DNA of 64,000 nucleotides from Dryomyza anilis. Taxonomy: Eukaryota > Arthropoda > Insecta > Diptera > Dryomyzidae. Numbering within the stretch: the stretch's first letter is position 1; each line of letters opens with the position of its first letter. The notes beneath the pieces are model-generated. The model was not told the origin of the DNA. It worked only from the letters and a program-made list of their open reading frames with translations, and did not search any database. Positions 1-64,000 of the stretch are shown piece after piece. The stretch is from contig OX638130.1 in NCBI GenBank assembly GCA_951804985.1, positions 108,636,040-108,700,039 on the forward strand. Reading direction: 5' to 3'. Position numbers and translations under genes: made by a program.

Positions 1-350
1 TAAAGCGCCTGAGACTGCGACTGCTACTCCCTAAGTGCGAAGCTCAGGAAATCAAGCAACCGCAACCATGAACAACACACATGCATTAGTGACGAGGGCA
101 AACGCAAACGCACACTGTCATAAAATTCAATTAAATCGCACTTAAGCAAATATCGCAGATCAAATTAAATGCTCAACAAACATTTTAATGGCAGTTGCGC
201 CCGTTGCTATTGCTGTTGCTATTGCTATTTCCGTTTCCTGTCTTGCGACTGGTATGCATCGTATGTGTTTTTGTGCCTGTGTTGTACACCAATGAGTGCC
301 ATTGCGTTGCGTTGCGTGGCGCAATAACCGTTAAACAAGCTGCGGTATTT
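1..350. other. No gene seen; TTGCTA-rich stretch
   Basis: Mostly single-copy-looking DNA with a short degenerate TTGCTATTGC run near 197-226. The open frames here are low complexity and carry no recognisable protein features. Confidence 0.4.
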
Positions 351-422
351 TTACGACTCGTCTTCGTCTTCGTCTTCGTCTTCATCTTCATCTTCATCTT
401 CAACGTCGTTCTGTTGAGATTC
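351..422 (-). repeat. (GAAGAY)n hexamer tract, possible acidic terminal exon
   Basis: On the minus strand an AG at 423-424 (context GTTCTTAG) is followed by an open 24-codon frame: ESQQNDV, seven Glu-Asp pairs, ES and TAA. The block could be the last exon of a gene with an acidic tail, or merely a hexanucleotide microsatellite. No upstream partner exon was found within 423-1400, so the repeat label is the safer one. Confidence 0.35.
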
Positions 423-1400
423 CTAAGAACTACGAACTGACTAAGTGTCTGCTGCACTGACGTCCTTCGTCTATTGCTTAATATCTTTCAATAGGACTTA
501 AGTTTTCTTCACTCCTCCCTCTTCCATCTACTTATTGCAACACTGTATATCGTAGAAGTTTTGTATCTCGCGCGGAATTTACGAAAAACCACAAATGTAG
601 CAACATAAGTGAAGTCATACAAAACAACTACAGCCCCCCATCAACGACATCGTCATCATCATTATTACATCAGTGGAATACAATGCAAAGACACATCACT
701 TAGAAAAACCACTGTTCATTTTCATTTCCTCTCCATATTCTCAAGAGCTTTAAGGATCTTTGGTTTTTTTCTTTTGGTCTAGCAACGCATTTCTTTGGCA
801 ATACTTTTAATGGATTTCAACGATAGCATTTAATAAATGAGCAAATTTGGCCAAAATGTTGCCGTCAACATTAGCATTTCGTTGGCTATGGGGGATTTTA
901 ACCGCTAAAAGCATTAAGGATTTTAATAGTCACCAAAGTTTAAGCATTTGATGAATGACAAAGTCGACTACGTATTTATATAAATATTATTAAAATAATA
1001 ATATACTTATTAAATCATTTATTAACTTTTAACTATGGATAAGAAAATGTGAAAAAAATGTTCATAAACCATGTTTGACACACAAGAAAATGAAATGAAA
1101 TATGCAAGAAATCAACGCAGGTATTCATAGAGATTAATGAGATAAATATGAAGAATAAATATGAATAAATATGAAAGACATTTTTCATATTCTGAGAATG
1201 TTATCCAAAAAATTTAACTATTCAGTTGAATTCGATTTTTATGTAATCCTCACTAGATTTGTATGAGTGCATTTGTTATCTTGAGCTCTTTTGTTATCTT
1301 TTTATGTGTTTCCAAAATGCTCTGCAGTTTTGGAAAGTAGTTTCATTTTTATAACATTAGTTGCTTTGGATTTTATTTTTAAGACGAAGGCTGCAATTCA
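423..1400. other. No gene seen; AT-rich single-copy-like DNA
   Basis: AT-rich sequence without long open frames. Apart from short AT runs, I see no repeat shared with the rest of the window. Confidence 0.4.
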
Positions 1401-1740
1401 ACACAGAAAAAATTCACATCATATTGATGAATTTCATTCTTCAAACCATGATTCAATGTATTGAAGAACTATTCATAATATAGTCATTAATACGACAGCA
1501 ATGTTATGAACGCGATCATAAATATGATGAACACTTGGTAACTTTTGAAAAAGTGTCAAAATGATGAACTGTATGCGAAGAATACGTTTCATCATATTAA
1601 TGAACAAATACGTAAAATATATCATATATGTACATCATATTGAAGAATGCTGTTCATTAAACCAAAATTCAATCAAAATATTTATTCATTTTGTGCCATA
1701 CTTCTTAGTTCTCAAGTAATTCTTGTATGTTAGATCTTAT
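1401..1740 (+). mobile_element. MITE family M, 5' part (copy 1, truncated)
   Basis: Begins ACACAGAAAAAATTCAC and follows the family order: CATCATATTGATGAAT, CAAACCATGATTCA, GAATACGTTTCATCATATT. It stops near 1740, where the AT-rich core of full copies would start, so the 3' half is missing. Confidence 0.75.
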
Positions 1741-1841
1741 CGACACAAGATGTTTTGAATATATTTATTTATAACAAGAAAAAACTTGCATGGATATAAC
1801 GGCGATATAGTAAATAGTATTTCGTACTCGGGCTGCGCAAC

Positions 1842-2724
1842 GGGGGTTTTTTTTTTTTTTTTTTGATTTTTTTAATACATTTTTTAAGCATAGCTGTTCA
1901 TTTTTGTTTTTACCGTTTTTTTTTTTATCATATATTCAGTTTTTTTTTGTTTTTCCGTTTTTTGTATTCTTTTGATTTAGATTTTTCCATTTTTTTTATG
2001 TTTCTTCTGTTTTTCTTTTGATTTTGTTTTTGAAATTGACTTTCTGTTTTTGGTTTAATTTTTTGTGGATTTGTGTTTTAAATTTTGATTTTGCATTTTT
2101 GATTTAGTGTTTTTGCTTTTGTGTTTTGGCTTTTTTTGTTTTCGATTTAGTATTGTTTCTTTTGGTTTTGTATTTTGGCTTTTGTGTATTTTGATTTTGT
2201 TTATTTGGTTTTGTTTTGAATCTCTGCTTTTATTTTTGGATAAAAGCAGAGCAGAGCAGAGATTCTTTTTTATTTTTATTTTACTTTTGCATTTTTTTTT
2301 TTATGTTTCTTCTGTTTTTCTTTTGATTTTTTTTTTGAAATTGACTTTTTGTTTTTGCTTTAATTTTTTGTGTTGTGTTTTAAATTTTGTTTTTTGTATT
2401 TTTGATTTTGTGTTTTTGCTTTTGTGTTTTTGCTTTTTGTTTTCGATTTTGTATTTTTTCTTTTGGTTTTGTATTTTGGGTTTTGTGTATTTTGATTTTG
2501 TTTATTTGGTTTTGTTTTGAATCTCTGCTTTTATTTTTGGATTTTTGCTTTCTTTTGGGTTTTGTTTTTTCGTTTTTTATTTTGTACATTTGTTTTTAAA
2601 TTTGATTTTGCTTTTGTGTTTTTACTTATGCTTTTGTTGTGTTTTTGTGTTTTTGATTTTTTTTGTTTGTTTTTGTGTTTGTTTTGCTTTTGTTTTTTGT
2701 GATTTTGTTTTTTTATTTTTATTT
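1842..2724. repeat. T-rich (TTTTG/TTTTC) low-complexity tract with 300-bp tandem duplication
   Basis: Almost pure T with interspersed G, C and A in TTTTTG and TTTTGC words. The segment around 1989-2240 recurs at about 2291-2540 with the same words in the same order, such as ATGTTTCTTCTG, TTGAAATTGACTTT and GAATCTCTGC, so the tract contains a direct duplication. Phe/Leu-rich frames here are composition artefacts. Confidence 0.75.
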
Positions 2725-3497
2725 TACCCTACACCTATGAGGTACAGGGTATATTAAGTTTGTGCAGATATTGTAACGCCCCTTAGGAGGCGTGTCCGGT
2801 ATGGAAAAGTATATATATTCTTAATCAGCATCACTACCCGAGTCCGTTTAGCCATGTCCGTCTGTCTGTCCGTCTTGCTGTCTTGCTGTCTTGCTGTCCG
2901 AATACAGAATAACTTGAGAAATACTGATCAGAATGCGATGAAATTTCGTCTCAATATATTTTAGCCAAAAGTAGGAACTGAGTTTGAAAATGAGCCAAAT
3001 TGGTCAACGGACACGCCCACCTCCCATACAAGTCACTTTTATATAACTCTTTCGGAACTAATAACTCGAAAAGTATTCAATGTATAGTTATAAAATTTAA
3101 AACATATTGTTAGAATTCACCTAAAAATATGTGGTCCAAAAATGGGCGTGATCCGCACACTTTTTTTTTCATTATTTCCCTGGTTTTAATGGTGGAAATT
3201 TCTTCCGTAAATTATTAAAATCAAATCTATGAAATATTAGCCTTTCAAAATTTTAAATATAGGCGTGGTCCGCCCAATTACATTTTTCAATTTTTGTTTG
3301 TTAGTTTTTTATACTTTATATAATTTTTTAATTTATGGGGATATAAGACGTAAATTTCTGATATATGAATAATATTCTGAGGGTTAATATCCACACCAAA
3401 GGTGTAGGGTATTCCATAGTCGGGCCCGACCGACTATAAAAATCCGCCCCATGTGACCGAACTTACCCATGTGACCTAACTTTCCCAACTCGTTTTA
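2725..3497 (+). mobile_element. mini-me-like repeat, copy 1
   Basis: Starts with the small palindrome TACCCT...AGGGTA and carries the TA-rich AAGTATATATATTC and a core (TCAGCAT, GAGTCCGTTTAGCCATGTCC) followed by (GTCY)n. It ends with the palindromic TAGTCGGGCCCGACCGACTA and CCCAACTCGTTTT. The (TA)-core-(GTCY)n order matches mini-me elements known from Diptera. The family name is from memory. No protein is coded. Confidence 0.75.
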
Positions 3498-3597
3498 CTT
3501 TTGTTTTTTTTAGTTTGCTGTTTTGTGCTTTTACTTTTACTTTTGTATTTGTGTTTTTGATTTTGTAATATGACAGGCGGGCAGACAGACGGACCAA

Positions 3598-3765
3598 GAG
3601 TAGTGATGATCATTTGCAAGAGCAAGGCAAGAAATGGTAATCTTGTTCTTGCACGCTGAGTCTTGCTCTTATTCTTGCATAGGTACATAGAATCTTATTT
3701 TTGGTCTTATACTTGCAATACCTATCTTGCTCTTGTTTGCAAGAATCTTGCAAAATTTTACTTTT
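3598..3765. repeat. TCTTGC/TCTTG degenerate short repeat
   Basis: Repeated words TCTTGCTCTTG and CTTGCAAGA over about 170 bp. A matching block in opposite orientation lies at 5735-5890; both are bordered by a GTGATGAT/ATCATCAC motif, so they may be the two ends of one inverted-repeat element. Confidence 0.5.
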
Positions 3766-4230
3766 TAAATTTTAAATAAAAGATCGAAGATAACTATTTC
3801 GAACTGCATATAAATTATGAAAACGAATTTGAACATTAATTGTATTTAGGTTACTTATTTTTCATATTTTTAATTTTATTTTCAACAAAAAATAAATTAT
3901 TTTACTAATAAAAAAAATCCAATAACATAAAAATTTGAATTAATTTTAACAAGAATTAACTTCTCAAAAATAATTGTATAAATCAAGTGATGTTGACGAG
4001 AGAATTCAAAATCTTAAGGCCATAATAAAATGAACATGTCACCAATCACCAATGTCACCAATGATTTCTCAATGATTCCCCTATGTCAGGTCAGAAACAT
4101 CGATGACCGATAGCATTTTCGTCCTGCAAAGCATTGATGACATTTTCATACAAATGTCCACTGATTCCTGCATGATGTAGCATTAACGATGTCATGCTCG
4201 TCGTTCATCAATGAAGTCACAAATGATTGT

Positions 4231-4235
<5 letters not shown>
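3766..4235. other. No gene seen; AT-rich DNA
   Basis: AT-rich with a cluster of degenerate CACCAATGAT words at about 4035-4215. No open frame or recognisable element. Confidence 0.4.

Positions 4236-4267
<32 letters not shown>
4236..4267. repeat. (TA)n microsatellite
   Basis: Sixteen uninterrupted TA dinucleotides followed by a T-rich tract to about 4400. Confidence 0.9.
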
Positions 4268-4275
<8 letters not shown>

Positions 4276-5095
4276 GTAATTTTTTTTTTTATTATTTTAT
4301 TTATTTATGTTTTATTTATTTATATTTTTTAATTTATATCTTTTTTTTATTTATCTTGTTTTATTTATTATTTCAATTTTATTATTTTCTTCTGTTCTTG
4401 GTTGGAATGGAATGTGTACTTGTTAATGTCAATAACGTACTTCACAAACGGCCATCATCTATCAACATTACTACTGCTTATTATTTCACTTTTATACAAA
4501 TTGGTTCCTCAATTTGTGCTTATGAATTATATGGCAGGGTGACATCGAACGCAAATTTTCAGTTTTACGCGTAAATGCTGCCCCTAGACGTATGTTGTAT
4601 GCATGTCACATTGCATTTCACAACGTAAATGCTGCATACCTTTAGGGGCATGTAACAAACAGACGCATGTAACAAACAGACGCATGACAACAGACAGTCG
4701 CATAGCACCACACTACATGTATGAATCTAGTGCAGCTAACTAGTTGGCAACAACAACAAGTTTTCTTTGTGGTACAAAAAATTTCCCGCCAAAAATTCTA
4801 TCAAAAGCTTAGATGCTGCTTTATTCGCATTTTTGTTGTTGTTGCTCTTTTAAACGAATCAGCGAATTTGTGAAAAAAAAAACAAAAACACAACAAGCAA
4901 TATCAGCTAAATGAGGTACACTGTGAAAATGTTCATATATAATTTTTTAATTTTTTTATAAATTAAATGAAATAATGCACATAGAACTTAACTTAAGAAA
5001 AACTTCATGATTTTACAATTAACAAAAAAACTATGTATAAAAGTAAAACAAAAATAATAATGTGAATCTTCATTAATGTTTACGTTCATATATAT
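4268..5095. other. No gene seen
   Basis: T-rich, then single-copy-like sequence. A 17-bp word (CATGTAACAAACAGACG) is tandemly duplicated near 4649-4683, next to two CGTAAATGCTGC motifs. No coding signal. Confidence 0.4.
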
Positions 5096-5287
5096 TGTTA
5101 CGAAAAGATGCCCCATAGTGCAAGGAATCAACAATAATTAATGAGACGCAAGACAATTCAGCGCACTAAGCATAATTTAGAAAGAGACGGAAGATCATTC
5201 AGCGCACTGAGGCAGTGTGCGAGAAAGAGATGGAAGATCAGCGCATTAAAACACATGAGTGCGAATGAGATGCCAATAGCGTGTGTC

Positions 5288-5347
5288 ATTCACGAAACGA
5301 GTAGAAGGTTCTCGAAACACATCGAAGCTTGTCGAAACGTATCGAAC
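5288..5347 (+). promoter_or_regulatory. Heat-shock-element array in the solo LTR
   Basis: Sixty bases read in 5-bp phase contain eight exact nGAAn/nTTCn pentamers (starting 5288, 5293, 5303, 5308, 5313, 5323, 5333, 5343). They include a canonical trimer GAAggTTCtcGAA at 5304-5316. The array ends 14 bp before the TATA box. Heat-shock-factor binding is inferred from the consensus. Confidence 0.6.
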
Positions 5348-5361
5348 TGATGCATGCAGTA

Positions 5362-5398
5362 TATAAAGGAGCCGCATCTGAGGTACAGCACTTCAGTA
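5362..5398 (+). promoter_or_regulatory. LTR core promoter: TATA box and initiator
   Basis: TATAAA at 5362-5367 is followed by the initiator-like TTCAGTAGT, with the presumed +1 A at 5395. The spacing of about 33 bp is right for an RNA polymerase II TATA promoter, which fixes the U3/R boundary of the LTR near 5395. Confidence 0.65.
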
Positions 5399-5621
5399 GT
5401 GATTGTAAAGTGGTCGAGGGCATCTCGTGTGATAATTGTCAAGTTAAATTGTGGATATGCAGCAGTTGTTAGAATTCGTTATTAGTGAAGTTGTTTATTA
5501 AAGTGAATTATTAAAGTTAATTGTTATAATTTAAATCAAACATAAGAGTGTTTTTATTTTGTACACAATCCAGAGACACAAACTTTTAGATCAGTTTTCC
5601 GTAGACTGAATTTTCGTAACA

Positions 5622-6676
5622 ATATTTTGCACGTTTTCCATTGTTACTTGTTGTTCAATATTTAGTAATATCATGAATTTTTTTGAATTACATCATTAGC
5701 TTAAAAAAATAGTAAATACATTAAAATGATAAAAAACGCAAGAGTCTTGCTTTTCTTGCAGTGTTAGTCTTGCATTTGCTCTTGTTTTTGCATTTCTTAT
5801 CTTGCTCTTGGTATTGCAAGAAAATCTCAATCTTGTACTCGCAAAAAATGCAAGAACAAGATGCAAGAAATCATCATCACTAACAAAGAGTTTTATGTAT
5901 GTATATAGTTTACCACTTTTTATTAATAAAATGTTATATTTATAAAAAAAAATTAAAAAAAAACTTTTTTTTTTTCGATTTTTTTTTCGGAATTTTTTTT
6001 CAATATTTTTTTCGATAATTTCTTTTTTCAAAAAAAAAATTCATGTTTTTTATGAATAAATAAAACAAAAAATACTAGTTCTGGAACTAGTTCAGAACTA
6101 GAGTAAAGTAATGCAGAAGATAGTCAACTGACTCCCAGCAATAACAAGCCCTTGTTAAAATAATAGGTTCCTCGAATAGAAAAGCACTAATTACCGTTTT
6201 TAAGAAGTAGTACAGTTTAGTTATAGTTCCGATCAAATCGATTTTCCTACAGGGTATTGTCATTCCGATGCATGAACAAGAATAACACTGCAAAAACAGG
6301 TGTATTGCATTTTTTTTGTTAGACATTCCATACATTAATTGTATATAATTCGTAGATGCTGATTTTGACTGCATACTCAGCGTTTTCCTTGTATTTAACG
6401 TTTTTAAGAAATTTCTATCGGTATTTTAGGCACCTATTCAACGACTTTTTAAATTTAAAGAAATACACAACATTTTTTACATAAAACTGTAAACACAGTT
6501 TTTCTTTTAATTGTGAAGACTAATTATAATATATGAATAAGTGGCAATACTTGGATACGTTTTTGAGATATTTGTAACTAAAGTCGAAATTTTAAGTCGA
6601 AGTTTTTAAGCTATTTTTGGATGATTTGTGTAGCATTTCAAAACTTATGATAAAAATAGAAAATTAATTATGATTA
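5622..6676. other. No gene seen; TCTTGC block and A/T homopolymers
   Basis: 5735-5890 carries the TCTTGC-type repeat in the opposite sense to 3598-3765. 5945-6045 is A-runs followed by T-runs that can fold. The remainder shows nothing recognisable. Confidence 0.45.
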
Positions 6677-6678
6677 TA

Positions 6679-7544
6679 AAGGGTTTTTCAATAAGAGCCG
6701 CTACAAAAATTTTTTTTGGATATCAATGAAATTCTTTATTCCTGTAAAAGTACGATCGATGCCATTATGTATGGAACTCGAAGTCCAGACGCTGAACCCA
6801 ATTTTCGACGGTTTTCAAACATAAATCGGCCGATGCTGCTGCAATTTCACGTTCGATATTCGTACGAAGTTCATCAATCGTCGCTGGCTTGTTGGCATAG
6901 GCCATAGACTTGACGTAGCCCCACAGGAAATAGTCTAACGGCGTCAAATCGCACGACCGAGGCGGCCAATCGACTGGACCATTTCGTGAGATTACACGTT
7001 CTCCAAACTTGGTTTTCAATAAATTGATTGTGGCATTCGCTGTGTGGCTTGTGGCGCCGTCCTGTTGGAACCCCATGTCCTCCAAGTCCATATCATCCAA
7101 TTGGGGCCAAAAATATTCGGTTATCATTGAACGGTAGCGATTCCCATTCACAGTAAAGTGCCGGTTTTGATCATCACGGAAGAAGTACGGCCCAATGACG
7201 GCGCCGGCCCATAAACCGCACCCAACCGTAATTTTTTCGGGATGCAATGATAACTCATGGAATACACGTGTGGATTGCTGTCTGACCAATAACGCATATT
7301 TTGTTTATTGACGAAGCCATTCAGCCAGAAATGAGCCTCATCGCTGAAGATGATTTTTCGAATTTTTACTACCGAATTTCGGTAGTAAATTTTAATAATT
7401 TCGACTCGTTGTTGGCTCGTATATCTTTCCACCATGAAATGGCAAACCTTACTGAAGAGAAATGTCAAAAGAGCGCCAAGAAATATGACGTCGTTTGCTG
7501 TTCCTGTCGGTCTACTTTTGTAGCGTCCCTGTTGAAAAACCCTT
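6679..7544 (-). mobile_element. Tc1/mariner-superfamily transposon, internally deleted (copy Ma1)
   Basis: Terminal inverted repeats AAGGGTTTTTCAA / TTGAAAAACCCTT are bounded by TA on both sides (6677-6678, 7545-7546), the target duplication of this superfamily. At 866 bp it is shorter than the 1.2-kb copy at 24159, lacking most of the N-terminal DNA-binding region. Confidence 0.88.
6765..7430 (-). pseudogene. Tc1/mariner transposase, broken (Ma1)
   Basis: Two overlapping frames on the minus strand give the DDE/D catalytic part. IIFSDEAHFWLNGF holds the first Asp, QQDGATSH the second, and WPPRSCDLTPLDYFLWGY the third, with 36 residues between the second and third. A frameshift after SDSNPHV separates the first Asp from the rest. 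The helix-turn-helix region is deleted: the frame jumps from the N-terminal YYRNS to KIIFSDEA. Not functional. Confidence 0.85.
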
Positions 7545-7546
7545 TA

Positions 7547-8214
7547 TAGAGCTCAAAGAAACGATGAAAATTACAAACTATTCGTCATGGGTATTAATTT
7601 TTAAAAAACCAATTATAGAAATTTAAAATGCTCTTTATTTTCTTCAAAATTTTTTCAACTGAATATGCAGTAAAAATGTGCACCAGCGAATTATATGGAA
7701 TTGATATATGAAAAGTCCATATGAAAAATTGTGTTGAGAAGTGATATACATTTTTTCGTTAAGTGGTTTATACATTAACATTTTTTAATGAGAGATAAAA
7801 CACGATAAAACTCTTATTATGAATTTTTTAGTCCCAAATTTCACATAATATATGAAAGAAAATTTTCTTTAAATTTATATTTAAATTACTACAATTTCTC
7901 ACATTGTCAGAAACATTATATGTGCGTATATAGTATAAATTCCACCATATCAGCAACAACATTAATTTATATAAAATGCACATGTATTATATGCAAAAAA
8001 ACAACACGTTTTATGTTGGTGTAATTGTGCGCAAACAGACAAAAAACACACTCTCACACACACATAGACCAGATTTCATCACACTTCTGGGTCTTTTGTA
8101 TGCCAGACATATTTTTTTTTGTACGTAGGCACCATTTTAATATGGAAATTTACGCTTTACACCCCCTTAAATGGCTCAAATAACTGCACAAATATAAAAG
8201 AGACAAATGGAGAA
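7547..8214. other. No gene seen; AT-rich DNA
   Basis: No repeat of the named families and no coding signal. Confidence 0.4.
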
Positions 8215-8240
8215 TGAGAGAGAGAGAGAGAGAGAGGGAG
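8215..8240. repeat. (GA)n microsatellite
   Basis: A run of GA dinucleotides ending in GGGAGATAGAGAG. Confidence 0.85.
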
Positions 8241-8570
8241 ATAGAGAGCGTGAAAATAGTGGGGGCGAGCTCGTTTAATAAGATGCGACAACCCACATGG
8301 TTACGCACACAAAAAGGCAGGCTATTTAAAATTTTTAAAAATGTTCAAAGGCATTTTCGTGAGTCGGAATTATTAATGCACGTTTTTGTTTTTATAAAAA
8401 AAAAAAAATAAAACATTGAGTACTATAAAGTCGGTCGTTGCGACTTTGAAATGCAAATTACTTTAATAAAGGGTCATAAGTATTTCTGATTTTTGATCTC
8501 AGATCCTTTTTGAAAGCAATATAGCAGAATTTTATACATGGAAGATGTCATTTTTAAAGAGTTTTATTAC
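8241..8570. other. No gene seen
   Basis: Single-copy-like sequence with an A-run at 8396-8408. Nothing recognisable. Confidence 0.4.
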
Positions 8571-9374
8571 AAAACGAGTTGGGAAAGTTAGGTCACATGG
8601 GGAAGTTCGGTCACATGGGGCGGACTTTTATAGTCGGACGGGCCCGACTATGGAATACCCATTGGTGGGATATTTACTTGTATATCTTAATTTTAAAGTT
8701 TTTAATTATACTGAATCTCCCCACCCTCAGAATATTATTCACATATCAGAAATTTACATCTTATATCCACATAATTTAAAAAATTTATATAAAAGTATAA
8801 AAAACTAATACAAAAAATTAGAAAAATGTAAATGGGCGGACCACGCCTATATTCAAAATTTTTTTAAGGATAATATTTCATAGATTTGATTTTAATAATT
8901 TTCGGTTCAAATTTCCACTATGAAAACCCTGAAAAATAATGAAAAAAAAGGTGGGCGGATCACGCCCATTTTTGGACCACATATTTTTGTATGAATTATA
9001 ACAATATGTTTTAAATTTTATAACTTTATCTTGAATTCTTTTCGAGTTATTAGTTCCTAAAGAGTTATATAAAAGTGACTTGTATGGGAGGTGGGCGTGT
9101 CCGTTGACCGATTTGGCTCATTTTCAAACTCAGTTCCTACTTTTAGATAAAATATATTGAGACGAAATTTCATCGCATTCTGATCAGTATTTCTCAAGTT
9201 TTTCTGTATTCGGACAGCAAGACGGACAGACAGACAGACGGACATGGCTAAACGGACTCGGGTAGTGATGCTGATCAAGAATATATATACTTTTCCATAC
9301 CGAACACGCCTCCTAAGGGGCGTTACAATATATGCACAAAGTTAATATACCCTGTACCTCATAGGTGTAGGGTA
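8571..9374 (-). mobile_element. mini-me-like repeat, copy 2 (inverted)
   Basis: Reverse complement of the copy at 2725: it starts AAAACGAGTTGGGAAAG, holds the (GACR)n run and core near 9215-9260 and ends in AGGTGTAGGGTATAA. The two copies are close relatives throughout, including the AT-rich part with GGGCGTG words. Confidence 0.75.
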
Positions 9375-9456
9375 TAATAAATGTCTTCAAATTATATGTA
9401 TTAATTCGCTTTTAATTGGAGCTGATAAAACTTCATACAATGATAAAACCATTATA

Positions 9457-9645
9457 CACACAGAAAAAAAAATGTACATCATATTGATGAATTCCGTTCT
9501 TCAAACCATGATTCATTGTATTGATGAACCATTCATAATATTAATGAGTAACGCCATTATTGTTATGAATGCAATCATAAATATGAAGAAGGCTTGGTAA
9601 CTGTCGAAAAAGTGTTCTTCAATATGATGAAGAATACGTTTATGT
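9457..9645 (+). mobile_element. MITE family M, 5' fragment (copy 2)
   Basis: Begins CACACAGAAAAAAAAATG and follows the family through CATCATATTGATGAATTCCG and GAAGAATACGTTT, then breaks off. The core and 3' end are missing. Confidence 0.7.
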
Positions 9646-11595
9646 AAACATAATATATAATTGCCTGATAAATAATTTGTAAACAGGGTTGTCTTGAGAC
9701 TTGAACAGTGTTGTAATGAGCTCTGATTTACATTATGATATCACGAAAACATTTTGATGTTGCCGCTTAAAATGGTGTATGTTTTAATAGAAACATAATA
9801 ATTACTACATTCAAACCAAAAAAAATATTTGAAGTGAAACATAAATATGTTTAAAATATAACATGATTTGGAACGACCTGAATATAAATATGTTTCCAGA
9901 GAAACATATCAGTTGTTTCAGTTCAAAATAGGTTGTTTGCATAAAAACATATCTAAATATTTTTGGAAAGGAATCCTGAAAATAAAATAAAAGTAAAATA
10001 TTGTTTTTTTTTTTATTGATTATTATTAAAAATCATTAAACATGTACAGTGGGAATTAATAATATTTGAATTCATATTAAAATTTTTAAATGCATTAATA
10101 AATAATTGAATTAAAACGGCAAGTACAAGTTTCAGTGCAGCACATAGCATTGGCAAGGAATGCGCGGAGCTTGTTGTAAAAAACCATGCCAAATTCTGTT
10201 TGAAAATAGAAGCACTGATTTTTCAGTTGTGGTTTTTTGATGAAATATTCGTGTCGGCTTTTCACAATATTTTTAGAAAAACAATCAGGAACAATTAAAT
10301 TATATACTTTATTAAAAAGATATTATTTGTTACTCTTTGTACCACAATTTGTATATGTTTGAAATTTACAAATGACATCGTATTACCGATACAAATACGT
10401 TTTCTCAACAAACATCAAAAGACACGTATGCAGAAAATGGCGGTCACCGAGTGTAAACTTCGTATACAAGGAGAATATTGCAAGAATACTTTTATTTACA
10501 TCAAATTTCATTTTTTTTTTGTTTCTTTTCAAACATCAGTATGTTTAAAAGAACCAATACATACTTCAAACGATGACAAAAGAGACGTAGCTAGAAAATT
10601 CTGCTTAACGAGTGCCAACTTCGTATACAAGAAGAATGTTGGAATTCTTCTTGTATACTGTTTTCAATAAAAGTTCCACTCATAAAAAAGCATCCCCCGA
10701 TTGTTCTTAAATCTATAAAAAGCCTCATTTTCCATTCTGAACATTCATTTTATAACAAATTTGTTCGTATTTATATTAATATTGTAGCCTTTTCCCAACA
10801 CATCCGTATTATAATTTTTGTTTAAAGTCAATTACGGTAGTATAATCCATTTTATTGTTGTTTAAAATAAATATATGCTGGAAATTACGCAGTTTTTTAC
10901 AATTAATTAATATAATTGCAGAGCTGTAGGGTAAAGTAATTAAGCCATTTGGCATGTCCTTCGCACTTTGCATACTGTGGCGCCTTTTGTATTACGCAAT
11001 TGTGCCGTTATAAAGGGATTCAGAACAAAAACAAAAAATTGTTTTTTTTATGCACACTGTTGCCTCAGTTTTATATCAGCTTCAGCCACTTTTTAATACA
11101 CAATTTTATGAATAATTAACAGCTGTTTGTCGTATTTAAAGCGACGCTGTTGTTTCGCCTGACAGCTTAACGCGATTTTTTTTTAATGTTTTAAATCTTT
11201 TTATTTATTATTTAATCATATTTATTCTCTTTGTAAAAAAACGTTTTTTTTTTATGCATTGTATTTATTTTATTAACAGCCGCTAATTTAACAATTTTTA
11301 TGTCATTTGTTATTGAAACAACTACTTTTAAAAAAAATACATATTAAATTGTTTTTTTATGGAATCAAAAATACAAACAGAAAGATCGGATTTTTGCAAT
11401 AAAAACTGTTGAAATTTTATTTTTAATTAGTGTAAAAAAATGTTAACACATTATAGCTTTATTACAATTTTTAATATTTAAAAATTATGGGAAGCGATCA
11501 TCAAATTTTGTGGCAATGTTTTTGGCGTGGTTAGGACTGTTTAGAAACATTTTGTCGAAAAACTTGTAAGCAGACAAAGACAGAGTTTCTATTAA
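9646..11595. other. No gene seen; AT-rich DNA
   Basis: AT-rich with homopolymer runs. A 20-bp motif close to CTTCGTATACAAG occurs at about 10455 and 10619, and a short AAGAATGTTGGAATTCTTC hairpin at 10631-10655. No coding signal, and no clear mobile element. Confidence 0.4.
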
Positions 11596-11960
11596 AACTC
11601 CCTATTTTCTTCCTATGCAAAAAATATGCCCGGAATCTGCCTTTAAAATTCCAAAAAGTTTGACAACCTCTCCGGGAAAAAATTTCTGGAATTTTTCAGA
11701 AAAATTTTAGACATATTACCGGCAGTTTGTGAAATTATGTAGAATTTTAATGGCAGATTCACGGCATATTTTGGCAACGGGCAGAAAACCAACAGCTTGT
11801 AATACAAACTCCGCATTTGTCTGTTTGAACTTGATATTTGTAATATTTTGTTTGGGGTCCCCGATACAAAATGTCTGTCATTTTTCAGGAATATTTCGGG
11901 CATATTTCCGGCAAACACATAAACTGAATAGTTTGGGAAGCACAGGGAATGCTCAGAGAA
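11596..11960. repeat. Dispersed repeat with CCGGAATCTGCC / TTTAAAATTCCA words
   Basis: Words such as ATGCCCGGAATCTGCC, AAATTTTAGACATATTACCGG and GGCAACGGGCAGAAAA recur. The same repeat appears at 36240-36500 (TTCTGCCCGTTCCC, AATCTGCCATTAAAATTCC). No coding capacity, function unknown. Confidence 0.5.
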
Positions 11961-11999
11961 TGCCCAGTGCAATGCACAGTGTTGATCGTAGGAAGAGAT

Positions 12000-12260
12000 G
12001 ATAGGAAAGATATGCTGGTAGATGTTTGTCGGGGAAAACAGACGCAGGGAGATTATTCAGCAAGCCTATCGTGCGACAGAAAAACGAATTGTCTCTGTAT
12101 AGCGTGGTTCTGTTGAGAGCCGAGATAACTACGAAGGGTATCTACGTCCGAGTAGAACGAGAAAACACACTACCTTATTAAATCAGGCCATACCTCCCCA
12201 AAAGTTCTTCGGTGGTCAAGAGAACCAAAAGATGGTGAAATTCCTTCATCCCCTATTATA
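12000..12260. repeat. Repeat remnant shared with 28245-28350
   Basis: AAACGAATTGTCTCTGTATAGCGTGGTTCTGTTGA here matches a slightly diverged copy near 28300-28340. It lies just before the SINE. Family unknown. Confidence 0.4.
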
Positions 12261-12261
12261 T

Positions 12262-12544
12262 GTAGCCGCGGTTGCTCAGTGGTTAGTGCGTTGGACTGCG
12301 AGCCGAAAGGTCCCCGGTTCAAGCCTGGACTGGGGCTAACAACATCTTTTCATAGAAACATTTTTCTACACCGCGCTACCTCTCGTCCGTAAATGGCAAA
12401 CCTACGAGAGTAAAACCATTGCCTATGAAAAGCTCTCACCCACCGTTCAGATTCGGCAATAAACTGTAGGTCCGTAGGTCTGTAGGAGAGAGCTCGACCG
12501 AAGTTCTATACAGGACTGTAGCGCCAAACTATTATTATTATTAA
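12262..12544 (+). mobile_element. tRNA-derived SINE, copy A
   Basis: The head resembles a tRNA gene: box A TTGCTCAGTGG at 12272-12282 and box B GGTTCAAGCCT at 12316-12326, 44 bp apart as in tRNA genes. A non-tRNA body (CGCGCTACCTCTCG, GAAAAGCTCTCACCC, CTGTAGCGCCAAAC) and an (ATT)n tail follow. A second full copy is at 23121. RNA polymerase III transcription is inferred from the boxes. Confidence 0.8.
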
Positions 12545-12800
12545 ATACATCGCACGTTGTTGTATACGATCCAGGAACTCCAAGAAGAATTTCGAAACAC
12601 CTGTCCAAATTTGCGAATTGTATTCCATGTGAGGTCAAATATGAATAGTGTAGACAGTACTCACTATTATGTCCTATACCGGGCGCTTCTTTCGACATAT
12701 CAAATATGTGATCATTCCAACGGAGGTCTCATTGAATTGATATGCCTAGAACGTCAAGAGCAGCTGACTACGCAATATTCACAGCGCCCATAGTGTGGGG
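12545..12800 (-). pseudogene. Non-LTR retrotransposon reverse transcriptase remnant
   Basis: The DNA matches part of the better-preserved remnant at 29280-29770 in the same orientation (shared words GCGAATTGTATTCCAT, ACATATCAAATAT, TTCCAACGGAGGTC). The reading frame is destroyed. It directly adjoins the SINE tail. Confidence 0.5.
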
Positions 12801-12911
12801 AGGGAGGAGTGAATCCATTCTTTTGTGAGATAAGAGACACATTTTGGAAACAAAACAAAATTTTTAGAAACCGGCAAATTTGATACAAACTATGGCTTTG
12901 TCTGCTTGAAA

Positions 12912-13602
12912 TATTTTGAAAAAGTTTGGGTTTGTTTTTGATTTTGATTTTATGTTTGGTTTGTGTTGTTGTTTTACTTTTGTTTATGGATTTTTTGCTA
13001 ATCCTTTTGAGTTTTTGTGTTCAAAATTTGATTTTTGTTTTTTTTTGCTTATGTTTGTGTTTTCACTTTTATTTTTGTGTTTTTGCTTTTGTTATTTTTT
13101 TTTTGATTATGTTTTGGGTTTCTTGCTATTGCTATTGCTTTTTCTTTTGTTTCTTTGTTTTTACTTTTGTTTTTGTGTTTGTTCTTGTTTTTGATTTTGC
13201 TTTGGCTTTTAAGAGTTTTAAGGTTTAAGGGTTTGTGTATTTGATTTTGTTTTTTGTGTTTTTACTTTTGTTCTTGTGTTTTTTCTTTTGTTTTTGGAAT
13301 TTTTGACTTGTTTTATCCTTAGCTTTTGTTTTTGTTTTTGAGTTTATGTTTTTGCTTTTATGTTTTGTGATTTGCATTCGATATTGTGTTTTTACTTTTG
13401 TTTTGATTTTGTTGTTGTTGTTTTTGCTTTTATTTTATTATTTTTTTGTTTGATTTTTTTTTTTTTTTTGTATTTTTGTATTTTTTTGTGCTTTCGTTTT
13501 TGTTTTTGTCCTTGTGTTTTTTGGTTTTTTTGTGTGTGTTTTTTTTGTTCTTTTGTGCCTTTGCTTTTGTTTTTGTGTTTTTACTTTTGTAATATAATTT
13601 TT
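12912..13602. repeat. T/G-rich TTTTTGTTTTTG low-complexity tract
   Basis: Long run of TTTTTGTG, TTTTGCTTTTG and TTTTTACTTTTG words, like 1842-2724. The Phe/Leu/Val-rich frames on either strand are composition artefacts. Confidence 0.75.
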
Positions 13603-13768
13603 TAGGTTATTTGTCCAATCCATATATATTATATGTCACCCTCCGGACTCCTAGTATCCTCGTTTCAGTCAAATCGGTTAAGCGGTTTAGACGCGATGTT
13701 GGAACAAACAGACCAAACGATAGACAGATCGACAGCCAGACCAAGAGTTTTATATAAATAGTTATAGA
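13603..13768 (+). mobile_element. 3' end of the ACTAGCTGGAC element family
   Basis: TGTCACCCTCCGGACTCC, AAATCGGTTAAGCGGTTTAGACG and GACCAAGAGTTTTATATA match the 3' end of the larger element at 26761-27850. Only the end is preserved. Confidence 0.6.
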
Positions 13769-15535
13769 TGGTAGACATTTGGTCTCGATTTTTTCTTAAC
13801 TTGGGGACGGGCAGCAGACAGGCAGCTTTTGATAAAAACTTAACTGCTTCAATTTTTTTAAAATTTTGTTTCAAATCTTCCTTTAGCTTGCCAAAAACCT
13901 TCTCAAGATAAAAATCTTAATAATTAGTTATCACAACTAACATTTAGATAAATTCTATTCCAAAATTTTCTGCATTGTTGTATTACAATATTTGGTAACA
14001 CATTATATTAAAATCACAATATTACTCCTTACAACCAAATAATTATATATTATTAAACAATTGTCAGTCATGTCAACTAATATTTCATTTTTAGCATCAC
14101 TGATTTTTGCCAACTCAAATTTTCTACTTTTGAATTGTTTTTTTTTATTATTTGCAAAGCATTATAAACTAATTATTTAAATAATTTCGTATAATAAAAG
14201 ATTTTTTGTTATTTATTTCACAAAAACGCTCCTTCGAATTGCTTTACATTCTCATTTCATAAATATTTAGTGTTGCTTCAAGTGTGCAAAACTATGGCAA
14301 ACTTTTCTCTCCTGTTCCTATATTTGTTGCATGGTTATTGCTGTTCTAGTTGCTATGTAGTGTAACAGATGGCAACACATGTCTCAGTTGTGCCACATGG
14401 AGGGAAATTCGGCGCAATATTGTCGGTCGTGCCAAAGCCTCGGAAGTGCAAATGTTAAACTCAACTTAGAGGCAGAAATACATATACACTATGTATCTCT
14501 TTAACTAAAAGTTAACTTTCATTAGTCGATTTTGCCTACGCGCGCACATTTCTTGTCGTCGACACTTCCGCGCATCCGGCGCTGTGTCCTGCGAACAGCC
14601 GTTTCCGCAGTGTTGGCGGAATTTGTTGTGGCGCAATCATTTAAATGTGTCGCCTCGCCACAAAAACGACGACTACACCGACAATATTTACTACAACAAC
14701 ACTAACGACTACAACAAGTACGACTAGTAATACTACCACTATGTTAAGGCAACAACATAGTGCCACATAGTAATTTTATAAACATGTAACATCTAATAAT
14801 CATCCGCAATGGTGGCCGCAAAGAAGAAAAATATAAAATAAAAATCTGAGGCAGAGAACTCAAATAATATGAGGAAAACGAAGAGAAGACTAAGAATAAG
14901 GATGCGGCTTCAGAAAACTTGTCTGTTCTTCGAACTGAGTTGCAGAGTTAGTTGGCAATAAGTTGCTGTCGTAGATGATGATAATGATGAACATGAAAAT
15001 AAAACGCAAACATTAAAAAAAATAATAAATAAAATAAAATTATAATAAAAAAAAATTATATTTAAAAACTTTAAATACTGTGGACATATTGGATAATAAA
15101 TATGGTTTATAAATCCTAAAAATAACTGCTACCTTGTAATCTTGAAAGAATTTCCTTTCATTTGAGTACCCTTTGAAGTGTTTATGAAAATTACTTATTC
15201 GAAATTCCAACGAAAACTTACCAAAAAGTTTAAACATGTTGAAAAAGTAATACACACACAATTTTAGCCAAATCGAAAATCGTTTAGAGGTCACACAACT
15301 CGATTTCCTTTTTTTAGACCAATGAAAATCGTTTGTACGTCGCTTTGATTAAAATTGAATAAATTCTTTAATTATCGTTGGATTTTAATAAAATTTTGGA
15401 GTCTTGAACGTAATTTACTACAGATTACAGTGAAATTGTCAATATTTTGATCCGATGATTTATAATTTATTTGATCCGGTGGTTTATAATTTATTTAGCG
15501 ATTTTTAAATATACTAATTTCAGAATTTTTAGTAT
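13769..15535. other. No gene seen; GC-richer single-copy island at 14300-14960
   Basis: Between 14300 and 14960 the sequence is less AT-rich and free of the window's repeats (for example CACTTCCGCGCATCCGGCG and CAACACTAACGACTACAAC). It might be an untranslated exon or regulatory DNA, but no splice-supported frame is visible. The flanks are ordinary AT-rich DNA. Confidence 0.35.
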
Positions 15536-15650
15536 TGTGAGTTTTATTGTGGTGATTTTCGGTGTGGTAAGTTTCGGTGTGGTGAGTTTTGGTGTGGTGA
15601 GTTTCGGTGTGGTGAGTATCAGTGTAGTGAATTTCGGTGTGTAGTAACCA
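15536..15650. repeat. 15-bp GGTGAGTTTCGGTGT minisatellite
   Basis: About seven copies of a 15-bp unit, GTGGTGAGTTTYGGT. It is followed by GTAGTAACCAAAACTAAAATA, a segment also found before the array at 27105, so both belong to one element family. Confidence 0.75.
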
Positions 15651-15685
15651 AAACTAAAATAATTCTCCGCCAAAACAACTTTTTA

Positions 15686-15848
15686 TACCCTACACTAAGA
15701 GTGAAAGGGTATATTCAGTTTGGTACGCCGTTTGTAACACCCAGAAGGAAGCATCTCCGGTATCGAAAAGTATATAGATTCTTGATCAGCATGACCTCCT
15801 GAGTCGATTTAGCGATGTCCGTCTGTCCGTATGTCTGTCTGTCTGTCC

Positions 15849-15910
<62 letters not shown>

Positions 15911-16428
15911 CTGTCCGTCTGTCTGTTGAAATCCCTACTACTTTTAAAATTGAAGAGCTAGATAAATGAAACTTATAACTTAGATTACTAATATACCTGT
16001 ACCTAATATACGCTGTATGTGCGAAAAAATTGGCGAGATCGGTCCATTGTGACCTATGATGTTCACTTATGTTATGTTCAAATACCTCATATAAAATGTA
16101 CATATAAAGATCAATTTTTATGTATACGTGCTTAGGTAAACTTTTTTGGTCAAATATATATTGATATCATGCTCAAATACATGATAATAATGTTTTCCGG
16201 CGAAAAGACTTGTGGTTCACAAAAAAAAAATCGAAATTCGGTACACCTACCCATTTGTAAATATGGGTATCAAATGAATGGAAATTCTTCAGCAATTGAA
16301 TGTTTGTAGTTATTTTCTGGATTCGTATACCCTGGTGACCTATTTATCACTTTGAATGGTAACCACACATATGTGTAGGGTATTTATAGTCGGCTTAGAC
16401 CGACTATAATAACCTTCCCAACTGGTTT
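15686..16428 (+). mobile_element. mini-me-like repeat, copy 3, with expanded (GTCT)n
   Basis: TACCCTACACTAAGAG start, TA-rich box, core TCAGCATGACC / GAGTCGATTTAGCGATGTCC, then about 110 bp of GTCT/GTCC repeats (15816-15926), and the end TAGTCGGCTTAGACCGACTATA. Nearly identical to the copy at 60435. It interrupts the minisatellite-bearing element on either side. Confidence 0.78.
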
Positions 16429-16476
16429 TCTTTTCTCTTTGGACTGTTCTTCCCCGTAGAGTTTTTACCAATAGAA

Positions 16477-16665
16477 GTTTTAGTGTGGTGAGTTTAAGTA
16501 TGGTGAGTTTTAGTGTGGTGAGTTTTGGTGTGGTGAGTTTCAGTGTGGTGAGTTTCGGTGTGGTGAGTTTTGGTGTGGTGAGTTTCGGTGTGGTGAGTTT
16601 CTGTGTAGTGAGTTTTGGTGTAGTGAATTTCGGTATGGTGAAATCGGTGTGGTGAGCTTAAAGAA
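16477..16665. repeat. 15-bp GGTGAGTTTTGGTGT minisatellite
   Basis: About twelve copies of the same 15-bp unit as 15536-15650. The short piece before it (TTCTTCCCCGTAGAG) matches the second 15-bp array type at 26960-27105, placing this as the continuation of the element split by the mini-me insertion. Confidence 0.75.
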
Positions 16666-17002
16666 TTTAGGGTGGTTGGTACACTCTGCTGTGAAATATC
16701 TTGATGTCTTGATGTAACTGTCAAATATACACCATCTTGAAAATTTACCTTCTATGGATGGTGCCACGTCCAGTAGACCTATCTCACCCACATTCGATCA
16801 GACCTTTTCGAATGGATAAATATAATGCTGACCAAAATTTAATTAAAATTGCTATCCTAATAGCAGATATAACGTGTTTTTCATTTTTAGGTTATGTGGG
16901 AGGTGCGACACCTAGTTCACCAATCCCACTAAGATAGAGTCTTAGTGGGATTGTGTCCAAATTTTGTTCGATTCGATTCAGCTGTTTTGACATGTACTCT
17001 GA
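16666..17002. other. 3' remainder of the minisatellite-bearing element
   Basis: TTAGGTTATGTGGGAGGTGCG and CACCAATCCCAC resemble TTAGGTTGTATGGGAGGTACC and TCCAATCCCGCC in the element at 26761-27850. The rest is unremarkable. Confidence 0.4.
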
Positions 17003-17911
17003 ACACAGAAAAAAAAATCTTCAATATAATGAATTTATTCATAAATATTATGAATTATTTCACCAACTATCAGATTCATCATATTGATACCACCGTTCAT
17101 TAAATGAATGACACATGAATGAATGCATTCATTATATATATGAACGAAATATTCAATACAATGAATTTGAATTGTCATATTGATGAATTTGTTCATAATA
17201 TTAAAAAAAAAAAAAAAATGTTGTAAAAATTTTATTTAAAAAATAAAAGTACAAAAATTAAAAAAATATTTTTCGGAAAAAAAATTGTTCCGAAAAAAAA
17301 AAATTCGACAAAAAAAATTTGTTCGAAAAAACATGTTTTTCGAAAAAAATATTGTTCGAAAAAAAAATTATCGAAAAAAAATGTTGTCAAAAAAAATAAA
17401 TTGTTCGATAAAATTTTTTTTTCGAAAAAAGAAATTGTTCGAAAAAAATATTTTTTTTTTCAAAAATATATTTTTTATAAATATTAAAAAGTTGTAATTA
17501 TAATAAATATATTATAAAACATTTTACTAATTTATGCATGTCGAGCAAGCATTATATAAGATATAACACACAAGAACTACTTGAGAACTGAGAAGTGCGG
17601 CAAAAAACGAACAAAAAAAAATATATTTTTTAATTGAAATTTGGTTTTATGAACACCGTTCTTCAATATGATGAACATATATGTTGTATTTTATATTTTG
17701 GTTCATTAATATGATGAAACGTATTCTTCACATACAGTTCATCATATTGAAAAAAACTTTTTCGACAGTTACCAAGCGTTCTTCATATTTATGATAGCAT
17801 TCATAATATTGATGGCGTTAGTCATTAATATTATGAATGGTTTTTCAATACAATGAATCATGGGCTGAAGAACGGAATTCATCAATATGATGTACTTTTT
17901 TTTTCTGTGTA
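17003..17911 (-). mobile_element. MITE family M, full-length inverted copy (copy 3)
   Basis: Bounded by ACACAGAAAAAAAAA and TTTTTTTTTCTGTGT. The 3' end module (TTCATAAATATTATGAATT) comes first, then an AT-rich core with AAAAATTGTTCGAAAAA words, then the 5' modules inverted. About 909 bp with no coding capacity. Confidence 0.82.
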
Positions 17912-18011
17912 CATTCATGCAGAAATACAAACATTCACAAATACTTAGTAGATTATGAATGTCAATTACTATACATTGTACTTTAACCTTTCCCGACACT
18001 TTGAAATACTT

Positions 18012-18461
18012 TACACACACAAAAAATATCACCAAAAATTTCAGCAACTACCAGTATTCATTATATTGATGATTTCATTCATTGAACTAAAATCGTATTC
18101 TTTAAATGTTTTTTATTTTCAAAATTTGTTTTTAACATTAAGTTTCAAACACAAATTTCTCTCCATTTACACATTTATGTATTTATAAATCTTATACGAG
18201 TTATAATATTTAATTGCTAATTATGCGAAGACTGCATTTCATCATATTAATGAATAATGTACATCATATTGATGCATTTTGCTCATCAAACCACATTAAT
18301 TTAAATATCATAAATCTTAAATACGTAAATTTCTTGATATAAAAAATATTAAAAATGAAAAACACTGAAAAAATACGATTTTAGTTCAATGAATGAAATC
18401 ATCAATATGATGCATATTGGTAGTTGTTGAAATTTTTGGTGATATTTTTTTGTGTGCAGAC
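18012..18461. mobile_element. 450-bp inverted-repeat MITE related to family M
   Basis: The first roughly 85 bp (CACACAAAAAATATCACC ... TTCATTGAACTAAAATCG) recur inverted at the end (CGATTTTAGTTCAATGAA ... GGTGATATTTTTTTGTGTG). A 3' half of the same element lies at 52795-53093. Non-coding. Confidence 0.78.
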
Positions 18462-20771
18462 GAAGACCAAAATTTACCCATAATATTTCAGAATTCTGTC
18501 TAATTAAGATTTTCTTAAAATACCATTTAGTGAGTTGTTTTAATGTAATTTCTTTAACGTTTAGAATCTTTAGAACCTACATTTTTCTGTCAGTGTAATA
18601 AGTAGTATAATAAAATAAAAATGCTGAAAAATGTGTGTTCTCTAGAACCATTTACATATAAACTCCACTTTTTAGCAGAGCCATGTTAAAGTAGTTAAAT
18701 ATTGTTTTGCCGCTTACATGACATAAATCCAAGAAATCCTTTTATAAAGTGTTGACTGCTGCAGAGGCGTTAGCAGTAAAAGCAGCGGGACACTTTATAC
18801 GGAGAATATTTTTTTTTAATATATTACCGTATGAGTGAATTAGAGTGTGTATATATTAAGTACATGTATGCATCTATGCTAAAAAAAAAATATATATTTT
18901 TTTGTCACTTTCATCTTCAATCGCATTTCTTTGAATGCAGTAAAAAAGGAACATGGAGAAATTGAAACTATTCTGTGAATAGTGTCAATAAAGCGGCTGA
19001 AGCTTTCGTCGTAAGGATTTGCAAAGAACAAGAACAAATCAGAGCATGTTCGTTGATTTACGCAGTTTGTCTTTCAGATTGATCCGTCTTTTCACCCACA
19101 CTTACTTCCTTTTGTTTCGGTGTATTTTAAGCCATCACCAACGCATTTGTGAGCTCAAGCAATTCTCACGACTTCTCGCAAGTCATGCATGACTTGGTTG
19201 CCACAACAGGACACTTTTGTTGTCATGTTGTTTCTTTTACCGTTGTTGTACACTCAAAAAACAATAATAATAATATTCAACAGTACAAATAACTATTAGT
19301 TTTATAGTGCACGAACATATATGATTTAAACTATCTCCCCATCTCTTTTACACTCATGTGTCGCGCACAGCCGTATTCTAGAAGTTTCCATTAAGTGAGA
19401 AATCGTGCTTCTCTAATGAAATCATATGTGATATTGTACTCCCTGAGTGCGCTGAAGTCTCTACAAGTAAGTTTTTCTCAAATTATAAAAAAACTTTAAA
19501 GTAAACGGACAGCAACAATATAACATAATACTATAAATTCAATAGTATTTACACTATAATAAAATTAGTTTACATCTCATTGTAAAATTTTAATAGAAAA
19601 AAGTATTTTTTAAATAAATTTATGATATTTTTCTGAGTGCACTAAGCTGAGTGCAAGTTCTTGTTCATTTCACACTCTTCATCCGCTTTGAAGGGTTGAT
19701 GTTGGTTGGTGTGTCTGTCGTCTATTTGAGAGACTGTCTCTCTGTTTGTCTCAAGTTACATAATTTCCGCTATCAATTTATTTTGCGCACGAAGCTGCTG
19801 CCACTGCTGCTCTTTCGCTTTGACATCCTGTCGTCGTGTAGTTGCTGTCGTTGTCGTTGATGGTGGTTGATGGTGGCATCGTCGTCGACTCGACGTCAGG
19901 ATATTGATGGCAATAAAAGCACGATATGCGCTTTGAAAGGATTTAGCATGTTACAGCAATTACGATTTGCGGTCGAGAAGTTATGTGCTTAAAATGAACG
20001 TGCTAAGGGTGGGCGTTTGAGTCTTTTGTATGCCGTTGACACTGATGACAACGCAATGAGGCCGATTGTGACGATTAAGTTGGTGCTGGCAAATGCTGTA
20101 GCTGCTGTATGTGGGCAAGGATTTGTTGAAGATATTCTGAGATGTGCTGATAGTCAAGGATATGTGTATTGTCAAGGATATACTAAAGTACATAAGTATT
20201 TAGAAATTTATTTCTATTTGGAAATTAATTTCTATTTAGTTTTAGTTATAATTTGGGCATTTATTAAATTTACAAAATCCATATATTTTCAACATTTATT
20301 GCATGTATACAATGGAATTAAATTTCTGAAATGTTTACATGTTAATTGTTAAATATCATTATTACATTTTTTATCGCACGATGTTGTGGTAAAACTCCAC
20401 AGCCCACTAATGATGCTTAAATATATGTTGTACTACAGCACACACATGCAAAAATTCTGCAACAAAATGTCCTGAAATACCTAGTTATTTAGTATTTTAT
20501 TATACATTGCAAACAGCATTATTTATGCTCGGCGCACATTTGTTTTCAAAAATAATGCTATTTAAGTGAAATTAATGGATAACTTTATTTAATGCTGTAT
20601 TTTTGAACAGGTGTTTGAGTATTCTGATTTGTAGTATTTACGCATAATACTAATACTCAGAACGAAAGAACTTTTTTTTTTTGTTCAGAGAATATTTGCA
20701 TTGTTTTAAATTTGAAATTTCACCAAAATTTATATTTGAATGAATTTTTTAAACCCCCTTTAATATTGAAG
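18462..20771. other. No gene seen; mostly single-copy-like DNA
   Basis: Contains less AT-rich stretches (19000-19240, 19640-20170) without known repeats. No open frame has recognisable protein features. A donor-like CAAGTAAGT lies at 19465-19473, but no matching exon can be defended. Confidence 0.35.
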
Positions 20772-20773
20772 TA

Positions 20774-21114
20774 AAGGGTTTTTCAACAGGGACGCTACAA
20801 AAGTAGAGCGACAGGGACAGCAAACGGCGCCATATTTCTTGCCGCTCTTTTGACATTTCTCTTCAGTAAGGTTTGTCATTTCATGATAGAAAGATATACG
20901 AATTCGAATTTCGGTAGTAAATTTTAATAATTTCGACTCGTTGTTGGCTCGTCAATCTTTCCATCATGAAATGGCAAACCTGACTGAATAGAAATATCAA
21001 AAGAGCGGCAAGAAATATGGCGTCGTTTGCTGTCCCTGTCGCTTTACTTTTGTAGCGTCCCTGTTGAAAAACCCTTGAAAAAAACTTTTGTAGCGCTCTT
21101 ATTGAAAAACCCTT
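20774..21114. mobile_element. Palindromic mariner-derived MITE (copy Ma3)
   Basis: TA duplications at 20772-20773 and 21115-21116. The left arm (20774 to about 20900) is the inverted 5' end of the mariner element, and about 20951-21078 is the same 5' end in direct orientation. A final 36 bp (21079-21114) is the mariner 3' end with its TIR. So three mariner ends lie in 341 bp and no transposase remains. Confidence 0.85.
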
Positions 21115-21116
21115 TA

Positions 21117-21923
21117 TGTATACATGCAGATATATTATGACTGGTTTTTATTTGTCTGAATTAAGATAGTCGCGCAAATACTACCCCCAAATTTTTCAGG
21201 AATTTGTAAAGCAAATTCAATATGTTTATGCTCATTTCCGTCCATTAATCTATTTCCCTATACTCAGAAATGTTCCATTAAGTACGACCATTGATATTAT
21301 GGTACATATATTAATCGTTGTCCTAATTTCTATTAATTCAAAAGTTTTCAAATGTATTTGAAAAATTCAGTACCATTAATTAATTTCAATAAAGGTATAA
21401 ATCATGGCTGGGCTATCCACTTCACTCCAAAAAAAATCCAGATGGATTTTATCCACTTAAAAAAATCCATGATTTTTGGACTTTTTTCGGATTTTATTGA
21501 TTTTTGTACATTTTTCGAATTATAACTTAGGAAATATTATAAGTCTATTTTTTGAACTTTTCAGGAGAGCAATTTTAAGCTTTACAACTGATTCCTATCG
21601 ATCTGCACCATTAATTAAATATATAATGATGCAGATCGATAGGTGCTTTGAAAACAAATTATAATTGCCTTTACACCACTATTTTATCTAGTACCAATAA
21701 AAAGTTATGGCGAAAAACAAAAAGATTCGCCCTTTTGGCATGACAAGATTTTTAATTTTTTAAATTCTCCCTTTTGGTTTTGTCTTTTGTGGCTAGAAAT
21801 ATCCAACAAAATGAGACGCGATTTTGGCACAGCATACTTGAGGATAAACTACATTCGAAAATGTAAAAAAAAGCGCAAATGTCAAAAATCGCAAATTCAC
21901 CCCTTTGGCATGATATTAACCTG
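21117..21923. other. No gene seen; contains a perfect hairpin
   Basis: Single-copy-like, apart from a 14-bp perfect inverted repeat, CCTATCGATCTGCA, at 21594-21607 with its complement at 21630-21643 around a 22-bp AT-rich loop. Confidence 0.5.
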
Positions 21924-22748
21924 CACAGAAAAAAAAATTTACATCATATTGATGAATTCCGTTCTTCAAAACATGATTCATTGCATTGAAGAACCAATAA
22001 TTATATTAATGCCTGACGACATCAATGTTATGAATGCGATCATAAATATGATGAATGCTTGGTAAAAAGTGTTTTCCAATATGATGAATTGAATGTGAAG
22101 AATACGTTTCATCATATTAATGAACCAAAACATTAAATACAACATATTTTACTTCATATTGAAGAATGCGGTTCATCAAATAAAATTTCAATGAAAATAT
22201 TTATTTTTCGTACATCTCAGTTGTCAAGTAGTTCTTATTTTCTTATATAATATAATACTTACATAAATTAGTAAAATATATTTATATAGAATTACAACTT
22301 TTTATTAATAAAAAATATATAAAAAAAAAAAAAAAATTACATTTTTTTTTTCGAAAACAAAATTTTTCCGGTTGCATTTTTTTCGGATAATTTTTTGTTT
22401 TTTTTGAAAAACATTTTTTTTTTTGTTAAAACAACATTTTTTCTTTTTTTAATTATTTTCTAAAAAAGAAATATGAAAAATATTGAATATTATATTCATA
22501 AATATTATGAACAAATTTATTTTATTTCATTTCATCAATATGACGATTCAAATTCATTGTATTGAATATTTCATTCTTCACTATGAATTTCGATAGTATG
22601 AATAAATTCACATATAGTATAATGAATGCATTCATCAAAATGTCATTTAATGAACGATGGTATTAATATGATGAATCTGGTTGTTGGCAGAAAAATTCAT
22701 AATATTTATGAATAAATTCATCATATTGATGATTTTTTTTACTGTGTG
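21924..22748 (+). mobile_element. MITE family M, full-length (copy 4)
   Basis: Starts CACAGAAAAAAAAATTTAC and ends TTTTTTTTACTGTGTG, about 825 bp. Modules are in standard order: CATCATATTGATGAATTCCG, GAATACGTTTCATCATATTA, the A/T-rich core with TTTTCGAAAA words, then TTTATGAATAAATTCATC. Confidence 0.82.
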
Positions 22749-23110
22749 GAACTTAAATTTAATTATAGATTTTTTTTTGTTATAAAATAAATTAAAATAA
22801 ACTGCAGTTAAAAAATGACTATAGGTGTATTTAGCCTTTATTATTTACTAAATAAAATAAATTATACATCAAATCCATCTTACATATCAAACCCCTCTTA
22901 CGTACAAGAATGTACATCACGAAGTTTATCTTTTTTTTTTGGGTCATTTTGACTCAATTGGATCATTTTAATTTTGTGAGGTTTTGCGTGTACTGAAAGT
23001 CTGTTGTTTTTTGTTTGCATGACTTAATCTGACTTAATATGTCTACATGGTATACCTCCTTTTATTTTTTTTGGTAGTATTTTTTGAAAATTACATTTTT
23101 CTTTCAAATA
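22749..23110. other. No gene seen; AT-rich DNA
   Basis: AT-rich sequence between the MITE and the SINE. Nothing recognisable. Confidence 0.4.
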
Positions 23111-23120
23111 TACTTGGAAA

Positions 23121-23432
23121 TAATAATAATAATAATAGTTTGGCGCTACAGTCCTGTTTAGAACTTCGGCCGAGATCTCTCAACATTTTGAGCTGTGCGT
23201 GTTATATTTGTACTCAACGTGGTGGGACCTACAGTTTATTGCCGAATCCGAACGGCGGGTGAGAGCTTTTCATAGGCAATGTTTTACTCTCGTAGGTTTG
23301 CCATTTACTGCCGAGAGGTAGCGCGGTATAGAAAAATGTTTCTATGAAAAGATGTTGTTAGCCCCAGTCCAGGCTTGAACCGGGAACCTTTCGGCTCGCA
23401 GTCCAACGCACTAACCACTGAGCTACCGCGGC
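23121..23432 (-). mobile_element. tRNA-derived SINE, copy B, with target duplication
   Basis: Minus-strand copy of the SINE at 12262. Box A (TAGCTCAGTGG, complement at 23415-23425) and box B (GGTTCAAGCCT, complement at 23371-23381) are both intact. The (ATT)n tail is at the low-coordinate end. It is flanked by the 10-bp duplication TACTTGGAAA (23111-23120 and 23433-23442), a mark of target-primed insertion. It has an extra segment of about 50 bp near 23178-23228 that copy A lacks. Confidence 0.85.
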
Positions 23433-23462
23433 TACTTGGAAACCTTGTTTTTTTTATATATA

Positions 23463-23930
23463 TGCCCGACTAGCTGGACACCTGCGCAGCTTCGTCCGTG
23501 ATAAGTTTTTGTAAATGCAAAATTTTATCGTTTTTAAAGTGTGGATACATTCACCTTTTTAGTGCATGTCTTCATCGACGTTTTTCCTCATTTTTTCCCG
23601 TCCACATTGAACGAAGTACTTAGAATATTTAAAATTTATAGCAATGTAAAACTGGGGTTGTATCTACTTTAATTCTCCTACATAAATCTTTGAAACCAGT
23701 CCAAGGATACCTTGAGAAAAAAACCTAAAACACTCATAACTTTGTTAATACGCGTCGTAGACACCTCAAAATGGGTACATTTTATAAGCAACATTTACTT
23801 TGATTTCCTATATAAATCATTGAAATCACTCCAAGGATTCTTGAGCAATCACTTCTCCTACTTAAAACTTCGTTAATACTCGTCGTATACCAGTCAGAGT
23901 TGGTACATTTTATAATGCATTTAAAAAAAA
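23463..23930 (+). mobile_element. ACTAGCTGGAC-type element fragment with 165-bp internal repeat
   Basis: GACTAGCTGGACACCTGCGCAG resembles the start of the element at 26761. Two diverged tandem units of about 165 bp follow (shared words TCCTACATAAATC/TCCTATATAAATC, CCAAGGAT, CTTGAG, GTACATTTTATAA). No coding signal. Confidence 0.5.
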
Positions 23931-24158
23931 AAAAAAAAAAAAAAATTGTTCACTTTTTTGTTCATAAAAAAAAATCGTAAAAAATGTCCATCATTTAATT
24001 TATTTTGAAAAAAAATATTAGTTTTTTTCTCTTTCAATACAGGACTAACTTTCATTATTTTTTTTTGGTTCGACATTATTCCGATTTCAAAAATGTTCTC
24101 GTTCAGAGAAAACTACGTCAGAATGCATCGATATCTACCTACCATGTATGTCCAATTA

Positions 24159-25380
24159 AAGGGCTTTTCAATAAGAGCGCTACAAAAGTTTTTTTAAATA
24201 ATTATGTAAGGAACTCGATTTCTTTTGCAAGGCATCCACGGGCATGCTTGCAGAAGTCCAGACGTTGAACCCAATTTTCGACGGTTTTCAAGCATTAATC
24301 GGCCGATATTGCTGCAATTTCACGTTCGATATTCGTACGAAGTTCATCAATCGTCGCTGGCTTGTTGGCATAGACCATAGACTTGACGTAGCCCCACAGG
24401 AAATAGTCTAACGGCGTCAAATCGCACCATCGAGTCGGCCAATCGACTGGACCATTTCGTGAGATAACACGTTCTCCAAACTTGGTTTCCAATAAATTGA
24501 TTGTGGCATTCGCTGTGTGGCTTGTGGCGCCGTCCTGTTGGAACCACATGTCCTCCAAGTCCATATCATCCAATTGGGGCCAAAAATATTCGGTTATCAT
24601 TGAACGGTAGCGCTTCCCATTCACAGTAACGTGCCGGTCTTGATCATCACGGAAGAAGTACGGGCCAATGACGCCGCCGGCCCATAAACCGCACCAAACC
24701 GTAATTTTTTCGGGATGCAATGATGACTCATGGAGTACGTGTGGATTGCTGTCTGACCATATTTTGTTTATTGACGAAGCCATTCAGCCAGAAATGAGCC
24801 TCATTGCTGAAGATGATTTTTCGATGAAAATCCGAATCATTTTCAAGTTGTTGCTCAGCCCAATTCACGATAATACGATGTTTCTGGTAATCAAGCGGCT
24901 TCAGTTCTTACGTCAATTTGATTTTGTAAGGATGTAGGCCAAGATCTTTTCGCAAAATTCGCCACAAGGACGTCACAGAGATGGCGAACGCTTGAGAACG
25001 ATGTGTGAGAGACACATTTGGGCTTTCTTCAACTGAAGCCTCAGCGGTAGCAATATTTTCGACACTACGGGCACTTCTTGGTCTCACTGGCACTCGAACA
25101 TTTTGTACTGTGCCTGTGGATTCAAATTTGTCCACTAGACGCTCAATTGTTGATCTGCTAGGACGATTATGACGACCATAAATTGGACGTAGCGCTCTTA
25201 ACGTTGAGGCCACTGACTCCGAATTTCGGTAGTAAATTTTAAAAAATTTTGACTCGTTGTTGGCTCGTATATCTTTCCATCATGAAATGGCAAACCTTAC
25301 TGAAGAGAAATGTCAAAAGAGCGTCAAGAAATATGGCGTCGTTTGCTGTCCCTGTCGCTCTACTTTTGTAGCGTCCCTTT
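24159..25380 (-). mobile_element. Tc1/mariner-superfamily transposon, near full-length (copy Ma2)
   Basis: Starts AAGGGCTTTTCAATAAGAGCG after TA (24157-24158) and ends TAGCGTCCCTTT before TA, where about 13 bp of the terminal inverted repeat appear deleted. About 1.22 kb, the longest copy of this family here. It carries a minus-strand transposase pseudogene. Confidence 0.88.
24260..25213 (-). pseudogene. Tc1/mariner transposase, near-complete but inactivated (Ma2)
   Basis: The N-terminal frame (25213-24908) covers the helix-turn-helix region (RPIYGRHNRPSRSTIERLV, SVTSLWRILRKDLGLHPYKI). The C-terminal frame (24783-24295) covers HPEKITVWCGLWAGGVIGP, QQDGATSH and CDLTPLDYFLWGYVK. Between them I see a stop codon (TAA) right after IKLT, an Asp-to-Asn change in the first catalytic motif (FSNEAHF, where Ma1 reads FSDEAHF) and an 8-bp deletion relative to Ma1 after NKQNM that shifts the frame. 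The protein cannot be active. Confidence 0.88.
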
Positions 25381-25382
25381 TA

Positions 25383-26760
25383 ATTTAAATTTTAAAATCG
25401 GATATTAATGAAAACTCACAAGTTTTGTATTTGTTGAGCAAGCCACACTGTGGCTGCCATAGTCGAAAATCAACTCTAGGTAACACCAAAGTCAAAATCG
25501 CAATTTTGGCAACCAGCGCAGCTGCTGTGTCAGTTGTGCAATTAAACAAAAAACCAAAAAAAAAACGCCTACAGCAACAATTCAAAAAATGGCAACGACT
25601 ACTATTGCTGTTCTGTTGTTGTTGCTGCTGCTGCATTTAGTTGGCAACACTTTTAAGTAGCCAATTAATTGCGCGCGTGCCCTCTGGACAATTTCAGCTA
25701 AAATAACGCGTTGTTTGAGTAGCCAAATTAGCTAAATGTTTTGGCAACCGTCGCGACCGACTATTGACATGCACAAAACTGAGCGGTACGCCGTGTCGGT
25801 GTGCTGTACCACCTTGGTTTCGTTCAATTGTCAGGCGGTAGTACGAGTCGACGAGACCTTGCCAAGTTTGCAAATTAAAGCTAAAGTTATTTGAGTGGTA
25901 GCGGCTGTTTTTGCGAAAAGGTGTTGATTGTTGTTGTTGTTGCTGGTGGTTGGAGGTTTTCGTTGTAGTTTACTGTTGTTGTTTCTGTTGTTGTTGTTTT
26001 GGCTTTAAGTGCGCCTTTTAATTAGACCACTTTGTTGTTGTTACGAAAACATGTTCTCCTGCTATCCAGCATATTTCGTTTAACAAATTAACGTTCTTGA
26101 GGAGCAACAGAAATATGTTGCTGTCGCTGGGCCCGCCCTCAATTGCTGTTGCTACGTTTCGCTTAATTAACATATAAAAGTCTACTAATTGCTTAATTTC
26201 TTTATGCAAAATATTATGGAAACCTTTTATTTAAAAAGTTTTTCAAAGTTTATAGAAATTTAGAATTTTTTATTGAGCATATTTTATATATTATTCTGTG
26301 CTTAAAATTTATATTTATTAATGCTGCATAAAATTGTGGTCTCATAAAGAAAGCAATAACATTATATTTAGGCTATACCGCACTTTTTAATGAACTGCCG
26401 CAAGCAAAATTTAATGAATGCTAAATTAGGCCATAATAAAAGGTAAAAACAACCACGAATATGAGAATATTTTTCAGAGATCTCGACTAATAATGTGTTT
26501 TTATAATACGATTGTTGCTTTAAAATAGATGTTGAAATTAAAAATTAAATAAAAGCATTGAGGAACTTAAAATTGGCAAAAAAAAAGAAGTCTTAAATAA
26601 AAAAAAAATACTCTTCTGAAAATATATTGTTGAGTTTCAGATTAAATTGCGGCTAAAAATTACTTTTTGTAGTTTTTTTGTATAATTTTTATAAAAAATA
26701 AAGAAATAAAAATTCATTAGGTTTATGACAGTTAGAATCGATTATTATATTATATTATTA
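25383..26760. other. No gene seen; GC-richer single-copy island
   Basis: 25430-26200 is less AT-rich, with short triplet runs (GTTGTTGCTGCTGCTGC near 25614, TTGTTGTTGTTGC near 25928) and no dispersed repeat. It could be a regulatory or untranslated segment. No splice-supported frame was found. 26200-26760 is plain AT-rich DNA. Confidence 0.35.
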
Positions 26761-27850
26761 TACTAGCTGGACCCGTGCACGACTCGTGCCAAGATTTTGT
26801 GAATTCATAGATATAAAGCGATTTTATTAATATAAAAAAACATTATTATTATTTTTTTATATCAGGGCCCCGTGCTTCGCTGTGGAAGTTTTTATTGGTT
26901 TTATAAATGTAGTAACCAAATAATAATTCTCCGCCAAAACAACTTTTCTCAAAGACAATTCAGACAGTAGAATATTTCGCCGTAGAATTCTTCCCAGTAG
27001 AAATCTTCGCCGTAAAATTCTTCCCCATAGAACGCTTTACCGTAGAATTCTTCCCGGTAGAACCCTTCCCGGTAGAATTCTTCCCCGTACAGTTTTTCCC
27101 AGTAGAAGTTTTAGTGTAGTTAGTTTAAATGTGGTGAGTTTTAGTGTGTTGAATTTTTAGTTTAGTGAATTTTTTGTGTGGTGAGTTTTAGTGTGGTGTG
27201 TTTTAGTGTGGTGAGTTTTGGTGTGGTGAGTTTTAGTGTGGTGAATTTTAGTGTGGTGAATTTTTAGTGTAGTGAGTTTTAGTGTAGTGAGTTTTATTGT
27301 GGTGAGTTTTAGTGCGGTGAGTTTTAGTGTGGTGAGTTTTAGTGTGGTGAGTTTCGGTGTGGTGAGTTTTTAGTATGGTGAGTTTTAGTGTGGTGAGTTT
27401 TAGTGTGGTGAATTTTAAGTGTGGTGAGTTTTAGTGTGGTGAGGTTTAGTGTGGTGAATTTTGGTGTGGTGAGTTTTAGTATGGTGAATATTTAGTGTGG
27501 TGAGTTTTAGTGTGGTGAGATTTATTGTGGTGAGTTTTAGTGTGGTGAGTTTTAAAGTGGTGAGTGTTAATGTGGTGAGTTTTAGTGTGGTGAATTTTAG
27601 TTTTTTGTTTCATCTTTTTAGATTGTGTATGTGATGAGTTATGTCGTTTTGAAAGTTTAGGTTGTATGGGAGGTACCACGCCCCTTTGTCCAATCCCGCC
27701 CATATATATGACACCCTCCGGACTCCATAGTATCTTGGTGCAAAATTTCAGTTAAATCGGTTCAGCGGTTTAGACGTGATGCTGGAACAAACAGACAGAC
27801 AGACCGACAGACAAACTGACAGACGGACCAAGAGTTTTATATATATAGAT
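26761..27850 (+). mobile_element. 1.1-kb element with two minisatellite blocks (ACTAGCTGGAC family)
   Basis: Begins ACTAGCTGGACCCGTGCACG and ends GGACCAAGAGTTTTATATATATAG. It carries a 15-bp GTAGAATTCTTCCCC array at about 26960-27105, then a 15-bp TGGTGAGTTTTAGTG array at 27105-27605. The end segment (CACCCTCCGGACTCC, GGTTTAGACG) recurs at 13603-13768. Non-coding; class unknown. Confidence 0.65.
27105..27605. repeat. 15-bp TGGTGAGTTTTAGTG minisatellite
   Basis: About 33 units with 15-bp period and occasional single-base length changes. The same unit forms arrays at 15536, 16477, 36925 and 47724. Confidence 0.88.
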
Positions 27851-27959
27851 TATATTAATTTGTTCAAATAATTTGTAGAAATAGCATGAAATTGTAAATT
27901 GTACGAAATTTCGCATCATTTGTATTCAATACCGTCACGAACAAATATCGAAATGTAAA

Positions 27960-28145
27960 AATGTTTTCTATGAAAAAGATGTTGATAGTTGCTGGTATCG
28001 AACCCTGAACCTTTTCACTCGTAGTCCAACGCATTAAAGTACATCTATTTAAAACAAAAGTTGACCTGGTTCACACCGAAATTCATCTCGAAGAGTTGTA
28101 TTGTCTCGCCAAACTATTCTTATTATTAGTTTAAATACTACTTGT
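27960..28145. mobile_element. Scrambled SINE fragments
   Basis: 27960-28040 matches the SINE head in minus orientation (GATGTTGATAG, ATCGAACCCTGAACC, GTAGTCCAACGCATTA). 28078-28135 matches the SINE tail in plus orientation (CGCCAAACTATTCTTATTATTA). Both are strongly diverged. Confidence 0.45.
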
Positions 28146-28357
28146 AAAAAAAAATAATTTTCCTTCGAGATATTAAAGCTTAAAGCATACGAAGGTCCTG
28201 TCCGGAACCCCAGAAAATGCCCCAGAAAATGTTGTACCATTTTTTGTCCCCTATTCATGCAAGGAAAGGATTTTAGGTTATAAAGAGGGATGAAAGTGTC
28301 AGTGATTGAAGAACGAATTGTCTATGTAATGCGTGGTTCTGTTGAATACCGTGTGGA

Positions 28358-28478
28358 CTACACAAAGAAAAAAATAATCTACGTAAATATAGCAACCGAT
28401 ATTAATTGCATGCATTAATCAGTTCAGCAATTAATATCGGTTGCTATATTTACGTAGATTATTTTTTTCTTTGTGTAG
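28358..28478. mobile_element. Perfect 52-bp hairpin (terminal inverted repeat pair)
   Basis: Left arm 28358-28409 and right arm 28427-28478 are exact reverse complements (52 of 52) around a 17-bp loop. The arm runs from CTACACAAAG through ATCTACGTAAAT and CAACCGATATTAA. A diverged extra right arm lies at about 28520-28562. Probably a minimal MITE or a head-to-head pair of ends. Confidence 0.8.
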
Positions 28479-28669
28479 TATTTCTTTGTATAATCTCTAC
28501 AGAACCAGATATATATATATATATCGGTTGTTATATTTAAGTAGATTATTTTTTTCTGTGCAAAGGTGTGAGCTTTGTTTGATGTCCAAGTAGAGCGACA
28601 GTATACACGACTAGAGATGGGCTCTTGCCTGTTTGATGGCACGGGCACGCCGATAGGTAACACGCACGA

Positions 28670-28800
28670 GCTCGAGCCCGACGAGTAAATTTACAGGCAC
28701 ACACGAAAAACACGGGATTTTAAAAGACACGAGGAAACACGAAAAACACGGAAAAACACGACAAAATCACGAAAAAACATAAAAAAGCAAGCGAAACGTG
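28670..28800. repeat. Degenerate ACACGAAAA minisatellite
   Basis: Repeats of ACACGAAAAACACGG-like words with period near 15. Confidence 0.6.
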
Positions 28801-28804
28801 AAAA

Positions 28805-29110
28805 ATAATACCGGAACCGTTTTGATTTTTTGAACCAGAATCGTTATTAAAACGGTGTTGAACCGGAACTGGAATCGTAACATATATATTTTTAAGTTGG
28901 TATCGGTAACGCTATTTTAAAAATATCAGAACCAGAACCGGATTAGATATTATAGTCTCTGTCAGGAAACGCAAAAAACCGGAATCGGAACCGTTATTAA
29001 AAATCTATGGTACCGGAATCGAAACCCATTTAATTTGTTAGTTGAAACCGGAATCGGAACCACAATTTAAAAAATCTTGGAATCCGAACCGGAAACGATG
29101 TTCCAATAGG
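28805..29110. repeat. Degenerate GAACCGGAATCGGAACC repeat
   Basis: Several diverged copies of AACCGGAATCGGAACCGTTAT separated by AT-rich linkers. Confidence 0.6.
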
Positions 29111-29279
29111 TTTTAGTCCCTGTAATAAATAATTCAAAAATTAAGTTTGATACTGTTTTATTCTCTTAAATCCATAAGTAAAACTAAAACATCAGATTAT
29201 TTGGAAAAGGTTAAAATACCACGAAATTTTTATTTTCTGAAGCTGAAAGTAAAGGTTTTTTTTTTTAAATTGGGGTAGA

Positions 29280-29770
29280 AACTACGCGCCCATCTCTATA
29301 CACAACCTCGTGGAATCGGGCCTTGTATTTCGCTCGAACACTAACCACCATTGTAATACCTATAAAACAGGCTTCGACGGCTTTTCGGTTCTTTGTACGT
29401 TGTTTAATTCGTTTAAGTAACTCCAAAGAGGATTTTGCAACCCCTGCCCAAATGTGCGAATTGTATTCCATCTTAGGCCGATTATAGGTGGTGTTCACAG
29501 AGCATAAGTCAGCAGGTGTGAAGTATTGTATACTTGACCGCTTCTTTAGACATATCAAATATATGATTGTTCCAACGGAGGTCACACTGAATTGAAATGC
29601 CTAGAACATCAAAAGCAGCTGACTCAGAATAGAGTCGGAGATAGAACAATTGGAGAAATATGGACAGGGATAGAATGGAACCCTGCAGAACTCCATATCT
29701 GGTAATCATTGTAATAATTAAATCGTTTTTGTAATTCTTTTCAAAAATATCGGAAATATACAATTTTAGA
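29280..29770 (-). pseudogene. Non-LTR retrotransposon reverse transcriptase fragment
   Basis: Minus-strand frames read RYGVLQGSILSLSIFL, matching the GVPQGSILSP box of non-LTR reverse transcriptases. LGISIQCDLRWNNHI and NRPKMEYNSHIWAGVAKSSLELL follow, typical of the thumb region of jockey/R1-like elements. The palm segment between the GVPQGS box and the thumb, which includes the usual YADD box, is absent and the frame shifts, so this is a deleted, dead fragment. Confidence 0.75.
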
Positions 29771-30293
29771 CAACTTTTTCAAAATAAATTATACAGTATA
29801 CCATTTATTTCAATATCATTACAATTCACAATTCGTCACATTTCGTATAATTTTCGTAGCGTCATCAAATTAAACCTACATGGTAGATAGATATCGATGG
29901 ACTCTATAGGAATTTTTTTCGATACGAGACATTTTACGAAATCGATTCTATATCGTATAGAAAAATATTCAATGTTCGAGATTGTTTTTAAAAATGTATC
30001 CTTATTGTTGTGTAAATGTTTAAATTACTTTTCTTAATGAAAAGTAATCCATTGAAATGTATGGAGGATTTTAAATATGAAAACAGATAAAGTTACGAAG
30101 TCGAACTTTTTATCGAAGAGAAAGCTTTGAGGCATCAAGAAGTCCGAGATATGGCAAACCTGGGTTTCATGAGTTTATTTTTTTTTATGATGACACAAGT
30201 TTATAAAACAAAGTAGTACACATTTTAAATAAACAAATACAATTTCGGTAGTATGTAACCGTTTCGAAATCAATTTAAATGCTGTGTGAAGGT
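29771..30293. other. No gene seen; AT-rich DNA
   Basis: Ordinary AT-rich sequence. No repeat shared with the rest of the window was recognised. Confidence 0.4.
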
Positions 30294-30520
30294 GCACCCA
30301 GAAAAAAAAAATACTATATAAATAATAGTTTTTTTACTATTAAAAATAGTCAATAGGATATATTATTATTTTAATCGGAAAATACCATTAAATACTAGAA
30401 AATACCATGACATTGCCATTGAGTTTATATGAAAAGATTTATTTTTTGCATACTATTAAATCAATAATTGTCCTATTCACCAATTTTAATGGGATTTGAG
30501 TGAATTTTTTTTCTGGGTGT
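30294..30520. mobile_element. Small MITE with CACCCAGAAAAAA ends
   Basis: Starts CACCCAGAAAAAAAAAATAC and ends TTTTTTTTCTGGGTG, about 225 bp. The body carries ATTAAAAATAGTCAATAGGA and TTGTCCTATTCACC. Relatives lie at about 62990-63212 (inverted) and 63800-64000. Confidence 0.75.
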
Positions 30521-31700
30521 GTCTCGACTACCTTTGTCAGCTGACGTCGAACCCATGCACTTTCAGGCATATTAAGTCATCATCAGCGACGGCTTCATTT
30601 CAGTAACCTCAAGTAAAACATGCACTCACTAACGGCTTCTACGGTATAATAGTATTCTTAACCCTTAGATGACTGCGTGTCAAAAAATACTTGAATATGT
30701 AAAAACTTAAGAGGTGTATCGTCTCACACTCTATGAAAATAGCTCATGATTTATTATATGATGGATCCCAAAATATTTCGACTCTACCGTTAGCAGTTCT
30801 TGAGTGAGAAACGTTTACAAAAAAATAAATAAAAAAATGTGATCGAAAAAGTTTTCTTTTGGCATTGGACTAGGTAAATCTCGGTTAAGATTCGGTATAA
30901 ATTTAGATATCCGCAGATATTGGAAGCCTCAAACCAAGAAGATGATTCGAACCATTAAAAGTTTTCGAAAATGAAATCCTTGAAGGGTTAAACATAGTAC
31001 CTACAAGGTTTTTGTGCTAAACCATCACACTCAGCAGTAACCAGATAATCCAAAAACACTCGTTTTGTATGCTATCCAATCTCTGCCTGACCTCGCACAA
31101 AACCAGCATCCATCATCATCAGCAGCACCATCGTCATTATGATGTTGCCTGCCTGCCTGCCTATCCGACGTTCAATCTAATATTAAACTCTGTATCATGC
31201 TGTGACCTGTGGCTGTTCAATAGTTCAACATTTACCAGGCTACATGCTAAGGACAAACAAAGGATATTTGTTGTTATTGCTAAATGAATTGTGTATCTAT
31301 ACATTTTAAAGATTTCGAAGAATTTCAGTTTAGTGTCTGGTTCGAGTGTTGAAAACCGGAAATTTCTTATTTAACCAACAAGTTGCAATATCCTGCGAAA
31401 TTTAAATTTTACAAACAAAACAAGACATAGATAGATAGTAGAGTAGATAGAGCAACGAAAACAGTTATGCAAACAATGGTGTCTAATAGGTTTTTGGGGA
31501 GGTTGTCAATGTTTGAATTGTCGTAGACTTAACTAAGTTTATTTGGTAATGTTGTTTTCGAGTAGAATTTCATATATACAAATAAATTCTTTCGAATTTT
31601 ATGTAATGCAGATATCTCTACCGTTCAGTGTTTATGTCTAAACGTTATGCGTTCTAGTTCATACTATTAAATTGCTTAAACCTTTGTTTAAAACCTACCA
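30521..31700. other. No gene seen
   Basis: Single-copy-like, somewhat less AT-rich, with a short GCCTGCCTGCCT run at 31149. No convincing coding frame. Confidence 0.4.
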
Positions 31701-31987
31701 CACGGAGAAAACTGTTTACTGATAAATTATGAATAAGATGTTCATAAATCATATTTTGTTCTAATTTTCTTAATTATGAGTTATATTCTTAAATTATGTA
31801 TAATACTTAAAATGCAAATTGCATGCGTAAATAGAATAGAATTCATAAATTCATAAATTTTACAAATTTTATTATTAATCATAAAAGGAGAAATTATGAA
31901 TATTTATTCATCACTTGTGCTTTATATTGCATATTAAATTTCTTAATGTGCAATTCACGCCATTTGTGAAAAATCACGATATAACTG

Positions 31988-32855
31988 TACAGAAAAAAAA
32001 TTCTTCAATATGATGAATTTATTCATAAATATTATGAATTTTTTAACCAACTACCAGATTCATCATATTGATACCACCGTTCATTAAATGACATATTAAT
32101 GAATGCATTCATTATATATATATATGATACAATGAATTTGAATTGTCATAATGATGAATCTCTTCGTAATATTTTTTCAAAAAAAATTAAAAAATAATTC
32201 GAAAAAAAAGTTTTTTAAAAAGTTTATTTAAAAAATAACAGTAAAGAAATTTTTAAAAAAAAATTTTCATACAAAAAAAAAATTGTTCCGAAAAAAAAAA
32301 TTTCTAACAAAAATTTTGTTAACAAAAAAAAATTGTGTTCGACAAAAAAAAATTGTTCGAAAAAAAAAATAAAAAATTCGAGAAAAAGTTTTTTTTTTTC
32401 AAAATATATTTTTTATAAATATAACTTTTTATTAATAAAAAGTAGTAAATTTAATAAATATATTATAAAACATTTTACTAATTTATGCATGTCGAGCAAG
32501 CATTATGTAAGAAATAACATACAAGAACTACTTGTGAACTGAGAAGTACTGCAAAAAAAAACGAAAATAAAATTTTTGATAGAAATTTGTTTTAATGAAC
32601 AGCGTTCTTCAATATGATGAACATATATGTTGTATTTTTTATTTTGGTTCATTAATATGATGAAACGTATTCTTCACATAAAGTTCATCATATTGAAGAA
32701 CACTTTTTCGACAGTTACAAAGCGTTCATCATATTTATGATCGCATTCATAACATGTATGGCGTTAGTCATTAATATTATGAATGGTTCATCAATACAAT
32801 GAATCATGGGTTGAAGAACGGAATTCATCAATATGATGTACATTTTTTTTTCTGG
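31988..32855 (-). mobile_element. MITE family M, full-length inverted copy (copy 5)
   Basis: Same order as the copy at 17003. It starts TACAGAAAAAAAATTCTTC and ends ATCAATATGATGTAC plus TTTTTTTTTCTG. The core includes TTCGACAAAAAAAAATTG words. About 868 bp. Confidence 0.82.
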
Positions 32856-32874
32856 TTGCAGTTCAGTGAGTATA

Positions 32875-34167
32875 CACGGAGGGAAAAAAGTTCTAAAATC
32901 CAGAAGAAATCAAGAAGTATAAGGAGTGATATACAGCGAAACCGAAAATTCTTAATTTCAAGAAATGGATTTTCTTAGTTGTCAAAAAAATAACTAAGTA
33001 GAATTATTCTTGGATTCAGTTATTAATTTCTTAGGTATCAAAAAAGTAACTAAATAGAATTATTCTTGGATTCAGTTATTAATTTCTTAGGTATCAAAAA
33101 TGTTGTTGTTGTTTTCGTCCCAAAATTTAATGAACACGTGTTCGTATAGTTGTTGTTTTTTCGATCTTGCTTTGTCGCTATTAGTATGTTAGTATAGATA
33201 TGTTGAAAGTAATTATTTCGAAGCTAACATAAAATAAAATATAGTCGAGTTAATTTATTGTTTATTTAGAACTTTATTAGCTATATGCATTTTTGTATAG
33301 TAAATGACTTCTTTGAATACTTAATGTAATTGAATTGTTTATTTTATTTTATTTTTATTATTATTTAATTTTATCTCTGTATATTATTCTGAAACCGTTT
33401 ACTTACCTTATACACTTTCTCCTCTTTTGTTGGTTATGTATAAACCTTTCGCACGTTACCCATAAGCATTGTACAGTGTATTTAGATAACAATGGAATGA
33501 AATCAACTTCGTATTTATGCAAAATTGAACCCAAATTTATGTTTACGAACTGAAACCATACCAATATTCGTAGGAAAAATCGTAGGAAAAATCGAAAAAT
33601 CGTAACATTCATACATACACAGACGATTGCTTGTCTGGCTGTGCTTTGTTGTTCTATTCGTGAAAACACCCACATGCAAACAGTGTATGTCATGCCGTTT
33701 TTTGATACCTAAGAAAACAAAAATTTGCAATCCAGACAAATTGTACTTAGTTACTTTTTTGATACCTAAGAACTTAATGTCTGAATATCCAGAACATTTT
33801 GACTTAGTTACTTTCAACAGACAGACAAGCAGACTAAGAAACAGATGGCGACCTCGCAAAACAAAGCATACAGACAGAGCAATATCGATGAAAACAACAA
33901 CAATACATGAACACGTGTTCTTTTTGCGATGAATACAGCAACAATTTTGCGTGTTCTTTTTGGTTTTTAATAATCAATAAATTAACTTCTGAAAATCCAG
34001 TTGAATAAAGTTTGTTTATTTTTTTGACAACTAAGTAATTTGCTTTCTTGATATCCAGATGACACATTCTTGAATTTTAGCAGTATTTTATTGATATTAG
34101 TCAAATTCTACTATTTTTCTTTCTAACCGAATTCTTCTCGAGTTTTAGAATTTTATTTCCCTCCGTG
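32875..34167. mobile_element. CACGGAGGG inverted-repeat element A
   Basis: Ends CACGGAGGGAAAAAAG / ATTTCCCTCCGTG, each bordered by TATA (32871-32874, 34168-34171). Subterminal modules of about 62 bp recur (ACTTAGTTACTTTTTTGA, TACCTAAGAA). No transposase frame; about 1.3 kb and non-autonomous. Confidence 0.7.
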
Positions 34168-34674
34168 TATAAAGTGAAAATGTGTCATTTGATAGTAAAA
34201 GTGAAATTTACCAGCCAAATAAGTTAAAGTGATGTATTTTTCCATTGTTTTTGTTTTTAATGTACTTTCCTTCCTAATACTCCTTTCGCATTGACTTGTT
34301 ATATTTTCAAATGCGATTGTTTTTTTTTGTTACGCATAATTTGGATTTGTTTTTCTATCATCTGCAAGCTACAGCAATTTGGCACAATGTATGACTTTTT
34401 AATCATGAATTCTGAATAAGAAATCATAAAATATATTCCAGAACTTATACCAATTACTAATTACTCATGACTTATGAATATATTATACATAAAATATTAG
34501 TAAACATATGTAGAATTTTATTCTATTAATTATAATAATTGATTTTTACTATAATCATATATTATGAGTAAAAACCAAATCATTATAATTACTTATTCTT
34601 GGCTGTATATCATAATTAATTTTTCCAAAATTTGTGCGTATAATGCATGATTTATGAGAGTATTTTTCTCCGTG

Positions 34675-35490
34675 CAACGAAGAGGTTCTTGTTTTAAAGT
34701 ACTCGAAATTGTGCTGCTTGGCTCGAACATTTATCTTGTTATTCAATTATTTAGAATAGCTTTTTTTTAAATCCGGGAAAATATGATATTTGCATATCCA
34801 GCAGCAGTTACGGAAATGGTAGAAGCAGCAGATAATAGCATATCCTGCTGTGCTTTAAGATATTTCTGTTTGTGTAACGAAACACAAACATACACATATT
34901 TGTTGACTTAATAAACAACTTAGAAATAAATCTGATATAATTGTACAGAAAACATTCTCAAATGCATTAAGGGAAATAAGAATTTTGATTTTAGGAAAAT
35001 TTGAATGTCTATTTTTAGACAATCCTCATAAGAGAAGAAGATCAATAACTCAATAGTATAATTCATCTAGAATCTCGTGTATGATATATTGTAGATGTGA
35101 TGTATATGTAATGTAGATTATGTGTATTGTAATTCTGAGGTGAGTTTATTAAAAAAGTTATGAATACTTATAGCAAAATAAGCGTTTAGTGGTATAGAAT
35201 TTGATACTTATTTTAATGATACGGACAGCTTGAACATCGAAACTGTTTTCTCGTTTATTGATTACGTGTATTGTTTTCTTTGAACGTAGAGAGTTGGCAT
35301 TTTAGAAAAATACATTTGGGATCATTTACAGAAAAAAATTAAGCAATAACATTTCAACAGAGCAAGTTTTAAAATTTTGAAATTTATCATTTCACAGTCT
35401 GTCATATGATGTGTTTTCGAACTATCCCCAGACAACATTTTTGGCAGGGTCGAGGTGATTTATAAACATTTATAGACCTACATTTATATA
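34675..35490. other. No gene seen
   Basis: AT-rich single-copy-like DNA between two inverted-repeat elements. Confidence 0.4.
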
Positions 35491-36230
35491 AATAAAATTC
35501 TAAAACTCGAGAAGAATTCGGTTAGAAAGAAAAATAGCATAATTTGACTAATGTCAATAAAATACTATTAAAATTCAAGAAGTATTCATCTGAATATTAA
35601 GAAAGCAAATTACTTAGTTGTCAATAAAGTTTAAAAGTTTATTATACAGAATTTTCAGAATTTAATTTATTGATTATTAAAAACCAAAAAGAACACGCAA
35701 AATTGTTGCTGTATTCTTCGCAAAAGGAAAACGTGTTCATGTATCTGCTGTTGTTTTCATCGATCTTTCTTTGTCTGTAATATTCGCTTGTATGTTTTGT
35801 GTTGCGTTGCTGTTGCTGTTTGTTAGTGTGCATGTCTGTTTACTGAAAATAACTAAGCCAAATTCTTCTAGATAATAAGACATTTTGTTCTTAGGTATCA
35901 AAAAAGTAACTAAGTACAATTTTTCTGGATTGCAGATGTTTTTTCTTAGGTATCAAAAAACGGCATGATATACAATGTTTGCATGTGTGTACAGCAACAA
36001 CATTTTTGATACTTAAGATATTAATAACTGAATTCAAGACTAATTCTACTTAGTTACTTTTTTGATTCCTAAGAAATTAATAACTGAATTCAAGAAAAAT
36101 TCTACTTAGTTACTTTTTTTTGACAACTAAGTGAATCCTTTTCTTGAAATTAAAGATTTTTCGGTTTAGCTGTATATCACTTCGTATACTTCTTGATTCT
36201 TTCTGGATTTTAGAACTTTTTTCCCTCCGT
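35491..36230. mobile_element. CACGGAGGG element B, inverted relative of A, one end lost
   Basis: Runs opposite to element A, matching its right half (ACTCGAGAAGAATTCGG, GAACACGCAAAATTGTTGC) and its left end (CTGGATTTTAGAACTTTTTTCCCTCCG). The terminal CACGGAGGG at 35491 is missing, so the element is truncated there. Confidence 0.7.
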
Positions 36231-36239
36231 TTATCAACA

Positions 36240-36500
36240 GCTGCCTATTTTCTGCCCGTTCCCAAAATATGCCACGAATATGCAAATAAAATTCTACAAA
36301 ATTTTACAACCTGCTATACACTTCCCAAAGCATTGCATTTATCTGTACCAGCTGTCTAATTTATGCCCATTCCCGAAATATGACGTGAATCTGCCATTAA
36401 AATTCCACAAAATTTTACAACCTCCTTCCCGAAATAATCCATTTATCTCTGTGTTTGCCGGACATATTACTGAGAAATGTCAGAAATTTTCTCTCGGGTA
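36240..36500. repeat. Dispersed repeat shared with 11596-11960
   Basis: Two tandem diverged units carry CTGCCCGTTCCC or ATGCCCATTCCCG, then ATATGCC or ATATGACGTGAATCTGCC and AAAATTTTACAACCTSC. Non-coding despite short frames. Confidence 0.5.
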
Positions 36501-36924
36501 AGGTCGATTAAAAAAACATCCATATCATAGATTTATCGCTAATTTAAATTTTGCAAATTTTTAAAATTCATCACTTCGATATCGCTATATTTTGTAAAGC
36601 AATCTTAAACTTGGATTATGGTTCTTCGATATCGGTGAAATTTCGTAATGTGTTTTGTAACGAAAAACTCCAAAACATCGCATTGATATCTTTCTATCAT
36701 TTAAGTTCAATTTGACGCTCGATATCGCCACAATAATAGTTCATTTCGATATTGTGTAATTTCTCCTACTTCTCGCATTGATCTCGTGAAGATACAGAAA
36801 CGAATGGCTTACTGGGTTTGTTTTTTTTAATGCCACTTGGATTCGGTGGTGCAGTAATTAAGAAATTCGTTACACTGCATCCAATACTCACCATTAAAAT
36901 TTCAACATATTAACATATAACCTA
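36501..36924. other. No gene seen; CGATATCG words
   Basis: Degenerate CTTCGATATCG words recur at roughly 70-90 bp spacing up to 36780. Confidence 0.4.
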
Positions 36925-37105
36925 TTAAAAACTCACCATGCAAAAACTCACAAAAATTCATTACACAAAAACTCGACACCAAAACTGACTACAGCTAAAA
37001 CTCACCACTTTTAAAATTAATTACACCAAATATTAAAAATTCAAAAAAATCATCACAAAAAATTCACCATACCAAATACTCACCACACTAAAAACTCACA
37101 ACAAT
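36925..37105. repeat. 15-bp AAAACTCACCACACC minisatellite (left flank)
   Basis: Reverse complement of the TGGTGAGTTTTAGTG unit, degenerate, about 12 units. It borders the older satellite and reappears in the same orientation at 47724-47815 on the other side. Confidence 0.7.
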
Positions 37106-37625
37106 TTTTAACCGAGCATAAACAGACCGTTTACAGAGGCGAGGTCAGTGGAAATAATTCCTCAATCTGTGCATATAAAGGGCCACTGTCCAGTCGGTGA
37201 TGACTGTGTACTAACCGAACCTAATACGTAGGGTAGCTAATGGATAGGGCTTTCCAAAATTATATAACAAACGTTTGGATCGATCTTTCTAACAATTTTA
37301 ATTTCTTTTTTGAAAATGGGTCATATTTGGTGGGAAAAGTGGCCATGATGATGTGGTCACCGTCCAGTCAGGGATAACTGTGTACTAACCGTAACCTAAT
37401 ACGTTGGATTGGCATGGATAGGGCTTTCCAAAAATATATACCAAAAATTTTGATCGATCTACCTAACATTTTTATTTTTTTTTTGAAAATGGGTAATATT
37501 TGGTAGAAAAAGTGGTCATGTTTAAGTTACTACTGTCCAGTCGGGGATGACGGTGTCCTAACCGCACCAAGTACGTCGGATAGGCAATGAATAGGGTTTT
37601 TCAAAAATATATACTAAAAGTTTGA
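37106..37625 (+). repeat. Older 174-bp tandem repeat (left flank of foldback element)
   Basis: Begins with a diverged form of the subterminal module TTAACAGAGCGTTAACAG, followed by three units with GTCCAGTC at 37188, 37362 and 37535 (spacing 173-174). The units are distant relatives of the 193-bp monomer (shared GGATAGG.AATG.ATAGGGCTTT.CAAA and GATCGATC). The last unit is interrupted by the foldback element and resumes at 47638. Confidence 0.7.
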
Positions 37626-37754
37626 AAGTATGTGAAGTTAAATACGTATTTTTTTTAGCAAAGACACAAACCAATTTTTTTTACAGAGCATTAACAGAGC
37701 GTTAACAGCCGCTATGTTAGCGGATGAAATCCTCCGATTGGTACACATAAATGA

Positions 37755-40700
37755 CTCCGAATCCGTCCAGGATCTTCATGATGGAACGGAATTTAGTACA
37801 TTGGATAGCTAATGAATAGGGCTTTCCAAATATGTAACCTACATATACTGATCGATCCATTAGACATTTTATATACATTTTTAAACTTGGTCATATATTG
37901 AGAAAAAGTGGTGATGATGAAGTGGACAGTACTCCGTCCACGGTCCCCGTGCTGGAACTTCTTAGAGTAGGTTGGATAGGTAATGATTAGAGCTTTCCAA
38001 ATCTGTGACCTACATAGTTGGATCGATACGCTGGATATTTTTTATGAATTTTTAAAACTTGACCATTTACAAGCAACAAAAATATTCATATGAAGAAAAA
38101 GTCATGATGATGAAATGGCCACTACTCCGGCCATGGTTCCCGTGCTGGAACTTCTTATAGTAGGTTGGATACGTAATGATTAGTGCTTTTCAAATATGTG
38201 ATCCACATAGTTGGATCGATACGCAGGATATTTTTAATGAATTTTTGAAACTTGGCCATTTACAAGCAACAAAATTATTCATATGAAGAAAAAGTCATGA
38301 TCATGAAGTGGCCACTACTCCGTCCATGGTCCCCGTGCTGGAACTTCCTATTGTAGGTTGGAAAGGTAATGATTAGGGCTTTTCAAATATGTGATCGACA
38401 TAGTTGGATCGATACGCTGGATATTTTTAATGAATTTTTGAAACTTGACCATTTACAAGGAACAAAAATATTCATATGAAGAAAAAGTCATGATCATGAA
38501 GTGGCCACTACTTCGTCCATGGTCCCCGTGCTGGAACTTCTTATAGTAGGTTCGATAGGTAATGATTAGGGCTTCTCAAATATGTGATCCATTTAGTTCG
38601 AGCGTTACGCTGGATATTTTTTATGAATTTTAGAAACTTGACCATTTACAAGCAACAAAAATATTCATATGAAGAAAAAGTCATGATCATGAAGTGGCCA
38701 CTACTCCGTCCATGGTCCCCGTGCTGGAACTTCTTATAGTAGGTTGGATAGGTAATGATTAGGGCTTTTCAAATATGTGATCGACATAGTTGGATCGATA
38801 CGCTGGATATTTTTTATGAATTTTTGACCATTTACAAGGAACAAAAATATTCATATGAAGAAAAAGTCATGATGATGAAGTGGCCACGACTCCGTCCATG
38901 GTCCCCGTGCTGGAACTTCTTATAGTAGCTTGGATAGGTAATGATTAGGGCTTCTCAAATATGTGATCCATATAGTTCGAGCGATACGCTGGATATTTTT
39001 TATGAATTTTAGAAACTTGACCATTTACAAGCAACAAAAATATTCATATGAAGAAAAAGTCATGATGATGAAGTGGCCACTACTCCGTCCATGGTCCCAG
39101 TGCTGGAACTTTTTATAGTAGGTTGGATAGGTAATGATTAGGGCTTTTCAAATATGTGATCGATATAGTTGGATCGATACGCTGGATATTTTTTATGAAT
39201 TTTTGAAACTTGACCATTTACAAGGAACAAAAATATTCATATGAAGAAAAAGTCATCATTATGAAGTGGCCACTACTCCGTCCATGGTCCCCGTGCTGGA
39301 ACTTCTTATAGTAGGTTGGATAGGTAATGATTAGGGCTTTTCAAATATGTGATCGACATAGTTGGATCGATACGCTGGATATTTTTTATGAATTTTTGAA
39401 ACTTGACCATTTACAAGGAACAAAAATATTCATATGAAGAAAAAGTCATGATGATGAAGTGGCCACGACTCCGTCCATGGTCCCCGTGCTGGAACTTCTT
39501 ATAGTAGGTTGGATAGATAATGATTAGGGCTTTTCAAATATGTGATCGACATAGCTGGATCGATACGCTGGATATTTTTTATGAATTTTTGAAACTTGAC
39601 CATTTACAAGGAACAAAAATATTCATATGAAGAAAAAGTCATGATCATGAAGTGGCCACTCCTCCGTCCATGGTCCCCGTGCTGGAACTTCTTATAGTAG
39701 GTTAGATAGGTAATGATTAGGGCTTCTCAAATATGTGATCCGTATAGTTCGTACGATACGCTGGATATTTTTTATGAATTTTAGAAACTTGACCATTTAC
39801 AAGCAACAAAAATATTCATATGAAGAAAAAGTCATGATGATGAAGTGGACACGACTCCGTCCATGGTCCCCGTGCTGGAACTTCTTATAGTAGGTTGGAT
39901 AGGTAATGATTAGGACTTTTCAAATATGTGATCGATATAGTTCGAGCGATACGCTGGATATTTTTTATGAATTTTAGAAACTTGACCATTTACAAGCAAC
40001 AAAAATATTCATATGATGAAAAAGTCATGATGATGAAGTGGCCACGACTCCGTCCATGGTCCCCGTGCTGGAACTTCTTATAGTAGGTTGGATAGATAAT
40101 GATTAGGGCTTTTCAAATATGTGATCGACATAGATGGATCGATACGCTGGATATTTTTTTATGAATTTTTGAAACTTGACCATTTACAAGGAACAAAAAT
40201 ATTCATATGAAGAAAAAGTCATGATCATGAAGTGGCCACTACTCCGTCCATGGTCCCCGTGCTGGAACTTCTTATAGTAGGTTGGATAGGAAATGATTAG
40301 GGCTTTTCAAATATGTGATCGACATAGTTGGATCGATACGCTGGATATTTTTTATGAATTTTTGAAACTTGACCATTTACAAGGAACAAAAATATTCATA
40401 TGAAGAAAAAGTCATGATCATGAAGTGGCCACTACTCCGTCCATGGTCCCCGTGCTGGAACTTCTTATAGTAGGTTGGATAGATAATGATTAGGGCTTCT
40501 TAAATATGTGATCCATATAGTTCGAGCGATACGCTGGATATTTTTTATGAATTTTAGAAACTTGACCATTTACAAGCAACAAAAATATTCATATGAAGAA
40601 AAAGTCATGATGATGAAGTGGCCACGACTCCGTCCATGGTCCCCGTGCTGGAACTTCCTGTAGTAGGTTGGATAGGTAATGATTAGGGCTTTTCAAATAT

Positions 40701-42895
40701 GTGATCGACATAGTTGGATCGATACGCTGGATATTTTTTATGAATTTTTGAAACTTGACCATTTACAAGGAACAAAAATATTCATATGAAGAAAAAGTCA
40801 TGATGATGAAGTGGCCACGACTCCGTCCATGGTCCCCGTGCTGGAACTTCTTATAGTAGGTTGGATAGGTAATGATTAGGGCTTTTCAAATATGTGATCG
40901 ATATAGTTCGAGCGATACGCTGGATATTTTTTATGAATTTTAGAAACTTGACCACATTCAAGCAACAAAAATATTCATTTGAAGAAAAATTCATGATGAT
41001 GAAGTGGCCACGACTGCGTCCATGGTCCCCGTGCTGGAACTTCTTATAGTAGGTTGGATAGGTAATGATTAGGGCTTTTCAAATATGTGATCCATATAGA
41101 TCGAGCGATACGCTGGATATTTTTTATGAATTTTAGAAACTTGACCATTTACAAGCAACAAAAATATTCATATGATGAAAAAGTCATGATGATGAAGTGG
41201 CCACGACTCCGTCCATGGTCCCCGTGCTGGAACTTCTTATAGTAGGTTTGATAGGTAATGATTAGAGCTTCTTAAATATGTGATCCATATAGTTCGAGCG
41301 ATACGCTGGATATTTTTGATGAATTTTAGAAACTTGACCACATTCAAGCAACAAAAATATTCATATGATGAAAAAGTCATGATGATGAAGTGGCCACGAC
41401 TCCGTCCATGGTCCCCGTGCTGGAACTTCTTATAGTAGGTTTGATAGGTAATGATTAGGGCTTTTCAAATATGTGATCGATATAGTTCGAGCGATACGCT
41501 GGATATTTTTTATGAATTTTAGAAACTTGACCATTTACAAGCAACAAAAATATTCATATGATGAAAAAGTCATGATGATGAAGTGGCCACGACTCCGTCC
41601 ATGGTCCCCGTGCTGGAACTTCTTATAGTAGGTTGGATAGGTAATGATTAGGGCTTCTCAAATATGTGATCGACATAGTTGGATCGATACGCTGGATATT
41701 TTTTATGAATTTTTGAAACTTGACCATTTACAAGGAACAAAAATATTCATATGAAGAAAAAGTCATGATGATGAAATGGCCACTACTCCGTCCATGGTTC
41801 CCGTGCTGGAACTTCTTATAGTAGGTTGGATAGGTAATGATTAGGGCTTTTCAAATATGTGATCCATATAGTTCGAGCGATACGCTGGATATTTTTTATG
41901 AATTTTAGAAACTTGACCATTTACAAGCAACAAAAATATTCATATGAAGAAAAAGTCATGATGATGAAGTGGCCACGACTCCGTCCATGGTCCCCGTGCT
42001 GGAACTTCTTATAGTAGGTTGGATAGGTAATGATTAGGACTTTTCAAATATGTGATCGATATAGTTCGAGCGATACGCTGGATATTTTTTATGAATTTTA
42101 GAAACCTGACCATTTACAAGCAACAAAAATATTCATATGATGAAAAAGTCATGATGATGAAGTGGCCACGACTCCGTCCATGGTCCCCGTGCTGGAACTT
42201 CTTATAGTAGGTTGGATAGATAATGATTAGGGCTTTTCAAATATGTGATCGACATAGTTGGATCGATACGCTGGATATTTTTTATGAATTTTTGAAACTT
42301 GGCCATTTACAAGCAACAAAAATATTCATATGAAGAAAAAGTCATGATGATGAAATGGCCACTACTCCGTCCATGGTTCCCGTGCTGAAACTTCTTATAG
42401 TAGGTTGGATAGGTAATGATTAGTGCTTTTCAAATATGTAATCTACATAGTTAGATCGATACGCTGGATATATTTTATGAATTTTTGAAACTTGACCATT
42501 TACAAGGAACAAAAATATTCATATGATGAAAAAGTCATGATGAGGAAGTATCCTCTGCTCCGTCCATGGTTTCCGTGCTGGAATTTCTTATAGTAGTTGG
42601 ATCGATACGCTGGATATATTTTATGAATTTTTGAAACTTGACCATTTACAAGCAACAAAAATATTCATATGAAGAAAAAGTCATGATGATGTAGTAGCCA
42701 CTACTCCGTCCATGGTCCCCGTGCTGGAACTTATTAGTAGGTTGTATTAGTAGGTTGGATTGGTAATGATTACATTTTTCCAAATATGTGACCTACATAG
42801 TTGGATCGATACGCTGGATATATTTAATGAATTTTAGAAACTTGACTATTTACAAGCAACAAAAATATTCGTATGAAGAAAAAGTCATGATGAAG
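37755..42895 (+). repeat. 193-bp satellite array, left arm (about 27 units)
   Basis: The motif CCATGGTCCCCGTGCTGG recurs at 38324, 38517, 38710, 38896, 39089 and 39282, mostly 193 bp apart. Monomers fall into two classes: one reads GTTGGATCGATACG with TTTTTGAAACTTG and CAAGGAAC, the other GTTCGAGCGATACG with TTTTAGAAACTTG and CAAGCAAC. The outermost units are the most diverged. Confidence 0.93.
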
Positions 42896-43913
42896 TTTTG
42901 TATTTTTTTATATTACTGTTTTTGTATTCAATAATATATTATAATAATATCAAATATTATGCTAATATAAAATATTATAGAAAAATTTTAAGATATTAAA
43001 AAGAAAATTAAAAAATTAGAGATAACAAGAAAAAAAAAACAATGTAAATATTAACGATAAATTTAAAATTTAACTTAAATATATATGTATACATGTTTTT
43101 GCAAGATGTTTACCCTTTTTGTATACAACAATATATATACAAGTTAAACTTTATTTTATGAAAACATATCGTATAATAACTGGAAACCTTTTTCTAAACA
43201 TCTACTTATGAAAAATTAATTATTTCCATTTTAGATAAAAAGCATTGTGAAATGGTATATGTGAATTAAAAAAATTAAAAAATTCACATATATTGACCCT
43301 TTGGTTCACCCAATTCACAATATTAGTTCGAATCATTTGGAAATTTATCAGAAATATTAAGTCTTTTAAAAATAAATTATGTTGATCTTCACCATTTTAC
43401 GAGTTTGAAAAATGTTTTAGTAGAACATAATTTTTGAATAGATTCTTTTAACTGTATATGTTTCACAATTTTCTAAAAACTGAATTAAAGGACAACAGCT
43501 AACTAATTAAGAAGATACTAAATCGTTTCGATTAAAAATGAAAGGCTGTTCATTAAATATATAGCAACAATGTATTAAACATGCTTTCATTGTGAACGAC
43601 AAATAAAAGAAGATTTACATAATTCGAACATTGTATAGGAGGAAAATATGTTAATATTGTTTTCCTATCATCTATCAATTGACTGCAGATTTAAAATGTA
43701 TTGTAATAAATATACTAATATAAAAGGTTATAGAAAAAAGATATTTAATTTATTTTTAATTATGTATACTGGCATAAAATGCAGTCCAATTTTTCTAAAA
43801 CTGCAGTCTTCAGATAGATGCTAGAATAACAAGACGAACATATTTTTCTCCTACATTTTGAACAATATAAATTTAAAGACAACATACAATTATACTTATT
43901 AATTTTGGTTTGC
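42896..43913. other. Spacer of the foldback element
   Basis: About 1.0 kb of AT-rich sequence unrelated to the satellite, with no open frame, hairpin or known element recognised. Confidence 0.7.
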
Positions 43914-46900
43914 GTTGTAAATGGTCAAGTTTCGAAAATTCATTAAAAATATCCAGCGTATCGATCCAACTATGTCGATTACATATTTAAAAAGCCCTAA
44001 TCATTACCTGTCCAACCTACTATAAGAATTTCCAGCACGGGGACCATGGACGGAGTAGTGGCCACTTCATCATCATGACTTTTTCATCATATGAATATTT
44101 TTGTTCCTTGTAAATGGACAAGTTTCAAAAATTCATAAAAAATATCCAGCGTATCGATCCAACAATGTCGATCACATATTTGAAAAGCCCTAGTCATTAC
44201 CTATCCAACCTACTATAAGAAGTTCCAGCACGGGGACCATGGACGGAGTCGTGGCCACTTCATCGTCATGACTTTTTCATCATATGAATATTTTTGTTGC
44301 TTGTAAATGGTCAAGTTTCTAAAATTCATAAAAAAATATCCAGCGTATCGATCCATCTATGTCGATCACATATTTGAAAAGCCCTAATCATTACCTATCA
44401 AACCTACTATAAGAAGTTCCAGCACGGGGACCATGGACGGAGTCGTGGCCACTTCATCATCATGACTTTTTCATCATATGAATATTTTTGTTGCTTGAAT
44501 GTGGTCAAGTTTCTAAAATTCATCAAAAATATCCAGCGTATCGCTCGAACTATATGGATCACATATTTAAGAAGCTCTAATCATTACCTATCAAACCTAC
44601 TATAAGAAGTTCCAGCACGGGGACCATGGACGGAGTCGTGGCCACTTCATCATCATGACTTTTTCATCATATGAATATTTTTGTTGCTTGTAAATGGTCA
44701 AGTTTCTAAAATTCATAAAAAATATCCAGCGTATCGCTCGATCTATATGGATCACATATTTGAAAAGCCCTAATCATTACCTATCCAACCTACTATAAGA
44801 AGTTCCAGCACGGGGACCATGGACGCAGTCGTGGCCACTTCATCATCATGAATTTTTCTTCAAATGAATATTTTTGTTGCTTGAATGTGGTCAAGTTTCT
44901 AAAATTCATAAAAAATATCCAGCGTATCGCTCGAACTATATGGATCACATATTTAAGAAGCCCTAATCATTACCTATCCAACCTACTATAAGAAGTTCCA
45001 GCACGGGGACCATGGACGGAGTCGTGGCCACTTCATCATCATGACTTTTTCTTCATATGAATATTTTTGTTCCTTGTCAATGGTCAAGTTTCAAAAATTC
45101 ATAAAAAAATATCCAGCGTATCGATCCATCTATGTCGATCACATATTTGAGAAGCCCTAATCATTACCTATCCAACCTACTATAAGAAGTTCCAGCTCGG
45201 GGACCATGGACGGAGTCGTGGCCACTTCATCATCATGACTTTTTCATCATATGAATATTTTTGTTGCTTGTAAATGGTCAAGTTTCTAAAATTCATAAAA
45301 AATATCCAGCGTATCGCTCGAACTATATCGATCACATATTTGAAAAGTCCTAATCATTACCTATCCAACCTACTATAAGAAGTTCCAGCACGGGGACCAT
45401 GGACGGAGTAGTGGCCACTTCATGATCATGACTTTTTCTTCATATGAATATTTTTGTTCCTTGTAAATGGTCAAGTTTCAAAAATTCATAAAAAATATCC
45501 AGCATATCGATCCAACTATGTCGATCACATATTTGAAAAGCCCTAATCATTACCTATCCAACCTACTATAAGAAGTTCCAGAACGGGGACCATGGACGGA
45601 GTAGTGGCCACTTCATGATCATGACTTTTTCTTCATATGAATATTTTTGTTCCTTGTAAATGGTCAAGTTTCAAAAATTCATAAAAAATATCCAGCGTAT
45701 CGATCCAACTATGTCGATCACATATTTGAAAAGCCCTAATCATTACCTATCCAACCTACTACAGGAAGTTCCAGCACGGGGACCATGGACGGAGTCGTGG
45801 CCACTTCATCATCATGAATTTTTCTTCATATGAATATTTTTGTTGCTTGTAAATGGTCAAGTTTCAAAAATTCATAAAAAATATCCAGCGTATCGATCCA
45901 ACTATGTCGATCACATATTTGAAAAGCCCTAATCATTATCTATCCAACCTACTATAAGAAGTTCCAGCACGGGGACCATGGACGGAGTCGTGGCCACTTC
46001 ATCATCATGACTTTTTCTTCATATGAATATTTTTGTTGCTTGTAAATGGTCAAGTTTCTAAAATTCATAAAAAATATCCAGCGTATCGCTCGAACTATAT
46101 GGATCACATATTTGAGAAGCCCTAATCATTACCTATCGAACCTACTATAAGAAGTTCCAGCACGGGGACCATGGACGGAGTAGTGGCCACTTCATGATCA
46201 TGACTTTTTCTTCATATGAATATTTTTGTTCCTTGTAAATGGTCAAGTTTCAAAAATTCATAAAAAATATCCAGCGTATCGGTCCAACTATGTCGATCAC
46301 ATATTTGAAAAGCCCTAATCATTACCTATCCAACCTACTATAAGAAGTTCCAGCACGGGGACCATGGACGGAGTAGTGGCCACTTCATAATGATGACTTT
46401 TTCTTCATATGAATATTTTTGTTCCTTGTAAATGGTCAAGTTTCAAAAATTCATAAAAAATATCCAGCGTATCGATCCAACTATGTCGATCACATATTTG
46501 AAAAGCCCTAATCATTACCTATCCAACCTACTATAAAAAGTTCCAGCACTGGGACCATGGACGGAGTAGTGGCCACTTCATCATCATGACTTTTTCTTCA
46601 TATGAATATTTTTGTTGCTTGTAAATGGTCAAGTTTCTAAAATTCATAAAAAATATCCAGCGTATCGCTCGAACTATATGGATCACATATTTGAGAAGCC
46701 CTAATCATTACCTATCCAACCTACTATAAGAAGTTCCAGCACGGGGACCATGGACGGAGTCGTGGCCACTTCATCATCATGACTTTTTCTTCATATGAAT
46801 ATTTTTGTTCCTTGTAAATGGTCAAAAATTCATAAAAAATATCCAGCGTATCGATCCAACTATGTCGATTACATATTTGAAAAGCCCTAATCATTACCTA

Positions 46901-47490
46901 TCCAACCTACTATAAGAAGTTCCAGCACGGGGACCATGGACGGAGTAGTGGCCACTTCATGATCATGACTTTTTCTTCATATGAATATTTTTGTTCCTTG
47001 TAAATGGTCAAGTTTCAAAAATTCATTAAAAATATCCAGCGTATCGATCCAACTATGTCGATCACATATTTGAAAAGCCCTAATCATTACCTTTCCAACC
47101 TACTATAAGAAGTTCCAGCACGGGGACCATGGACGGAGTAGTGGCCACTTCATGATCATGACTTTTTCTTCATATGAATAATTTTGTTGCTTGTAAATGG
47201 CCAAGTTTCAAAAATTCATTAAAAATATCCTGCGTATCGATCCAACTATGTGGATCACATATTTGAAAAGCACTAATCATTACGTATCCAACCTACTATA
47301 AGAAGTTCCAGCACGGGAACCATGGCCGGAGTAGTGGCCATTTCATCATCATGACTTTTTCTCAATATATGACCAAGTTTAAAAATGTATATAAAATGTC
47401 TAATGGATCGATCAGTATATGTAGGTTACATATTTGGAAAGCCCTATTCATTAGCTATCCATTGTACTAAATTCCGTTCCATCATGAAGA
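43914..47490 (-). repeat. 193-bp satellite array, right arm (about 18 units, inverted)
   Basis: The same monomers in reverse complement (CCAGCACGGGGACCATGG every 193 bp). Rare variants of the left arm reappear here in the mirrored order, including a 7-bp shorter unit, CATCATTATGAAG, CCCAGTGCTGG and CATTTGAAGAAAAATTC. Confidence 0.93.
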
Positions 47491-47637
47491 TCCTGGACGG
47501 ATTCGGAGTCATTTATGTGTACCAATCGGAGGATTTCATCCGCTAACATAGCGGCTGTTAACGCTCTGTTAATGCTCTGTTAAAAAAATTGGTTTGTGTC
47601 TTTGCTAAAAAAAATACGTATTTAATTTCACATACTT

Positions 47638-47715
47638 AAGTTTGAATCGATCTTCCGAACATTTTTAATTTTTTTTTTAAATTGGTCATATATTTAAAAT
47701 TTCCATGTTACTGAG
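47638..47715 (+). repeat. Older 174-bp repeat, continuation right of the foldback element
   Basis: AAGTTTGAATCGATCTTCCG, then AACATTTTTAATTTT and ATTGGTCATATATT, in the same orientation as the units at 37188-37617. This is the right half of the unit split by the insertion. Confidence 0.7.
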
Positions 47716-47723
47716 CTGATCAA

Positions 47724-47815
47724 AACTCACCTCACCAAAACTCACCATACCAAAACTCACCACACCAAAACTTACCATACCAAAAACTCACCACACTAAA
47801 ACTCACCGCACCAAA
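47724..47815. repeat. 15-bp AAAACTCACCACACC minisatellite (right flank)
   Basis: About six units in the same orientation as 36925-37105, implying one original array split by the nested insertions. Confidence 0.75.
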
Positions 47816-49076
47816 AAAACAAAAACTTAATAAAAATTAGACAGTAGATAAAATAAAATGTCTACAGTTGAGTCCATGCCTTTGCATTTACAAAATCTTT
47901 TCCTATAATAATAAAACAGTAACTCATTTTTTTATATATTAATTTTATTGAATTTCTTTAAATATTGTTGTTTGATGTACATGTTTAGCATGGACTTTTT
48001 GTGCATTATTTTGCGTTGCAACCAACTGCAACTGGACCAAAGAAAGTAACAAATATAAAAACCATAAACAACCATGCAAATTGCCTACTAGTTTGTGCTG
48101 CATTTTCTATGTTTTCTTTTTTTTTTTTGTATATTAATTATTACATTTATTAAACATAATTTATATATTTATGAATTGTGTGACAAGTCAATAATGGCGA
48201 CACTATTAAAACTATAAATGTTAAAAGTGAAATTCTTCACAATTTGTTATTTTTTTTTAAGTTTTATTTTTTTTTATTATAGACTTAAACCTGCAGAACA
48301 GGATATATTAACGTTATTTTTGAATTGATTTTTATGTTTTACACATTTTTTATTGTATTATTTTGTTGAAATTTTGGATTTTAATTTTATGTTAAATCTA
48401 AATTCTGCAAATACAAAATTTGGTTTTAGTAACCAATAACTCGGCGCAATTTTAAAACAGTTTGGTGCATTTTTTAAAAAATTGCATGCATTTTGAAGTG
48501 TTTTTAGTTTAAAATATTTTAAAAATGAGTTGAGCTATTGGTACTAAATAATTTCTTATTTTGTTTTTTTTTGTAATTTATAACATTTTGAATTATTGAC
48601 TGAATTGAACTTTTGAAGTTGTCACCTGTGATTTCGTTTGTTAAAATGTTGTTATTATTTTTCCAAATTTTATTTTATTTTGCAAAATGTTTTTTTTTTT
48701 TGCAAAGATTATTTCAATTTTAATTTTTTATTTTACTTTAAAAAAAGTTACTAATATTTATTTGTTTTTTTTTGTAATATATTTTCTTTTTTCTCTTTAT
48801 AATAAATACAATAATTTTGGCATTTTTTTTGTTATAATTTTTTTTTATGCTACAAAAAAACACGAACGACTTTGCGTTTAGCAATTTGACTTGTTTTTCA
48901 ATTCTCCATTTTGGCTTCTCAATAATTGCACATTTTTACTCTCTGTTCTGTTCTGTCCTGTCTCTCTCTCTCTTGCACTTGCTCTCTATGTCACTGACGC
49001 TCTTGTTCTCTCACTTTCGAAAGCGCTATTTTTAACACTCTCTTTTGATGTTTTACGCTCTCTTGCGGCTGTCATT
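47816..49076 (-). other. Downstream of the lectin gene; probable 3' UTR and poly(A) signals
   Basis: AT-rich with no gene. Minus-strand AATAAA hexamers occur at 48757-48762 (about 315 nt after the stop), 48263-48268 and 48146-48151. Which is used cannot be told. Short (TC)n near 48958-48974. Confidence 0.4.
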
Positions 49077-51590
49077 TTAGCCGAGTATCTTCTTAAAGTA
49101 GCTGACAGTATCCGGTTTTGTCAGCGACCGTCGTCGGTTGGGTTTGTAGAAGGCGGCTTCCGTTTCCTCTTTCAAAAAATTACGCGTCGGTGTTGCTGGT
49201 GATGGTGTTGCTGCTATTGTTGTTGTTGTAAAAATAGCAGCAGTATCAGTTGTTGTTGTTGCTACAAATGTGTTGCCGGTTTCATTTGGTATTGTTGTTG
49301 TTATTGTTGCAATTGCTTCAACAACTGTTGTTGCTGCTTGTGCAGACGCAGTTGTTGTTGCTACAGCTGCGTCTGTTGATGTTGTTATTGCTGACATGTT
49401 GTTGTTATTTCTGCTGTTGCTCTTTGCATCATTATTGCCGTCATCCGTTGCTGTTGCTTCTGCTTTTAATGTTTCCTGGTTGTCAGCATCGACAACTTTA
49501 TCGTCGTCATTGCTTTTGTCATAACCGAAAGTTTCGCTTGGTGCTGCCGTATCTGTTGTCGTTGATTTCAGTTGTGTTGCTGACTTTGCAAAGTTTGTGC
49601 TGCTGTCAGTTATTGCACTTATTGTTGTTGTTAGAATGGTTGCTGTCGTTGTTTGCGGTTGGTTTGTGTGCAATGCTTTATCAGCAACGATTTTCGAAAT
49701 TTCTGCGTTTGTTGCTGCTGTTGTTGTCAGTAATTCGATTGGCATATTGTTGGTTGCTTTTGCTGCAACTGATGTTGGCAACATTGTTGTCAATTGCTTT
49801 TGTTGCTGTTCATGTTGCTCAGCAAGTTGCGATACATTTTGTATTTGCTCTTGCTCTTGCTTTGGCTCTTCTTGCTCTTGATCATTTGGTTTATGTTGCT
49901 GTTGCGCATGTTGTCCTTGTTGTTGCTGTTGTTCATGTTGCTCATATGGCTTTCGCTTATGTTGTTGTTGCGCATATTGCTGTTGCTCATGTTGCTCGCT
50001 AAATTGATGTTGCTCTTGTGTCTGATGCTGTCGTTGCTCTCTCTGTTCTTTTTCATATTGTCGTTCCTCCCGTTGCTGCTCCTCATGCTGCTGTTTCTCA
50101 TGTTGTTGCTGCTCATGTTGTTGTCGGCTATGTTGCTCGTGCTGTTCATGTTGCTCATGTTTGGTTGGCGGCACATAATGTGATTTCACCAGCAACATTG
50201 GCGGTATAAAGTGACTGTTGTCCGGCGACTCTTTGACGTGTTGGTGCTGTGCCTCCTCTATGGTGACGATATTGGTGCGCGCTTGTTGCGGATGCATTGG
50301 ATGACCAATGGTAGCAGCAGCAACTGATGATGTTGCTGTTGTTTCTGGTGCTGCTGTTGGTGCTAACGTAGAACTATAACTGTTTTCAAAAATTTTGCTG
50401 GCCTTGATTGTTGTAGCTTTGGGAACAGATTCAGTTGTTGTTGGTGATACCGAGGTAGTTGTTGCCGCTGTTTTTGTTGTTGGTGGTGCAGCTGTGGTTG
50501 CAGTTGTAGGTGCTTCTGTTGTTACTTCCATTGTTGTTGCTTTGTTTGTTGTTGCTGCTTCGGTCGTTGTTGCAGCTGCGGTCGTTGTTGTTGCTGCTTC
50601 GGTAGTGGATGTTGCTGCTTCGGTAGTTGTTATTGCTGCTTCGGTAGTTGTTGTTGCTGCTTCGGTAGTTGCTGTAGTTGTGCTAACTGCTTCTGTTGTT
50701 CTTGCTGCTTCTGTTGTTGTTAATGCTGCTTCAGTTGTTGCTGTTTCGGTTATTGGTGCTTCTGTTGTTGTTGTTGTCGTCGTTGTCGATGACATTGTAG
50801 TGGTTGTTGCTGGCGCTAATGTTGTTGTCGTCGTCGTTGTTGTTGTGCTGGTTGTTGCTCTGGAATATTGCTGCTCCGTCAACGTTGCCATTGTTCTCAG
50901 GTCCTGCGGCAATACTTTCTTCATGTGCGGCAATGGCTGCAGTATTTCGTTTGATGCCTCATTATCTTCGTCCTGATGCGAATCCGACGAAGAAGAAGAC
51001 GACGACGTCAACAAAGCTGGTTGATCGCCAAGCATCATATCTTCCAATGGTAACAATTGCTGTTGTTGCTTATACTGTTGTTCTTGTTGCTTCTGCTGCA
51101 GTTGTTTCAGATGTTGCTCTTGAATCTGTTGTTGCTGTTTCAGTTCTTGCTCTCGTTCACTTTGTTGATAGTCAACATATTTCTGCATCTTTTGCTGTTG
51201 CTGCTGTTTCTTCTTTTGCGGATACTCATCGACTCGCTTTACCATCAATAACTTCTTCGAAGTCTTCTTTACCGGCTTTGGTATCTCGCCGGGTATATGA
51301 TAACCTGATAACATTGGCTCCGCTGCCTCATCGGCCTGCATCAGTTCATCGACATTGAACTGTTCGATCAGCTTTTGTACGGGATTCTTTTCTGTTGGAT
51401 GGCTCTCTTGCTCGCCATTTGTTGCGACATAGGCGGGCAATAGTTCTATGTTGTTGTTCTCATTGTTGTCGCTGTGATAGCTGTTGATGAGTTGCAGTGA
51501 ACGAAAGTGAGAGTTTGTGATGTCGTTGATGCGTTGCGCTTCGTAACGTTCCTTTGGGCAGATTAGTTCGCGAACGACATGTTCACGATC
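49077..51590 (-). CDS. Terminal exon: Gln-rich and mucin-like Thr-rich tail
   Basis: Acceptor CTTTGCAG at 51591-51598 opens 838 codons including the stop TAA at 49077-49079. An ATG just inside the intron in the same frame is not a start, because the frame continues from the upstream exon. After a short ordered part (DREHVVRELICPKERY) there is a Lys/Gln-rich block (about 51040-51215) and a mucin-like Thr/Ala/Glu block of TTEAA-type repeats (about 50400-50860). A His/Glu/Gln block of HEQ/EQQQ repeats follows (about 49800-50170), then more Thr/Ala-rich sequence and a basic C-terminus ending FKKILG. Thr tracts suggest O-glycosylation. The triplet repeats (GTT, TTG, GCT on the plus strand) probably vary in length between individuals. 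Confidence 0.88.
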   Translation of the reverse strand, partial: DREHVVRELICPKERYEAQRINDITNSHFRSLQLINSYHSDNNENNNIELLPAYVATNGEQESHPTEKNPVQKLIEQFNVDELMQADEAAEPMLSGYHIPGEIPKPVKKTSKKLLMVKRVDEYPQKKKQQQQQKMQKYVDYQQSEREQELKQQQQIQEQHLKQLQQKQQEQQYKQQQQLLPLEDMMLGDQPALLTSSSSSSSDSHQDEDNEASNEILQPLPHMKKVLPQDLRTMATLTEQQYSRATTSTTTTTTTTTLAPATTTTMSSTTTTTTTTEAPITETATTEAALTTTEAARTTEAVSTTTATTEAATTTTEAAITTTEAATSTTEAATTTTAAATTTEAATTNKATTMEVTTEAPTTATTAAPPTTKTAATTTSVSPTTTESVPKATTIKASKIFENSYSSTLAPTAAPETTATSSVAAATIGHPMHPQQARTNIVTIEEAQHQHVKESPDNSHFIPPMLLVKSHYVPPTKHEQHEQHEQHSRQQHEQQQHEKQQHEEQQREERQYEKEQREQRQHQTQEQHQFSEQHEQQQYAQQQHKRKPYEQHEQQQQQGQHAQQQHKPNDQEQEEPKQEQEQIQNVSQLAEQHEQQQKQLTTMLPTSVAAKATNNMPIELLTTTAATNAEISKIVADKALHTNQPQTTTATILTTTISAITDSSTNFAKSATQLKSTTTDTAAPSETFGYDKSNDDDKVVDADNQETLKAEATATDDGNNDAKSNSRNNNNMSAITTSTDAAVATTTASAQAATTVVEAIATITTTIPNETGNTFVATTTTDTAAIFTTTTIAATPSPATPTRNFLKEETEAAFYKPNRRRSLTKPDTVSYFKKILG

Positions 51591-54500
51591 CTGCAAAGTA
51601 TATAAGAGAATGCAGTTTTATAAGATTTTTGAAAGTGTTGTGATATTTTCAGATTTTATTGGGGATTTACGATGTTTCGTAAAAACCTCCATACGGAAAA
51701 TATTTTGAATCGGCACTAGTTCTGTTCCTTTTATATGAAACCAACCTGTAACTTTAACATGGCCTTTTATAGGAAGAGGTGAATTAACACCTATTACTGA
51801 ACTGGTCTTCAACGTCATGTAGACCTTTAGATCCAATTAAACATTAGTTCAGTGATAGATCTAAAGGGCTGCATGAGGTTTTAATTCACCACTTCCTAGA
51901 CAACGCCATGAAAAAATTGTCGGTTGATTTCATATAAAAGGAATAGAACTAGGACCGATTCATAATATTTTCTCGTAGTATTTCTTGATATATTTCTTTA
52001 TTTACGTCTTGAGCAAATCAAAAATTGTGACATTTACCCTTGTTTCCAAAACTACCTAACCTATTGAACAACGCAGACTTTATTTCACATTTCTATGTTT
52101 TTCCGTTTTTGTAAAAGTCATAATCTTGAGTTTCGTTACTGTTCGTAAATCCTAATTGAGAAACGAGCACTATTCGGATATAGTTTTACTCTTTTCTACA
52201 GCTTGAGTTTATCAGGTCGCCACTATTTTCAAATAGAAATAGCAAATATAACTTCTAGTGGGAATGCTTTTGAGATCTCATAATCTAAAACCATCTAACT
52301 TTGTAATAAGAAACACTCCGACATCATAAAATCGACGTTTAATTTCCAATACCCCAATTTCACATGTTTTGAGATACACGATACTCTGACATCGTGTACG
52401 AAAGATCTATTGTTTTCTGTACCTTTAAGCATAATATTCATCTTTCGAAATTTTACATATTTTGACGTTTCGTAAAAGTTTTAATTCTTATGTTTAAATG
52501 ACAATAGCAAGCATTAATATCAGTGGGAATGCATTTCAGATCTCCTAATCTGAAATCTCCTAATCTAAAACCGTATCCGATATCCGTACTTAGAAATCCA
52601 CTTTTTTTTAATTATCATAACCGTCGTTTATCTTTTGGAATCTTATATATTTTGACGTTCTCCGATATCCGAACTTAAAGATATCAGAAACTCCGACATC
52701 GTGAAATCGACCACTCTTTTCAGTACCACCTGTATTTCATTTTTATTTATTTCGTACTAATCTATCCCTCATTTCCAGTACCACCAGCATTTCATTCACA
52801 CGAGTTATAATATTTAATTGCTAATTATGCGAATTTCATCATTTCATCATATTAATGAATAAGTGTACATTGTATTGATGAATTTTGTTCATTAAACCAT
52901 ATTAATTTAAATATCATAAATCTTATAAGAATTATAAAGACATAAATGTGTAAATGGAAATAAATTTTTGTTTGAAATTTGATGCTATAAAAATGTTGAA
53001 AGTGAAAAACATTGAAAAAATTCGATTTGGGTTCAATGAATGAAATCATCAATATGATGAATACTGGTTGTTAGTGAATTTTTTTTTCTGTGTTGTTATC
53101 TATTTTGTTTTAATCTTGATTTGGGTCTCGATATTGAATCTCTGCTTTGATTTTGAATTGTGGTCTTTGCCTTGAGTCTCATTTAGAATATGAGACAATA
53201 TTAATCTCGATATATACTTGATCTTGGCTTCTATTCGAAATGAAGATTGTGATTCGAGAATATCATGTAAATGAATCTCGAAATTTTAATTTTGCTATTG
53301 ATACTGAATCTCGGTCTTGCTCAGCTATCTTTATCATGAATCTGGTTCTAGATAAACATCTCGATTTTGATATTGAATCTCTATCATGTCTCTTTTATAT
53401 TTATCATCTCCATCATGTATTTGGGTTTCGATTATAAATCTCAGTTTGGATGGTTTAAGTCTATGTCTTAAATGATGTTTCGCATGTTCGTTTTCGTAAT
53501 GTCTTCCAACCCATTTTCTAATCTAATTGATCTAAATCTATATTAGTAACAACGTTTCGGAGACATCAAAGCTGAATTTGCATTACTAATTAATACAGAT
53601 GCCTAAGCCTAATAGGTTACGGCGTTGATATTGAAAATTTAAAGGGTTTTTCAACATGGACGTTAAAAAAGTAGAGCGAGAGGGACAGCAAACGACGCCA
53701 TATTTCTTGCCGCTCTTTTGACATTTCTCTTCAGTAAAGTTTGCCATTTCATGATGGAAAGATATACAAAATCGAATTTCGGTAGTAAATTTTAATAATT
53801 TCAACTCGTTGTTGGCTCGTATATCTTTTCATCATAAAATGGCAAACCTTACTGAAAAGAAATGTCAAAAGAACGGCAAGAAATATGGCGTCGTTTGCTG
53901 TCCCTGTCGCTCTGCTTTTGTAGCGTCCCTATTAAAACCCTTGAAAAAAACTTTTGTAGCGCTCTTATTGAAAAACCCTTTATATTGGTCTAGACTTCGA
54001 ATCACCGTCTTGAATTTGAATATGGGTCTTAAATCTTATTTGGTATATGAGACTTGCTCGAACTGCCAACTTACTTCTCTCTTCAAATGGATGATTAGAA
54101 GCAACGCTGCGAGATCGAATAGATGATGCCATTTATCAGAAAATATAATAGATTTACATTTATTAATACATTATCTATTCTTGTACATAATTTAAAATGA
54201 TGATTTCGGAATGAGAAGAGTCTGACATGTACTTATCATATTCCTAACCAAAGAGATTTCTGTTCGTATGTATTTTTGATTACACAGAAAAAAAATGTAC
54301 ATCATATTGATGAATTCCGTTCTTCAAACCATGATTCATTGTATTGAAAAACCGTTCATAATATTAATGACTAAAGACATCAATGTTATGAATACTATCA
54401 AAAATATGATGAATGGCATGGTAACTGTCGAAAAAGTGTTCTTCAATATGATGAACTGTATGTGAAGAATATGTTTCATTATATTAATGAACAAATACAT

Positions 54501-57500
54501 ACATAAAATATAATATAATATATATGTACATCATATTGAAGAATGCTGTTCATCAAACCAATTTTTTTTTGTTCATATTCATATATATTATATTCATCAA
54601 TATGATTCAAATTCATTGAATTTCGTTCTTCACTATGATGTTCGATAAGAATTCATCATTATGTCAATTAATGAACGATGGTATCAATATGATGAATCTG
54701 GTAGTTGGTAGAAAAATTCATAATATTTGTGAATAAATTCATCATATTGATGTATTTATTCTGTGCAGTTATTGAGATTAGTTATTGAGAATTTTTTTAC
54801 CTAATCATTTTTCATTCGATGTGTTTGTTCGATACATTCGAAAACAATCGATGCAACAAGTCGCTACATAAGATTGACCAAAACCTCGATGTTTTTTTAG
54901 ATGAACAACCCTAATTAAGAATAGATTTTTTGGTCTTGATAGGATTCGAAATAAGGAATCCGAAATATAAGAGCCGAAAATAAGAAAATTCGATATCTAA
55001 AACAAGTTTTGATTGAGATTTTTATTAGATCTGTATTTTAACTGATATTTACCATTGGTCAACATTATCAATAACAACTAATAACCTTACAGATAAACTT
55101 ATGATTTATATGGAACCAATAGAGTTTAATTCGCGCTACCATTACCGTTATTAATAAAAATCAAAATATGTTTATACCGTTACTTTACCTCTTTGCCGCG
55201 ACAGGATTGCCGCAAAAGTCCCTCTTCGCCGCAATTACGTATTAGCTCAATGCTGGCGGTGTCCGCCATATACTGCATGGTGAGCGCAGGCATGTCCTTG
55301 ATGATGCAAGCGTCTGCCCAGGAAGGTACTGCAATAGCAATAAGACGGAGAACAACGTAAAAAGGATGTGATGTAAAAAAAAAACCAAAGCAATATCAAA
55401 AATATTGAGCGCAACAGAGCGAAAGCAGGAAAGAGTTAGTCCATAACTTACCCGGCATCTCGCACAGGAAGGATGCTGTCTCGGGACCACCGCAGCGCAA
55501 TGCATGCCAACGATAATCTCGAATCGGATCGATAACCGCACACAAAGGCGCATCCATTAAGGGCAACGATTCGGCCCAGTAGCCGGTGTCCGCAGCCAAA
55601 GGACGTGAGTTGCTGTAAAGGAATAACAGAAAAAAAGTGGAAGACAGAGTAGAGAAATGAGTTCAACAAAGTGTATGAATGCATGGCAAATGAAATGAAA
55701 AATATTAGATTAGAAAGCAGTAAAGTAATAAAAAATTTATTGTAAAATACTATACAAAAATCTATATATAAAAAAAAAAATATGAGTTGAAAGGGTACAG
55801 ATAGGTATAACTAAGAGGTAACTCTGAAAAATATGCCATAATTTAAAAAAAAAATTGTATCAAGATAAGTTGCTTTGATCAAGTGGAAACTTTTTTTTAA
55901 TTTAATTCGTAATCTAGATATTTCGTATTAATTATGCTTTGTTGAAAATACTTGGTCGAATTATTTACAGTATTAACCAATAAGGAAGGTTAGGTCACAT
56001 GTGAAACTTGGTCTAAGCCGACAAAAAATGTACATCATATTGATGAATTCCGTTCTTCAAACCATGATTCATTGTATTGATGATCCGTTCATAATATTAA
56101 CGACTAACGACATCAATGCGATCATAAATATGATGAACGCTTGGTAACTGTCGAAGTGTTCATCAATATAATGTACTGTATATGAAGAATACGTTTCATA
56201 ATATTAATGAACAAGTATATAAAATACAAAATATACGTACATCATATTGAAGAATGTTGTTCATCAAACAAAATATTTATTTTTCGTTCATTTTTTTGGC
56301 GTACTTCTCAGTTCTCAAGTAGTTCTTTTATGTTATTTCTTATATAATGCTTGCTTGACATACAGAAATTAGTAAAATGTATATGTATTTAAAAAAAATT
56401 TTTCATTGCACTTTTGAAAAAAAAAATATTAAACAATTTTTTTTTTTCGAAAAAATGTTTTTTTCTGATAAATTTCGAAAAAAAAATTTCAAAAATTTTT
56501 CGATTATTTTTTTTTTTAATAAAATTTAATAATTTTTTTTTTAAATTTTTGTTTGAATTATTTTCTAAAACAATTTTTTTTTTTGAAAAATTCGTAAATA
56601 AATATTCCATTATTTAATATATTTTGAAAAAACAAAATTCAACAATATTCATCATATTGAATATTATATTCATAAATATTATGAACAATTTGCAAATAAA
56701 ATATTTAATTATTCAAAGATATTATTATTATATTCATCAATATGACGATTCTAATTCATTGTAGGTATTGAATATTTTATTCTTTACTATGATGTACGAT
56801 ATTATGAATAAGTTCATAAATATAATGAATGCATTCATCAATAAAAAATTAATCGGATTATTTTTTTTTTATAAAATTTATTAATTTTTTTTAAATTTTT
56901 GTTTGAATTATTTTATAAAATAATTTTTTTTTGAAAAATTTGTAAATAAATATTCCATTATTTAATAGATTTTGAAAAAAAAAAAAAAACAATATTCATC
57001 ATATTGAATATTATATTCATAAATATTATGAATAATTTACAAACAAAATATTTAATTATTCATAGATATTATTATTATATTCATCAAAATGACGATTCTA
57101 ATTCATTGTAGGTATTGAATATTTTATTCTTCACTATGATGTACGATATTATGAATAAGTTCATAAATATAATGAATGCATTCATCAATATGTCATTTAA
57201 TGAACGGTGGTATCAATATGATGAATCTAGTAGTAGTATCATAATATTAATGAATAAATTCATCATATTGATGCATTTTTTTCTTTGTATATCTTTGGAG
57301 TTTCATTGATCAAAATCGAATAGTTTACTTCTAATATACTTTTACTTTTTTGAATACTAATAGATCGTTCAAAGTATTACTTTAAATCTTTGGCTATACA
57401 ATCAATTTAATTTAAAACTTTCCAAATTCAATTAAACAATTATAAACTTCTGTTTTTAAATTCAATTTGAATAGTCTAAATTTAAAATTTTGAAGGCTCC

Positions 57501-58008
57501 ATTATAAATGCATTCTCCCCTTTCATTTGTGATTTCCTATAAAGTATTTCAACTTTTTCCATATATTCTTATCCGCACTTTAGCAATCTGCGTATTGTTA
57601 TGCGTGACTCTTCACACAATTGAGTCTGTCAATACATGTAGTATTTTCATAGAATTGCTGTCAACTTGCTTTCGAGAATGCCATAGTATGCATTGTGTTT
57701 CACGCTATCATCGAATCTGTTTGTATGCAAATAACTTGACAAACAAATCCAAACAATACTTGAAAAAGAAAAACTTATAAAAAATAAATATATTATTAAT
57801 ATAGAAAAAAATTAAAATCAACTAAAAAGTTACCAACACAATATCAAATAGAACAAATATAGAATATTTTCAAATTGTGCACTCCACACTTACGACCACA
57901 TGAAGCGATCCGAGCTCTGCGGTCTCATGAGTCCAATCCAAACGATGTCGTTGACATCCAATTCCCTTAAAAGGTCGCGTGTTGCATCAAATTGAAAACT
58001 GTTGTCGA
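49077..58008 (-). CDS. C-type-lectin-like protein with mucin-like/Gln-rich tail, 5'-partial, 4 exons
   Basis: Exons are 57894-58008, 55452-55612, 55189-55328 and 49077-51590. Every junction has a GT donor and AG acceptor, and the frame stays open across all joins (2 nt of a split codon, then 975 codons and TAA). Local residues 1-91 are the C-terminal half of a C-type-lectin-like domain: WIGL at 23-26, Cys at 62, 78 and 88, and the terminal CE. The EPN/QPD and WND motifs of Ca-dependent sugar binding are not seen, so canonical sugar binding is doubtful. Residues 92-138 form a linker with Cys 99, 124 and 134. The last exon adds Cys 149 and a long Gln-rich, Thr-rich tail. No membrane segment is visible at the C-terminus, so a secreted or matrix mucin-like lectin is inferred. 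The signal peptide, first CTLD half and promoter must lie beyond position 64000 or in undetected exons. I do not recognise the specific orthologue. Confidence 0.88.
51660..51990. repeat. Imperfect inverted repeat, about 330 bp
   Basis: GAATCGGCACTAGTTCTGTTCC and ATATGAAACCAACC on the left are mirrored on the right by GGTTGATTTCATAT, GGAATAGAACTAGG and CCGATTC. The arms extend into AGGAAGAGGTGAATT / AATTCACCACTTCCT. Probably an old foldback MITE. Confidence 0.6.
52795..53093 (-). mobile_element. Partial copy of the 450-bp inverted-repeat MITE
   Basis: Matches 18195-18461 (ACGAGTTATAATATTTAATTG, TTCAATGAATGAAATC) and ends in TTTTTTTTCTGTGTTG. The left arm is absent. Confidence 0.65.
53642..53980. 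mobile_element. Palindromic mariner-derived MITE (copy Ma4)
   Basis: 339 bp with TA on both sides (53640-53641, 53981-53982). Same three-end architecture as 20774-21114, including the abrupt junction ACCCTTGAAAAAAACTTTTG before the last TIR. Confidence 0.85.
54282..54766 (+). mobile_element. MITE family M, internally deleted (copy 6)
   Basis: Both ends are present (ACACAGAAAAAAAATG; TTCATCATATTGATG, TTCTGTG) but the A/T-rich core of full copies is missing, leaving 485 bp. Confidence 0.8.
55189..55328 (-). CDS. Exon encoding Cys-containing linker after the CTLD
   Basis: This 140-bp exon is separated from the preceding one by a 123-bp intron. The acceptor is CTATTGCAG and the donor GTAAAGTA. 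It encodes a split Val followed by 46 codons, PSWADACIIKDM to SCRGKE, with three cysteines. The segment is GC-rich compared with the flanking introns and has no stop in the joined frame. I recognise no named domain in it. Confidence 0.85.
55452..55612 (-). CDS. Exon with C-terminal CTLD cysteines
   Basis: This 161-bp exon has acceptor CCTTTACAG and donor GTAAGTTATG. It encodes 53 whole codons from NSRPLAADTGYW to FLCEMP. The spacing of Cys-Ala-Val-Ile, Arg-Cys-Gly-Gly and Leu-Cys-Glu matches the end of a C-type lectin domain. The usual WND triplet before the third cysteine is replaced by RWHAL. Both flanking splice phases fit the neighbours (phase 2 in, phase 1 out). Confidence 0.88.
55613..57893 (-). 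other. 2.3-kb intron of the lectin gene
   Basis: Donor GTAAGTGTGG at 57893, acceptor CCTTTACAG at 55613. It contains a family M MITE (56021-57290). The remainder is AT-rich. A plus-strand 90-codon frame at 57508 lacks supporting features. Confidence 0.7.
56021..57290 (+). mobile_element. MITE family M with internal 345-bp tandem duplication (copy 7)
   Basis: Starts ACAAAAAATGTACATCATATTG and ends CATCATATTGATGCA plus TTTTTTTCTTTG. The segment at about 56530-56843 recurs at about 56877-57187 (CAATATTCATCATATTGAA, TTGTAGGTATTGAATATTTT, TGATGTACGATATTATGAA), lengthening this copy to 1.27 kb. Confidence 0.8.
57894..58008 (-). CDS. Exon with CTLD WIGL motif
   Basis: This 115-bp internal exon follows a pyrimidine-rich acceptor ending TTTTCATTGCAG and ends at the donor GTAAGTGTGG. 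It starts with the last two bases of a codon and ends after two bases of a Ser codon completed in the next exon. It encodes NDIVWIGLMRPQ followed by DRFMW, the hallmark beta-strand of C-type lectin folds. The upstream acceptor shows at least one more 5' exon exists. None was found between 58009 and 64000, which is repeat-filled. Confidence 0.88.
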
Positions 58009-58320
58009 CTGCAATGAAAATAAAAATAAAACAGATACAATTACATTATTGAGTACATGAGTCAGTACTACTACTACTATTATTGATGTTGCATAAAATA
58101 CTACTATATTTTGTACATATAAATACAAAAAAAAGTGTGCTGACGTGACTAAAATTAAGTGGATTTTATTGTCACATCATTTTGCACTCACTGTGTCAAA
58201 TAATTCAATAAATAAGTGAATGAATACTGCATTTTGTCGCATGTTAATTTATGTTGAATGCAAATTTATGTAATTTGTAATAGTAACGTGGTTGATATTA
58301 TATAAATTTATTTTTAAGTT

Positions 58321-58355
58321 AAGTGATCTATTATACTGTGTATAATAGATCACTT
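58321..58355. repeat. Perfect 15-bp hairpin
   Basis: AAGTGATCTATTATA, loop CTGTG, then the exact complement. It lies just before the 11-bp array. Confidence 0.8.
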
Positions 58356-58409
58356 GGTTATTAACAATTTTTCGCAGACTATCGCTTCGCGTAAAATGCA
58401 TCCCAAAGT

Positions 58410-60416
58410 CTTATTGTTGCTTTATAGTTGTTTTAAAGTTGTTTCATGGTTTTTTTATAGTTGCTTTATTGTTGCTTTAGAGTGGCTTCATAGTTGTTTT
58501 ATAGTTGCTTTATGGTTGCTTTATATTTTCTTAATAGTTTATTAATAGTTGCTTTGTAGATGCTATATAGTTACTATATAGCTATTTTATAGTCGCTCTA
58601 CAGTTGCTTTATTGTTGTATAGTTGTTTTATGGTTGCTTCATAGTTGTCTTATAGTTGCTTCATGGTTGCTTTATAGTTCCTTTAAAGTTATTCAATAGT
58701 TGCTTAAAAGTTGCTTAATAATTGCTTTACAGTTGCTCTATAGTTGCTTTATATTTGCTCTCTAGTTGATTTATAGTTGCTTTATAATTGCTTTATAGTT
58801 GATTTATAGTTGCTATATATTTGCTTTATAGTTGCTTTATAGTTTCTATATAGTTTATTTATAGTAGCTTTATAGTTGCTTTATAGTTGCTTTATATTTT
58901 CTAAATAGTTACTTAAAAGTTGCTTTATAGTTGCTTTATATTTTCTAAATAGTTACTTAAAAGTTTTTAATAGTTTCTTTATAGATGCTATATAGTTCCT
59001 ATATAGCTGTTTTATTGTCGTTCTATAGTTGCCTTATTGTTGCTCTATAGTTTCTTTATAGTTGCTTTATATTTTCTCAATAGTTTATTAATATTTGCTT
59101 TGTAGATGCATATTTGCTTTATTGTTGATGTATAGTTGTTTTATAATTGGTCTATGGTTGCTTTATTGTTGATGTATAGTTGCTTTAGAGTTGCTTTGTA
59201 GTTGCTTAATAGTCGCTTTATAGTTGCTTTATAGTTGCTTTATAGCTGCTTTATAGTTGCTTTATAGTTGCTTTATAGTTGCTTTATGGTTGCTTTATAG
59301 TTGCTTTATAGTTGCTTTATAGTTGCTTTATGGTTGCTTTATAGTTGCTTTATAGTTGCATTATAGTTGCTTTATAGTTGCTTTATAGTTGCTTTATAGT
59401 TGCTTTATATTTGTTTTGTAGTTGCTTTATAGTTGCTTTATTGTTGCTTTATAGTTGCTTTATTGTTGCTTTATAGTTACTTTATAGTTGCTTTATAGTT
59501 GCTTTATAGTTGCTTTATAGTTGCTTTATAGTTGCTTTATATTTGTTTTGTAGTTGCTTTATAGTTGCTTTATAGTTGCTTTATAGTTGCTTTATAGTTA
59601 CTTTATAGTTGCTTTATAGTTGCTTTATAGTTGCTTTATAGTTGCTTTATAGTTGCTTCATAGTTGCTTTATAGTTGCTTTATATTTGTTTTGTAGTTGC
59701 TTTATAGTTGCTTTATAGTTGCTTTATAGTTGCTTTATAGTTACTTTATAGTTGCTTTATAGTTGCTTTATAGTTACTTTATAGTTGCTTTATAGTTGCT
59801 TTATAGTTGCTTTATAGTTGCTTTATAGTTGCTTTATATTTGTTTTGTAGTTGCTTTATAGTTGCTTTATAGTTGCTTTATAGTTACTTTATAGTTGCTT
59901 TATAGTTGCTTTATAGTTGCTTTATAGTTGCTTTATGGTTGCTTTATAGTTGCTTTATAGTTGCTTTATTGTTGCTTTATAGTTACTTTATAGTTGCTTT
60001 ATAGTTGCTTTATAGTTGCTTTATAGTTGCTTTATAGTTGCTTTATAGTTGCTTTATAGTTGCTTCATAGTTGTTTTATAGTTGCTTTATAGTTGCTTTA
60101 TAGTTGCTTTATTGTTGCTTTATAGTTGCTTTATAGTTGCTTCATAGTTGTTTTATAGTTGCTTTATAGTTGCTTTGTAGTTGCTTTATAGTTGCTTTAT
60201 AGTTTCTTCATAGTTGTTTTATAGTTGATTTATGGTTGCTTTATAGTTCCTTCAAAGTTATTCAATAGTTGCTTAAAAATTGCTTAATAATTGTTTTACA
60301 TTTGCTCTATAGTTGCTTTATATTTGCTCTCTAGTTGATTTATAGTTGCTTTATAATTGCTTTATAGTTGATTTATAGTTGCTTTACAGTTGCTTTATAG
60401 TTGCTTTATAGTTGCT
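58410..60416. repeat. 11-bp TTTATAGTTGC minisatellite array (about 2 kb)
   Basis: About 180 units of TTGCTTTATAG, homogeneous in the centre (59170-60150) and degenerate at both edges. Variants ATTGTTGC and TTTGTTTTGTAG recur at regular longer intervals, suggesting a higher-order period. It lies upstream of the 57894 exon, so presumably within an intron of the lectin gene. Confidence 0.93.
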
Positions 60417-60434
60417 GGAATTGGGTTATTTTTA

Positions 60435-60592
60435 TACCCTACACTAAGAGTGAACGGGTATATTCAGTTTGGTACGCCGTTTGTAACACCCAGAAGGAAG
60501 CATCTCCGGTATGGAAAAGTATATATATTCTTGATCAGCATGACCTTCTGAGTCGATTTAGCGATGTCCGTCTGTCCGTCCGTCTGTCTGTC

Positions 60593-60627
<35 letters not shown>

Positions 60628-61192
60628 CTGTCTGTCCGTCTGTTGAAATCCCTACTACTTTTAAAATTGAAGAGCTAGATAAATGAAACTTATAACTTAG
60701 ATTACTAATATACCTACGCTGTATGTGCGAAAATCGGGCGAGATCGGTCCATTGTGACCTATGATCCGACCACTTATGTTCAAATACCTCATATAAAATG
60801 TACATATAAAGATCAATTTTTATGTATACGTGCTTAGGTAAACTTTTTTGGTCAAATATATATTGACATCATGTTCAAATACATGAAAATAATGTTTTCC
60901 GGCGAAAAGACTTGTGGTTCACAAAATAAATCGAAATTCGGTACACCTACCCATTTGTAAATATGGGTATCAAATGAATGGAAATTCTTCAACGATTGAA
61001 TGTTTGTAGTTATTTTCAGGATTCGTATAACCTGGTGACCTATATATCACTTTGAATGGTAACCACACATATGTGTAGGGTATTTATAGTCGGCTTAGAC
61101 CGACTATAATTTTGATAATCCTAACTATCATAATTACACCTACTTTAAAATTTCCCATGTGATCTAACCTTCCCAACTGGTTTATATTACAA
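60435..61192 (+). mobile_element. mini-me-like repeat, copy 4
   Basis: Nearly identical to 15686-16428: TACCCTACACTAAGAG start, TA box, core, (GTCY)n at 60566-60643, TAGTCGGCTTAGACCGACTATA, then CCCATGTGATCTAACC and CCCAACTGGTTT. Its (GTCY)n run is shorter than copy 3's. It borders the 11-bp array. Confidence 0.78.
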
Positions 61193-61999
61193 AGACCGTA
61201 TTTTACGAAAATCTTTTTTTATTTATTTATATTTACTTTTTTATATTTACATACTCTGTCAAAAATATAAAAATTGAATATATCATAATTTAAAAGATAT
61301 TTTTAAAATTTACAACTCTGTTAAGTATCTAAATGATATGGAGAAAATTTATTTAATTTCAAAAACTTTTTATATTGGGTAATTCTTTGTTTTTTTTATC
61401 TTATTTTTATATCTATTCATGTATCTTCAAAAGTTTATTGCGTATTTTTAGTTCAAAAAATGTATCTGACAAAAGTTTTCTTTGTTATATCTCTTTGCAA
61501 ATCTTTTGTTTATAAAACTTAAGCTTTTCTCTACACTTTCCCGTTGTCAACGTTAAATCTGACGACATGATTTGCCAATTTATGGTTGTGATGCATTGAT
61601 GTTGCTGCCATTGCGCCCACAGCAACTTGACATGTTGCCAGATGTTACACAAAAAGTAACAGAATTTTTGGCAGTAGCAGCAAGAAAAAAAAATGCAAAT
61701 TCTTACAATGTTTTAAGCCTTTATTTTTTTTTTAGTTTGTTGAAAACAACGCATCTTGTCAGTCTGCTGATGTTCTTTAAAAGAAAATTTTTGAGTTGTT
61801 TCATTTGTATTTATGGTGGTGGTTGTTGTGTTATCGCTGATGTTGTCGGTATGTTGGCAACATGAAGTGAGTTTGTTAAAAACAAATTTAAGTGCGAAAA
61901 AGTCATATTTTATACAACATATTTTATACAACGAAAGAAACTCTGATGTGTTTTTACCTTAAAAAAAAAAAAAAACAATTAACAAACTTTTCTTATTTT
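61193..61999. other. No gene seen
   Basis: AT-rich, with a less AT-rich patch at 61540-61660 that I could not match to a lectin exon. Confidence 0.4.
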
Positions 62000-63790
62000 A
62001 AAATAATATTTTGAAATTTCCGTTCTTGCCCGAGACAAATCTACATAGACATTTTTCCTCAGAATTATTTTTTCTTATTCGAATCTACCCAGAGATGATT
62101 CTTACCCAGTTAACTCCTCCACGGATAATTATTCACTTATCTAATTCTATCCCAAAACAATTCTTTGTTTGCCAAGACAACTTGTCTCATATAAAATTCA
62201 TTCCCATTGATATTATTTCCATAGACAATTTTTCCACACACAAATATTTCCCGAGACACTTTTTCGAGGACAACTCTTTTTCCTAACAATTACTCTATAA
62301 ATAACTAGTGCCCGGATAATTTTTTCCAACACAATTATTATTGGGTCAAATCTTCTCCGTTATAATTCTTTCTCAGAAAATTCTTTTCTGAGTCAATACT
62401 TTATTGGAACATTTTTTCAGAGGCAATCTTTCAAATCTCAAGGACAATTTTTAATAGCGAAAATTATTATCCATGGAAAATCTTCTTCGAGACAATGATT
62501 ACCTGGAAAATTTTTCCCAATACGATTCTTATTCGAACGATTCGTCTCTGCGAGAAATCTATCTAATATAATTCTTCTCAGAGCCCATTCTTCAAAAGCA
62601 ATGTTCTTCGTTAACCCAGTTAATACAATTCATAACCGGGAAATTCTTCAGATCAATATTCTTATCCAGACGATCGTATTTTTTTAAGACAATTCTACGC
62701 TAAGCGAAATCTTTCCAGAAGCATTCTACGATAAGCCAAATCTTTCCAGAATACCTGGCCATTTCTGTATCGAGAATATTCGTCATATTTTGTAACTGGT
62801 CAATTCTTCCCATGCAAATTCTTAATCGGACAATTATACTCTGATACAATTATTTCTCAGACAATTCCATTCCTGATTCAATTTTACTAAAACCATACTT
62901 CTGAAAGATATTTCTATCCTGATACAAACATTTCCAAGATAACCCTAATCCGGTATTATCTCCGGGACAAATCGGTAAATTTTTTCAGAGGCAATCATTC
63001 CAAAATCCCATTAAAATTTGTTAATAGGACAGTTATTGATTTAATAGTATACACATAATAAATATTTTCATACAAACTCAAATAAATTTTATAGTATTTT
63101 GTAGTATTTAATAGGATTCCCCGATTGAGTTAATAGTTTATCGGACAAATATCCTATTGACTAATTTTAATCGTAAAAACTATTAATTTTATTGTATGTT
63201 TTTTCTGAGTGTATCAATCCAAAAGACAATTGTTTCTTGCGACAAATATTCTCCGTGACAATTCTTCCTCGACACATTACTTAACCGGATCATTTATCCT
63301 AACCCAAGTCTTATCCAGACGATTCTTCTCTGTGAGTATTCATTCTCAGATTATTTTTCTCAGAGTTTATTTTTCAAAAGGAATGTACTTCCTTAAGAGA
63401 ATTAATAAAATTCATAACCGGGCATACCTTCCCAAGAAAATTATCAATCCAAATGACCATACTTTGCTAAGACAATTCTACGCTAAGATAAAACTTTCTA
63501 GAGAGAATTTTTACCCGGCCAATTCTGTACCGAGAATATTCATTCTGATATAATACTTTCCCCGCCAAATTTTATAACCGCTCAATTCTTGCCGAGAAAA
63601 TTCATAATCGGACTATTTTTCTCTGAGTCAATTCATTCACAGACAATTCTATCTCTGATTCAATTTTTATAAAACCATTCTACCGAAAGATATTTTTTTC
63701 TCCTGAGACAATTCTTCTTCAGATAATTCTAATCTGGAAAAATCTTCTCTGAGATTAGTCTTTCTTCGAAAATTATTTTTGGAGGCAATT
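62000..63790. repeat. Strongly degenerate GAGACAATTCTTYCC repeat region
   Basis: Words AGACAATTCTT, AGAATTCTTCC and CAATTCTT recur every 13-18 bp over about 1.8 kb, too diverged for exact unit counts. A MITE (62985-63212) interrupts it. It resembles the GTAGAATTCTTCCCC array at 26960-27105. Open frames here are by chance. Confidence 0.55.
62985..63212. mobile_element. Small MITE related to 30294-30520 (inverted)
   Basis: CATTAAAATTTGTTAATAGGAC start, TATTTAATAGGATT and ATCCTATTGACTAATTTTAATCG inside, and an end TGTTTTTTCTGAGTG. Confidence 0.6.
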
Positions 63791-63799
63791 CTTTCAAGA

Positions 63800-64000
63800 G
63801 ATATACTCCGAAAAAAGGCCTATTAAAATTGGTCAATAGGACAGTTATTGATTCAATAGATTATAAAAAAATAAATATTTTGTTATAAACCTTAAAAAAA
63901 TGTATTAGGATTTAATAGTATTTTTTGTATTTTATGGTCTTTTCCTATTAAAATAAAAGTTTATCCTATTAGTCCAAAACTATAAATTTTATAGTATTTT
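63800..64000. mobile_element. Small MITE of the same family, cut by the window end
   Basis: TATTAAAATTGGTCAATAGGAC, AGGATTTAATAGTATTTT and CCTATTAGTCC match 62985-63212 in the same orientation. The far end is outside the window. Confidence 0.55.

Follow-up and report, generated by a model that had tools for sequence, protein, structure and literature searches.

A foldback DNA transposon with arms of a 193-bp satellite in Dryomyza anilis and its probable place among Mutator-like elements

Results

Structure of the element in the window

The window, a stretch of 64,000 nucleotides from Dryomyza anilis, contains a foldback DNA transposon at positions 37626-47637 (Table 1), which confirms the first observation made on this sequence. 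The ends of this copy read AAGTATGTGAA inward from both sides, and positions 37626-41358 aligned with 47637-43902, taken as the reverse complement, at 94.7% identity (3743 alignment columns). Inverted ends and 193-bp arrays in opposite orientation had already been described in the first-pass annotation, and the alignment bears this out. Using TRF, 24.4 copies of period 193 bp were found in the left array (37901-42602), with monomer matches extending to 42893, and 17.9 copies in the right array (43902-47362). The best register between the arms was a shift by three monomers (96.1% vs 94.1% without the shift, 18 monomers). Therefore, the arms were first alike as blocks, and the number of monomers changed later.

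Table 1. Features of the window copy and its insertion site, as positions in the window
Feature	Position	Strand	Remarks
Left-hand host sequence made of 173-bp repeat units	37105..37625	+	
Left target-site duplication AAGTTTGA	37618..37625	+	9-bp AAAGTTTGA at 37617-37625 fits the left flank too
Left terminal inverted repeat (TIR), outer non-satellite part	37626..37761	+	
Left TIR, inner part, a diverged monomer	37762..37900	+	74-77% like the array monomers of this copy
Left arm, 193-bp satellite in tandem	37901..42893	+	26 full monomers by nhmmer, counted over the entire arm
AT-rich core	42891..43901	+	1.0 kb, non-satellite
Decayed 3'-terminal remnant of the putative transposase gene	43183..43290	+	52.8% identity, 36 residues, internal stops
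Right arm, same satellite inverted	43902..47362	-	18 full monomers by nhmmer, counted over the entire arm
Right TIR in inverted orientation, comprising the outer 136 bp and a diverged inner monomer	47363..47637	-	
Right target-site duplication AAGTTTGA	47638..47645	+	
Host sequence right of the element, remainder of the interrupted 173-bp unit	47646..47715	+	

The exact duplication noticed earlier at both borders is present. When the flanks were joined and one 8-bp copy was removed, the alignment with a neighbouring 173-bp host unit ran continuously across the joint and scored 86.5, compared with 55.0 and 36.5 for the single flanks, so that excision does restore the host repeat unit as had been proposed. 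With AAAGTTTGA in the left flank and AAGTTTGA in the right, a 9-bp duplication that has lost one A fits this site as well as an 8-bp duplication. The host sequence at 37090-37326 was 66.8% alike to positions 35-271 of the TIR, and other host pieces were 67-73% like the element. Judged from these alignments, the host repeat is itself an old relative of the element's family, and the element sits inside it.

Ends, pairs and target-site duplications across the genome

In the genome of 656.6 Mb the outermost 33 bp of the end matched at 102 places and the reversed control pattern at none. The element is non-autonomous, as had been suspected, and its family has many copies. Of 100 listed end places, 84 could be joined into 42 pairs, all of them outward-facing and distributed over six contigs, with lengths of 2068-16506 bp (median 6886). 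Conservation of the first 40 bp of the outer TIR was 99.8-100% by 10-bp blocks (48 ends of 24 copies). Besides, the flanks of L039/L040 and of L041/L042 were found to be reverse complements of each other, showing at least one large inverted duplication in the genome.

Both flanks were available for 36 copies, namely 32 from among the 42 exact pairs plus four copies with variant ends. An exact 9-bp duplication was found in 25 of these, an exact 10-bp duplication in one and an exact 8-bp duplication in three (the window copy, L014 and L036); two further copies agreed in 8 of 9 bases and five had no duplication. In mismatched flanks taken from different copies no match at 9 bp (0/1260) and three matches at 8 bp (3/1260) were observed. 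The expectation that other copies would carry 8-bp duplications thus held as far as their presence is concerned, but not for their length: the rule of the family is 9 bp, not 8.

A satellite array that was inverted in place, by array recombination or as an assembly artefact, would involve no transposon. The interior is nearly all satellite, tandem arrays do invert, and the inverted duplication mentioned above belongs to the same genome. Nevertheless, the 42 outward-facing end pairs spread over six contigs, the duplications of 8-10 bp or with one mismatch in 31 of 36 copies, and the insertion point within a repeat unit that closes cleanly leave this explanation a negligible probability. For the family, simple satellite inversion is refuted by the end pairs and duplications, and the original reading as a mobile foldback element stands. 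Copies L035 and L036, located on different chromosomes (C3 and C1), were 99.9% alike over 9692 bp, and their match begins at most one base from the first base of the element. Such similarity on two chromosomes argues for recent movement.

Arms, monomers and copies without a core

In 24 elements nhmmer identified 639 full monomers. Their number per arm ranged from 0 to 33 and was often unequal, e.g. 28/7 and 14/33; at the maximum of 33, as in L018, an arm measures about 6.8 kb. The family thus shows the long inverted repeats of tandem units, differing in length among copies and arms, that characterize foldback elements. Across the fetched copies, the diverged monomer of the inner TIR was 69-78% identical to the array monomers, and the satellite array looks like a multiplied form of this inner end. 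A 30-bp monomer word had 306 matches against 44 exact ends in the 24 fetched copies; if the satellite were confined to the elements, about 709 matches would be expected for 102 ends.

The core of the window copy shared 93.9-100% identity with 10 other fetched copies (in L037 and L021 in pieces). Among 29 copies, 17 were coreless, and these fell into 13 distinguishable centres when grouped by centre-specific words. Omitting the overlapping loci L001-L008, the same three shared groups were obtained with 24-mers and 16-mers. A duplication, either of 8-10 bp or matching in eight of nine bases, was retained in 15 of the 16 coreless copies examined.

A transposase-like gene in long copies

The search for larger relatives with the same ends that had been suggested was successful: copies of 14.5, 16.1 and 16.5 kb contain a putative transposase gene. 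A 311-aa frame from L020 served as query for further gene copies. The match at C4:27080454-27081368 (95%) lies, by its coordinates, in a 780-aa open frame with no stop and sits between the exact end pair C4:27071593/27086091. A second one at C1:56494448-56494924 (92%, one stop) is located between the ends at C1:56486147/56502232, a pair with an exact duplication of 9 bp. The third gene-bearing copy, L020/L038, is broken and has no duplication; it is composite, as a sister element is nested in it and its right end is present three times. Three further close gene copies (C2:74221650, C1:64661865 and C1:61478787) are in no listed exact pair.

The window core was 88.8% identical to L020, and its positions 261-565 aligned with 3617-3325 of L020 at 73.6% DNA identity. 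The core accordingly retains a decayed 3'-terminal piece of the transposase gene. As the core aligns with both the flank of the gene and its 3' end, the short copies with a core descend from a gene-bearing copy. Alternatively, the gene could be a passenger, brought in by an unrelated element that inserted into the foldback element, while another, unseen enzyme moves the family. The composite nature of L020, the gene copies outside the listed exact pairs and the lack of a direct Pfam match for the transposase would fit such a history. On the other hand, the gene is enclosed by end pairs at three different loci, and for two of these it was the gene, not the ends, that led to the locus. Moreover, ordinary copies carry a core that aligns with it, and 9-bp duplications are common for Mutator-like elements (MULEs). 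We therefore regard a passenger gene as improbable.

Relatives of the putative transposase

A direct scan of the family transposase against Pfam gave no match, even at E 10, and a PDB sequence search with the 311-aa piece returned two chance-level matches only (E 0.42 and 0.44). In viral contigs searched for relatives of the transposase, 10 stretches fitted a pattern and none was confirmed. AlphaFold2 predictions from single sequence for two pieces of the broken L020 protein were unusable (pLDDT 36.5 and 29.9). A resemblance of the transposase tail to Ulp1 was an impression with no computed support and was set aside.

Within the genome, relatives with 685-aa frames were detected at C6:51544978, 51555148 and 51565591 (E 6.6e-12 to 1.1e-11, 30-31% identity), which are perhaps copies of one element. 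Taken alone, these three places scored 27.5 bits against PF10551, and 27.9 bits together with their neighbours, the Pfam cut-off for MULE being 27.6. Five more relatives coincided with weaker PF10551 matches of 19.0-23.8 bits. The family transposase itself is absent from the 58 PF10551 places in the genome, of which 50, including the strongest, lie outside the 36 places matched by the 311-aa piece; conversely, PF10551 gave no match at 28 of these 36. Since the family protein has no direct Pfam match and its relatives lie near the cut-off, the link to MULEs is a two-step one, close to that cut-off.

Discussion

The element in the window would be best explained as a non-autonomous foldback transposon of a Mutator-like (MULE) family that is served in trans by the transposase of the long copies, and we consider this explanation as a whole highly likely. 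MULEs produce target duplications of 8-11 bp, mostly 9 bp, and the family has exact 9-bp duplications in most copies (25/36). In addition, its TIRs exceed the 100 bp used to recognize MULEs, with about 275 bp of non-array TIR plus the arrays. A transposase domain of the DDE type is a further mark of MULEs, to which this family is linked in two steps near the PF10551 cut-off. The 9-bp rule suggests Mutator-like elements rather than hAT or P.

In the first-pass annotation an 8-bp superfamily such as hAT or P had been considered possible; under this reading the 9-bp cases would represent 8 bp plus one base. Exact 8-bp duplications do occur in the window copy, L014 and L036, and the missing direct match of the transposase to the Pfam MULE model could be read in the same way. 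The ends of hAT elements start with CAG or TAG, which the ends of this family do not resemble, and exact 8-bp duplications (3/36) are far outnumbered by those of 9 bp. Likewise, the predominance of 9 bp does not suit the P superfamily with its 7- or 8-bp target duplications. The 9/9 match was never seen in the mismatched controls, and distant relatives of the associated transposase touch the PF10551 cut-off. Moreover, the mosquito MULE Muta1 is described as giving 8- or 9-bp duplications (PMC5225508), so a few 8s are to be expected of a MULE. Judged by the duplications, the ends and the relatives of the transposase, an assignment to hAT or P, as originally suggested, is very unlikely.

How such an element may be maintained can be outlined as follows. 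The element ends would consist of the conserved outer ~136 bp and the diverged monomer. A transposase from copies like the 14.5-kb one with its 780-aa frame would act on these ends in trans, and the predicted enzyme would excise the element and insert it at a 9-bp staggered cut. Arrays may be lengthened or shortened by unequal exchange or slippage, which would explain why arm lengths differ. The core, which would derive in part from the region of the transposase gene, would be dispensable and may have been lost many times, leaving elements of little but satellite. Most speculative is the step in which the monomers bear predicted transposase-binding sites, which would explain the multiplication of monomers in the arms.

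A further-reaching view would be that of a mobile satellite, in which transposition itself drives the multiplication of the satellite and the monomers are putative transposase-binding units copied from the TIR. Arrays would then expand since arms that are longer or bind better would transpose more often; a copy lacking the core would be satellite DNA jumping whole. Sister subfamilies with monomers of 173, 183 and 193 bp, each with its own transposase and ends, would seed related satellites genome-wide. We put this forward as a tentative idea that is possible but doubtful at present.

FB/NOF of D. melanogaster and Galileo likewise have a foldback form with tandem repeats in their arms, the repeats of FB being short. 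Galileo belongs to the P superfamily, unlike the MULE placement proposed here. Its TIR repeats carry extra transposase-binding sites (cited in PMC4079207). The closest known system that we found, likened by architecture, is Tetris of Drosophila virilis, which according to its description is also a foldback element whose TIR comprises an outer flanking domain and ~220-bp tandem repeats resembling part of it, with 8-10 bp duplications and repeats able to form satellite (PMC4079207). Its authors propose membership in Mutator, and the description gives three complete copies, TIRs of at most 1735 bp and no transposase found (PMC4079207). In contrast, the family in D. anilis has 42 end pairs among the 100 listed places; its arms reach 33 full monomers, many copies lack the core, and transposase genes lie between the shared ends. 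In the accessible text of a 2026 paper on D. virilis transposons, Tetris appears only in the reference list (PMC12910113).

Similar features have been reported for other Mutator-like families. Among MULEs, a FLYWCH-type DNA-binding domain characterizes the Phantom/Muta group and a PHD finger transposase the Rehavkus group. Tm1 of root-knot nematodes, a Mutator/foldback element, shares composite TIRs with a variable number of tandem units and mostly 9-bp duplications (8-10 bp in 45 of 53 complete elements), and some copies contain a Phantom-like MULE transposase (PMC3169594). Its units measure 13-15 bp as opposed to 193 bp, and its authors suggest an inactive, decaying family (PMC3169594). Muta1 and the other Muta families of Aedes aegypti are dipteran MULEs whose duplications likewise measure 8 or 9 bp and whose TIRs contain subterminal tandem repeats (PMC5225508). 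Muta1 moves in yeast and was classed as a type 2 foldback; with 145-bp TIRs, 12-bp units and a length of 3198 bp it differs from the present family, having no satellite-length monomers in its description (PMC5225508). Rehavkus MULEs share 9-bp duplications and a 'minisatellite in Cterm', and Phantom MULEs share 8-10 bp duplications, with TIRs from none to 613 bp; these are minisatellites, in contrast to inverted arrays of 193 bp (PMC6446971). Among the papers listed by the literature searches, none seemed to describe the family reported here.

Foldback elements with satellite-like arms were already known, as for Tetris, described from three complete copies with no known transposase (PMC4079207). 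The present family offers dozens of copies, near-identical twins and gene-bearing copies with the same ends, as well as 13 distinguishable coreless centres in 17 copies and sister subfamilies nested within one another. These make two questions testable, namely which enzyme moves such satellite-armed foldback elements and whether satellite monomers multiply through binding of that enzyme. It also illustrates how kilobases of satellite can reach new places as a single unit.

Results

Both ends of the foldback element read AAGTATGTGAA inward, and AAGTTTGA is present on either side as target duplication. The left array contains 26 full 193-bp monomers in a single orientation and the right array 18 in the opposite orientation. 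The arms align at 94.7% across 3743 columns, and monomer by monomer their best register is shifted by three units. When the flanks are joined, a single host unit of 173 bp runs through the junction, which bears out the first-pass annotation that excision restores the host repeat. Pieces of this host sequence are 67-73% identical to the element, and window 37090-37326 matches positions 35-271 of the terminal inverted repeat (TIR) at 66.8%. By these matches, the sequence into which the element jumped is itself a decayed family relative.

Coordinates of the foldback element and of transposase sequences of the family (C1, C4 and C6 are contigs of the same genome)
Feature	Position	Strand	Description
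Foldback element	window 37626-47637		10,012 bp
AT-rich core of the element	window 42891-43901		1.0 kb
Decayed transposase remnant	window 43183-43290		36 residues, 52.8% (tblastn)
Frame in L020 (16.5-kb copy, C6)	4259-5194	minus	311 aa
Frame in L020 (16.5-kb copy, C6)	3474-4295	minus	273 aa
Transposase gene copy	C4:27080454-27081368		95%, 780-aa open frame, inside exact pair 27071593/27086091
Transposase gene copy	C1:56494448-56494924		92%, one stop, inside pair 56486147/56502232

Further TIR copies, for which the first-pass annotation had proposed a search, were found in the genome (656.6 Mb, 69 contigs; the window is C1:108636040-108700039). A search with the element's outermost 135 bp on the left yielded 427 candidates, and each of the 40 scored had 98-100% identity. 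The exact first 33 bp occurred at 102 places and the reversed pattern at none genome-wide. Of 100 listed places, 84 belong to 42 end pairs; every pair is outward-oriented, and they span 2068 to 16506 bp (median 6886). At least four of the 16 unpaired ends have a variant-end partner (L017/L018, L024, L029, L034), and for L033 the partner end was absent from the stretch examined. The copies L035 (C3:72192131) and L036 (C1:98796840) are 99.9% identical across 9692 bp, in a match beginning at most 1 base from the element's first base and extending through the shorter compared stretch; the same 10.5-kb element thus stands at two places, and its transposition was recent.

The flank comparison covered 36 copies, 32 from among the 42 exact pairs plus four with a variant end (L017/L018, L024, L029 and L034). 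An exact 9-bp duplication was found in 25 of them, while left flanks compared with right flanks of other copies matched in 0/1260 cases at 9 bp and 3/1260 at 8 bp. Therefore, the duplication length of the family is 9 bp. The 8-bp duplication described in the first-pass annotation is exact for the window copy, and likewise for L014 and L036 (the latter measured with L047 as other end), but does not hold as a family rule. L028 has an exact 10-bp duplication, and in L013 and L022 8/9 bases match. Flanks did not match in L024, L027, the composite copy L020/L038, L039/L040 and L041/L042; since those of the last two are mutually reverse complementary, these are copies of one locus. The duplicated sites are rich in A+T and have no clear consensus.

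L024 has no direct duplication; an identical 25-bp sequence flanks this copy on both sides (276-300 and 5242-5266) in inverted orientation, which looks like a TIR lengthened by 25 bp of other DNA. The L039-L042 insertion and its flanks are present at two sites separated by 184 kb, one inverted relative to the other (C1:30685994-30689633 and C1:30869819-30873458). The midpoint between two equal-scoring PF10551 matches, C1:30596261(+) and C1:30963202(-), nearly coincides with that of the two sites. The region would be either a large inverted duplication (at least about 367 kb) or an assembly fold-back.

The 639 full monomers of 24 whole copies are on average 91.5% identical within an arm versus 89.7% between elements, and in opposite arms of one element monomers of the same ordinal reach 91.7% versus 90.4% for other ordinals. 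Hence the arrays change within each copy, and the two arms are partly coupled. From about position 137 to 272 the TIR itself consists of a diverged monomer with 69-78% identity to those of the arrays; it looks as if the array had multiplied from the element end.

A core or its relative was found, in either orientation, in 12 of 29 copies (the window and 28 others). The remaining 17 are coreless with arrays almost directly abutting; the centre of L034 is a short spacer of other sequence. Three groups of centres (L010/L011, L014/L025 and L027/L030/L033) share specific 24-mers or 16-mers, and such words are common to no other coreless centres, so that 13 are distinguishable, a count that strong divergence of an old common centre could inflate. 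In the 16 coreless copies with compared flanks (all except L033), the duplication is exact at 9 bp in L010, L011, L012, L019, L023, L025, L026, L029, L030, L031 and L034; L028, L014, L013 and L022 have the lengths stated for them, and the flanks of L027 have none. As coreless copies keep duplications, movement apparently does not require the core.

Within the core of L021 lies a 2.3-kb insert (3229-5530) with ends CAGAGACGGGACT, 8 bp of core repeated (ACTAAAAC) and repetitive frames, which we take to be a hAT-like element. In L020 the core alignment is broken at about 3000-3325 by a tRNA-like sequence of ~320 bp between two ACCCCACAATTA copies, read by eye as probably a SINE insertion.

The two frames of L020 are mutually out of frame. 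Of 62 genomic candidates for the 311-aa piece, all of them scored, 36 places matched, two of them inside end pairs (table), so that the transposase-bearing relative with the same TIR sought in the first-pass annotation is present; the C1 pair is flanked by an exact 9-bp duplication, AAACAGTGT. Other close gene copies, outside the listed exact pairs, are C2:74221650 (98%), C1:64661865 and C1:61478787. The window core aligns with L020 at 88.8% across 854 columns, and its positions 261-565 match a stretch including the gene's 3' end at 73.6%. The transposase remnant has E 5.6e-4 among all family loci compared and 7.4e-6 against the core, and the reversed core gave a best E of 3.4. The alignment and the remnant indicate that core-bearing short copies derive from a gene-bearing ancestor.

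Nesting of the kind seen in the window recurs in L020/L038, where the inserted element is of a sister subfamily whose monomers measure 183 bp and whose ends are AAGTCCGTGAAGTTAAATTCGTC. These ends have AAGT..GT.AAGTTAAAT.CGT and GACACAAACC in common with the window family, and the monomers of the three subfamilies have TAGGGCTTT.CAAA and GATCGAT in common; we only infer that these motifs are candidate binding sites.

Several other repeats lie in the window. A 15-16-bp minisatellite (CAAAACTCACCACAC or complement) occurs at 15537-15641, 16483-16656, 27107-27601, 37054-37103 and 47721-47816, and at two of these sites, which share one orientation, it borders the host repeat to the left and to the right of the element. 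Positions 32872-33112 and 36234-35991 form an inverted match (91.0% across 244 columns), each side carries a 56-bp tandem repeat in roughly two copies, and 32872-36234 looks like another, smaller foldback-type element. An 11-bp unit, TTATAGTTGCT, forms a 2-kb array of 183 copies at 58411-60416. The pieces 24253-25381 and 6780-7544, presumably of a mariner-like transposase, are 94.7% identical across 582 columns and have shorter relatives at 20905 and 53773; in a Pfam scan of three pieces one matched DUF4817. The mariner-like genes, with the general character of the sequence, suggest a fly as host. At 23360-23432 (minus strand) a weak tRNA match (29.3 bits, cut-off 29) is probably a tRNA-derived repeat, because ARAGORN found no tRNA there.

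Discussion

The first-pass annotation had tentatively placed the family in an 8-bp-duplication superfamily (hAT, P or relatives). Our data favour a Mutator-like element (MULE) instead, because of the 9-bp duplications and the overlap of transposase relatives with PF10551 (MULE). The link has two steps. The 311-aa and 273-aa pieces had no Pfam match even at E 10, and the family's own transposase gene is absent from the 58 genomic places with PF10551. At C6:51545044, 51555412 and 51565855, PF10551 scores 27.5 bits alone and 27.9 with frame neighbours (cut-off 27.6), and the 311-aa piece matches the same places at E 6.6e-12 to 1.1e-11. Below the cut-off (19.0-23.8 bits) both searches coincide at C1:6843184, C5:24393957, C6:18045339, C6:33930788 and C1:60200290. 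The 311-aa piece missed 50 of the 58 PF10551 places, the best included, and among the 36 that it did match, 28 had no PF10551 match. On the best reading, the family would be a MULE branch far from the standard MULEs of this genome.

Tetris, Tm1 and Muta1 have the same architecture, and Tetris also has a shorter version of the likeness between TIR and monomer, 37 bp at about 80% (PMC4079207). Among the table entries considered from an arthropod MULE survey, the longest TIR is 1527 bp (Hemiptera) and that of Diptera 431 bp (PMC13359780), whereas one arm in our family (L017+L018) has 33 full monomers and about 6.8 kb. That survey required a transposase frame >300 aa, and satellite-only copies would therefore fall outside it (PMC13359780). 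The general kind of element is known; what we file as new is a foldback MULE whose arms reach satellite length, which has coreless forms made up of satellite only, and which is accompanied by copies that carry the gene.
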